This document shows positions 1-41,809 of a stretch of DNA of 41,809 bases, piece by piece. The notes beneath the pieces were generated by a model. The model was not told the origin of the DNA and searched no databases. It saw nothing but the letters and a program-made list of their open reading frames with translations. How positions within the stretch are numbered: the stretch's first letter is position 1; every line of letters starts with the position of its first letter. Source of the DNA: Bacillus sp. J33 (GTDB lineage Bacteria > Bacillota > Bacilli > Bacillales > Cytobacillaceae); NCBI RefSeq assembly GCF_000518885.1, contig NZ_JAEL01000049.1, forward strand, positions 1 to 41,809, read 5' to 3'. The position numbers were made by a program, and so were the translations under genes.

Positions 1-172
1 CCGGAGCGGCCCTATTCTGTCTTTTCTTTGGCTTTTGGTTGAAATCCTCCATTTCTGCATACTTCTTAATGGTTCGCGGATCTCTCCCTGTCCTTTTAGC
101 TACACTTGAATATCCGCAGTCTTTATTGTTAACCTCATGTCTGATATAATTAATCTCGGCCACTGCCAACAT
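1..172 (-). CDS. istA: IS21-family transposase IstA, N-terminal part (leaves window at left edge)
   Basis: The minus-strand frame from ATG at 172 encodes about 57 residues ending at the window edge. They form a helix-turn-helix of the IstA type: INYIRHEV, then YSSVAKRTGRDPRTIKKY, then a basic linker rich in K and R. IstA is the DDE transposase of IS21 elements and normally exceeds 400 aa, so this is only its DNA-binding start. An AGGAGG lies at 184-189, 11 nt from the ATG; an AAGGAG at 173-178 abuts the ATG and would suit the in-frame GTG at 163 better, so the start is uncertain. The sequence differs from the IstA start at the right end of the window, so these are two different elements. Confidence 0.7.
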   Translation of the reverse strand, partial: MLAVAEINYIRHEVNNKDCGYSSVAKRTGRDPRTIKKYAEMEDFNQKPKKRQNRAAP

Positions 173-245
173 CTCCTTAAATACCTCCTGCACGTTTTGT
201 ACCCAACAGGAAGTGTATGTGTATTTTGGAATGTTGACAAGTGGC
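1..245 (-). mobile_element. IS21-family element, upstream end
   Basis: The DNA upstream of the istA start (about 173-245) is the usual place for an IS21 terminal region, with TTGTCAACATTCC on the minus strand near the outer edge. The exact terminus and target duplication cannot be fixed because the other end lies outside the window. The large palindrome at 251-288 sits just outside the likely end. Confidence 0.45.
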
Positions 246-250
246 CATTT

Positions 251-288
251 TTAATTTGTGCAGGCCCCTAGGGGCCAGCACAAATTAA
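251..288. repeat. 38-bp near-perfect palindrome
   Basis: The arms TTAATTTGTGC and GCACAAATTAA flank a fully palindromic GGCCCCTAGGGGCC core, with a single A.A mismatch pair. It begins 11 nt after the stop codon of the OLD-type gene. It can form a very stable hairpin, but neither strand continues into a clear T-run, so it is not a standard intrinsic terminator. It may still end transcription or mark the insertion site of the neighbouring IS21 element. Confidence 0.75.
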
Positions 289-298
289 ATGCCATAAC

Positions 299-2062
299 CT
301 ACATTTTTATGATGCCATAAACATTTAGCAAAATATCTTCAAATTCTTCTTTTAAACTACTATGTGCAATAGAGTGCTCTAAAGTCCATGGTTGAGAGAT
401 ATAAACTTTTGTTTGTTCCACATTGTCGAAGTATCTATCTTTAATTTCATTCTCTTTTACTCTTTTACATTCATAAAAATTCGGCTCTACAGATTGCAAC
501 AATGATTCTATCCTTACAGCTATTTCTTCAAATTTTTGTTTCTGTTCAGCCCCTGAAAGTCTCTCTCTGACTTTTTCACCATAGATTGTTTTAGATTTAC
601 TTATTAAATCCTTCATCTGAACATATATGTTTTCTTCTAATTCACTTTTTAAGTGTTCACTTTCAAAAAAGTCAGATATTCTTCTATTTAGTTCGCTATT
701 CACTTTTATATAACAAGGTTCTTCATAATACTCTGCTGGTTTTAAATCTAAATCGGTTATTATAGAAACTGGAAAATTCATTGGCTTATTAACATCATCT
801 CTAATAAAGATGGATGAATATCGTTTAAATGCCAAATTGCCAACATTTATAATTGAAACTCCATATTTATGTAAGGGGCGTTCAATGATCTCCGCAATGG
901 ATGGTAATAACAAATTCTCTGCATCACCTTCTACAAAGATAACTCCTCTAGCAAAAAATAAATTAGCTTTAGTTGCATCTAAAAACCTTTCTAAAAATTC
1001 ATAGTCATCCGCTTCCAGTTTTGTTTGGCCTTTATTCATTGAAAAAGCTTGTTGATTGAAAATAAAAATAATATTTTCTAAGGATATTGAAGCTGCTAAC
1101 ACCGGGCTATGAGATGTGAAAATATATTGCATACCTGTTTCTTCAGCATTTTTTTCAAAGTGTTTAATAACTCGCAGTTGTGCCTGTGGATGAATATGTG
1201 CCTCTATCTCTTCTATCAAAGCAATTTTGGGTCCCACTTCTGTTTCACTTAGCAATAATAATTCAACAGCCATAAATAATAAATTGGAGCTTCCTAAGCC
1301 TGTTCCAATCTCTCCTAAGTTCAATTCTAGTTTTCTTAAAATCTCGGAGAAACTCATTTCCCGATTTTTTATTTCAGGTTCTTTCTTATTATTTTCCTCA
1401 AAGAATTCATTAACAGTTAGTCCAATTTTACTCAAAACCGGTTCATTCAGTACTCTTTTTAATTCATCAAAAGCGTGAGTAAAACTATCAACAATCTGCT
1501 GCTTTTCTGTGCTATCATCTGAAAAATCCCTTAAGCTTTTTACTACTTGAGCTACACGAGAACGTGTACCTGGGCTTAATTCAGTTGTAGCATCTCGTAA
1601 TGGCTTAAGATATGTTACTGCTAATAATTGTCGAACAGTATCTTCCATACCCACTTCTAAATTTTCTGGACCTGCTTTTACACTTCTTTTAATTTTCTTC
1701 TGTTTATTAGCATCTTCATAAATCTCTGCCTCCAATACAATGCGAAGTTCAGTAGTTTGTGATTGAAGCGATAACCATTCATAAAAATATGATTCTTCTA
1801 GTGAACTTAACTTCTTAAATATACATTCAATTTTTAATGAGGTATTATCTTTATTAAAGTCTTGTTCTGTCACCCAATTTATATCGTGACTGTTTGTTCC
1901 AAGAATTGTTTTAATGGAGTCGATGATTGCTGTTTTTCCTGAATCATTTTCACCAACTAAAATATTTAATCCTTCTTTAAACTCAACCTCAAACCCAGAA
2001 CTTCCATCTTCACCCACAGAAAATTTTCTCCAGTTCCATAATTTCAAACTATGTAGATACAT
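299..2062 (-). CDS. OLD-family ATP-dependent endonuclease (AAA ATPase plus TOPRIM)
   Basis: This 587-aa protein has an SMC/RecF-like ATPase start with Walker A GENDSGKTA (about residues 38-46). The signature and Walker B region reads ALIEEIEAHIHPQAQLR, followed by a switch motif FTSHSPVLAAS. After the ATPase comes a TOPRIM-like nuclease domain beginning FVEGDAENLLLPSIAEI (near residue 378), with a later acidic DLD. This order is that of OLD-family nucleases, which act in phage defence alone (P2 Old) or with a helicase (Gabija). The next upstream gene lies 99 nt away on the same strand, and a helicase-nuclease gene follows, which supports a defence role. The ATG start at 2062 has only a weak AAGGG ribosome site. 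The exact defence class is inference. Confidence 0.8.
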   Translation of the reverse strand: MYLHSLKLWNWRKFSVGEDGSSGFEVEFKEGLNILVGENDSGKTAIIDSIKTILGTNSHDINWVTEQDFNKDNTSLKIECIFKKLSSLEESYFYEWLSLQSQTTELRIVLEAEIYEDANKQKKIKRSVKAGPENLEVGMEDTVRQLLAVTYLKPLRDATTELSPGTRSRVAQVVKSLRDFSDDSTEKQQIVDSFTHAFDELKRVLNEPVLSKIGLTVNEFFEENNKKEPEIKNREMSFSEILRKLELNLGEIGTGLGSSNLLFMAVELLLLSETEVGPKIALIEEIEAHIHPQAQLRVIKHFEKNAEETGMQYIFTSHSPVLAASISLENIIFIFNQQAFSMNKGQTKLEADDYEFLERFLDATKANLFFARGVIFVEGDAENLLLPSIAEIIERPLHKYGVSIINVGNLAFKRYSSIFIRDDVNKPMNFPVSIITDLDLKPAEYYEEPCYIKVNSELNRRISDFFESEHLKSELEENIYVQMKDLISKSKTIYGEKVRERLSGAEQKQKFEEIAVRIESLLQSVEPNFYECKRVKENEIKDRYFDNVEQTKVYISQPWTLEHSIAHSSLKEEFEDILLNVYGIIKM

Positions 2063-2161
2063 CTCTTATCCCTTCTTACTACTAAAGAATTTGTATTTAA
2101 TACTCTTTTCCTTATAATTAACAATTTTTCAAACCTTGTAATCATATATTAAAATTTTATT

Positions 2162-3085
2162 TTATTTTAGCGCCCTAAACTTATGAGGAATCTCCTTTTG
2201 TTTTTTCACCTTCCAAAGAAAATCACCATTTACAAGCACATTTCCTTGTTCTAAGGTTGCGTTGTATTGGTTCCCACGTGCATCAAATAATAAAAGTTCA
2301 AATCGGTAGTCCTTGTTTCCAACACCGTATTCGTCAATATCCAATCTTAAAGGATCAGATGAACTGAAACCAACAAATAACTGACCAACTATTTCTGATT
2401 TGGGCTGTATTCCTATATTAAAATCAGCTCCAATTACCTTATCTATACCAAATATGGGATGGTGAGATAATTTCTTACCATCTTTATTATGTATGTTCAT
2501 ATAACCTGAAGTGATTGTAACTGGGTTCTCCGTGGTATTTGCCAATAGTACGTCTATTGACGCACAACCATCCAGGTCATGTACACCATAAAGGGTTTGT
2601 TCAAGCAATTTGACTTCAAATACCCCTTTGTTTTGATACATAAAATCAAAATCACTCCGCTTTGCTATAGAGTTTGAACTCCCCTTACGAATTAGGCACA
2701 AGCCTTCATTTAATTTATTGTATTTTCGTTTAAGCATATAAGGTTTGCTATTTGTATTAAATACTCTGAAAACACCAAGAAAGTTCCCTTCATATTCATA
2801 CTTAAAATAATCAAACTGAATGTCGGGTTCAATGTTACTCAAAATAACCTGGGTATAAATTGATGAATCAACAAATTCCTCTTGAGTAATTCCCTTAATT
2901 TCTTTTCCTTCTGGTCTATCCTTAATCCCAATAATGATGAATTTTTCTCCTTCATGACGGGAGTTGGCCATTGCCATAATGTCAGCAATTAGATCCATGT
3001 GCTTGTCTTTCGAATATTGTTTTTCTTTAAAGTCTAGATATTCACATTCATATCCAAACCTTATCAATTCTTCAATTTTTTCCAC
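2162..3085 (-). CDS. AlbA_2 (Schlafen-type) putative DNA-binding protein
   Basis: The N-terminal half resembles the AlbA_2 / Schlafen divergent ATPase domain: an ExxxxDFKE start, then DLIADIMAMANSRHEGEKFIIIGIKD, the typical acidic strand followed by the A-N and G-I-K-D block. The C-terminal half (about 170-307) is beta-rich with no motif I recognise. I place the start at GTG 3085 because AAGGAG lies 7 nt upstream; an open frame continues to a TTG at 3130 without a better site. AlbA_2 proteins appear as regulators and in several defence islands. Here it sits between an OLD nuclease and a helicase-nuclease on one strand, so a role in that module is likely but unproven. Confidence 0.65.
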   Translation of the reverse strand: MEKIEELIRFGYECEYLDFKEKQYSKDKHMDLIADIMAMANSRHEGEKFIIIGIKDRPEGKEIKGITQEEFVDSSIYTQVILSNIEPDIQFDYFKYEYEGNFLGVFRVFNTNSKPYMLKRKYNKLNEGLCLIRKGSSNSIAKRSDFDFMYQNKGVFEVKLLEQTLYGVHDLDGCASIDVLLANTTENPVTITSGYMNIHNKDGKKLSHHPIFGIDKVIGADFNIGIQPKSEIVGQLFVGFSSSDPLRLDIDEYGVGNKDYRFELLLFDARGNQYNATLEQGNVLVNGDFLWKVKKQKEIPHKFRALK

Positions 3086-3342
3086 GCCGTTTCTCCTTAA
3101 GTAAATTTTATATAAAGTATAATTCGACAAATATCACAATTCCCCTATATTTACCTAAGGAAATTTAGTGAATTCTTTAAGATATTAATTCAGTTTTATA
3201 GATAATATAAAAAGGACCCATTAATTTATACTTTATTAGAATTTAAGATTTCTAATTTGGTTACTTTTTCCAACATTTCATGGATGTGGTATTATCGAAG
3301 GTCTGAAATTAGGGTTTTAATAGGTCATTTTACACAACAAGA

Positions 3343-3398
3343 AAAGCCACATAACCTGTAAATCCTTCTAAATCTAGGTTACGAGGCTATGTGGCTTT
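3343..3398 (-). terminator. Hairpin terminator after the helicase gene; rest of 3086-3492 non-coding
   Basis: On the minus strand AAGCCACATA and TATGTGGCTT form an outer stem, with TAACCT/AGGTTA inside, followed by TTTTCTTGTT. This fits an intrinsic terminator for the helicase gene ending at 3493, and implies the AlbA_2 and OLD genes use their own promoter. Next to it on the plus strand is a short tandem repeat of TATGGCTTTC. I see no gene in the remainder of 3086-3492. Confidence 0.6.
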
Positions 3399-3492
3399 AT
3401 ATGGCTTTCTATGGCTTTCTAGGAATACCCCCTTATCGAATTATGTCATTTTCACGTGTTGGCCGGACGTGGATATATTGAAAGGGGTAGAA

Positions 3493-6400
3493 TCAACTTT
3501 TTTTATCAAAAAAGAATTTAAATCTCGCACCAACCGATTGAACAGCTGCCCAAGTATTCATTAGCAGATAATCTATTTGTATGATTTCTGGGTATTGTTT
3601 TAAATTTTCTTGCTTTTGATTGGTATACGTCTTTAAAGAAAACATATTTGCGGTCAGTGCCCATATGTAGGTAACAGATTCTGGATCTCTTTGATAATGT
3701 TTAATTAAATCCCAAATTTTTTGTGCTTCTAGATCCCCTTTAATTACTCTCTTCCTTGTCACTTCTTTTAACTTCCAATCCTCATTCCATTTTTCTACAT
3801 CATTAGGAACACGACTACTTAATGGATGTGCATAATCAAGATTTTTCATCACCTGAGAAACAATATCTTGAAATGCGGAAGCAGAATAAGAAGCTTTTTT
3901 TGATTTACAATGGATAAAATATATCCTTTTATTTTTGGTATCCAGGCCAATAAAATCCGATATTTCTTTTTTTAGGTCAGTACAAATTAAATAATCCATC
4001 TCTTTCAATGACATTTTAATTTCATTTTGTTCCTCCAAGTCCTTACCTAAAGAAGAGACTAAATAGAACAATGAGTCTTCGGCCCACTCCTCTCGCCGGA
4101 CATCTAGTTCTCCTTTTTCACTATTAATCCTTTTATCATCTTTAAGTTTGTATTCTCCAAAAACCCCATCCATTCTTCGATCATCAAAGGCGATTCCACT
4201 TTTTATAAATTCTTTTTTGTAATATATATGTGTCGCATCACTCGTAACAATATGAAAATCTTGATATCTATTTAAATAGCTAATCAATGACTCATTCTTA
4301 CGAACACTATATTCCTCAGTTATTTTATCTTCACTAAAACGGTAACTATTGTTTAAAGAGAACTCTTCAAATGATAAATTATATCTTTTGTTTTCAAAAT
4401 TAACATTGAGGCAAACCATTTCTCCATTTATTTTCAACTGAGTCTTATTATTTTCTATTTTGTAATTTAACTCTTCAATTTCAACTTTATTCCCATTCTC
4501 ATCAACTAAAATGTCTTCAAAATCATTAAAGTCAAAAGTAATTAAAATAGGGCTGGTATCTGCAGGAATTCCCACAATAGGCGAATATCTTTGAAAGAAG
4601 CTATTTGCTGCACCTGTCTCATTAAGAATTTTATCAGCTATTTTTTTGATCCAGTTTAAATAATCTGCTAGGTGCATATAACCCGAGTTATCGGATACCC
4701 GACTGTTTGAAAAACCGATATATCTTCTTCCCCGGCTACCCATTTCATTTACCGAACCCGTAATAGTTGTGCAAAAATTATATTTGTCAGTAATATTCGG
4801 TGCGATATTTTTCATATTTCTACTATTTATTACTTGTCTATGAATGTTATTTTGACTTATAATTCCGTTTTTTAACGTTACCTGTGTAAATTCTGCATCC
4901 TCATTGAAAAGAAATTGTAGTTTACTGGGGTTTACTGGTTCTGATAAATCCAAGATTATACTGGGTATATAATTGTTAGTATCATAAAAAAATAAATAAT
5001 TATTATTTAACCATAAAAAAAACAGCCCAAGTTTAACCTCTACAAATGATTCATTACTCAATATTGAAGAATTTCCAAACTTAGTATAAGTAACTATATA
5101 CATATCTTCACTTTCATGTTTATGTTTATTAATAACATACTCGTTTGAAAGCTCTTTCTGATTTATAATTTCATTTATGAACTTATCAAATCTAAACTCC
5201 CCTAATATCTCGTCTTTTAATGAAAAAATATTTGCTTTTAAAGGTAATCTATAACGGAAAAGCGTATCTCGAAATTCCATTGGTGTTTGGTCATCAAACT
5301 TTTTTAGGAATTTTCGGGAACCGTAAATATAGTCCGGCTGGTTTAATAAAAAGCTTTTGAAAAAATTTTTAAAGTTATTCGTAGGAAGTTTATCTCTTTG
5401 AGCTGTATCTGATTCATAATCAACATAAGTATTCCAGATATCTTCAAGATAATTATCTGCAGGATTTATTATTATCCAACTTTTTTCAAGACTACTATCA
5501 GGCCTTTCTTTCCGTAACGTCCTTCCTATCTGTTGTATAAATGACCTTGCATTGTCAAATCCACCATAAATAGCCAAAAAGGCAAACTTACTATCATCTA
5601 TTCCTTCAACTAATTTATTTTGAGCTAACCAATAAATTGCATCATTTTCAGTAGGTACGTCTTGGAATTTAGAATCATTATCTTTAGTATTCTTAAATCT
5701 TTCATGGATAGCGATTGCTTTTTCTTCTTTTCCATCTAAATAATCAATTGCTGTCTCCAAATCACTAAAGTTTGCAAATCTAATAATAATTTTTGGTTCA
5801 AAATTATTTTCCTCTTCAAACCTTCCTTTTAATTCCATGATCTTATCGATAAAAACACTTATTTTTACTTTTGAAGCTGGTATATCTTGATCAAGATATT
5901 TAAATTCAGGTGTTCTTATAATTTTTTCATCAATTGCTTCTTTTAATGAGTAATTATAAAAATATTTCTCATCAATATTAAAGATATGATAATCGTTTCT
6001 AATCGGTGTAGCAGTAAACAGAATTGTTTTCTTACCAAGACTTCTAATTGTCTCACTCCAAGTATTTGCTGGCTCTTTATGCCCTTCGTCAAATAAAATT
6101 AAATCAACATTGTCTTTTAAAGTATTAAACACTTCCTCGTTTTCATTTTTCACTTGAGTTAAAGCCTGTATAGTTGTGATAAATACCTTATTACCTTCCT
6201 TATCCACTAATTCAGAAGCATTTTTGGGAAATAAACGTTCAATTGACTTTTTTATTTCCAAGTCAATATTCATTTTTTCCCACAAATTTTTTTTAATTTC
6301 CTTATAAAGTTGTTCTCTAATAGCAGAAGAAGGGGAAACAATTAAAACATTATTGCATCCTTTAATAAACAATGCTAAAACACCTATTACGAATGTCTTG

Positions 6401-6543
6401 CCTGTACCCGTTGGCATCTTAATTAATGCTTGTTTAGCCGAAGAACTCTTTATATAGCTTAAAGAAGTTTCAATCGCTTTAACCTGATAAGTTCTTAATT
6501 TAGAAGATATTATTGAACGGTGTTCCCATTTAATTAAACTCAT
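3493..6543 (-). CDS. DEAD/DEAH (SF2) helicase with C-terminal nuclease-like domain
   Basis: This 1016-aa protein opens with a complete SF2 helicase: LRTYQVKAIE (Q-like), KMPTGTGKTFVIG (Walker A), LFDEGHKEPA (DEGH box), LFTATPIRND (motif III), and QQIGRTLRKERP (motif VI) near residue 340. The middle, about residues 400-750, has no motif I know. Toward the C-terminus, FGEYKLKDD is followed by EISDFIGLDTKNKRIYFIHCKSKK, which reads like a D ... (x)xK restriction-nuclease fold. That makes it a single-chain helicase-nuclease of the kind found in anti-phage systems. It is preceded after 6 nt by a small open frame. A Hachiman-like or other two-gene system is possible, but I do not see HamA. Confidence 0.75.
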   Translation of the reverse strand: MSLIKWEHRSIISSKLRTYQVKAIETSLSYIKSSSAKQALIKMPTGTGKTFVIGVLALFIKGCNNVLIVSPSSAIREQLYKEIKKNLWEKMNIDLEIKKSIERLFPKNASELVDKEGNKVFITTIQALTQVKNENEEVFNTLKDNVDLILFDEGHKEPANTWSETIRSLGKKTILFTATPIRNDYHIFNIDEKYFYNYSLKEAIDEKIIRTPEFKYLDQDIPASKVKISVFIDKIMELKGRFEEENNFEPKIIIRFANFSDLETAIDYLDGKEEKAIAIHERFKNTKDNDSKFQDVPTENDAIYWLAQNKLVEGIDDSKFAFLAIYGGFDNARSFIQQIGRTLRKERPDSSLEKSWIIINPADNYLEDIWNTYVDYESDTAQRDKLPTNNFKNFFKSFLLNQPDYIYGSRKFLKKFDDQTPMEFRDTLFRYRLPLKANIFSLKDEILGEFRFDKFINEIINQKELSNEYVINKHKHESEDMYIVTYTKFGNSSILSNESFVEVKLGLFFLWLNNNYLFFYDTNNYIPSIILDLSEPVNPSKLQFLFNEDAEFTQVTLKNGIISQNNIHRQVINSRNMKNIAPNITDKYNFCTTITGSVNEMGSRGRRYIGFSNSRVSDNSGYMHLADYLNWIKKIADKILNETGAANSFFQRYSPIVGIPADTSPILITFDFNDFEDILVDENGNKVEIEELNYKIENNKTQLKINGEMVCLNVNFENKRYNLSFEEFSLNNSYRFSEDKITEEYSVRKNESLISYLNRYQDFHIVTSDATHIYYKKEFIKSGIAFDDRRMDGVFGEYKLKDDKRINSEKGELDVRREEWAEDSLFYLVSSLGKDLEEQNEIKMSLKEMDYLICTDLKKEISDFIGLDTKNKRIYFIHCKSKKASYSASAFQDIVSQVMKNLDYAHPLSSRVPNDVEKWNEDWKLKEVTRKRVIKGDLEAQKIWDLIKHYQRDPESVTYIWALTANMFSLKTYTNQKQENLKQYPEIIQIDYLLMNTWAAVQSVGARFKFFFDKKS

Positions 6544-6549
6544 AATTGT

Positions 6550-6735
6550 TCACCCTGAAATTTTTATAATACTAATTTTAATATTTACATCATTCAACAA
6601 ATTACCTTGTATTCCTGCCAAAATAAAAACACCTCGTTTGTTTTTAAAACGAAAGTGTAAATTTAATAACGGAATAAATTCCCAGACATCCTCTTCAATT
6701 TCCGAAGTTATATACTCTACAAATTTATGTTTCAT
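6550..6735 (-). CDS. Small hypothetical protein upstream of the helicase
   Basis: A 61-aa frame (start MKHKFVEYITSEIEEDVWEF, then a short beta-rich stretch) ends 6 nt before the helicase start, so it could be co-translated. It overlaps the end of another short frame at 6725-6808 (about 27 aa, starting MNDIYLSEDTFMHS) in the TAATGA manner often seen in real gene pairs. Together these look like the eroded tail of a longer partner gene, or two micro-proteins. I recognise no family. No strong ribosome site is visible. Confidence 0.35.
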   Translation of the reverse strand: MKHKFVEYITSEIEEDVWEFIPLLNLHFRFKNKRGVFILAGIQGNLLNDVNIKISIIKISG

Positions 6736-7159
6736 TATTAATTTCCTCTTTATGAATTATAAAAGTAGAATGCATAAATGTATCTTCACTTAAATAAATA
6801 TCATTCATTTTTCTCCAAACAAGTAAGCCCATAATGACATTCAATGCATTTAACTATGATATTTGAATTTTTGTAGTATAGACATCATCAACCGCTTATC
6901 CTATTGCAATCTTTAATAAAAGATGTATTGTCAGGAGCATAAGTGTTTTTTTACTACTCCCCCTTAAAGAACCTTGGACTAGATTTATTCCCATACCCAA
7001 ATCGACAAATTGGAATATCTAAAGCTATAAGGTAATCTATTATGGACCTTTTTAGATGCGGCTTGATCAATTGCTAAGAAAACAAAATCTGTCCGTATAA
7101 CAAATCTACATTTAACTCCTCGAGAAAAAAATCCATTTTAATAAGAAACCTAAAATTAT
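6736..7159. other. Gap between defence module and tnsD-like gene, no intact gene
   Basis: Apart from the short overlapping frame ending at 6725, this stretch holds no convincing gene. On the minus strand around 6950-7080 a short open piece ends in RFGYGNKSSPRFFKGE followed by two stops. It reads like a protein fragment but has no recognisable family and no start. This is probably decayed DNA. Confidence 0.4.
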
Positions 7160-9013
7160 TTAAACTCTATATATTTCTTTGATGATTATATGCTTTAATT
7201 TATCAGCAAATTCACTTTTTAACCCTGCTGCACGGATTACTTCCCACTCACTTAATGAAGCTTTTGATTTTTTCAGTTCACCTATAAAATATTTAATCCT
7301 CCTTATTTGAAATTGTTCTATCGATTCTACATGCTTTTCAAGTGCTTCCCTTGTCTTTGGTAACCTGTCTATATAGTTGATAAAAGAGGTTAAAGATAGA
7401 GTACTTATCCTGCGACCAATTTCATTTTTACTAACCCTTGTTACTTCTCCAGCACCATTAATGATTTCTTTAGCTATTAACTCCACTTGCTCTGCTACAT
7501 CTTTGTCTCGACTTTCCCAATCTACTCTTTGGTTTAAGTTTTTGACTTTGCTTACCCTAGCCTTGGGACTATGTTCTTTTAGCCACCTCTCATCGTTTCG
7601 ATAAAGCCACAGGTATACAGAAGGGTTTAATGAACGGAGTTCTGTAACTGTTTTATCTCCATTATTTTTAATTAATAAAGACCATTCTTTCCTGTAACCC
7701 TCTAATAAAGGGTTTACTGAATTATTTTCAGTAAGTTGTTCTTTAATGTTCAACTTGTTTTTTACAGTCATTGGATCTACCCCAAGTATTTCCGCCTTTT
7801 TTCTTAAAGAAAGATCTTGCGTAGAGAGTTCAGCTAGTTTCTGTTCCCAAACAGGACCAAAAGTCTTTATTCGCCCAATTTTATAAAGGTCATCTTCTTT
7901 TTTATCAGGACCCCTTCTTGAATAAACAAAACCACATGTACAAGTAAATGTTCCAACAGGAACTTTCATTTTGAAATCATTAGTAATTTTACATGAAATG
8001 ACTACAGGCTTTTTAAAGTGCTCCGCTGCTCTATTCAAACATGGCCATGGCCCACTCCCGAATGGTTCAAAATCAGAATTGATTTGTTGCTGTAAAGATA
8101 AAATTGTTTCCCCTAGAAATCCTAACAGCAATATATGTCTTAGTGGGTGACAACTTACTTTTGGCTTTCTTAAAACCTTATGTAGCCAGGTATCTTCATC
8201 TGTTTCTGAAATATAGCATTTCAATTCTTTTAATAGGGATACACCATAAAATTGATTAAACTTAGGTATTAAATCAACCCATTTAATTCTCCCTGATATA
8301 GTCGCGAATCCTTGTTGTTTTAACCTTGCAATGTAAAACCTTCTCAAGTTCTCTAATCCGAATGGTTTAATGAGGTTATTAAGCAAATAAAAAGTTTGCT
8401 CAGAAATAAAAAACCGGTGTTTAAATTGAACGGAATCATCCTGACTACTAGAAACTTTATCTAAATGAACACTTTTTCCAAGAGAAGCCAAATCATGCTT
8501 ATTTTTTCTTTCTGAATACGGAACGTCTGAGTCTGTTAAATAACAACCATGTTTTGGGCATACCACCACCCCTTCTGCTTGATGAACTCTATGCCAGAAA
8601 CATTCACCATGGAGTGCTTTTTCTGTTTCTACACATTCTAAACAATACCTTAAATAATCTGGGCTTTTTATTTTGCTTGCGGGTATACCAATTTTCATAT
8701 AAATGAATTTCCCATCACTTTCACTCATCATTAGCTTTAATTCTTGGTACCTCTCGTTGGGGATAAAAGGAGCAAAGTAGGGCAAAAAAGTATGGTTATT
8801 TATTAATTGCTGATCAGAGTAACTTTCTGGGATGGGTAGTCTTCTAACTAATTTTCTAAAATTCGAAGGTAAGGTTGTAGCTGCACAGAGAGTACTGGAC
8901 CCAAACACCTCTTCCATAGTGATTTTTGAATTCTCATTGCCCGAATACTGATGATACCTTGCTAATACACTATAAAAAAGTTCATCTTCATACAAACAAG
9001 GGAAAAATATCAA
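7160..9013 (-). CDS. tnsD: TnsD/TniQ-family transposon target-selection protein (second copy)
   Basis: About 617 aa. It begins with the TniQ signature (IFFPCLYEDELFYSVLARYH), then a TnsD zinc-binding block: YCLECVETE, then FWHRVHQAEG and VCPKHGCYL. A second CTCGF knuckle lies near residue 375, and the long C-terminal half has predicted helix-turn-helix segments. TnsD proteins bind a fixed chromosomal site and recruit TnsC/TnsAB there. I place the start at TTG 9013, preceded by AGAGGTGAG; a GTG at 9022 lies inside that site. It is isolated from the tnsBC-tnsD genes at 35.8-41.5 kb and differs from that tnsD, so the element carries two selectors, perhaps for two targets. Confidence 0.85.
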   Translation of the reverse strand: MIFFPCLYEDELFYSVLARYHQYSGNENSKITMEEVFGSSTLCAATTLPSNFRKLVRRLPIPESYSDQQLINNHTFLPYFAPFIPNERYQELKLMMSESDGKFIYMKIGIPASKIKSPDYLRYCLECVETEKALHGECFWHRVHQAEGVVVCPKHGCYLTDSDVPYSERKNKHDLASLGKSVHLDKVSSSQDDSVQFKHRFFISEQTFYLLNNLIKPFGLENLRRFYIARLKQQGFATISGRIKWVDLIPKFNQFYGVSLLKELKCYISETDEDTWLHKVLRKPKVSCHPLRHILLLGFLGETILSLQQQINSDFEPFGSGPWPCLNRAAEHFKKPVVISCKITNDFKMKVPVGTFTCTCGFVYSRRGPDKKEDDLYKIGRIKTFGPVWEQKLAELSTQDLSLRKKAEILGVDPMTVKNKLNIKEQLTENNSVNPLLEGYRKEWSLLIKNNGDKTVTELRSLNPSVYLWLYRNDERWLKEHSPKARVSKVKNLNQRVDWESRDKDVAEQVELIAKEIINGAGEVTRVSKNEIGRRISTLSLTSFINYIDRLPKTREALEKHVESIEQFQIRRIKYFIGELKKSKASLSEWEVIRAAGLKSEFADKLKHIIIKEIYRV

Positions 9014-9080
9014 TACTCTCACCTCTAAAAGTTAAGTATCAACATTTTCCCCAATAATTACATAAGATATTACCTACTAT

Positions 9081-9158
9081 GAGATACCGGCATGACCAAC
9101 AATTTTCTTCCGAACATATTGCTCTCTACCTCCTGGTGCGAGATACTATCATGACCAG
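9081..9158. repeat. Pair of 19-bp imperfect direct repeats upstream of tnsD
   Basis: GAGATACCGGCATGACCAA (9081-9099) and GAGATACTATCATGACCAG (9140-9158) differ at four positions and start 59 bp apart, in the promoter region of the tnsD-like gene. Their spacing and size are compatible with protein-binding sites: a regulator, or TnsB-type end repeats. I find no third copy, and no transposon terminus can be defined here. Confidence 0.4.
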
Positions 9159-9245
9159 CTACCTAAGAGATGCTTTCAACATTCAAGCTACAAAACTCTG
9201 ACACTAATAACTTTGTCGTATTCGTTAATTGTTAATTATAAGGTT

Positions 9246-9434
9246 TTAACTAAAAAATAAGCTAAAAGCTTTATAAATAAGGTAAATAGCTCCTACCAGG
9301 AGCCATACTAACGTACCCGGTCATATAGGAAGGGGTTGCTTAACCTGTTTTCCATTGCCAGAAACGTTAGGCCGACTAATTCCTCAAGAACCAGTTGTAG
9401 TGCAATCAGCAGTTTTCTTAGTTACTTTTGACAT
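9246..9434 (-). CDS. Candidate small selenoprotein A, one-helix membrane protein with two in-frame TGA codons
   Basis: ATG at 9434 is preceded by AGGGAGG with a 7-nt spacer. The frame runs 62 codons to TAA, interrupted only by TGA at codons 17 (9384-9386) and 38 (9321-9323). With U for TGA the protein starts MSKVTKKTADCTTTGSUG and has a polar linker. It then reads PLPIUPG followed by one hydrophobic helix, TLVWLLVGAIYLIYKAF. The paralogue at 9553-9693 keeps both TGA codons in the same contexts. Six base pairs with a GGT apical loop lie 18-32 nt after the second TGA. Cys11 and Sec17 could form a redox pair facing the cytoplasm or membrane. I know no such family; if the host lacks Sec machinery these are two pseudogenes with coincident stops. 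Confidence 0.6.
9289..9303 (-). promoter_or_regulatory. Putative bacterial SECIS hairpin of selenoprotein A, second UGA
   Basis: In the mRNA sense GCTCCT-GGT-AGGAGC forms a perfect six-pair stem, starting 18 nt after the UGA at 9321-9323, with loop guanines at +24 and +25. Bacterial SECIS elements sit within the coding region just after UGA and carry a guanine in the apical loop, so size and distance fit. The same DNA could be a weak terminator instead. A shorter TTAG/CTAA stem-loop (loop TCGGC) follows the first UGA. Confidence 0.45.
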
Positions 9435-9532
9435 TTTAAAGCCTCCCTAAAAATATTGAAAATAACTCAAATCTAGTAATTTTTCTTCCATACTTTAAAA
9501 AGGCCATCAAATAATGAGCGATTTAAAAGTCA

Positions 9533-9553
9533 CAAAAAGGGCTAAGTAGCCCC
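9533..9553 (-). terminator. Intrinsic terminator between the two small candidate selenoprotein genes
   Basis: On the minus strand GGGCT-ACTT-AGCCC is followed by TTTTT. It starts right after the TAG of the upstream small gene (9553-9693), so it probably ends or attenuates the sulfur-cluster transcript there. The second small gene (9246-9434) then needs read-through or its own promoter. Confidence 0.65.
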
Positions 9554-9693
9554 TAAAAAAATTTTTGAATTAAAATGATGACTCCTGCCACAAGCCAAAT
9601 AAATACCCCGGGTCATATAGGAGGTAAATTTCTCCGAGGATTACTTTTCTTTTTTCCTCAAGTGCTATAGTTCTTTGAAAGATTCTTTCCCAT
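9553..9693 (-). CDS. Candidate small selenoprotein B, paralogue with two in-frame TGA codons
   Basis: ATG at 9693 follows AAAGGA by 8 nt and lies 21 nt after the stop of the HesB-like gene. The frame has 46 codons before TAG, with TGA at codons 12 (9658-9660) and 27 (9613-9615). Read with U it gives MGKNLSKNYSTUGKKK, a basic stretch, then LPPIUPG and a hydrophobic helix, VFIWLVAGVIILIQKFF. Compared with the gene at 9246-9434, the U-Gly and Pro-Ile-U-Pro-Gly contexts, the Trp and the Gly in the helix are conserved, while the linker differs in length (15 versus 21 residues between the two U). That pattern suggests selection on protein sequence. Function unknown; neighbours suggest sulfur or selenium redox at the membrane. 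Confidence 0.6.
9580..9596 (-). promoter_or_regulatory. Putative SECIS hairpin of selenoprotein B, second UGA
   Basis: In mRNA sense GGCTT and GGAGTC-type arms (with two G.U pairs) enclose a loop containing GG at +24 and +25 after the UGA at 9613-9615. This is the same distance as in the paralogous gene at 9246-9434, although the stem sequence has changed. The match in position is the main evidence; the stem is weaker. Confidence 0.35.
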
Positions 9694-9714
9694 TTGGCAT
9701 TTCCTTTCAGGAAT

Positions 9715-10002
9715 TTATAGTCTAATTACCTTGAATTGTCCAACTCCAAATAGGGACTTAACATAATCAATTTTGACATTATTAAAATAAACTTTATCTC
9801 TTTCGTTCACTAAGAATTGTATTCCATTTTCTTCTGTAATTTCATCATTTTCTAAAGCTGACTCTTCCAGAGCCAGACGAAGCTGGGGTCCCCCTCAACC
9901 AATGCCCATTGTAAGACGTATAAATGGTGTTTTGCCTTCATTTAAAACATCTTTTAATTCTTTTTTAATTTTAGTTATGGCTGCGTCAGTTATTTTAATC
10001 AA
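9715..10002 (-). CDS. HesB/IscA-like protein with in-frame TGA at the conserved cysteine (candidate selenoprotein)
   Basis: TTG at 10002 follows GGAGG by 7 nt, and 95 codons run to TAA at 9715. The only interruption is TGA at codon 36 (9895-9897). The protein is a HesB/IscA-type Fe-S biogenesis fold: KITDAAITKIKKEL, then LTMGIG-U-GGPQLRLALEE, then NGIQFLVNERDKVYFNNV, IDYVKSLFG and QFKV. In the family the residue before GGP is Cys, and HesB-like selenoproteins with Sec exactly there are an established group. A CCAG/CTGG hairpin lies 9-22 nt after the TGA. It sits 18 nt after a DsrE-like gene, at the tail of the sulfur operon. The alternative is a pseudogene made by a single TGC/TGT to TGA change. 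Confidence 0.6.
9873..9886 (-). promoter_or_regulatory. Possible SECIS-like hairpin in the HesB-like gene
   Basis: In mRNA sense CCAG-CTTCGT-CTGG forms a four-pair stem whose loop guanine is 17 nt after the UGA, near the lower limit of the usual bacterial distance. A competing GGGG/CCCC pairing lies between the UGA and this stem. Suggestive only. Confidence 0.3.
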
Positions 10003-10020
10003 TGCAATTCCTCCAATTGT

Positions 10021-10401
10021 TTAAAAATGAAAAAACAAATCCGCTGATACTGCCTCGTTTAGGACCCATTTGATCGGGACTTGTTCAGCCGGATAAATGA
10101 ATTGTGTGTCGTCCTTTATATCCAAATCAACTACATAAAGTTTAACGCCTGATTCAACAGCTATCTTTAGTAAATCGTGAAGGGAAGGCGCGTTGAAGTC
10201 TGATAGTGCATTAGATAGGTATTCAATTCCATCTGATGGAATGGGAATGTATTTTTCATCTAATATGTTTACTCCTTTTCGGGAAAACGCTAAAATTACC
10301 TCCGCCCCGGAAGAAGATGCCCCAACTGCAATGTTCAATGGGGGATAAGCAGACTCCAATTCATCATGAAGTGCTAAAACGACTACCTTTTTCGTCTTCA
10401 T
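10021..10401 (-). CDS. DsrE/DsrF-like protein lacking the active cysteine
   Basis: A 126-aa DsrE-fold protein (start MKTKKVVVLALHDELESAYP, then GAEVILAFSRKGVNIL, the usual strand-helix pattern). Where active homologues carry G-C-Q-M-T, this one has VVDLDIKDD, and the whole protein has no cysteine. It can therefore not carry a persulfide. In DsrEFH-type proteins catalytically dead partners form mixed oligomers, so a structural role with the Cys-containing DsrE gene 15 nt upstream is likely. It ends 18 nt before the HesB-like candidate selenoprotein, consistent with one transcript. Confidence 0.7.
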   Translation of the reverse strand: MKTKKVVVLALHDELESAYPPLNIAVGASSSGAEVILAFSRKGVNILDEKYIPIPSDGIEYLSNALSDFNAPSLHDLLKIAVESGVKLYVVDLDIKDDTQFIYPAEQVPIKWVLNEAVSADLFFHF

Positions 10402-10416
10402 ATTTGTTCACCTCTT

Positions 10417-10770
10417 TTAATAACTTAAAACAGCATCTGCTTGGTATGCTTGCTCTAAAAAGGTAACAACGCCTGCAAGTTCTGCTCCATCAATTAACTC
10501 CAAACCATCCGCAATTAATACATTCATCTGACATCCATAAATTCTAATTCCAGTATTCAAAGCGATGTTAAATAGTAATGAGAGATCCACTCCATGAGTC
10601 CTGGTCATTTTATTAAAATAACGTTTATCCAAAACACGGGCACCATCTAAATCAAAAAATATAGAGACTTCATTATCATTTTCAACCATTTCAATGGATG
10701 TCTTTAATACATAGGGAACATTTGAGCTTAACGAGACAAAGAATACTACTCTCTTCTTCCGCATGTCCAC
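10417..10770 (-). CDS. DsrE-like sulfurtransferase
   Basis: 117 aa, DsrE fold. It has the active-site context RIYGCQMNVLIADGLEL and the GVVTFLEQAYQADAVLSY C-terminal helix typical of the family. The Cys would carry a persulfide passed between TusA-like and rhodanese-like partners encoded upstream. It is followed at 15 nt by a Cys-less paralogue, suggesting a heteromeric complex. Expression is presumably from the promoter upstream of yrkE, since the intervening gaps are short. Confidence 0.75.
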   Translation of the reverse strand: MDMRKKRVVFFVSLSSNVPYVLKTSIEMVENDNEVSIFFDLDGARVLDKRYFNKMTRTHGVDLSLLFNIALNTGIRIYGCQMNVLIADGLELIDGAELAGVVTFLEQAYQADAVLSY

Positions 10771-10817
10771 CCCTTCTTTCAGCTACATGTATGATACACG
10801 GTAGTTTTCCCTGTTTT

Positions 10818-11594
10818 TTATAAGATCTCCAACCAAGTCTTTATGGCAGTCGCTGCAATTATTAAAGCCAAAATTACCTGTAACGCTTTTGTGTTGACTT
10901 TTTTCCCAGCTGCGGCCCCTAACGGCGAAGCGATAAGACTGGCCACAATCATGATAATCGCCGGGCCATATTCCACTTGCCCTGTTGAGATTTTCCCAAT
11001 GGTTGAACCAATGGAGGAAATAAACGTAATCGCCAGTGAAGAGGCAATGGTCATTCTGGTTGGGATTTTTAGCACAACCAGCATGATGGGCACGAGCAGG
11101 AAGGCACCCGCCGCGCCAACGATTCCGGCCCCAATCCCGACGATAAAGGATAATGAAGCGGCAAGCCATTTATTAAATTTCACCTGGTCCAGCGGAATGT
11201 CATCAATTCCTTTTTTCGGGATAAACATCATGATTGCCGCAATCAAGGCGAGAATTCCGTAGACTAGATTAATCCCGCTCTCCGGCATTACATTTGAACC
11301 GTATCCGCCAATGAAACTCCCAATTAAAATACTGACCCCCATATACGCAATCAGCGTCTTGTTTAAGTACCCGCCTTTACGGTAGGCCCAGACACCTCCG
11401 ATTGTTGCGAAGAACACCTGTACTGCACTGATTCCGGACACTTCATGGGCGCTGAATGCCGCCACGCCCAGCAAAGGGGGGATATATAAAAGCATCGGGT
11501 ATTTTATAATGGAGCCTCCAATGCCCACCATGCCCGAAATAAAAGATCCAATAAAACCAATTAAGAAAATCGTGACAATAAAGGCAAAATCCAT
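10818..11594 (-). CDS. yrkJ: Sulfite exporter TauE/SafE-family membrane protein (cluster 1)
   Basis: 258 aa with about eight hydrophobic segments and the family repeats [18 protein letters not shown] and [12 protein letters not shown]. TauE/SafE proteins export small sulfur oxyanions or import sulfur compounds; in cst/yrk operons the partner is probably sulfite or thiosulfate made by persulfide oxidation. AAAGGAGG precedes the ATG at 11594. It lies 51 nt downstream of the TusA gene, as in the Bacillus yrkI-yrkJ pair. A second copy, nearly identical in its N-terminal region, is at 26930-27709. Confidence 0.85.
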
Positions 11595-11645
11595 CCTGTT
11601 TCCTCCTTTAAAAGAAAAGGGAACCCGGTATCGGTTCCCTTAATA

Positions 11646-11873
11646 TTAGGCTTTTTTAATCCAGAATTTGAACACATCATTCTCTTCTTCATGTTTGATC
11701 AATTCATGGCCGCCCGACTTGGCCCAGGCAGTTAAATCATTCTTTGCCCCCTTGTCGGTGGCATGAACTTCCAACACTTGGCCTGATTCCAATTCATTCA
11801 TCGCTTTCTTTGTTTTAACGATTGGCATCGGGCACGCCAATCCTTTTGCATCCAATACTTTGTTTGATTCCAT
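11646..11873 (-). CDS. yrkI: TusA-family sulfur carrier protein (cluster 1)
   Basis: 75 aa, full length for TusA. The motif DAKGLACPMPIVKTKKAM carries the single persulfide-accepting Cys, and the C-terminal half (ATDKGAKNDLTAW, GHELI) is typical. It shuttles sulfane sulfur among rhodanese, DsrE and dioxygenase proteins in the cytoplasm. It lies 28 nt downstream of the rhodanese-dioxygenase gene and belongs to the same operon. The paralogue at 27762-27989 is very close. Confidence 0.9.
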   Translation of the reverse strand: MESNKVLDAKGLACPMPIVKTKKAMNELESGQVLEVHATDKGAKNDLTAWAKSGGHELIKHEEENDVFKFWIKKA

Positions 11874-11901
11874 TTTTAATTTCCTCCTAATTGTTTATTT
11901 T

Positions 11902-13029
11902 TTAGCGAACCGCACAGCGGTTTGGACCGATCTCCATTTCACGCTGCTTTTCTGTGTCCGGGCTGATTTTGCCCATATTGGTTTCACGAATTTCCTGGTA
12001 CGCATTTGGCTGCGGCGGAAGGTTTTCCGTCACTAGCTTCCTGAACTCGTTCTCATCTTCAATATTCAATCCGTGGTTCTTGGCAAACAATGTGCCAAGC
12101 TTCTCCGCGACACTTCCATCTTCATTCAGTTCGTCGATGATCATAAAGTGGGCAGGAAGCACGATCAATTCTTCGGATAGCTCTCTGTAACGCTTATACA
12201 GGCTCTCGCGCAGATCCCCAACCCAGTCCTCTGCCAACCCGGCAAGGTCAGGCCTTCCGATGGAATCGATGAACAGGATATCCCCTGAAAGCAGGAACTT
12301 CTCATCGACCACAAAGGAAGTGGAGCCTATTGTATGCCCTGGAGAGTATAAAGAATGAATATTGATCTTGGTTTCCCCAATGGCTACATCGTTTCCGCCT
12401 TCAAGCGGCTCATACTCAAAGGTCACTTCTGTGGCATCCTTTGGAGGCAGCCAGTATGTCGCATTTGTCTTTTCGGCGATCACCCGGCCTCCTGAGATGT
12501 GGTCCGCATGAAGATGGGTATCAAATACATGGGTAATCGTAGCCCCAATGCTTTTAGCAAATTCAAGATAGATGTCCGTCATCCTTGTCGCATCAATAAT
12601 AGCCGCCTCTCCATTAGAGACCACCATATAGGATAAACACCCTTTTCCAATACGGACAAACTGGAAAAGCTCTCCGCCATCCTTAAGATCCCCGACCTTA
12701 ACAGGCTCCAAATGTTCACTCCACGCTTTCATTCCACCCTCCAGGTAGGAAACGTCAAGTCCGGCATCCGACAGCATTTCCGCAACCATGACGGATGAAC
12801 CTTCTTTCGCACAGACAACGAGAATTTCTTGATCGGCTGGGATTTTGTCCATAATTTCTTCCACCCCATCAAGAAGTTCAAAATAAGGAACATTTAGATA
12901 TTGAAAGTTTTCCCCTTCAATTTTCCAATCCTGAAAATCACTTTCATTCCGGACATCCAATACAAACAGGTTTTCTTTATTGAAGACTTTCTTTGTTACT
13001 TCTTTTGAAGTCATTGCTTTAAAAGCCAT
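11902..13029 (-). CDS. yrkH: Rhodanese - metallo-beta-lactamase fusion (persulfide dioxygenase type, cluster 1)
   Basis: 375 aa. Residues 1-110 are a rhodanese domain (LDVRNESDF, active Cys73 in VVCAKEGSS). From about 120 an ETHE1-like MBL domain follows, with HLHADH at 172-177, SPGHTIGS (His232), SGDILF (Asp250) and LPAHF (His294). Such enzymes oxidise glutathione or bacillithiol persulfide to sulfite, or act with the rhodanese domain on thiosulfate. The domain order (rhodanese first) matches Bacillus YrkH rather than staphylococcal CstB, which has MBL first. The last residues (IGPNRCAVR) are shared with the copy at 28004-29140. Confidence 0.88.
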
Positions 13030-13069
13030 TCTCCTTTACCTCCCTAGGTATATTTTTGAATAAAAAATT

Positions 13070-13465
13070 TTAGAATGTTAATGTCACATCAGCATCTTTG
13101 GCGAACTCAAGGAATGTCACCGCTCCGCCAACTTCAATCCCATCAACAAATGAATCTTTTTCAAGGCCCATAACATCCATTGTCATTTGGCAGCCAATAA
13201 ATTTGACTCCCATTTCCTGTGCCATTTCCGCCAATTCTGGAATGGCCGGAACGTTGGCTTTTTGAAAACCTTCCGCAAAGTGTTCTTTTCCTGCCGGCAT
13301 TGGAAGCTGCTGGTTGGCCTCTTTATGAATTAGGTTTAGTCCTTCAAATGTGAAGAAAATCGCTACTTCCTGATCCGTTGCTGCTGCTGCAGTCGCGATA
13401 TTGAAGACTTTATAGGCATCGAACATGCCACCGTTGCTTGCGATAATAGCTACTTTTTTATTCAT
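13070..13465 (-). CDS. DsrE/DsrF-like sulfurtransferase (cluster 1)
   Basis: 131 aa. The N-terminus (KKVAIIASNGGMFDAYKVF) and the GCQMTMDVMGLEK segment with its Cys define a DsrE-like persulfide carrier. It sits between the rhodanese-dioxygenase and the glutaredoxin genes with short gaps (40 and 12 nt). The gene order DsrE - Grx - TusA-rhodanese is repeated in cluster 2, so the three probably act as one relay. Confidence 0.85.
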   Translation of the reverse strand: MNKKVAIIASNGGMFDAYKVFNIATAAAATDQEVAIFFTFEGLNLIHKEANQQLPMPAGKEHFAEGFQKANVPAIPELAEMAQEMGVKFIGCQMTMDVMGLEKDSFVDGIEVGGAVTFLEFAKDADVTLTF

Positions 13466-13477
13466 ATCAAATTCCTC

Positions 13478-13720
13478 CTAGTTTTTTAATGCTAGCATTA
13501 TATTATTTGGATCATACCCAACAACCCATTTACCATTAATCTCTGTTTGAGGGATTCCCATTTGACCTGTTTTGTTCACAAGATGGTTCATCAGCTGTGG
13601 GTTGGTTTCAACATTTACCTCTTTAAATGGGATATTCTGCGACTCTAAAAAGTTTTTTAGCATGACACAATAGGGGCAGCGTGTTGTTGTATACACTGTA
13701 ACTGTGTTCATATCCTGCAT
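13478..13720 (-). CDS. Glutaredoxin-family protein, CPYC type (cluster 1)
   Basis: 80 aa. YTTTRCPYCVMLKNFLE carries the dithiol CPYC motif (residues 15-18), with the TGQMGIPQTEI cis-Pro loop and GYDPNNI end of NrdH/glutaredoxin folds. It probably reduces persulfide or mixed disulfide intermediates of the relay. The start at 13720 leaves 5 nt from the stop of the TusA-rhodanese gene upstream, a tight operon join. Confidence 0.85.
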   Translation of the reverse strand: MQDMNTVTVYTTTRCPYCVMLKNFLESQNIPFKEVNVETNPQLMNHLVNKTGQMGIPQTEINGKWVVGYDPNNIMLALKN

Positions 13721-13725
13721 TCTCC

Positions 13726-14301
13726 TTATTTATTTAAAGTATTGGTCTTTCCCGTCCAGGCACTCATACCTGGAACAACATTGATCACATTCGAAAATCC
13801 GTTTTCCGTAAGCTTCTGGGCAGCCAAATCACTACGGCTTCCTGTACGGCATACCACATAGATTTGATCGTCCTTGTTTAATTCACTTAGGCGCTCTTCC
13901 AATTCTCCCAACGGAATTGAAACAGCATTAGGAATATGGTTAAATGCATATTCAGCTGCCTCTCTTACATCAAGAACCACAATATTATCAAGGGCATCCA
14001 GCTTCTGTTCAAGTTCCTCATTGCTAGTTACATGGGGATGCTTTCTTTCAACTGAACCGTCATTTGATGATTTTCTAAGGTAATGCCTTAGTACATCTCC
14101 TTCTTCAATGGTTCCAAGATATTGGTGGCCGGCACTGTTTGCCCACGCTTGGAGGTCTGCTTTCGATCCCTTATCTGTCGCTTGAACTTCCAAGACCTGG
14201 CCAGCTTCCAATGTATTCATAGCCTTTTTTGTTTTGACAATCGGCATCGGACAAGCCAATCCTTTTGCGTCCAATGTTACGTTCACTTTGATGTTTTCCA
14301 T
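13726..14301 (-). CDS. yrkF: TusA-rhodanese fusion sulfurtransferase (cluster 1)
   Basis: 191 aa. Residues 8-80 are TusA (DAKGLACPMPIVKTKKAM). About 95-185 are a rhodanese domain (VLDVREAAEYAFNHIPNA, active loop VVCRTGSRSD with Cys). The fusion lets sulfane sulfur pass directly between the two carriers and matches Bacillus YrkF. It lies in the minus-strand operon between the glutaredoxin gene and a single-domain rhodanese 52 nt upstream. Confidence 0.88.
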   Translation of the reverse strand: MENIKVNVTLDAKGLACPMPIVKTKKAMNTLEAGQVLEVQATDKGSKADLQAWANSAGHQYLGTIEEGDVLRHYLRKSSNDGSVERKHPHVTSNEELEQKLDALDNIVVLDVREAAEYAFNHIPNAVSIPLGELEERLSELNKDDQIYVVCRTGSRSDLAAQKLTENGFSNVINVVPGMSAWTGKTNTLNK

Positions 14302-14353
14302 AGTGAGTCCTCCCGTTTAATACAGTATAGGGTATTTGTGAACCTAAAAGATT

Positions 14354-14659
14354 CTATTCAACTTTTCCTTCCCATGAAAGCATGCCGCCTGCCATATTAA
14401 TGACTTTATATCCATGGCTTTCAAGTGTTTGAGACGCGCGGCCGCTTCTTGCCCCTGAACGGCAAACCATGATATATTCTTTGGCTTTATCCAGCTCATG
14501 CAGGCGAAACTCAACTAATCCCAAAGGGATGTTGACCGCTCCCGGAATTTTTCCGGCAGCCACCTCATCTGTCTCACGAACATCGATGATGTTTAGCTGC
14601 TCTCCTTTGTTAAGCAACGCTTCCACTTCTTCAGCCGTCATTTCCCTCATTATGTTCAT
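14354..14659 (-). CDS. Single-domain rhodanese-like protein
   Basis: 101 aa, one rhodanese domain: IIDVRETDEVAAGKIPGA, active loop MVCRSGARSGRA with Cys, and the C-terminal NMAGGMLSWEG. Length and loop fit GlpE/PspE-like cytoplasmic sulfurtransferases. It has no counterpart in cluster 2. It lies 15 nt from the membrane-anchored rhodanese gene upstream, so both are probably made together. Confidence 0.85.
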   Translation of the reverse strand: MNIMREMTAEEVEALLNKGEQLNIIDVRETDEVAAGKIPGAVNIPLGLVEFRLHELDKAKEYIMVCRSGARSGRASQTLESHGYKVINMAGGMLSWEGKVE

Positions 14660-14674
14660 CTCCTTTTATTTGGA

Positions 14675-15034
14675 TCAAACCCAGGCGCTCATTCCGCCTT
14701 TTACATTTGTCACTTGCTTAAACCCTTTTTTCCTCAGTAATTTGCTGGCTTTATTGCTTCTCATTCCGCTTTGGCAGATGACAATGACCTCTTTTTCCTT
14801 TGAAAGCTGGTCAGCCTTATCCGCCAATTGATGAAGCGGGATGTTTTTGAAGCCTTTTATGTTCTTTGCTTTAAACTCTCCCTGTGTCCTTACATCAATA
14901 TACTGCTTGTTTTTATCTTGCAATTCTTTTTTCAGCTCTGCAGTCGAGATTTGCCTTACTCCCTTTGTTGGAACAAGACGCTGGATGAAAAAGAAAGCAA
15001 CAAGTGCAAGAAGAAGATAGTTTAGATAGTCCAT
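14675..15034 (-). CDS. Membrane-anchored rhodanese-like protein
   Basis: 119 aa. One N-terminal membrane segment (YLLLALVAFFFIQRLVP) is followed by a rhodanese domain with YIDVRTQGEF and active loop VICQSGMRSNKA. The short loop before the helix and the KGVRQ after it suggest the domain faces the cytoplasm. It may deliver sulfane sulfur near the TauE exporter or a membrane quinone reductase encoded elsewhere; no SQR gene is present in this window. Confidence 0.8.
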   Translation of the reverse strand: MDYLNYLLLALVAFFFIQRLVPTKGVRQISTAELKKELQDKNKQYIDVRTQGEFKAKNIKGFKNIPLHQLADKADQLSKEKEVIVICQSGMRSNKASKLLRKKGFKQVTNVKGGMSAWV

Positions 15035-15083
15035 TCCCTTCCCTCCTTGATTTTATAAAAGGGGAACCCCCCTTAAAGAATAC

Positions 15084-15563
15084 TTAGATAAATAAATTGA
15101 CCTTGCCATCCTCAGCGTCCGCTAAATAGGCTGCCACGCCGGCGTATTCAATGTTATCCAGCAGCTCTTCCTTTTGAAGGCCCAGCAGATCCATTGTCAT
15201 GGTGCATGCCACCAGCTTTATATCCTGTTCCTGAGCCATTTCAATCAGCTGAGGCAGAGGCATGACGTTATGTTTCTTCATTACATCCTTGATCATCTTG
15301 GGACCGAAACCGGCAAAGTTCATGTTTGAAAGCCCCATTTTATCGGAGCCCCTCGGCATCATTTTGCCGAACATTTTTTCCATAAACCCTTTTTTCACTG
15401 GGATATGTTCATCCTTACGCAAGGCATTCAATCCCCAAAACGTGTGGAAAATGGTGACTTCGTGGTCGTAAGCCGCTGCCCCGTTCGCAATAATATAAGC
15501 TGCCATTGCCTTGTCATAATCCCCGCTAAATAGGATGATGTTGGTTGTTTTTCTTTCTGTCAT
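15084..15563 (-). CDS. yrkE: DsrE-family protein, YrkE type
   Basis: 159 aa, the longer YrkE-type DsrE: FSGDYDKAMAAYIIANGAAA, a Met/Gly-rich insert around residue 75, then KLVACTMTMDLLGLQKEEL with the persulfide Cys. It is the first gene after the CstR-controlled promoter, with AGGAGG 5 nt or so upstream and an 18-bp palindrome in the leader. It is the operon head for genes running down to about 9.5 kb. Confidence 0.85.
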   Translation of the reverse strand: MTERKTTNIILFSGDYDKAMAAYIIANGAAAYDHEVTIFHTFWGLNALRKDEHIPVKKGFMEKMFGKMMPRGSDKMGLSNMNFAGFGPKMIKDVMKKHNVMPLPQLIEMAQEQDIKLVACTMTMDLLGLQKEELLDNIEYAGVAAYLADAEDGKVNLFI

Positions 15564-15582
15564 CGCTTCCTCCTAGAATTTC

Positions 15583-15600
15583 ACCCATACATGTATGGGT
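15583..15600. promoter_or_regulatory. 18-bp perfect palindrome in the yrkE leader (possible second CstR operator)
   Basis: ACCCATACATGTATGGGT is a perfect palindrome ending 20 nt before the yrkE start codon and next to its ribosome site. The GGGTAT/ATACCC half-sites resemble the CsoR-class operators seen nearby, but the spacing is wider. It could also form a hairpin in the mRNA leader that affects translation. Confidence 0.5.
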
Positions 15601-15679
15601 ATTATTTCTGCCAAAAAAATTACTTTTTAATACACATTATGAGTACAGCATTTTCTTCTTCGTGTTGCTTTGTCAAAGT

Positions 15680-15721
15680 TACCTATAGGGGTATATTAAT
15701 AGACAAAAGAAAGAATGTCAA
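15680..15721 (-). promoter_or_regulatory. Sigma-A promoter with CstR-type operator for the yrkE operon
   Basis: On the minus strand TTGACA (15716-15721), a 17-nt spacer and TAATAT (15693-15698) form a near-consensus promoter. The plus-strand sequence TACCTATAGGGGTA (15680-15693) overlaps the -10 and start site and matches the CsoR/CstR class layout, so bound repressor would block initiation. Persulfide modification of CstR, encoded just upstream, should relieve it. Confidence 0.75.
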
Positions 15722-15735
15722 CCCAAGAGATTTTT

Positions 15736-15996
15736 TTATCTGCTTTTTACTAGTAGATTGACAGCTTGTTTGATTAATTCATCCGTTTTCTCTTCGCTTT
15801 TATCAGCTTCCAGGACACATTCAACCAAATTTGAACTTACAACTACACCAATTGTTCTATCCACGGCCGAGCGAACGGCTGACAATTGAGTGATAACATC
15901 TTTACAATCTTTATTCTCTTCCATCATCTTCAAGATTCCTCTAAGCTGACCTTCCATTCGCTTTACTCTATTTTTCATTTGATCATTGTATTCCAC
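15736..15996 (-). CDS. yrkD: CsoR-family persulfide sensor repressor (CstR type)
   Basis: 86 aa, all-helical CsoR fold (NRVKRMEGQLRGILKMMEEN). Cys31 and Cys60 are present, at the positions of the persulfide-reactive pair of staphylococcal CstR. The copper-binding His found four residues before the second Cys in CsoR is Asn56 here (SSNLVEC), which argues against a copper sensor and for CstR. The start overlaps the end of the upstream rhodanese-like gene by 22 nt. Operator-like sequences stand at both promoters (15680-15693 and 16433-16446), indicating autoregulation. Cluster 2 has no regulator of its own and may use this one. Confidence 0.88.
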   Translation of the reverse strand: MEYNDQMKNRVKRMEGQLRGILKMMEENKDCKDVITQLSAVRSAVDRTIGVVVSSNLVECVLEADKSEEKTDELIKQAVNLLVKSR

Positions 15997-16379
15997 ATTA
16001 CATTCTCCTTTCTGATATGATGTTTCTTACATTCATCCTTTTTGCAGTTACATTCAGTTATAGTATAGCCTATAACATTCAGTCCTTTTCCCCTTAGGAA
16101 ACGGACACTTATATTTTTATCAAGGCGGCTTGAAGCGACAATATGAATATCCCCACTGGGTATTTCCCGATAACTCCTCTTGAAATAGGCTACCGGGATA
16201 TTAATGGATCCTTGAATGGAGTCCTTGTATGACTGGTTAAAATCCCGTACATCGACAAGGTTTTTAGCCCGCTTATCTATATCTTGTAAATTTAGACACT
16301 TAACTCCATGTACAGGAAAATACCTTGTATAGATGGGGACAAAAATAACCACAAGTAATGCAGTAATCATAACCAACAT
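15975..16379 (-). CDS. Membrane-anchored rhodanese-like protein without active cysteine
   Basis: 134 aa. An N-terminal membrane segment (LVMITALLVVIFVPIYTRY) precedes a rhodanese-like domain (NLVDVRDFNQSY, SINIPVAYF). The active loop position reads VASSRLDKN with no Cys, so it cannot act as a normal sulfurtransferase. The tail contains CNCKKDECKKHH, four metal- or persulfide-ligand candidates within 12 residues. It is co-transcribed with, and overlaps, the CstR gene, which suggests a sensing or sulfur-delivery role for the repressor. That link is inference. Confidence 0.7.
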   Translation of the reverse strand: MLVMITALLVVIFVPIYTRYFPVHGVKCLNLQDIDKRAKNLVDVRDFNQSYKDSIQGSINIPVAYFKRSYREIPSGDIHIVASSRLDKNISVRFLRGKGLNVIGYTITECNCKKDECKKHHIRKENVMWNTMIK

Positions 16380-16426
16380 GGGTTACCCTCCTTAATGATG
16401 ATTAAGGAATATCGTTGACAAGGTTT

Positions 16427-16456
16427 ATTATATACCCCGTTAGGTATTACAGTCAA
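16427..16456 (-). promoter_or_regulatory. Sigma-A promoter with CstR-type operator for the rhodanese-cstR unit
   Basis: On the minus strand TTGACT (16451-16456), an 18-nt spacer and TATAAT (16427-16432). The spacer contains TACCCCGTTAGGTA (plus strand, 16433-16446), the inverted form of the operator at the yrkE promoter with the same TACC/GGGGTA arms. Binding here would block polymerase and make cstR autoregulated. Confidence 0.75.
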
Positions 16457-16642
16457 GCCCTTTTTATTAAATTGGAACGGGGAATAATGATGTCTACCAT
16501 TCTTTAACCGTTAAAGGGGGGATTACTCTTCATAAAAAATGCATTGAACCCTAGAATTTTCTTTTTTAAAAGGAGAAATGGCCGTCCCAGAAGGTCGTTG
16601 AATCACGATTCTCCCGGAATAGCCATTTTCCATAATCAATTT

Positions 16643-17224
16643 CTATTGTTTTTCAACCAATTTTGTTAGCAATACCCCGTACTGGGCTTCATTAATTTGA
16701 TGAATGGCGGCACTGAACGGGTGCTCCTTCACTATTTCAAGCATATCCTTCGATAAAATGCGCTCCTGAATAGGCGGTCCAGATTCTGATTCTACCTTTT
16801 CCCATTCCAGTAGAAGAGCCATGCCAGCGGGCTTTAACATAGTGTGGATATGGGAAAGTACCTGGTTCAAGTCCCTTACTTCATGCAGGACAAATGCCGT
16901 GATTACTTTATCTACCGTTTCATTTCCTAATTGCAAGGTTTCAAGGTCGCTTTCCACATACTCGATATTGTGAACTTTTGCTTCTTGCGCACGCGCCTTC
17001 AATTTCTGAAGCATCTTCGGCTCAATGTCTACAGCAATGAGCTTTTCCTTCGTTAACTTCGCAAAAGGCAAGGCGAAAAAGCCATTTCCCGCTCCTAAAT
17101 CGGCAATGGTATCCTGTGGTTGAATGTCTAAAATCTTAGCCATTTGAGACGGTGAGATTAATTTCTCCCTTTGTGGATCAATCAATCGATCTGCTTTTTC
17201 CGGATTAAAACGATGTCCAGCCAT
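16643..17224 (-). CDS. Class I SAM-dependent methyltransferase (UbiE/YcgJ-like)
   Basis: 193 aa Rossmann methyltransferase: motif I ADLGAGNGFFALPFA, VDIEPKMLQKL (SAM ribose acid), ESDLETLQL, and LHEVRDLNQVL then LKPAGMALLLEWE. The substrate is unknown; members of this group methylate small molecules, including thiols, selenium or metalloid compounds, but nothing here decides. It is alone between the sulfur cluster and the DUF302 gene. Downstream (16575-16631) a long inverted pair GAAATGGC/GCCATTTTC with a wide loop may end transcription. Confidence 0.8.
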   Translation of the reverse strand: MAGHRFNPEKADRLIDPQREKLISPSQMAKILDIQPQDTIADLGAGNGFFALPFAKLTKEKLIAVDIEPKMLQKLKARAQEAKVHNIEYVESDLETLQLGNETVDKVITAFVLHEVRDLNQVLSHIHTMLKPAGMALLLEWEKVESESGPPIQERILSKDMLEIVKEHPFSAAIHQINEAQYGVLLTKLVEKQ

Positions 17225-17297
17225 TTTTTTGCCTCCATAATATAAAATGCTTTAAAATTACTGGTTAATCTATTCACTGTTGCCTCTATTATCAGCA

Positions 17298-17681
17298 TTA
17301 AAGAACAGAATCAATACATTTTATTAAACGCTTTTCAATATCTGCCGCAATTTCCTTCAATTGTTCATTATTAACCATGCTAATCAAAGCAGTCGGCTTT
17401 GGCAACCCTATCTTTGTTTGGCCATTTTCCTCATATACAACAATCTTACATGGAAGGAAATACCCGGCAAGGGTTTCTTCCTCTAACACTCGCTTAGCTT
17501 CTTTCGGGTTGCACACTTCCAATACTACGAACTTTTGATTAAAATCTACCCCCTTTTCCTGTAGCTTTTCCCTAATATCAAATTGCCATAGAACACCGAA
17601 TTGTTCACTTTTCAAAGATTCTTCCAGTTTGGGAATGACTTTTTCTAACGATAAAGAAACATCAATTGTATGGTGGAACAT
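17298..17681 (-). CDS. DUF302-domain protein
   Basis: About 127 aa. The DUF302 core reads FDIREKLQEKGVDF, then VLEVCNPKEAKRVLE and LPCKIVVYEENGQTKIGL. The family is small, of unknown activity, and often co-occurs with sulfur or stress genes. I start at the ATG at 17681 because GGAGA stands about 7 nt upstream; an earlier in-frame ATG at 17702 lacks one. Two Cys (in EVC and LPC) are conserved in sequence appearance. A half-operator GGGGTATA lies at 17804-17811 upstream. Confidence 0.75.
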   Translation of the reverse strand: MFHHTIDVSLSLEKVIPKLEESLKSEQFGVLWQFDIREKLQEKGVDFNQKFVVLEVCNPKEAKRVLEEETLAGYFLPCKIVVYEENGQTKIGLPKPTALISMVNNEQLKEIAADIEKRLIKCIDSVL

Positions 17682-17951
17682 AATGAAGTCTCCATTCTTC
17701 ACCCATTAATCTTTTGGCTAGTACGATTGCCTTTTAATACAACACTTCGTCTTTACTTACATACTTTTTTCTTTTTCCCATCATCTATATAAATAAACTG
17801 GCAGGGGTATATTTTTTGTAATCGGGACTTCTGATTGTTAAAAGTTTTAACTAACTATCAGCCACAGTACCCTTTGTCCCGGCACCCTATTGGTCATTAA
17901 TTGTTTTAAGGTACCCGTAGGTTGGAGGTGCTGATAAATTTTAAACTCTAA

Positions 17952-19226
17952 TTATAATTTACCCCCACGGGACCATAATACAACTGGGATAAGTAATAAG
18001 GATAATAACCCTCCGGCTAATGACAATGTTGTATAACTTGAATTTGCAACGACCATCCCGGAAATCGCTCCTCCGGATGCCCCGGCCAAAGCGATCAAGA
18101 CATCGACAGTTCCCTGCGTCTTTGCACGTGTAAAAGGTTCTGTTGAATCTATAATTTGTGCTGTCCCGCTAATTAAGCCAAAATTCCATCCCAATCCAAG
18201 TAACGACAGCGCAATAACTAAGAGAGTCATAGAATCACTTGGTGCAATTGCTGCTAATAAACCAGCCAGTAATAATGTAATCCCAGAAGCATAACTCATT
18301 GCTGTTCGTCCTATTTTATCAACAAGAATTCCCGTGAAGAGTGATGGAAGTTACATGGCACCAATGTGAAAACCAATAACGAGACCGATTTCCCTTAAGC
18401 CATGCCCATGATGTTGCATATGCACAGGAGTCATGGTCATGATGGCAACCATCACAATTTGGGTAAGCACCATAACGGTGGCACCAACTATAACGCCTCT
18501 TTTATTTATTTTTATATCAACAGGTTCTGAGTCATTAAACCTATGTTCAAGTTTGTACTCTTCTATCTTTTTTGCAATATCCAATGGATCTGGACGAAGC
18601 ATAATAAAAAGTAAAAGACCTGCTGAGATAAAAGCTGCCGCTGCCAAAATAAATGGGCCGGCAAGGGCCGGGACTCCAATAGAAAGGGCAAATATACCCA
18701 ATGGTTCAACTAAAATAGGACCAGCAACGGCCCCAAATGTTGTCATAACCAATGTCATGCTGACGGCAGTTGCCCTTTGTTTTTTATTTGCCAAATCGGT
18801 TCCAGCATAACGGGCTTGTAAATTAGTTGCTGTGCCTGCACCATAGATTAGAAGAGAGGCAAATAATAAAAGAACACTATTGATCAGTGCTGCAACCACA
18901 ACTCCAATCGAACCAAGCCCCCCGATTATAAATCCTGCTGTAAGCCCTGTTCTGCGTCCATAGCGTTGAGAAAGCCTTCCTACTATCAAAGCTGCTCCCG
19001 CAGACCCCAAAGTAAATAAAGCTATTGGTATTCCTGCGAACGCATCGGTTCCAAGCATTTGCTCAGCCAGCAACGCACCAACAGCAATGCCTGCAGCTAA
19101 ACCTGCGCCACCAAAAATTTGTGATAAACTCACTACAATTAATACGCGTCTATATAACTTTTGCAGTTCATCGGGAGATTCTAAGTAGTCCCGAATCGTA
19201 TCATCTACTGTTTTCACCTCAATCAC
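17952..19226 (-). pseudogene. MFS transporter interrupted by one in-frame TAA
   Basis: The full frame is 425 codons with about twelve hydrophobic segments, the MFS loop motif GRLSQRYGRRTGL and a second one, GILVDKIGRTA. A single TAA at 18351-18353 splits it after residue 291 (VIGFHIGAM - stop - LPSLFTG); Tyr would be expected there (TAT or TAC to TAA). No shift of frame occurs on either side, so the damage is recent or a sequencing error. The substrate is unknown; similar carriers sit with sulfur or formaldehyde genes. An operator-like TACCCGTATGGGTA stands upstream. Confidence 0.75.
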
Positions 19227-19360
19227 TCCTTCTCACATGGATATTTTTCCAAGTTTTTTTGATAACTAATAACTCATAATATTGCAATTTGAATGTGTCT
19301 AGCCAATGCTAAACCTGACCACACCAAATCCCAGGCAGGAATACTATTCTTTATTAGGAT

Positions 19361-19406
19361 TACCCGTATGGGTATTAACCTTAATAAAAATAAAAAGAGG
19401 TGTCAA
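19361..19406 (-). promoter_or_regulatory. CsoR-class operator and -35 element upstream of the MFS gene
   Basis: TACCCGTATGGGTA (19361-19374) has the TACCC-N4-GGGTA form of CsoR-family operators. A TTGACA -35 lies at 19401-19406 on the minus strand; the -10 is not clear. The transporter may belong to the regulon of the CstR encoded at 15736-15996, or to a lost local regulator. Confidence 0.5.
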
Positions 19407-19418
19407 CCCTTTTGCTTT

Positions 19419-19487
19419 TTATACTAATAAATTTACCGCACCTTTAATAAAAGCTTCTGTTTTGTGGTCCTCTAACTTTTTCAGCAT
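19419..19487 (-). pseudogene. Possible remnant of a CsoR-family regulator
   Basis: A 22-codon frame (MLKKLEDHKTEAFIKGAVNL and two more residues) resembles the C-terminal helix of CsoR/CstR proteins, compared with EEKTDELIKQAVNLLV in the intact regulator. It ends just before the promoter of the MFS gene, the usual place for a linked regulator. Only the last helix is left, so the identification is weak. Confidence 0.3.
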
Positions 19488-19749
19488 CCTAAATGTTTCT
19501 GGCAATTAATTCATTTATAATTCGACAGTATATTTATAGCTTGTTATATATTATTAATCTGAGAGATATTGTATGTAGACTAATTTTTATACACACTTAT
19601 TAAGTACGGCTTATTTACAAACGGGTAGTTTATCCAAAGAACTAAAGGGTGTGTAACACATAATGAAATCGTTACTATGCCTATGTTAATTATCCTTTCA
19701 TTTATTTTTAAGTTTTAGAGAACCTTGTTCTAAATTGCTCTTGAAAGGC
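19488..19749. other. Intergenic stretch, no gene seen
   Basis: A+T-rich DNA between the transporter region and the pgi terminator. I see no open frame with a ribosome site, and no RNA-like structure beyond the terminator that follows. Confidence 0.5.
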
Positions 19750-19780
19750 AAAAAAAACGGAAGCTTAGGAGCTTCCGTTA
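19750..19780 (-). terminator. Intrinsic terminator of the zwf-gnd-pgi operon
   Basis: On the minus strand AACGGAAGCT-CCTA-AGCTTCCGTT followed by a run of T. A ten-pair stem with a U-tract, about 140 nt downstream of the pgi stop codon. Confidence 0.85.
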
Positions 19781-19919
19781 ACAAACTAACATTAAAAGGG
19801 AGTAATTCTCGGGATAATAATAACTATTCTAATAAATAATACCAACGTTTAAAATAGTATTAAAAATTTTCATAGAGCACCCTAATTTTTATATAACCTT
19901 TTACTATAAATTTATATTT

Positions 19920-21257
19920 TTATAAGGATAGGCGTTCCAGCAATGCCATTTTCTCCATTTCATAACCTGGTTTGCCAAGTAAAGCAAACATATTCTTTTT
20001 ATATGCTTCAACTCCCGGCTGATCAAATGGATTTACTCCTAATAGATGGCCACTTATCCCACAAGCCTTCTCGAAAAAATAAACCAATTCACCATATGTG
20101 TACTCATTCATTTCATCGAGCTCAATTACTAAATTGGGTACTCCTCCATCAACATGGGCCAAAAGCGTCCCTTGAAACGCACTTTTGTTGACTTTATCCA
20201 TTGTTTTTCCTGCTAGGAAGTTTAAGCCATCAAGATTGTTTAGATCTTCTCCAATCGTCATTTCTATGTTGGGTTTCTTAATTTGTAAAACCGTTTCAAT
20301 AAGGTTTCGTCTGCCTTCCTGTACATATTGGCCCATTGAATGTAAATCGGTTGAAAAATCGACGGAAGCAGGAAACAGACCTTTTTGATCTTTTCCTTCA
20401 CTTTCCCCAAATAGTTGTTTCCACCATTCGGATATATAATGAAGAGATGGCTCATAATTCACCAGTAATTCGATTGCTTTCCCTTTATTGTAGAGCGCAT
20501 TTCGTACTGCAGCATATTGGTAGCATTCATTTGTCATTAACTCTGGATTATTATACTTACGAGCAGCAGATGTCGCCCCTGCCATCATTTGATCGATATC
20601 CAGTCCAGCGACAGCAATGGGTAAGAGGCCTACTGCAGTTAGCACAGAATATCTTCCGCCAACATCGTCCGGAATGACAAATGTTTCATAGCCTTCTTCG
20701 TCAGCCAGCTTTTTTAATACCCCTTTTTCCTGGTCAGTAGTGGCAAAAATACGTGTTCTTGCTTCTTCCTTGCCATACTTTTGTTCCAGATAGTTACGGA
20801 AGATGCGGAAGGCCAGGGCAGGCTCGGTAGTTGTTCCTGATTTAGAAATCACATTGACCGATATATCTTTTCCTTCTATATGCTCCAATAAATGAGTGAT
20901 ATAGGTGGAACTAATATTATTCCCCGCATAATAAACTTGTGTCTTACCTTTCATTTTATTATGAAATGTATGAGACAAAGCCTCAATAGCCGATCTTGCG
21001 CCTAAATAAGAACCACCAATCCCAATAACAATTAAGGCATCTGATTGATTCTGTATTCGCTTGGCAGCCTGTTTAATACGTGAAAATTCTTCTTTATCAT
21101 AGGTGAGTGGCAAATCAACCCACCCAAGAAAATCGGAACCGAGACCTTTCTTTTCATGAAGCATTCCATGTGCCACTTTTACAAATTCACTGAATCCTTC
21201 TATTTCACTGTTTTTCATAAATGGCAACGCATTGGTATAATCAAACGAAATCGTCAT
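19920..21257 (-). CDS. pgi: Glucose-6-phosphate isomerase
   Basis: 445 aa, close to the usual 450. Signature segments are [18 protein letters not shown], then [15 protein letters not shown], with the later block [17 protein letters not shown]. It interconverts fructose 6-phosphate and glucose 6-phosphate. Within this operon it takes fructose 6-phosphate from the HxlA/HxlB reactions toward Zwf and Gnd, closing the dissimilatory formaldehyde cycle. It lies 49 nt after gnd and is followed by a strong terminator. Being transposon cargo it is probably a second copy beside a housekeeping pgi, which is inference. Confidence 0.92.
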
Positions 21258-21306
21258 ATTTTATATTTCCTCCTGCATAGGGTTACTCTTATCTATTTTT
21301 AGCGGG

Positions 21307-22200
21307 TCAATTATTCTCCACAGCATGTCCGCCAAATTCATTTCGCAAAGCAGATACGACTTTGCCTGTAAACGTATCATTGTCTAGGGAGCGATAGCGC
21401 ATTAATAACGACATGGCGATGACGGGAGTGGCAGCTTGCAGGTCTAAAGCTGTTTCAACTGTCCATTTTCCTTCCCCGGATGAGTGCATAACCCCTTTAA
21501 TTCCATCCAGTTTAGCGTCTTTGGAAAATGCATTCTCAGTTAACTCCATCAACCAGGATCGAATCACGGAACCATGATTCCAAACCCTTGCTACCTCTTC
21601 GTAATCGAACTCAAAGCTGCTTTTTTCCAATACCTCAAAACCTTCTCCAATCGCGGCCATCATTCCATACTCAATTCCATTGTGAACCATCTTCAGGAAA
21701 TGGCCGCTGCCAGCTTGTCCGGCATATAAATATCCGTTTTCTGCGGCTGTATCCCTAAAAATAGATTCAACGATATTCCATGTTTCACGATCTCCGCCAA
21801 TCATATAGCAAGCACCGTTCCGTGCGCCTTCCATCCCGCCAGATGTTCCGACATCCATAAACTGGATCCCCTTTTCTTTTAAGAGGTTATACCGGCGGAT
21901 GGATTCCTTATAATGAGAATTACCTGCTTCAATCACGATATCTCCTTCCCTTAAAAGGGGTGTTAGCTCACCAAGAACGGAATCGACCACAGAGTGAGGG
22001 ATCATCAGCCAGAGAACACGTGGTTTTTCCAATCTCTGAACAAGGTCTTGTAAATTAGATACTCCATCGGCTCCGTAATTTTTCATTTCTTCCACCGCAC
22101 TTGTATGAAGGTCGAACGCGACGACATCGTGTTTATGATCGATTAAATTTTTCCCTATGTTTAGTCCCATTTTTCCTAATCCAATTAATCCCACTTTCAT
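21307..22200 (-). CDS. gnd: 6-phosphogluconate dehydrogenase, short (YqeC/GndA) type
   Basis: 297 aa, the short decarboxylating form. Nucleotide site VGLIGLGKMGLNIGKNL with Asp at the end of beta-2 (VAFDLHTS), which favours NAD over NADP. Substrate loop DVGTSGGMEGARNG, catalytic GSGHFLKMVHNGIEYGMM. It oxidises 6-phosphogluconate to ribulose 5-phosphate plus CO2, regenerating the formaldehyde acceptor for HxlA. It sits between zwf (53 nt) and pgi (49 nt) in one operon. Confidence 0.9.
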   Translation of the reverse strand: MKVGLIGLGKMGLNIGKNLIDHKHDVVAFDLHTSAVEEMKNYGADGVSNLQDLVQRLEKPRVLWLMIPHSVVDSVLGELTPLLREGDIVIEAGNSHYKESIRRYNLLKEKGIQFMDVGTSGGMEGARNGACYMIGGDRETWNIVESIFRDTAAENGYLYAGQAGSGHFLKMVHNGIEYGMMAAIGEGFEVLEKSSFEFDYEEVARVWNHGSVIRSWLMELTENAFSKDAKLDGIKGVMHSSGEGKWTVETALDLQAATPVIAMSLLMRYRSLDNDTFTGKVVSALRNEFGGHAVENN

Positions 22201-22253
22201 GCTTTATTCCTCCTAAATCTTTGTTAAAACTGTTTCTCTTTTTATAGATTCTT

Positions 22254-23708
22254 TTACCACCATTTATATCCATCTGCTTCCAGCAATTGATGAGCAGCCT
22301 CCGGCCCCATGGATCCAGATGGATAGATATGAAGGGGAACTCTATTCTCTTGAAACGCCTCTAAAATTGGGTCTACCCACTTCCAGGAACGTTCTACCTC
22401 GTTCCAATGAGCAAAAAATGTTGAATCTCCAGCAAGTGCATCAAATAGCAATAGTTCATACGCTTCAGGTACATCTTGAAGACTTGACGAAAAGTCGACT
22501 GTGATCGGTTCCGTTTTTCCGCTGATTGGATTTTTGCTATTGAGCTGGAGCGATATGCCCTCATTTGGAAAGATATTGATGGTTAATAGATTTGGTTCGA
22601 TTTGTTCCATTTCAGAAGTATATGAATCCTTTAACGGATTTTTAAACTCAATGACAATCTTTGTTGCTTTTTCTGCCATCCTCTTTCCAGTGCGAATATA
22701 AAAGGGAACCCCGTCCCAGAAGGAATTATCAACCCATAGACGAGCCGCAATAAAGGTATCATTTTGCGAGGAAGCATCCACGCCAGGTTCCTCTTTATAG
22801 GCAGCTGCAGGATGGCCGTTTATTTCTCCGACCCCATATTGACCCCTGATAACATGCACCCCTACTGTATCCCTTTGTAATGGACGTAAAGCTTCCAGGA
22901 CTTTTCTTTTCTCGTTGCGAATATCGTTTGCGGAAATCCGTTTAGGCAAATGCATGGCCGTCATCATTAACAATTGCAGCATGTGGTTTTGAACCATATC
23001 GCGAATGGCCCCAGCCTTGTCATAATAACCAGCTCTTTCTTCAACCCCTACGGTTTCACTTGCCGTAATTTGCACGTTCGCAATGAATCGATTGTTCCAC
23101 AAGGATTGCAATACAGGGTTAGCGTAGGCTAGGGCTTCAAGGTTCTGGACCATCGGTTTTCCTAAATAATGATCGATCCGGTAAATTTCTTCTTCTTCAA
23201 AAGCTTTGCTTAGTTTTTCGTTTAATTCCTGGGCAGATTTCAGGTCATGGCCAAAGGGTTTCTCGATAATCAATCGTTTCCATCCATTTGTTATGCCCAA
23301 TCCACTTTTCTTGATGTTCATGGCAATAACATCAAAAAACTCAGGAGCCACCGATAAATAGAACATCCGATTCCCATCAATATTTCGTTCTTTTTCGTTT
23401 TGCTGAACGAGTTCTAGTAATTTCTGATAGCTTTCAGTATGTGTGAAATCTAACTGACAATAGCGAAACGCCTTCACGAACTCTTCTTTTTTAGATTTAT
23501 CATTCACCAAATGTCTGGAAAATGTATACAAGGAATCGATGACCCTTGATTGAAATTCGCCATCAGAAAACTCATCTCTTCCTACGCCAATTACTGAAAA
23601 AGACTGTGGCAGCTTTTGGCTCCGATACAAATTAAACAGGGCAGGGAAGATTTTTCTTTTCGCCAAATCCCCCGATGCCCCAAATAATACAAATGTCATA
23701 GAGTCCAT
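22254..23708 (-). CDS. zwf: Glucose-6-phosphate 1-dehydrogenase
   Basis: 484 aa. Nucleotide-binding FVLFGASGDLAKRKIFPALF at the N-terminus, catalytic IDHYLGKPMVQNL, and the usual C-terminal block ending near EAAHQLLEADGY. It oxidises glucose 6-phosphate in the first step of the oxidative part of the cycle. It follows a tiny zinc-ribbon gene by 51 nt and heads the enzyme operon. The promoter region carries the HxlR-type box described at 23986-24039. Confidence 0.92.
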   Translation of the reverse strand: MDSMTFVLFGASGDLAKRKIFPALFNLYRSQKLPQSFSVIGVGRDEFSDGEFQSRVIDSLYTFSRHLVNDKSKKEEFVKAFRYCQLDFTHTESYQKLLELVQQNEKERNIDGNRMFYLSVAPEFFDVIAMNIKKSGLGITNGWKRLIIEKPFGHDLKSAQELNEKLSKAFEEEEIYRIDHYLGKPMVQNLEALAYANPVLQSLWNNRFIANVQITASETVGVEERAGYYDKAGAIRDMVQNHMLQLLMMTAMHLPKRISANDIRNEKRKVLEALRPLQRDTVGVHVIRGQYGVGEINGHPAAAYKEEPGVDASSQNDTFIAARLWVDNSFWDGVPFYIRTGKRMAEKATKIVIEFKNPLKDSYTSEMEQIEPNLLTINIFPNEGISLQLNSKNPISGKTEPITVDFSSSLQDVPEAYELLLFDALAGDSTFFAHWNEVERSWKWVDPILEAFQENRVPLHIYPSGSMGPEAAHQLLEADGYKWW

Positions 23709-23759
23709 TGGAATACCTTCCTTTCTTGAACAAACATTAATCCCTGCAGCATTTATCCT

Positions 23760-23924
23760 TTACCCTGTTTTGCCGCTTGTATTTTGTTTGCTTTTCCCCG
23801 TATAGGAGCAGATTGTCATTTCACTTAAATGGGTATATCCACATGTTGGACATTGTTTATTATTAGAAGTAAAGGTTAAACATCTTTCACAAACCCAATG
23901 TTTTTTCCCTTTGTGATTTTTCAT
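23760..23924 (-). CDS. Small zinc-ribbon protein upstream of zwf
   Basis: 54 aa from ATG 23924, with GGAGAGG about 6 nt upstream. Two Cys pairs, CERC (residues 12-15) and CPTC (25-28), then a lone Cys39, form a rubredoxin-like zinc knuckle, followed by a polar tail. It is the first frame after the HxlR-type promoter, so it should be co-expressed with zwf, gnd and pgi. I know no name for it. A role in formaldehyde sensing or metal delivery would be speculation. Confidence 0.65.
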   Translation of the reverse strand: MKNHKGKKHWVCERCLTFTSNNKQCPTCGYTHLSEMTICSYTGKSKQNTSGKTG

Positions 23925-23985
23925 TAGAACCTCTCCTTTCGTGCAAACAGCTTGCTAACGAGGGTTCGCATCGCTTTGCTAAAAT

Positions 23986-24039
23986 AGTATATTACGCATA
24001 TTCCACTCTTGTGAAGTACGTACTTTTTTTGCATATAGT
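23986..24039 (-). promoter_or_regulatory. HxlR-type activator box and -10 of the zwf-gnd-pgi operon
   Basis: On the minus strand a 26-bp element (24014-24039) starts ACTATATGC, runs through seven A and ends GTACGTACTT. It matches the element upstream of hxlA at 23 of 26 positions. It is followed after 22 nt by TATACT (23986-23991) as -10, with no -35 consensus, as expected for an activator-dependent promoter. The hxlA promoter has the same layout with 21 nt. Confidence 0.7.
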
Positions 24040-24085
24040 TACAAATGGAGAACATAGTGTAAAGAAAATACTATGAGGTGAACGT

Positions 24086-24134
24086 AAAAAGCCTTGAGCA
24101 GCATTCATGGAAAGATCGCTGTTCAAGGCTTTTA
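24086..24134. terminator. Terminator hairpin between hxlR and the zwf promoter
   Basis: AAAAGCCTTGAGCAGC (24087-24102) pairs with GCTGTTCAAGGCTTTT (24118-24133) with one mismatch. T-runs on both strands allow it to work in both directions. It lies downstream of hxlR (minus), whose transcript it would end before the zwf operon. The rest of 23925-24251 holds the zwf promoter and no gene. Confidence 0.75.
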
Positions 24135-24251
24135 ATACTATTTTATTTCATATAGTGTCATTTCTTTATTCTTTAAATTCACAGTCATCACGGTTAAAAT
24201 GGCTAGCACGTGGCAAGTTATGATTGATTTACAGGATGAAAAGATACTGGC

Positions 24252-24617
24252 TTATTGATCGTCAGTTCCCTTAGTTGTTTCCTTTTCCAATACATTCTCA
24301 ATATAACCTTTGCCCCACTTATACATGCCATCTAAAATCGGCAAAAGGCTTTTTCCATGCTCCGTTAATGAGTATTCCACTTTTGGCGGAACGACAGGGT
24401 ACACTTCACGATGTATGATTAAATGCTCTTCAAGTTCGCGTAATTGGTTTACAAGCATCCTTTGGGTAATCCCTGGCATAAGGGCCTTTAATTCACCAAA
24501 GCGTTTTGTTCCTTCCTTGCCTAAATGCCATAAAATTAACATTTTCCACTTACCGCCAATTATCGCAAGCGTAAGTTCTTTTTCACAATTGAAGCTTTTC
24601 TCTCCTAAATTTGGCAT
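24252..24617 (-). CDS. hxlR: HxlR-family transcriptional activator
   Basis: 121 aa winged helix of the HxlR family: [39 protein letters not shown], then the wing [14 protein letters not shown] Cys at residue 10 (FNCEKELTL) is in the position conserved in formaldehyde-responsive HxlR. It is transcribed divergently from hxlA, as in Bacillus subtilis, where HxlR activates hxlAB on formaldehyde exposure. Its own -10 (TATACT, minus strand 24649-24654) abuts the shared HxlR box, so autoregulation is likely. Confidence 0.9.
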
Positions 24618-24648
24618 ATATCAAACCTCCACCCTTATTTTAACCTAT

Positions 24649-24716
24649 AGTATACTTTTTAACACTATATGCGAAAAAAATGCGTACTTTTCATTTTAAT
24701 GCATACTCAGTATACT
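24649..24716 (+). promoter_or_regulatory. HxlR box and -10 of hxlAB; divergent hxlR promoter
   Basis: A 26-bp element (24664-24689) starts ACTATATGCG, has seven A, and ends TGCGTACTT. It is followed after 21 nt by TATACT (24711-24716) inside the perfect palindrome CTCAGTATACTGAG. A second ATGCATAC half lies between. A minus-strand TATACT (24649-24654) can serve hxlR. The repeat of this element at the zwf promoter ties both operons to one activator. Confidence 0.72.
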
Positions 24717-24828
24717 GAGGAATGTGCTGGTGAGTAAATAGAATTTCAAAAGGAAATATTTACACATGTTTTTATGAACTATTAGGCACAAAGTAAAACA
24801 GATAAATCATCTAGAAGGAGAGAACTTA

Positions 24829-25461
24829 ATGAAATTACAATTAGCATTAGATCTAGTCGATATTCCTGGAGCCCTTGAAGTAGTAAAAGAGGTAGAAGCG
24901 CATATTGATGTTGTAGAAATTGGCACACCTGTGGTTATTAATGAAGGCCTTAAAGCAGTGAAGGAAGTAAAAGCTGCTTTTCCAAACTTAACTGTATTAG
25001 CTGATTTGAAAATCATGGATGCAGCTGGATATGAAGTGAGCCAGGCATCTGCTTCCGGTGCTGACATCATTACGATTCTGGGAGCGGCAGAAGACGAGTC
25101 CATTAAAGGCGCAGTAGAAGAAGCTAAAAAACAAGGGAAACAAATCCTCGCTGATATGATTGCGGTAAAAGATATTGCTTCCCGTGCAAAAGAACTGGAT
25201 GAACTTGGCGTTGATTATATCTGCGTTCACACTGGTTACGACCTGCAAGCTGTTGGAAAGAATTCTTTCGAAGACCTAGCAACCATTAAAAGCGTTGTAT
25301 CAAATGCTAAAACGGCCATCGCAGGCGGAATCAAACTAGAAACACTTCCTGAAGTTATTAAACAACAGCCAGATTTAGTTATCGTAGGCGGCGGCATCAC
25401 AAGCAAGGATGATAAAAAAGCTGCAGCACGCGAAATGCAAGAATTAATTAAACAAGGGTAA
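24829..25461 (+). CDS. hxlA: 3-hexulose-6-phosphate synthase
   Basis: 210 aa, full length for HPS. TIM-barrel features of the OMPDC superfamily: QLALDLVDIPGAL, the metal/catalytic LADLKIMDAAGYE (Asp and Lys near residues 62-66), VCVHTGYD-like ICVHTGYDLQ, and IAGGIKLETLP then VVGGGITS for phosphate binding. It condenses formaldehyde with ribulose 5-phosphate to hexulose 6-phosphate. AGAAGGAGAG lies 8 nt before the ATG. It is followed by hxlB after 8 nt. Confidence 0.93.
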   Translation: MKLQLALDLVDIPGALEVVKEVEAHIDVVEIGTPVVINEGLKAVKEVKAAFPNLTVLADLKIMDAAGYEVSQASASGADIITILGAAEDESIKGAVEEAKKQGKQILADMIAVKDIASRAKELDELGVDYICVHTGYDLQAVGKNSFEDLATIKSVVSNAKTAIAGGIKLETLPEVIKQQPDLVIVGGGITSKDDKKAAAREMQELIKQG

Positions 25462-25469
25462 TTGAATTT

Positions 25470-26027
25470 ATGAAGACTACTGAATATTTAGCCGAAGTGG
25501 TACAAGAATTAAGTCAAACGGGACACTTAATCTCTGATGAACAAGCTGAAGAGTTAGTAAACCAAATTTTAGAATCCAAGAAAATATTTGTGGCTGGCGC
25601 GGGCAGATCTGGACTTATGGGTAAAGCTTTTGTGATGCGAATGATGCACATGGGGATTGATGCCTATGTGGTTGGAGAAACCGTAACAGCCAACCTAGAA
25701 AAGGGCGATCTATTAATTATTGGTTCAGGATCAGGAGAAACCAAAACGTTGGTTGCCATTGCCGAAAAAGCCAAAAGCTTAGGAGGTAAAGTAGCAGCTA
25801 TCACCATTTCTCCCGAATCCACCATTGGAAAATTGGCTGATATGATTGTCAAATTACCTGGGGTAACGAAAGACCAGTCTGAAGGTGATTACAAAACCAT
25901 TCAGCCAATGGGATCCCTATTCGAACAAACGATGTTGTTATTTTATGATTCCGTGATCCTGCGTTTTATGGAGAAAAAAGATTTAGATTCCAATAAAATG
26001 TATGGTAAACATGCCAATCTTGAATAA
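25470..26027 (+). CDS. hxlB: 6-phospho-3-hexuloisomerase
   Basis: 185 aa SIS-domain isomerase: VAGAGRSGLMGKAFVMRMMH, then GSGSGETKTLVAIAEKAK, then QPMGSLFEQTMLLF. It converts hexulose 6-phosphate to fructose 6-phosphate, the second step of formaldehyde fixation. It is co-transcribed with hxlA and closes with a strong terminator at 26046. Pgi, Zwf and Gnd encoded on the other strand complete the cycle. Confidence 0.93.
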   Translation: MKTTEYLAEVVQELSQTGHLISDEQAEELVNQILESKKIFVAGAGRSGLMGKAFVMRMMHMGIDAYVVGETVTANLEKGDLLIIGSGSGETKTLVAIAEKAKSLGGKVAAITISPESTIGKLADMIVKLPGVTKDQSEGDYKTIQPMGSLFEQTMLLFYDSVILRFMEKKDLDSNKMYGKHANLE

Positions 26028-26045
26028 ACCTAAATATAACGCTAG

Positions 26046-26080
26046 GAAAGACCGCATTGTTATGCGGTCTTTCATTTCTA
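26046..26080 (+). terminator. Intrinsic terminator of hxlAB
   Basis: GAAAGACCGCA (26046-26056) pairs with TGCGGTCTTTC (26063-26073), followed by ATTTCT. A perfect 11-pair stem 19 nt after the hxlB stop. Confidence 0.85.
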
Positions 26081-26170
26081 TTAAAATATCTGAAACTCCC
26101 CTAAACTAACGCAGCCAAGTGAAAAATTGCAAAACATACCCGACCGGATATAACGCTTGCCTTGTGAATA

Positions 26171-26198
26171 TAAAAAAGCCCACAATACCTTCATGGGC
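26171..26198 (-). terminator. Intrinsic terminator of the DUF2892 gene
   Basis: On the minus strand GCCCA and TGGGC (26178-26198) enclose an 11-nt loop and are followed by TTTTTTA. It ends 36 nt after the stop of the membrane protein gene. Confidence 0.65.
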
Positions 26199-26233
26199 AA
26201 AATACAAACCACTAAGCTATGTGATGTTATTAG

Positions 26234-26635
26234 TTATACCTTTTGTTTCAATTTTGCCAAAGCTTCTTTTTCCCTCATGATTTCTGATGCGGTTCTTACC
26301 CCTAAACGTCGAATAATGGACAATGGAGGGCACCAGCCTTGTAAAGAATGTTGGATCATGAACACACTTACTATTCCCGACAAAGCCATCCATTTTTTAT
26401 TATGAAACAATCCTAGAACAGAGGAGGCTGCTGCAATCGTAGCCATATTAAGCTCCAATACTCGTTCGGTATCCCACTCATGATTTAGTTCCTCTATGCG
26501 CCGGTTGATTTCTTCTTCGCTTTTCCCGAAGTATTTCCTAATATTCTGTAGCGTTTCTTTATTAATCTCATAATTTATTTCATGACTGGTATTTAAATTT
26601 ACCTTGTTCGTAGTTGCTGGAAGTATGTTTTTCAT
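26234..26635 (-). CDS. DUF2892 / YgaP-type transmembrane protein
   Basis: 133 aa. A charged N-terminal region with a helix (IRKYFGKSEEEINRRIEELN) precedes two hydrophobic segments (MATIAAASSVLGLF and WMALSGIVSVFMIQHSL). The diagnostic QGWCPPLSIIRRLGVRT follows; it marks the membrane domain of YgaP-like sulfur proteins. In YgaP this domain is fused to a rhodanese; here it is alone next to rhodanese-rich cluster 2. Its Cys may take part in sulfur transfer at the membrane. It is divergent from the small zinc gene at 26757. Confidence 0.75.
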   Translation of the reverse strand: MKNILPATTNKVNLNTSHEINYEINKETLQNIRKYFGKSEEEINRRIEELNHEWDTERVLELNMATIAAASSVLGLFHNKKWMALSGIVSVFMIQHSLQGWCPPLSIIRRLGVRTASEIMREKEALAKLKQKV

Positions 26636-26677
26636 AAAAAGGTCTCCTCTCCTTACACAATATGGTGATTTAATCCA

Positions 26678-26706
26678 TTGAGTTTTCTAATCAATCCCCT
26701 TATAAT
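26678..26706 (+). promoter_or_regulatory. Sigma-A promoter of the small zinc protein gene
   Basis: TTGAGT (26678-26683), 17-nt spacer, TATAAT (26701-26706). The -10 is followed by ACCCAGTATAC, which resembles one half of a CsoR-type operator. Confidence 0.6.
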
Positions 26707-26756
26707 ACCCAGTATACGAATAGGAATTTAGGAATTTATATTTAGGAGGATTACTC

Positions 26757-26933
26757 ATGAATTTTTTAAAATCATTATTTAATGAAAAATGTCCTGCCTG
26801 TCATAAAGTTTTACGTACCGATCAATCAAATACTTTATTCTCGGTAGTAGTTAAAACGTGTCCAAATAATCATTTTAAAAAGGAATACCATCCTGCACTG
26901 GAAATGTATATTGAATCAAAAATGCATTGTTAG
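26757..26933 (+). CDS. Small Cys/His-rich protein (putative zinc knuckle)
   Basis: 58 aa from ATG 26757 with AGGAGG 8 nt upstream and a good promoter. Motif CPACH (Cys12, Cys15), then TCPNNHF (Cys35, His39), His46 and a C-terminal Cys58. This could bind one zinc ion or react with sulfane sulfur. Its stop overlaps the stop of the convergent TauE gene by 4 nt. I recognise no family name. It is too small to judge by similarity, but signals for expression are good. Confidence 0.65.
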
Positions 26934-27709
26934 AGTAAAATATCGGACCAAATTTTAATGGAAGTAGCCAGAATTAACAGCGCCAAAATCCATTGAAGGA
27001 TTTTGGTGTTTATTTTTTTCCCGGCATTTGCCCCAAGAGGTGAAGCAATTAAACTTGCTACAATCATGATTGCGGCTGAATAATATTCAACTTGACCCGT
27101 TGTTATTTTTCCTACCATGGCACCAATTGAAGAAATAAATGTAATGGCCAAAGAGGTGGCAATGGTCATCCTTGTCGGAATTTTCAAGACCACGAGCATG
27201 ATTGGGACCAGAATAAACGCACCTGCGGCTCCCACAATCCCTGCTCCGATTCCCACTGCCAAAGCCAAACCTGCTGCAAACCACTTATTAAATTTGACTT
27301 GATCGGGAGGAATATCATCCAATCCTTTTTTTGGGAGAAACATCATCACTACAGCAATCAAAGCAAGGATGCCATATACAAAGTTAATCCCATTCTCGGT
27401 CATCAGCTTGGATCCGTATCCCCCTATAAAACTCCCAATAAGGATTGCGAAACCCATATAAACGATTAATGTTTTGTTCAAGTATCCACCTTTTCGGTAA
27501 GCCCATACTCCGCCAATGGTTGCAAAGAAAACTTGTACCGCGCTTATTCCTGAAACTTCATGAGCGCTAAAGGCTGCCAATCCAAATATTGGCGGAATGT
27601 ATAATAGCATTGGATACTTTATGATAGATCCACCAATCCCTACCATCCCGGAAATAAACGAACCAATGAACCCTATTAAAAATATAACGATTATAAAGGT
27701 AACTTCCAC
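26930..27709 (-). CDS. yrkJ: Sulfite exporter TauE/SafE-family membrane protein (cluster 2)
   Basis: 259 aa, about eight hydrophobic segments, with [18 protein letters not shown] and [12 protein letters not shown]. It is a close paralogue of the gene at 10818-11594, with many scattered replacements and a visibly different codon choice. It is the last gene of cluster 2, 52 nt after TusA. It presumably exports sulfite or related products of persulfide oxidation. Confidence 0.85.
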
Positions 27710-27761
27710 TTACCTGATCCTCCGTTCAAAAGGGGAAGGGTAACCTTAGGGTTACCTCAGC

Positions 27762-27989
27762 TTACCCTTTCTTCAACCAAAATTTAAAGACACCGTTATC
27801 TTCCTCATCTTTTATTAATTCATGTCCTCCCGCTTGAGCCCATGCAGTTAGATCATTTTTTGCTCCTTTGTCGGTTGCATGAACCTCCAGGATATCCCCT
27901 GGACTCAAGGTATCCATTTCCTTTTTAGTCTTAACTATCGGCATAGGACATGCCAATCCTTTTGCATCCAATACTTTTGTTACGTCCAT
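27762..27989 (-). CDS. yrkI: TusA-family sulfur carrier protein (cluster 2)
   Basis: 75 aa with DAKGLACPMPIVKTKKEM and the Cys carrier site. Most residues match the cluster 1 copy, with Asp/Gly replacements in the surface loop (TLSPGDILE). It lies 14 nt after the rhodanese-dioxygenase gene. It should load sulfane sulfur from the rhodanese domains of its neighbours. Confidence 0.88.
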   Translation of the reverse strand: MDVTKVLDAKGLACPMPIVKTKKEMDTLSPGDILEVHATDKGAKNDLTAWAQAGGHELIKDEEDNGVFKFWLKKG

Positions 27990-28003
27990 GGAAATATCCT
28001 CCT

Positions 28004-29140
28004 TTACCTAACGGCACATCGGTTTGGACCGATTTCCATTTCTCTTTGCCTTTCTTCCTCAGGTGAAATTTTCCCCATATTGGTCTCACGGATTTCCTGA
28101 TAGGAATTTGGCTGGGGTGGCAAGTTTTCGGTCACTGTTTTTCTGAATTCATTTTCATCCGTAATGTTTAGCCCATGGTTTTGTTGATAGAGAATACCTA
28201 ATTTTTCGGAAATGCTTCCGTCATCATTCATTTCCGAGATGCTCATATAATGGGCTGGCAATACCAATAGTTCATCTGTTAACTCTTTATAGCGCTTATA
28301 TAAGGTCTGCCTTAAATCTCCGACCCAATCCTCTGCCTTCCCTGCAAGGTCCGGACGGCCAATCGAATCAATAAATAAGATATCACCGGTCAACAGATAT
28401 TGATCGTCAATGACATAGGATGTGCTGCCAATTGTGTGCCCCGGCGAATATAAAGCCCTAATGTTTGTAGTTCCTACCTGATACACATCTCCGTCGTTGA
28501 CCTCGGTGTATTGGAACATTACTTCCCCAGCATCTTTTGGTGGAAGATAATAGGTTGCTCCATGATTTTCGGCTATTTTTGGCCCCCCGGATATATGGTC
28601 AGCATGTAAATGCGTGTCCAGCACATGAGTCAGTTTCAGGTTCTGCTCCTTAATCATATCCTCATATGGACCGAGCATTCGATTTGTATCGATTATGGCT
28701 GCATTCCCATTGGATTGGATAAGGTAGGACAGACAGCCCTTGCCAATTCGGACAAATTGGTAAATCGCTCCCCCACCTTTCAAGCCACCGATCTTAACGG
28801 GTTCAAGATGTTCACTCCAGGCTTTCATTCCGCCTTCAACAGAATATACATCACTAAATCCGGCTTCGATAATTTGTTCAGCAACAAATTGAGATGAGCC
28901 GCCTTTCGCACAGATTACGTAGATTTCCTTCTCCTTTGGGAGTTTCTCTACGATAGGGTCTGCCCCTTCCAATAGTTCAAAGTAAGGCGTGTTGATGATT
29001 TCAATATTTCGTCCTTCAATCTTCCAGTCATCAAAATCATCTGTATTGCGGGCATCAATAATAAAAAGTTCTTCATGGTTGATAACCTTTCGTGCCAATT
29101 CTTTCACTGTTATGGTTTTTACACCTTGTTCGTTACCCAT
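28004..29140 (-). CDS. yrkH: Rhodanese - metallo-beta-lactamase fusion (cluster 2)
   Basis: 378 aa, with the same domain order as the cluster 1 copy. The rhodanese loop [11 protein letters not shown] carries Cys. The MBL metal residues are in [34 protein letters not shown] and LPAHY. The C-terminus again ends IGPNRCAVR. It is likely a persulfide dioxygenase with a built-in sulfurtransferase. It stands between the glutaredoxin gene (14 nt) and TusA (14 nt). Differences from copy 1 are spread over the whole length, so the two copies diverged before being joined on this element. Confidence 0.88.
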
Positions 29141-29154
29141 ATGTTTCCCCTCCT

Positions 29155-29391
29155 TTATTTTCCCAATAAATTTGTGATGGTTTCAGGGTCATAACCAAGA
29201 ACCCATTCTCCGTTTATTTCGATTTGGGGAACTCCCTTCTGCCCAGTTGTTTCAACCAGCTTCTGTCCAGCTTCGGGGTCTTGTTGGACGTTCACTTCGT
29301 TAAATGAAACTCCTTTTTCCATTAAGAAATTTTTAACCATAGCACAATAAGGACAAGTATCTGTTGTATAAACCGTTACCTGGTTGCTCAT
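29155..29391 (-). CDS. Glutaredoxin-family protein, CPYC type (cluster 2)
   Basis: 78 aa with [16 protein letters not shown] and the cis-Pro loop [10 protein letters not shown]. It occupies a different place from cluster 1: here DsrE lies upstream of it and the rhodanese-dioxygenase downstream. It probably resolves persulfide or mixed-disulfide forms of the relay proteins. Twelve nt separate it from the DsrE gene. Confidence 0.85.
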
Positions 29392-29403
29392 ACCATTTCT
29401 CCT

Positions 29404-29793
29404 TTAGAAAGTTAGTGTGACATCAGCATCTCTTGCAAAAGACAAGAAAGTGACTGCACCGCCAACGTCGATCCCCTCCACAAATTGCTCTTTCTCTAGG
29501 CTCATTACGTCCATAGTCATTTGGCATGCAATCATCTTTACACCCATTTCACTTGCCATAGAAACGAGCTCTTCCACTGGGGGGACATTTGCCTTTTTAA
29601 AACCTTCTTCAAAGTGTTCAGTTCCACTAGGCATAGGCAAACTTTTATGTGCTTCCTTGTGAATCAGATTTAACCCTTCGAATGTAAAAAAGATCCCGAC
29701 TTCAGCATCTGTTGCTGCAGCAGCCGTAGCAATATTGAACACTTTATAGGCATCGAACTTCCCGCCGTTTGAAGCAATAATCGCAACTTTCAT
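29404..29793 (-). CDS. DsrE/DsrF-like sulfurtransferase (cluster 2)
   Basis: 129 aa, matching the cluster 1 DsrE at 13070-13465 almost along its length: KVAIIASNGGKFDAYKVF at the start and ACQMTMDVMSLEK with the active Cys. It follows the TusA-rhodanese fusion by 15 nt. It carries persulfide between the fusion and later partners. Confidence 0.86.
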   Translation of the reverse strand: MKVAIIASNGGKFDAYKVFNIATAAAATDAEVGIFFTFEGLNLIHKEAHKSLPMPSGTEHFEEGFKKANVPPVEELVSMASEMGVKMIACQMTMDVMSLEKEQFVEGIDVGGAVTFLSFARDADVTLTF

Positions 29794-29808
29794 TCCTTTT
29801 CCTCCTCA

Positions 29809-30381
29809 TTACTGGTGTTTTTCCACAGATCCTGTCCAGTCCTTCATACCGGGGACCACATTTTTCACATTTGTAAAACCCTTTTCACTTAATTTTTGTG
29901 CTGCGAAGTCGCTGCGGCTTCCAGTTCTGCATATAACATGCAGGTTCTCTGCATTGTTTAGTTCCTCAAAGCGCTCTTCTAACTCTCCAAGCGGTATATT
30001 CACAGAACCAGGTATATGACCAAAGGCATATTCAGCCGGCTCTCTTACATCCAATACCGTAATTTTCTCATTTCCGTCCAGGGCTTTTGATAATTCATCC
30101 AGGCCTACCACATCTGGATGTTTTGCTTCTGGCTGTTCTTCTTCAGAACGTGCTTTCCGTATATAATGTTTTAACGTATCCCCTTCTTCAACAGTGCCTA
30201 GATATTGATGACCGGTGCTGGATGCCCAAGCTTTAAGATCGGCAGTTGAGCCTTTGTCCGTTGCTTGTATCTCCATAATTTGACCAGGATCAAGTGAATT
30301 CATCTCTTTTTTTGTTTTTACGATGGGCATAGGGCAAGCCAGCCCCTTGGCATCCAAAACTCTATTTACCGTAACTTCCAT
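29809..30381 (-). CDS. yrkF: TusA-rhodanese fusion sulfurtransferase (cluster 2)
   Basis: 190 aa from ATG 30381, which has AAGGAG 8-9 nt upstream; an open frame extends to TTG 30399 but lies inside the ribosome site. Residues 5-75 are TusA (DAKGLACPMPIVKTKKEM) and the rest rhodanese (VLDVREPAEYAFGHIPGS, loop VICRTGSRSD). It heads cluster 2, preceded by a leader of about 200 nt that includes a 22-bp palindrome. Confidence 0.88.
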   Translation of the reverse strand: MEVTVNRVLDAKGLACPMPIVKTKKEMNSLDPGQIMEIQATDKGSTADLKAWASSTGHQYLGTVEEGDTLKHYIRKARSEEEQPEAKHPDVVGLDELSKALDGNEKITVLDVREPAEYAFGHIPGSVNIPLGELEERFEELNNAENLHVICRTGSRSDFAAQKLSEKGFTNVKNVVPGMKDWTGSVEKHQ

Positions 30382-30415
30382 GTTTATCTCTCCTTTCAAG
30401 TTTAGTTAAGAGTTC

Positions 30416-30437
30416 AAAATATCCCGCGGGATATTTT
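30416..30437. promoter_or_regulatory. 22-bp perfect palindrome in the leader of sulfur cluster 2
   Basis: AAAATATCCCG and CGGGATATTTT form a perfect inverted repeat centred on CCCGCGGG, 34 nt before the first start codon of the cluster. The yrkE leader of cluster 1 also carries a perfect palindrome near its start. On the plus strand the arm is followed by more T, so it could instead terminate antisense transcripts. Confidence 0.5.
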
Positions 30438-30815
30438 TTTCAGCTTAAAAGTCTAATTTGAATGCCCTTTAATGGCTATTCCCATTATTTATTGTTCTTA
30501 AAACACCCTTTCGCGAAACATTGTTGGGTAATATATCCATTAAACCTCCTTTGGTTAAGAGACTACATTACATTTTAGATTTTGTATTAAAACTTTCAAA
30601 TATACCCCTACCATACAACCAAATAAAGGCAAGAAGCCTTGTACCCGAAAAAGGATGCTCTTTTCTTTGCTGGAAGCATAAAAAACTCCATTCTTAGAGG
30701 CTAGGAAATAAATAATTAGTATCGGTTTGTTCTTACCGACTCTTAATAACTTTCCGTTTATTAATCAAACCTTAACAAACTCCAATCATATTGAACCTAA
30801 AAGGAGTGAGTCATA
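30438..30815. other. Divergent promoter region between sulfur cluster 2 and the ccdA operon
   Basis: There is no gene here. For the minus strand, GGGGTATATTT (plus 30597-30607) gives a TATATT -10 preceded by an operator-like GGGGTATA half-site, with a poor -35. For the plus strand, direct repeats CTTAATAACT and CTTAACAAAC (about 30740-30780) look like sites for an OmpR-type regulator, perhaps the one encoded at 31545. A small AAGGC/GCCTT hairpin lies at 30627-30641. Confidence 0.4.
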
Positions 30816-31529
30816 ATGAATGATATTGGAATATTTTTTGCCTTAGTAGGAGGAGTCCTATCCTTTTTCTCCCCTTGTGTATTTCCCTTATTACCAGCCT
30901 ATATTACCCATTTAACAGGGGGGAAAATCGAAGATTCAAAAGTGCAGGTGAATCAGAAAAAGCTCTATTTTAGATCGATTGGATTTATTATTGGGTTTAG
31001 CATTATTTTTATTGCACTTGGAGCTTCAGCAAGCTTTATTGGAAAAATACTAATGAATTATCGAATGATCATTATGCAGATTGCTGGTTTACTCATCATT
31101 ATTTTTGGATTGCAGATGGCAGGGCTGCTAAAATTCAAATTTTTGATGAAGGAAAAAAGAATACAACAGGAATCTCAATCAAAAAGTATATTCAGCTCGG
31201 TTTTATTAGGTATGGCTTTTGCAAGTGGCTGGTCCCCTTGCGTTGGACTGGCCCTCTCCTCTATTCTTTTATTAGCAAGTTCATCGGATACTTTATCACA
31301 AGGTGTCATCCTATTGGGTGCATTTTCTCTAGGAATGGCGATACCATTTTTTATTATTTCCATCGTTATTTCTTATTCATTACAAACAATGAAAAAAATA
31401 AATAAATACTTATCAAAACTTGCGTTTGCAAATGGAATGATCATGGTTATGCTTGGTTTTCTTGTATTAAGCGGTCAAATGCAGAAAATCAGTGCATGGC
31501 TGTCAGCATATAGTTTATTTGAACTATAG
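30816..31529 (+). CDS. ccdA: CcdA-like thiol-redox transporter
   Basis: 237 aa, six hydrophobic segments, with one conserved Cys in each half: LSFFSPCVFPLLPAY and GMAFASGWSPCVGLALS. CcdA/DsbD-type proteins carry reducing power from cytoplasmic thioredoxin to the outer side of the membrane. GGAGTGAG precedes the ATG. The TlpA-like protein at 34406 is the likely recipient. Five genes from here to 34999 run on the plus strand with short gaps. Confidence 0.85.
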   Translation: MNDIGIFFALVGGVLSFFSPCVFPLLPAYITHLTGGKIEDSKVQVNQKKLYFRSIGFIIGFSIIFIALGASASFIGKILMNYRMIIMQIAGLLIIIFGLQMAGLLKFKFLMKEKRIQQESQSKSIFSSVLLGMAFASGWSPCVGLALSSILLLASSSDTLSQGVILLGAFSLGMAIPFFIISIVISYSLQTMKKINKYLSKLAFANGMIMVMLGFLVLSGQMQKISAWLSAYSLFEL

Positions 31530-31544
31530 AAAGGTTGAGCAAGC

Positions 31545-32243
31545 ATGAATCAAAAAAGTCTGATTGGTAAATCAGTTTTGGTTGTGGAAGATGACCCTAA
31601 AATTCGTCAACTCGTCAAAATTTATTTATTGAAGGATGGATATGAAGTCATTGAAGCAGTAAATGGATTGGAAGCAAAGCAAAAAATTGAAGAACTAGAC
31701 CCTTGTATGTTAATTCTAGATCTCATGCTCCCTGAGATCAGTGGGGAAGAAATATGCAGATGGGCTCGAGAGGACTTAAAAAGTATGATGCCTATAATCA
31801 TGCTTACAGCAAAAGTGTCTGAAAAGGAACGAATCAAAGGCTTCAAATTAGGAGCCGACGATTATGTTGTCAAACCTTTTAGCCCTGCGGAATTAATGGT
31901 AAGAGTAGAAGCTGTCTTAAGAAGAACAGCTAGTAGATGTGGGAAGCTGACCTTTACAGGTTTTACGATTAAACCTGCAAAAGGAGAAGCATGGATAAAC
32001 GGGGAGAAGCTAGAATTAACTCATTTTGAATTTAAACTGCTTCATACACTCATGCAGCATCCTAGCCAAGTGTTATCAAGAGAACAAATTCTTTCATTTA
32101 TCTATGAAAACAATGAAAAGAGCGTATCCGACAGGACCATTGATGTCCACATTAAACATTTACGTGAAAAAATAAAGGAAAAAACACCAAAAGACTATAT
32201 TCAAACCGTAAGAGGAATGGGGTATAAATTTGTGGCTTTATAA
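31545..32243 (+). CDS. OmpR/PhoB-family response regulator
   Basis: 232 aa. Receiver domain: VLVVEDDPKIRQLVKIYL (acidic pair), phospho-acceptor Asp in LILDLMLPEISG (residue about 57), Thr/Lys in MLTAKVSE and DYVVKPFSP. The C-terminal winged helix runs from EAWINGEKLELTHFEF to VRGMGYKF. It is paired with the kinase whose frame overlaps its end by 14 nt. It probably controls this redox operon, where direct repeats stand upstream of ccdA. Confidence 0.9.
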   Translation: MNQKSLIGKSVLVVEDDPKIRQLVKIYLLKDGYEVIEAVNGLEAKQKIEELDPCMLILDLMLPEISGEEICRWAREDLKSMMPIIMLTAKVSEKERIKGFKLGADDYVVKPFSPAELMVRVEAVLRRTASRCGKLTFTGFTIKPAKGEAWINGEKLELTHFEFKLLHTLMQHPSQVLSREQILSFIYENNEKSVSDRTIDVHIKHLREKIKEKTPKDYIQTVRGMGYKFVAL

Positions 32244-33300
32244 AAAAATGTCCAATGTATTTTCAAGACTTGTAGCTGTAAATAGCATTGTCATTTTATT
32301 GGTCATTCTTCTAGCCGGTTTATCTGTTAAGGACTATGCCTGTTATTTAGTGAATTCACAACAAATCGTTGGAAAAGAGCTTGTTGATACGTTGAATGGT
32401 TTTCTTTGGAAAGTGGGAATACTCGCTTTTATTGTCGCAGGACTGTTCCACTATATTACGGTAAAAAAAACCGTAGGTCCTATCAAACATCTTTCAAAAG
32501 CAGCAAGTGAAATCAAGGAAGGGAAAACTCCCTCCCAAATCAACATACATACTTCAGGCGAATTAAAGGAGTTAATCGAAAACTTCAATTCTATGACACA
32601 AACCCTTTACTCGGTGCAAGAACAACGGGAGGAAATGCTGCGGGATATTGCCCATGAGCTACGTACCCCCTTAACGAATATAAATGGATATCTGGAAGCT
32701 CTCCAAAATGGAGTGATGGATGGAGATCCGGAATTATTCGGTTCCCTGCTTGAAGAATCACGACGAATTACTAGAATAGTTGAATTAATTACAGAATTAA
32801 ATTCTTGGAATCATGGAAATTATTTTTCAGAAAAACAATTTCATCCTATCGCGATTGACAAAGTGTTAAGTGAAGCCATTACCCCTTTTCAATTGAAGCT
32901 GGAGGATCAAATGACAGAAATCAATATAGTGATTGAACAGGCCCAATTATATGGAAATAAAGACGGACTCACACAAGTTTTCACCAACATTCTTCAAAAT
33001 GTAGTCAATTATAACACGGGAGATACTCTTTCCATAAATGGGACAAGAAAAAATGAAACCTATTCCATTACCTTTACTCATACTGGTCAATTCATTGATC
33101 CCGAAAAAAAACAGTTAATTTTTGAACGCTTCTATCGTCAAGACGAATCAAGAAGTGTGAAATCGGATGGTGCGGGTCTTGGTCTCGCAATCTCAAAAAG
33201 CATTATTACCGCCCACGTTGGTTCCATGGGAATTCATACAGATGGCACCCATCACACCTTTTGGATTGAACTTCCCCTGAAGTCCGCTGCTATTTCCTAA
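32230..33300 (+). CDS. Sensor histidine kinase
   Basis: 356 aa from TTG 32230, or ATG 32248 (350 aa); neither has a strong ribosome site and coupling to the regulator gene is likely. Two membrane segments (SIVILLVILLAGLSV and VGILAFIVAGLFHYI) frame a very short outer loop of about 35 residues. A HAMP region follows (TVGPIKHLSKAASEIKEG), then the H-box (DIAHELRTPLTNINGYLEAL) and an ATPase with DGAGLGLAISKS. The N-box is unusual (NILQNVVNYN). The small loop suggests sensing within the membrane or via a partner such as CcdA or TlpA. Confidence 0.88.
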   Translation: MWLYKKMSNVFSRLVAVNSIVILLVILLAGLSVKDYACYLVNSQQIVGKELVDTLNGFLWKVGILAFIVAGLFHYITVKKTVGPIKHLSKAASEIKEGKTPSQINIHTSGELKELIENFNSMTQTLYSVQEQREEMLRDIAHELRTPLTNINGYLEALQNGVMDGDPELFGSLLEESRRITRIVELITELNSWNHGNYFSEKQFHPIAIDKVLSEAITPFQLKLEDQMTEINIVIEQAQLYGNKDGLTQVFTNILQNVVNYNTGDTLSINGTRKNETYSITFTHTGQFIDPEKKQLIFERFYRQDESRSVKSDGAGLGLAISKSIITAHVGSMGIHTDGTHHTFWIELPLKSAAIS

Positions 33301-33385
33301 TCTAAAACAAATTGGTATTTGCCTTCTTCATCATTCCTTAATAAATGGAAGTCATAATGAGGCTGAAAGGAGTGTCCAAATACAT

Positions 33386-33790
33386 ATGAAATTCACCATT
33401 GAACGTGACCATATTAGAGGGAATTTAGGGTTTGGTGAGATATCTGTTTCACCCAGTGAGGCAAATGGGTACCGTCCATTTGAACTGTTTGTCTCATCAT
33501 TAATCGGTTGCAGCGGAACCTTACTCCGGAATATTCTTTTTAAAAAAAGAATTTCTTATCAAAAACTCGAAATAGAGGTCTCCTCTGTAAGAAATCCCGA
33601 AAAAGCAAATCGATTTGAACAACTTGCCTTTATAGCTTATGTTCAAACAGAAAATGCCTTTACACGGGAACAAGCTGAAAAGATTGCAGATCTAGTTATT
33701 AAAAACTGTGGGATGATTCAGTCTGTCATTCAAACCATTGATATCAAGTTTACGATTACAGCGATCCCTATAAATGAGAATAGCCAATGA
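33386..33790 (+). CDS. OsmC-family thiol peroxidase-like protein
   Basis: 134 aa. OsmC/Ohr fold with FVSSLIGCSGTLLRNILF and VIKNCGMIQSVIQ, the two Cys of the peroxidatic pair. Such proteins reduce organic hydroperoxides or react with sulfane sulfur. It follows the kinase by 85 nt and overlaps the next gene by 4 nt (ATGA), so it is part of the operon. Confidence 0.82.
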   Translation: MKFTIERDHIRGNLGFGEISVSPSEANGYRPFELFVSSLIGCSGTLLRNILFKKRISYQKLEIEVSSVRNPEKANRFEQLAFIAYVQTENAFTREQAEKIADLVIKNCGMIQSVIQTIDIKFTITAIPINENSQ

Positions 33791-34413
33791 ACTATTTTCA
33801 AATTGGCAACTTATCGGCTCCAACAGTATGGATTGCCGCAGTTAGTGCACTTTTGATTGCTTCGATATTAAATAGGGTGTTTACAGGAAAAAAAACGAGT
33901 GATTGGTTTTGGAATGGTTTTTTTCTTTATTTTCTTATATGGAAACTTAGCTATATTGTATTTCATTTAAAGATGTTCTTAGACATGCCTCTCTCGATTG
34001 TTTATTTTAATGGCGGGCTGAATGGACACATCATGGGATTGGTTGTTCTATCTGTATATTTAGTCATGTTTGCATTTAAGAAATCCCCTTCCATATATAA
34101 GGAATCTTATAGGCTATTTTTGCTTTATTTCATGTGCTATGAAGTAATAATGAATGCCTTAGAAAAAAATTATATCGAAGCCCTTGGTCATCTCGTAATA
34201 CTCGTAAGCTTTCTCTTTTACCTGCTGTACAGCAAAAAGAATGAGAACCTGGTATCGGGTAGAGTGTTCATTTTATTTTTCCTAATCGATCTTTTGATGA
34301 TAAGTGTTTTTCAGACGATTGTTTCTATTGAGGTATTAACGTTCATCTGGATAGGCCTTACCATATTTATACTTTCTAAAAAAATATCCAAGGAGGCTCG
34401 TTCTATTGAATAA
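33787..34413 (+). CDS. Multi-pass membrane protein, Lgt-like N-terminus, function unknown
   Basis: 208 aa, about six to seven hydrophobic segments. The start (NYFQIGNLSAPTVWIAA) and the inner MPLSIVYFNGGLNGHIMGL recall the first half of prolipoprotein diacylglyceryl transferase, but the protein is shorter and lacks the full Lgt signature. It overlaps the OsmC gene by 4 nt and the TlpA gene by 8 nt. The combination CcdA, membrane protein and TlpA suggests a helper for thiol redox outside the membrane; this is inference. Confidence 0.65.
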   Translation: MNYFQIGNLSAPTVWIAAVSALLIASILNRVFTGKKTSDWFWNGFFLYFLIWKLSYIVFHLKMFLDMPLSIVYFNGGLNGHIMGLVVLSVYLVMFAFKKSPSIYKESYRLFLLYFMCYEVIMNALEKNYIEALGHLVILVSFLFYLLYSKKNENLVSGRVFILFFLIDLLMISVFQTIVSIEVLTFIWIGLTIFILSKKISKEARSIE

Positions 34414-34999
34414 AAACTTTTTATCTATCGCTATCCTTGTACTTGCTGTTGTTATTGCATTTGTAAACATTTGGAAACCATTCTCAAGCGAAGAAAACAC
34501 CACAACAACCGGTTTAGCTAAGGAAAATGTGGTTCCCGAAAGTGAGAATATTCCAGGCGTTGATCTTTCAGAAGTACAGGAAGGGAAAATAGCACCCGAC
34601 TTTGAATTAACCACTCTGTCTGGGGATTCAGTCAAACTATCTGACTATCGAGGAAAAACGGTTATCTTAAATTTTTGGGCGACGTGGTGTCCGCCTTGTA
34701 AGGCTGAAATGCCACATATGCAAAACTTTTACGAGAACAATAAAGAAAAGGGAATTGAAATCCTAGCTGTGAACCTTACGGATATCGATAAAGGCAAATC
34801 TCAAATAGAGAACTTTGTGAAAGAATACGGTCTTACGTTTGAGATACCTCTTGATGAAGAAGGATCAATCGGCATGCAATACCAAGCCTTCTCGATCCCG
34901 ACGAGCTATATTATTGATTCAAATGGGGTCATAACAAAGAAAATTATGGGGCCCATGGACGAAGCTATGATGGAAAGTCTAACGAAGGACATAAAGTGA
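34406..34999 (+). CDS. TlpA/ResA-like membrane-anchored thiol-disulfide oxidoreductase
   Basis: 197 aa. TTG start at 34406 with AAGGAGG 10 nt upstream. An N-terminal anchor (FLSIAILVLAVVIAFVNIW) leads to a spacer and then a thioredoxin fold with FWATWCPPCKAEMPHM (WCPPC active site) and the cis-Pro FSIPTSYII. It works on the outer face, reduced by CcdA-type partners, for example on cytochrome c apo-proteins or oxidised thiols. It is the last gene of the operon. Confidence 0.88.
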   Translation: MNKNFLSIAILVLAVVIAFVNIWKPFSSEENTTTTGLAKENVVPESENIPGVDLSEVQEGKIAPDFELTTLSGDSVKLSDYRGKTVILNFWATWCPPCKAEMPHMQNFYENNKEKGIEILAVNLTDIDKGKSQIENFVKEYGLTFEIPLDEEGSIGMQYQAFSIPTSYIIDSNGVITKKIMGPMDEAMMESLTKDIK

Positions 35000-35005
35000 A
35001 AACTT

Positions 35006-35041
35006 CCATCAGTGGGAGGTTCCTTCATCACCCACTGATGG
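35006..35041. repeat. 11-bp stem hairpin after the TlpA gene
   Basis: CCATCAGTGGG pairs with CCCACTGATGG across a 14-nt loop, starting 7 nt after the TlpA stop. It has no T-run, so it is a poor terminator. Its look recalls the end hairpins of IS200/IS605-type elements. The following 35042-35254 contains no recognisable gene. No TnpA or TnpB frame was found, so this is only a resemblance. Confidence 0.5.
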
Positions 35042-35254
35042 TTAACTACGCGAGCCTAGTTGAGTTTTCTAAGGTCTGCAAGCCCAAGAAAACTCTTATC
35101 TCATCAATCGTAACTTTACGGGCAGTTGATTTCCCCACCTATCTTCTTTGTATGCTTAGACACTTCAGGAGCGCTGCTCCGTTAACGAATAAAAAAGGAC
35201 TGAAAAAACCGCCTCTTAGTTGTACTATTGCCCTGTTATTTATTTATTTTGAAA

Positions 35255-35617
35255 TTACTCAACATCCTTCTTCCAATGCTTTAGCAACTCAATAATTTCC
35301 GTTTGTTTATGACCATCCCAACCGTGTTTTGCTCTCTCTATACAACCATCCATATCTGCACCGTTTTCTATCAGAAAGGATGCAATTTCAGTAAAACCAA
35401 AATAACATGCAATCATCAATGGAGTTCTGCCTAAACGGTCACAATGATTCACATCCGCACCATGATGGATCAAATATTTAGTACATTTATAATTATTTCT
35501 GTGAACTGCCCAATATAAAAGACTTTGACCTTTATACTCCTCGTTTATATTGTATTTTCTTAAATATTCATCTAAACCGTTAGCATCATTACTATCCAAT
35601 AAATTTAAATACTCCAT
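35255..35617 (-). CDS. Ankyrin-repeat protein
   Basis: 120 aa with about three ankyrin repeats: GQSLLYWAVHRNNYKCTKYLIHHGADVN-type units, then GRTPLMIACYFGFTEIASFL and a final degenerate one. No signal peptide or enzymatic domain. Such small proteins bind other proteins. It lies alone between the redox operon and the tns genes, on the minus strand, and its role is unknown. Confidence 0.75.
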   Translation of the reverse strand: MEYLNLLDSNDANGLDEYLRKYNINEEYKGQSLLYWAVHRNNYKCTKYLIHHGADVNHCDRLGRTPLMIACYFGFTEIASFLIENGADMDGCIERAKHGWDGHKQTEIIELLKHWKKDVE

Positions 35618-35815
35618 TAGAAACCAGCCTCTTTTTTAATGCAACCCATTCTGTACCTTACAATATGATGGGCTCACCTTTGGAATTAAATTAAGTAGCA
35701 TAACTGCTTCTAAAATCATATACCACTAGTAACTCCTTGCGAATACATTTTTTTACATCCAAAGAACATCCTGCCGTAAATAACAACTTTAATTGCCCAA
35801 TATCATAATAATTAC

Positions 35816-37699
35816 CTACGGATTATTTTTCTGTAATTCATTCAATATCTCCTCAATTTTTTTTCGTGTTTCAGCCGTACATTTATTATATGACTTTCGA
35901 TGGGAACAAAGGCTTTTAAAAGTTACCCTTCTATATTCACCTGAATTCATTATTTTAGAGAAAAGTACAGGAGTATGGCGTATTTGATATTCATCAATGG
36001 ATTCTACAAGCAATCCTAACTCTTTTATAGTTCCAGGTAATTTATTATGGTAATTATTTATTCTACTTCTATCTGTAGGGTTAAGTTTATTTATTATGGA
36101 AGTCGCTTTAATTCGAGTGGGTGGATTTATAGCATAAACCTTTTCAGCTGCCTTTCTCACTTTTGAAATTAACTCAATATCTACCGCTTCATAATCTAAT
36201 GGTTGCCTTTTCCCGCGCGAAGGTGGTAAAACAAGATTAAACCATTCATTATCATTTTTAATTAACCACCGGTACTCCTTATATGCCCGCCTTTTTATAT
36301 CAATGCGTTTAAAATTATCATTAGTTTCTAATAGAGTTTTAACCTTCGCTCTATATAATTCTCTTACCTTTAAATTTTCGATTGTAGCATCAATTTTAGT
36401 TTCTACTACATTCATATCTATTTTCTTTATGAAACTCCTCACTCGACTTTCCTTGCTTTTAAGTATCTTAGCAATGTAAGGTATTTTATACCCGTCATCA
36501 AATAACCTTTTAACTTTCATCTGCCATAAATGTCCCATCTCCGTGACACTAATTTTATCATTTTCCTTGTCTGTAAGAGACCACTTACGTGCATACTCAT
36601 AACCACAAACTGGGCATAAGAAATACCCTTTAAAGTTTCCTTTATAGATGTAAGTTCTTTTACACTTTATTATTGGCAGCCCAATCTCGTAAGAAGAGCA
36701 GATTGAGTTATAACACTCCCATGGTCCAGTTCCAAACGGAATAGGGCAAGAAAATGTTTCAAGCACATCTAAAAAATTTTTTACTGATCCCGATAAAAAC
36801 AAAATTACAAGAAAATACAATAATATAAACCTAGTCATCTGGTCGGGGTTCAGAAAGTTATAAAGGCTTGTCTTAGTCAAAAGATATGTATCTTTAGACC
36901 CTACAATTTCATTTAAGAAATCTCTTTTATAATATCCCTCCAAATCCTTTATAAGACGTTGTTTTTCAATATTTCCTTTAATATCGATGTAGCCCTTGGC
37001 TCCAAGCAAAATCATTATTTTACTATGGAGCATACCATGGCTTAGGTTAAATGAATTGTTTCTAAAATAGACCATTTCATTCTTTAGCTTTATTTTCAAC
37101 TCCTCAACTTCGTCCACACTTTCGTGCTGTATTTCAATGCCTTTACAGCATGGTATTACAGTAAGACTACCTTGTTCTTTATTTGAATAACTGCTCCCAC
37201 AATCAGGGCACGATTCATAAAGGGTTACTTTATGTTTTGGACATATTTTAATAAATGACAATTGGTGACTTAAGTGTAAATAGCTTTCACCATATACTTC
37301 ATAATCTTGTTCCACACATAAAGGACAGTATTTTATTTCCTTAGATAATATAGGCAACTGCCTTTGACTTACAATGCGTCCTACATACTTTGGTCCATCA
37401 CCATTTAAAATATCGTTGTAGACTAAAGATAATCTTTCTTTAGGCAAAAAAGGGCTAATTAAAGGAAACCATGTGTTTGATAGAAAATGGTCTTCTGTCA
37501 AGTTATGCCCAAAAGGTAACTGTTCCAATAGGGTTGATAATTTTCTAGGGAACTGTAATAATTTTGCCGATTTTACATCAAATAGTTCGTTGTTTGTTTC
37601 GTCCATACTTACATTTCCTGCTCTTATATGGTAACGATAAACAACACTTCTAAAATCCTCATCCGGATATCCCTCTGGAAAATTTAAAATTTTATTCAT
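35816..37699 (-). CDS. tnsD: TnsD/TniQ-family transposon target-selection protein (tnsC-linked copy)
   Basis: About 627 aa from ATG 37699 (GGGGGAA six nt upstream), following tnsC by 21 nt. TniQ N-terminus FPEGYPDEDFRSVVYRYH; zinc block YCPLCVEQD, then YLHLSHQLSF, ICPKHKVTLYESCPDCG; a second CPVCGYEYA; then a long C-terminal half with helix-turn-helix-like pieces. The full TnsD length suggests direct binding to a chromosomal target, rather than the short TniQ used by CRISPR-associated elements. It differs clearly from the tnsD at 7160-9013. Confidence 0.87.
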   Translation of the reverse strand: MNKILNFPEGYPDEDFRSVVYRYHIRAGNVSMDETNNELFDVKSAKLLQFPRKLSTLLEQLPFGHNLTEDHFLSNTWFPLISPFLPKERLSLVYNDILNGDGPKYVGRIVSQRQLPILSKEIKYCPLCVEQDYEVYGESYLHLSHQLSFIKICPKHKVTLYESCPDCGSSYSNKEQGSLTVIPCCKGIEIQHESVDEVEELKIKLKNEMVYFRNNSFNLSHGMLHSKIMILLGAKGYIDIKGNIEKQRLIKDLEGYYKRDFLNEIVGSKDTYLLTKTSLYNFLNPDQMTRFILLYFLVILFLSGSVKNFLDVLETFSCPIPFGTGPWECYNSICSSYEIGLPIIKCKRTYIYKGNFKGYFLCPVCGYEYARKWSLTDKENDKISVTEMGHLWQMKVKRLFDDGYKIPYIAKILKSKESRVRSFIKKIDMNVVETKIDATIENLKVRELYRAKVKTLLETNDNFKRIDIKRRAYKEYRWLIKNDNEWFNLVLPPSRGKRQPLDYEAVDIELISKVRKAAEKVYAINPPTRIKATSIINKLNPTDRSRINNYHNKLPGTIKELGLLVESIDEYQIRHTPVLFSKIMNSGEYRRVTFKSLCSHRKSYNKCTAETRKKIEEILNELQKNNP

Positions 37700-37720
37700 A
37701 CGTTTCCCCCATATAAACAA

Positions 37721-39445
37721 CTAATTACAAAATCTAAGTAAATCCTCACATTCATTAATTAACTGAGCTTCTTCTAAAGCCTCTTCAGTAGACAACCCCT
37801 TTTTATGTCCTTGTTGGACAATAAACCGGATATCATTCTTCTCAAGCATAGGTTTTGTTTTCTTTGTCTTTTTTTGTTTAGGTAAAGAATTATTTTCTTT
37901 CTTGTTTGCTACTATTTGTCCATTAGCTTCCAGTGCTAATTGAGCTAACTGAGAAAACATGTTCTGTTTATCTCCCATACCACCACTTGCTTCATACACT
38001 TGATTCGCTAAATATTCTGCCATTTCAGGGTTCTCTGCTAAATTCAATGCAAACTTAACCAGTTCCTCAAGGATTGACTCTTTGTCCCTTTGCTGTAAAG
38101 AGCGTATGTGGTCATTAGCAATCTTTCCATGTACCTTCATACGAAAGGACATTTCCCTAATGTAGTCATTAAAAGAGCCCCAATTCGGCTTAATGTCATC
38201 TAACTCTTTTAACGCTGATGTATTACCATTTCTAATTTTTTCAAATTTTTCTTGAAGTAGCTTTAAACTTTTGGAAGCAACCTCATTAATTAAAGCGGGT
38301 GTTATTCTTTCATCACCACCATTTAAAATAGCCTTAGATTGGACGTGAATAAATAATTTCACGGCTATGTCAGGTATTCCCAAAGTATGATAATACATTA
38401 AATGCTTAAGTTCATCAGTTAGTGGAGTGAAGCTGGATGTATATTGTAAGTCCCAAAGACTTTCAATAAGCTCATTCCACTCCCAGCTATCTCCTGGTAA
38501 TAGGTCCATAATATTTTCACTATAACTATCTGGAGTTCCCCGTCTTGAATTTGCAAAAGAATCATTAAAAAGATACAACGCCTTAAAGGTTCCAATGATA
38601 ATTACAGGTACTCCAATTGTATTTACCAATTCAGTAATAAAGTTGATCATACGTTCATCTCCACCGGAATGAGCCTTATGAACATTTTGTATTTCGTCAA
38701 TTATTAGAACACCAAGGTTTATCTGGGCTGCTACTTTAACCATTCGCTTAGCCAATACATCAGTGTTGCCAGCTTTCTCGCCATATTTTTGATAAAAATT
38801 ACTTCCTAGTAATTCATCTACTTTATCATAGAAGTTTTTACACAATGCCCCAACTGATTTTCCACTAGGGCACTCAATATGCAGCCAAACTACTTGCGTC
38901 ATTAACAGCTTTCGGCCTTTATATTCACTATGATGGATTACTTGAGGAAAAAGCCGTTTTAATATTCTTTCATAAACCTTGCTTTTACCAACTCCACTTA
39001 CCCCTATTTCAGCCAAACTTTGAGCTGTCTGAATGTTTCCTGCGATATTTTTACCTTCACTATCTATTCCATTTTTATAGATTTCATCCCAGCCAATAGC
39101 AAACTGACGATTATACATGGCATTAAGTGGATTTCTCGATTGATAACCAATCTTAATCATGTTATACAAACCTCTATATTTATCGAAATGACTAGGAAAT
39201 GGCAACCAAAAACTGGGTTTTATTTGTTGCACAAGAGATAACCTGTCTTCTGCTTCTAATTTTAAGAAACTGGAATCAAACTCAGGTAAAGAATGAAGGG
39301 TATCTATAAATTGGTCTATACCTAGTCGGTTGGGAATAGCCTCAATGAATGGATTGCCCCTGTTTTCTGGTACAACTTGCTCTTTATATTCTGCCATGCA
39401 ATGAGTGCCATCTAGTCTTTCCATCCCCTCATTCCAAAGATTCAC
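37721..39445 (-). CDS. tnsC: TnsC-like AAA+ transposition regulator
   Basis: 574 aa from GTG 39445, chosen because AGGAGG lies 7-8 nt upstream; it overlaps the end of tnsB by 17 nt. AAA+ ATPase with Walker A EIGVSGVGKSKVYERIL (near residue 150) and Walker B LGVLIIDEIQNVHK. Later segments IIIGTFKAL (sensor 1) and a basic C-terminal tail with KKTKKTKP. TnsC forms filaments on DNA that connect the target selector with the TnsAB transposase. The gene looks intact, unlike tnsB. Confidence 0.87.
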   Translation of the reverse strand: MNLWNEGMERLDGTHCMAEYKEQVVPENRGNPFIEAIPNRLGIDQFIDTLHSLPEFDSSFLKLEAEDRLSLVQQIKPSFWLPFPSHFDKYRGLYNMIKIGYQSRNPLNAMYNRQFAIGWDEIYKNGIDSEGKNIAGNIQTAQSLAEIGVSGVGKSKVYERILKRLFPQVIHHSEYKGRKLLMTQVVWLHIECPSGKSVGALCKNFYDKVDELLGSNFYQKYGEKAGNTDVLAKRMVKVAAQINLGVLIIDEIQNVHKAHSGGDERMINFITELVNTIGVPVIIIGTFKALYLFNDSFANSRRGTPDSYSENIMDLLPGDSWEWNELIESLWDLQYTSSFTPLTDELKHLMYYHTLGIPDIAVKLFIHVQSKAILNGGDERITPALINEVASKSLKLLQEKFEKIRNGNTSALKELDDIKPNWGSFNDYIREMSFRMKVHGKIANDHIRSLQQRDKESILEELVKFALNLAENPEMAEYLANQVYEASGGMGDKQNMFSQLAQLALEANGQIVANKKENNSLPKQKKTKKTKPMLEKNDIRFIVQQGHKKGLSTEEALEEAQLINECEDLLRFCN

Positions 39446-41468
39446 GGTTTCTCCTCCTATTATTAATTTTCGAACTAAATCGCTTTTGAATTTCACTTTG
39501 TTGTTCCACTAAATTATTGGTTTCACTTTTCGAAGGAAATTCAACAACTTGGCCTTTTTGCCCAAAGGCATCTTCCATATTGGAATTCGAAGTTGTTGTC
39601 CATGCATGTTCGCTAGCTCTTGTCCTAGCTTCTGCTTTTCTTGTCTCTCTCTTGTTCTTTTGCTTCTCATAATAACTCATACCCTTAGTGGCATCCTTTG
39701 TTTCCTTTTTTGCATTTTCAGCTAATTGTTTGGAGTATGCGTTTAATACAGCATTATGTTGTTTTTCTTCTTTTTTCTTTTTGTCTAACTGTTCCTTTTT
39801 ATATTTCATAAGGGCCTTTACATCCTCTAAATGTAACCCCTCATATTCTTTATATTTATCTGTAAGAACACATTGTTCTAGGCTTCCGTCTTTTAACCTT
39901 ATAAAAATGCTACTTACATTCCTTGGATCATAAGAAAGTGTTATTTTCTTTTCACCATCTATACACCCTTCAACAAACCAACCTTCTTTAATCCCACGAG
40001 GACTTGCGTAAAACATACCTTGCCATTTTATCCCCCACCTTGTTACTGTTGCACCTTCCTTAGGAAGTAAGTTATAACGCAATAGGTCACGAGGTTCTTG
40101 ATGTAAAAGTTTTTTTCCTCTATTCCAATTCCATACCCCCAATGGAGTAAGCTCTACTTTATCTTCAAACATTTCCTGTGTTAAAAAATAACCCTTAGGT
40201 AATGCGCTTTTATTGTAAGTAAGAATTAGCATAATCATGAATTGTGTAAACTCAAAAATAGTCATAACTGCATCTCGTTCCGGGTCTTTATCCCCGCGTT
40301 CTATTAACTTTGGCGGTTTTGCTCCAAACTTAGTAAAAAGTGCTCTAATTTTTTTATTTGTTAATCTAAAATGTTGTTCTATAAATGGTTTCAAGTCACC
40401 TCTATATGATGGGGCATTAGCAACATTCACTTTAATATTCACCAGATTTTCCGACATTCTCGCCTTTAGTTCCCCTCGGTCACCAGAAATCATACTAGGT
40501 AGATGTGCACATGGCCAATCACTTTCTTCAATTTCAATCCCATATCTTCTGCAAAATTCTACTTTATTGGTTGCAGTATTTTCTATAGCAACCATTTGCT
40601 CTACTGATGAAGCATGAGACCATGTAATATGAAATCATACTATCAAACGACTAAATACATCTTTTACCATATATAAAGTTGGTGAACCTAATATAGTTTC
40701 CCTATCCTCAGCGACTAGAATAATATCAGCTGGAGTTGAATCAATTTCAAATAATGCTCCTACACTAGGTGCCTGTGCCTCAGCATTCCCAATTAAAGCC
40801 CGTACTTCCATTTCAGCTTTTCTTTTTCCTCTTCTTTTTGAATGCCTTTCGTACTTTGAATAATTTTTTGTATACCAAGTCCTGAATTGTTTAAGAGAAG
40901 GTGATTTTTCAGGCTTTACAATTGATACCAACACTCCTTGCTCACGAACTTTCCCGACACTATACCACTTTTCACACATGCGTTGATGTGTTTCAGTAAT
41001 ATCCATACCTCCTTTTTCATGAAATAATTCAATTGCTTTTTCAAATATTTTTTTATCTTGTTCCGTTACTATGAAGTCATTTCCATCTGCTGAACGTGGG
41101 CCAGTTTTTTTTGTTATATTTCTTGTTTTTCCCGGTGCACCACAGTCAAAATAATCATTTAAAAGACCATTAATTGATTTTCCATAAAACCAATATTTTT
41201 TAAGGTAATCATAAATAACCTTTCTGCTCTTTCCTGTACTATCTTCAATCCTGGAAACTAGAGGTCCACGTTTTTCTGGTATGTAGGCATCAGGCTCGTG
41301 AATGACTATATCCTTTATTACCCCCCATTTTTCATCTCTTTTTGCTCTAAATTTATTTAAATATTCCTCGTCGGGAGAAATCATCCTTAAATCGGGATCA
41401 ATTTCAATCGTCCTAAGATGCCCTTTTTCAGCCTCAATTACTATTTCTTCATATTTACGAAAAAATGG
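39429..41468 (-). pseudogene. tnsB: TnsB-like DDE transposase, disrupted by TGA and by an IS21 element
   Basis: One continuous frame, numbered from the in-frame TTG at 41528, has a single TGA at codon 298 (40635-40637). Flanking residues are DVFSRLIV and FHITWSHASS, where family members have Gly, so a GGA to TGA change is likely. Catalytic Asp263 (FEIDSTPAD), Asp350 (SGDRGELK) and Glu384 (LKPFIEQH) fit a DD-33/35-E transposase, but the stop separates the first Asp from the others. Upstream of about 41468 the frame runs into IS21 end sequence, so the normal N-terminus and any tnsA are lost or lie beyond the window. The element is probably immobile unless helped in trans. Confidence 0.85.
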
Positions 41469-41809
41469 TGTAAACGCTAGAATAAAGTTGACACTTTTTG
41501 CTCGATAAGATTTTACACTTTTGCTCAATCAACCTACTACTTTAGTAAAATAGATCGTGACGTTATTTTACTGGAGGTTAGGATTTTGGAGGAGAAGTTA
41601 GTGTTATATATAAAGATTCAGGAATTACATAAGAGAAAGTTTAAAGTAGCACAAATCGCTAAGGAGCTTAAGATCTCAAGACCGACTGTCTATAAGTATT
41701 TAGAAATGACATTCGATGAAGCAAGAGCCTATACTGAACAGCCTTTGGGAAAGAAGAAAAAACTAGATCACTATAAAGACTGGATACTTGCCTGGCTAGA
41801 AGAGTATCC
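41469..41809 (+). mobile_element. IS21-family element inserted in tnsB (left end, continues past the window)
   Basis: From about 41469 (TGTAAACGC) the sequence holds repeated motifs typical of an IS21 terminal region: GTTGACACTTTTTGCTC and TTTTACACTTTTGCTC (41488-41526). An istA start follows. The boundary is a judgement: it is where TnsB similarity ends. The far end and the rest of tnsB are outside the window. Confidence 0.6.
41586..41809 (+). CDS. istA: IS21-family transposase IstA, N-terminal part (leaves window at right edge)
   Basis: About 74 residues are seen from TTG 41586, with GGAGG 8 nt upstream; GTG 41601 with GGAGGAG upstream is an alternative. The helix-turn-helix reads KVAQIAKELKISRPTVYKYL, then a basic linker GKKKKLDHY and WILAWLEEYP, as in IstA. 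The sequence differs from the IstA start at 1-172, so two distinct IS21 elements are present at the two window edges. Confidence 0.75.
   Translation, partial: MEEKLVLYIKIQELHKRKFKVAQIAKELKISRPTVYKYLEMTFDEARAYTEQPLGKKKKLDHYKDWILAWLEEY

Follow-up and report, generated by a model that had tools for sequence, protein, structure and literature searches.

A predicted family of double-selenocysteine membrane microproteins in Bacillales, with a SECIS-type hairpin that may serve both UGA codons

The window, the whole 41,809-nucleotide stretch of Bacillus sp. J33 DNA analysed here (contig NZ_JAEL01000049.1), carries on its minus strand two small tandem reading frames, copy 1 and copy 2, each with two in-frame TGA codons (UGA-1 and UGA-2). 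Upstream of both lie a run of sulfur genes and then a gene for a candidate HesB/IscA-like selenoprotein (HesB-U) with a UGA of its own (Table 1). An earlier note on this DNA had described the two frames from the letters alone, and they are present as described: each starts at its own ATG, with a five-base ribosome-site match 7–8 nt upstream. With TGA read as selenocysteine (Sec, U), copy 1 translates as MSKVTKKTADCTTTGSUGISRPNVSGNGKQVKQPLPIUPGTLVWLLVGAIYLIYKAFSLFFS, which has one hydrophobic, predicted membrane segment, and copy 2 as MGKNLSKNYSTUGKKKSNPRRNLPPIUPGVFIWLVAGVIILIQKFF. The contexts of the TGA codons match, as the note had pointed out, even though the linkers are of unequal length: the first site reads S-U-G in copy 1 and T-U-G in copy 2, the second reads P-I-U-P-G in both and is followed by the hydrophobic segment, and the two UGAs are 21 codons apart in copy 1 and 15 codons apart in copy 2. 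By its sequence copy 2 is the more diverged copy, since it lacks a Cys before UGA-1 and its downstream hairpin is weaker. No family in NCBIfam or Pfam was found at E ≤ 0.1 for either copy, the window gave no Rfam match at gathering cut-offs, and a tRNA scan of it found none. A permissive Rfam scan of positions 8900–10100 returned a sub-threshold fluoride riboswitch match on the opposite strand, which we take as chance.

Table 1. Features of the microprotein locus and the adjoining genes (positions in the window).
Feature	Position	Strand	Remarks
Copy 1, predicted double-Sec membrane microprotein	9246..9434	-	62 codons + TAA; Cys11, Sec17, Sec38
Predicted SECIS hairpin of copy 1	9288..9304	-	GGCUCC-UGGUA-GGAGCU; stem from 17 nt after UGA-2; fits bSECIS model
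P1 helix of copy 1, 3' strand	9308..9320	-	1-13 nt after UGA-2, directly before SECIS hairpin
UGA-2 of copy 1	9321..9323	-	codon 38, Sec38; within P-I-U-P-G, start of hydrophobic segment
P1 helix of copy 1, 5' strand	9358..9370	-	14-26 nt after UGA-1
UGA-1 of copy 1	9384..9386	-	codon 17, Sec17; kept across the microprotein family
Copy 2, predicted tandem paralogue	9553..9693	-	46 codons + TAG; Sec12, Sec27; no Cys before Sec12
SECIS-like hairpin of copy 2, weaker	9580..9596	-	closing pair lost; -4.1 kcal/mol
P1 helix of copy 2, 3' strand	9597..9611	-	
UGA-2 of copy 2	9613..9615	-	codon 27, Sec27
P1 helix of copy 2, 5' strand	9634..9646	-	
UGA-1 of copy 2	9658..9660	-	codon 12, Sec12
HesB/IscA-like selenoprotein candidate	9715..10002	-	one UGA at 9895-9897, GIG-U-GGP
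Hairpin of HesB-like gene	9858-9876	-	CUGGCUC-UGGAA-GAGUCAG
DsrE2-like protein	10021..10401	-	
DsrE2-like protein	10417..10770	-	
TauE/SafE family membrane transporter	10818..11594	-	same domain as YrkJ; cluster in available text of PMC9918477
TusA sulfurtransferase	11646..11873	-	
Rhodanese + metallo-beta-lactamase-fold protein	11902..13029	-	putative persulfide dioxygenase; YrkH likeness by domain content only (available text of PMC9918477)
DsrE2, glutaredoxin, TusA-rhodanese and rhodanese genes	13070..14659	-	same run

Relatives of the two frames are common. Copy 1 as the query matches 79 of the 193 genomes of the GTDB family (E ≤ 0.01), and a 34-row alignment, in which both U residues, the following P, a W and a G are invariant, matches 80. 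All 77 rows with E ≤ 1e-9, from 75 of these genomes, carry two TGA codons, and two of the 77 additionally carry a TAA. We regard four of the remaining eight rows as decayed or partial (G149, G178, G191 and the second place in G138) and the other four as unrelated (G040, G185 and the second places in G012 and G021). The microprotein family extends into other families of the order, where 56 of 397 genomes match the alignment, including ten matching genomes from the GTDB family itself. At E ≤ 1e-7 there are 52 rows, and 49 of them have two or more TGA codons; two of the other three (G501 and G321) have both UGAs on reading, and the third (G500) has TGT, encoding Cys, at the second site. In a draw across the phylum, three of 398 genomes match (E ≤ 0.001), namely the host, G085 and G917, the last of which lies outside the class and retains both UGAs and the hairpin described below. 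Viral contigs gave no match to the microprotein or to its DNA pattern, and in a genome-contig collection without the known Bacillales loci the pattern occurred at four places, all of them unrelated reading frames.

Searching the retrieved loci with a pattern for the gene yielded 112 matches, from which L042 (plus strand) and L153 (minus strand) were dropped as noise, leaving 110 distinct gene versions: 109 with UGA and one with Cys at the second site, the first site providing no independent count as the pattern demanded UGA there. From these, 49 representatives were chosen greedily at less than 70% ungapped identity. In 106 of the 110 a Cys is found among the seven residues that precede UGA-1, and all 110 have a hydrophobic segment (15-residue hydropathy ≥ 1.34). 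Some copies are truly decayed (L058, L162, L186, L187, L188, L193 and L202), as might be expected if the frames were pseudogenes whose stops coincide through chance decay. We give that reading almost no credence, however, given the two TGA codons in every strong match and the lack of TAA or TAG at either site in copies alignable at both; the decayed L202 has a TAG directly before UGA-1, and L187, in which the first site cannot be placed, has the only TGG that we observed, at the second site. The earlier note had likewise argued against a coincidence of random decay. It had named freely varying TGA positions as a result that would speak against its proposal, and among the homologues these positions do not vary freely. 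It had also predicted that conventional gene calling would miss such genes, and the gene table of plasmid pBO1 (Cytobacillus oceanisediminis 2691, 386,866 bases), which is stated to be incomplete, indeed lists neither a microprotein nor a HesB-U gene.

The host has the components for selenocysteine insertion, for which the note had suggested a search: selA (564.3 bits) and selB (383.6 bits) were found, both open without TGA, and tRNA-Sec scored over the cut-off at two places. Across the order, selB is present in 49 of 52 genomes carrying the microprotein and 130 of the 345 others (Fisher 9.7e-16), and within the GTDB family in 76 of 78 carriers and 94 of 115 others (5.9e-4). These tables count related genomes as independent and decayed copies as carriers, and exclude weak rows deemed unrelated (G193, G401, G487 and G568 in the order, G040 and G185 in the family). 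Microprotein genes without a selB match occur in four genomes, G171, G175, G452 and G523, in the first two of which selA and tRNA-Sec likewise give nothing over the cut-offs; G389 is a further carrier without a selB match, its assembly being in 480 contigs. Over 13.9 kb the islands of G171 and G175 share 99.99% identity with the island of the selB-positive G048, and the island of G523 is 100% identical over 16 kb to that of the selB-positive G051, whereas the G452 island has only 91–95% identity to others. Because near-identical islands reside in selB-positive genomes, it is likely, although not proven, that these four selB-less carriers acquired the island by recent transfer into hosts in which the UGAs act as stops.

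We compared the sequences downstream of the UGAs with the bSECIS model, which calls for a loop of 3–9 nt, a stem of 4–16 bp, a G within the first two loop positions, a spacing of 16–37 nt and an energy of −7.5 kcal/mol or lower, according to the available text of PMC13188914. A hairpin of this kind follows UGA-2 in 41 of the 49 representatives and 96 of the 110 gene versions; copy 2 fails the energy limit. All 49 representatives can form GGCUCC-UGGNA-GGAGYC or a variant of it with at most one pair lost, and none of the six stem pairs is missing from more than one of them. G-C replaces one C-G pair in three representatives, and in two the U-A pair next to it is G-U. The codons underlying the hairpin look to be held beyond what the protein needs, with CTC in 39 of the 49, a codon that makes up 8% of those for Leu in neighbouring genes, and CTG in 48. 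The UGA of the HesB-like gene has a closely similar hairpin behind it in the same genomes: at 23 of 24 such sites, CUGGCUC-UGGAA/G-GAGUCAG or a close variant places UGG in the expected stretch, and at the 24th the locus ends too early. Only nine of those 24 hairpins pass −7.5 kcal/mol, and most others are at −7.1 or −7.2. The likeness between the two hairpins is at the level of RNA, because the residues that they encode differ (LALEES in the HesB-like protein, WLLVGV in the microprotein).

Homologues with Cys at the TGA sites, for which the earlier note had recommended looking, exist although they are rare. The 34-row alignment has five matches (E ≤ 0.01) in a database of 5.8 billion protein sequences. 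P0004, from Bacillus sp. 1P06AnD, has Cys at both sites (...GSCGI...PLPICPGVLLW...), complementing the single Cys of G500, and the other four (P0003, P0005, P0006 and P0007) have Trp there. Trp would fit beside a membrane helix, and one could suppose from these four proteins that readthrough or an altered code puts tryptophan, or some other residue, at the UGAs. We nonetheless regard this as very improbable: the four Trp entries probably represent TGA translated by a code-4 gene caller, the gene tracks selB, Cys rather than Trp occupies the sites in P0004 and G500, the hairpin resembles that of the HesB-like gene, host selA and selB are free of TGA, and the only TGG at the second site belongs to a decayed copy. 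Because the UGAs are conserved, Cys forms align with them, the Sec machinery is present and a hairpin follows UGA-2, we are nearly certain that the frames belong to a new, predicted family of double-Sec membrane microproteins, much as the earlier note had proposed.

The strong conservation of RNA structure, and the presence of a gene close behind in many loci, could also be accommodated by a structured RNA or selenium-sensing leader in which the reading frame is incidental. This too seems most improbable. Conservation is seen at the protein level over 34 diverse rows, the hydrophobic segment is universal among the gene versions and Cys forms occur, while the next same-strand gene in the window is TnsD rather than a sulfur gene. 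The two UGAs are moreover 14–22 codons apart in the same frame, although the frame was required by the gene pattern and is not independent.

SECIS prediction, a check put forward in the earlier note, is thus positive after UGA-2 but not after UGA-1. A model-conforming hairpin directly at UGA-1 was found in only four of the 49 representatives (L043, L046, L164 and L203) and seven of the 110 gene versions, and again in four of 49 when the search was extended past UGA-2; local structure in this stretch was no stronger than in codon shuffles (mean z −0.02 over 55 genes). We therefore rejected, for most lineages, a separate local SECIS for each UGA. The stretch following UGA-1 is, however, complementary to the stretch directly after UGA-2, and we refer to the long-range helix that the two can form as P1. 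In a strand-swap test with the 49 representatives, among which some relatedness remains, own strands gave −13.17 kcal/mol and swapped strands −9.42 (z −11.1; 0 of 5000 permutations), whereas two other stretches used as controls gave z of −1.1 and −0.9. MFE folds contain both P1, counted as present when at least six pairs link the two stretches, and the hairpin in 47 of the 49 representatives, as against 7.9% of synonymous shuffles; for P1 alone the figures are 47 of 49 and 39%. P1 energies compared with synonymous shuffles in a region-restricted test gave a mean z of −2.02, with p < 0.05 in only 27 of 49, and the first codon-shuffle test, which had no such restriction, gave a weak signal (mean z −1.19; p < 0.05 in 13 of 55). 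The strand-swap test is the better evidence for P1, because the restriction of the shuffle test was chosen after the first results were known.

Alignment of 19 long forms without gaps gives a similar picture, in that 89.2% of P1 cells pair, compared with 29–51% when one strand is slid by 1–3 columns, and 14 cells show double changes where shuffles give 7.4. In this same alignment the number of pairs with a double change (three) is not above shuffles, being reached by 138 of 500, and two of the P1 pairs fail to form in 11 and 8 of the 19 sequences respectively. The register of P1 varies among representatives; its median start is 13 nt past UGA-1, 3 nt separate its end from the hairpin, and the loop that it encloses, about 30 nt long (median), contains UGA-2. 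The effective distance of the hairpin is then 15 nt (IQR 12–19) from UGA-1, and it is 16 nt from UGA-2. The two representatives whose folds lack P1, L041 and L046, each have a local hairpin after UGA-1 (−2.2 and −9.1 kcal/mol respectively); L043 has a UGA-1 hairpin of its own (−8.5) and a poor duplex (−7.3), yet its fold is among the 47. G500, in which only UGA-1 is left, retains the hairpin and a P1-like pairing (−10.5, a raw value), as expected if both serve UGA-1. P1 as a structure is thus supported by the strand-swap and codon-shuffle tests; its role in decoding is a proposal.

We propose that a single hairpin with the apical loop UGGNA serves both UGA codons. With a ribosome at UGA-1, the stretch about 13 nt further on would pair with the stretch directly after UGA-2 to form P1, which would loop out UGA-2 and bring the SelB-binding hairpin to about 15 nt from UGA-1, the usual distance. 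As the ribosome advances P1 would melt, leaving the same hairpin 16 nt after UGA-2. One SECIS common to the two UGAs is, in our judgment, probable. The main competitor is a double-Sec protein in which the hairpin is for UGA-2 only and UGA-1 has its own signal, either P1 itself, as a SECIS with a large loop, or a local element of non-canonical type. Deviations from the model do occur among bacterial SECIS elements, according to the available text of PMC13188914, and the few model-conforming hairpins at UGA-1 would suit this arrangement; but 45 of the 49 representatives have none, local structure at UGA-1 is not in excess, the P1 loop with UGA-2 inside it is outside the 3–9 nt of the model, and the hairpin is still present in G500 where the second site is Cys. 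We consider it unlikely. The common hairpin, the more unusual part of the system, does not figure in the earlier note, whose selenoprotein reading otherwise stands.

To explore what the product might do, we considered its charge and its neighbours. The linker before the hydrophobic segment has a mean net charge of +2.9, compared with +0.1 after the segment, and it is the higher of the two in 107 of 110 gene versions. The positive-inside rule is the basis for orienting a membrane segment from charge, and the excess in the linker therefore suggests that both Sec residues are on the cytosolic side. Proteins of TusA, rhodanese, DsrE or persulfide-dioxygenase type are encoded within 4.5 kb in 79 of the 110 loci, a raw count over these loci. 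Other neighbours among these loci are TauE (37), an unannotated membrane protein (30), glutaredoxin (27), a CsoR-type regulator (21) and an FAD/NAD oxidoreductase-like protein (17). The 110 loci include near-duplicates (L094/L095 and L104/L105/L191), contig-end cuts and decayed copies (L162 and L188), and the neighbour classes come from single-linkage clustering, which merged TusA, rhodanese and related proteins.

From gene neighbourhood and charge we propose that the product would cross the membrane once with its N terminus inside, and would have a Cys...Sec pair as well as another Sec at the face of the membrane. It would pass sulfane sulfur or electrons between the TusA/rhodanese/DsrE2/persulfide-dioxygenase relay in the cytosol and partners in the membrane, TauE for example. 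The partnership with sulfane-sulfur genes suggested in the earlier note is supported by the neighbourhood, while the molecular function, a Cys/Sec/Sec relay tethered to the membrane and carrying sulfane sulfur or electrons, is a tentative reading of the neighbours. That both frames encode small membrane microproteins (about 46–62 residues) with two Sec, using one hairpin timed by P1, is in our view probable as a general account; toward the specific combination of a shared coding-region SECIS, a looped-out UGA-2 and a membrane selenol relay of the sulfane-sulfur pathway we lean only slightly.

Among known systems, the closest by position is the HesB-like selenoprotein itself, a relative of TIGR01911 and NF038090 (the gene in the window being below the cut-offs of both), which adjoins the microproteins, is likewise UGA-decoded and has a closely similar UGGNA hairpin, but is an IscA-type protein with one UGA in which we noted no resemblance to the microprotein. 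Known bacterial selenoproteins in the available text of PMC13188914 also contain Sec, some with two or three, and among the 119 families and subfamilies of its Table 1 none has U...P-I-U-P-G in a small single-helix protein. No such family appears in the available text of the deep-Sep study (PMC12013277) or of PMC9312934 and PMC5322559. A search of NCBIfam (June 2026) with the 34 members gave two weak, unrelated matches, each to one member (E 0.13 and 0.17). Selenobacteriocin (TIGR04081) was considered for the SGUG motif and two Sec and set aside, there being no NCBIfam match at E ≤ 1, assuming that the release includes the model. Full-text literature searches found nothing resembling the microprotein family or a bacterial SECIS common to two UGAs, and within the literature searched both are unreported. 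The microprotein hairpin shares with bSECIS elements, as given in the available text of PMC13188914, a stem of 4–16 bp, a G in the first loop positions and a position 22 nt from UGA-2; it differs in that we propose it to serve an additional, upstream UGA through a long-range helix. Eukaryotic selenoprotein P also has several UGAs on one mRNA with few SECIS elements, but according to the sources available these are in the 3' UTR and use the eukaryotic machinery, unlike the microprotein genes.

The family is a widespread one overlooked by gene calling, and its predicted members are very small for proteins with two selenocysteines. If the shared SECIS is correct, it departs from the bacterial layout as described, with a SECIS immediately downstream of each Sec codon, and offers a compact and testable model of structure-timed recoding. 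The setting would tie selenium to persulfide handling in Bacillales. The yrkD-J cluster of B. licheniformis acts against sulfide and sulfane sulfur, and the yrkD-J and cst clusters share with the loci described here DsrE, TusA, rhodanese, a YrkH-like persulfide dioxygenase, TauE and a CsoR-type regulator, according to the available text of PMC9918477, which contains no 'selen' words; HesB-U and the double-Sec microproteins are the additions here. The microprotein and HesB-U may, if these assignments are correct, be among the reasons that these Bacillales keep the Sec machinery, alongside which we note that the formate dehydrogenase homologues of the host are open without TGA.

A mobile persulfide island carrying HesB-U (the HesB/IscA-like selenoprotein candidate) together with the double-Sec gene was found at L105/L209, L104, L191, L100, L174, L173 and L170, and also on three Cytobacillus plasmids, and some of the hosts that carry it gave no selB match. 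Within the window, Tn7-like TnsD genes are located near both ends and one directly adjoins copy 1 of the double-Sec gene, and the sulfur run may therefore be mobile cargo. The pair of similar stretches beside copy 1 are perhaps transposon end repeats, and the gene set at the start of the window resembles defence cargo. The same kinds of sulfur genes occur again further along, as a diverged second set.

Transposon-related, defence-like and additional sulfur genes in the window
Feature	Position	Strand	Remark
OLD-like AAA/TOPRIM protein, Schlafen AlbA protein, ResIII/SNF2-type helicase	299-6543		adjoining TnsD
TnsD/TniQ gene, Tn7-like	7160-9022		directly after copy 1
Two similar stretches, GGTCATGATAGTATCTC and GGTCATGCCGGTATCTC	about 9070-9160	minus	between TnsD and copy 1
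TauE, TusA, MBL-rhodanese, glutaredoxin, DsrE2, TusA-rhodanese	about 26930-30399		second sulfur set
TnsD/TniQ gene, Tn7-like	35816-37720		toward other window end
Mu transposase C-terminal domain	39429-40595

An unannotated polytopic membrane protein is encoded in 30 loci, often directly downstream of the double-Sec gene (e.g. L170). Its N-terminus reads M-x-(V/I)IQIGSF, and a scan of a single representative against Pfam and NCBIfam gave no hit.

In several double-Sec loci (L020-L025, L027, L032, L034, L035 and L037) an in-frame TGA follows a KAF(S/N/M)-like end. Because other members have TAA or TAG at this position, TGA may serve as both Sec codon and true stop within one gene.

The 13 formate-dehydrogenase-type matches in the host genome (contigs C110, C192, C184, C150, C178, C99 and C176 of G000) are all open without TGA, and therefore do not account for the host Sec machinery. 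A further SelA-like frame in the host (L211, G000:C194:52794-53678) contains one internal TGA and is either decayed or itself recoded.
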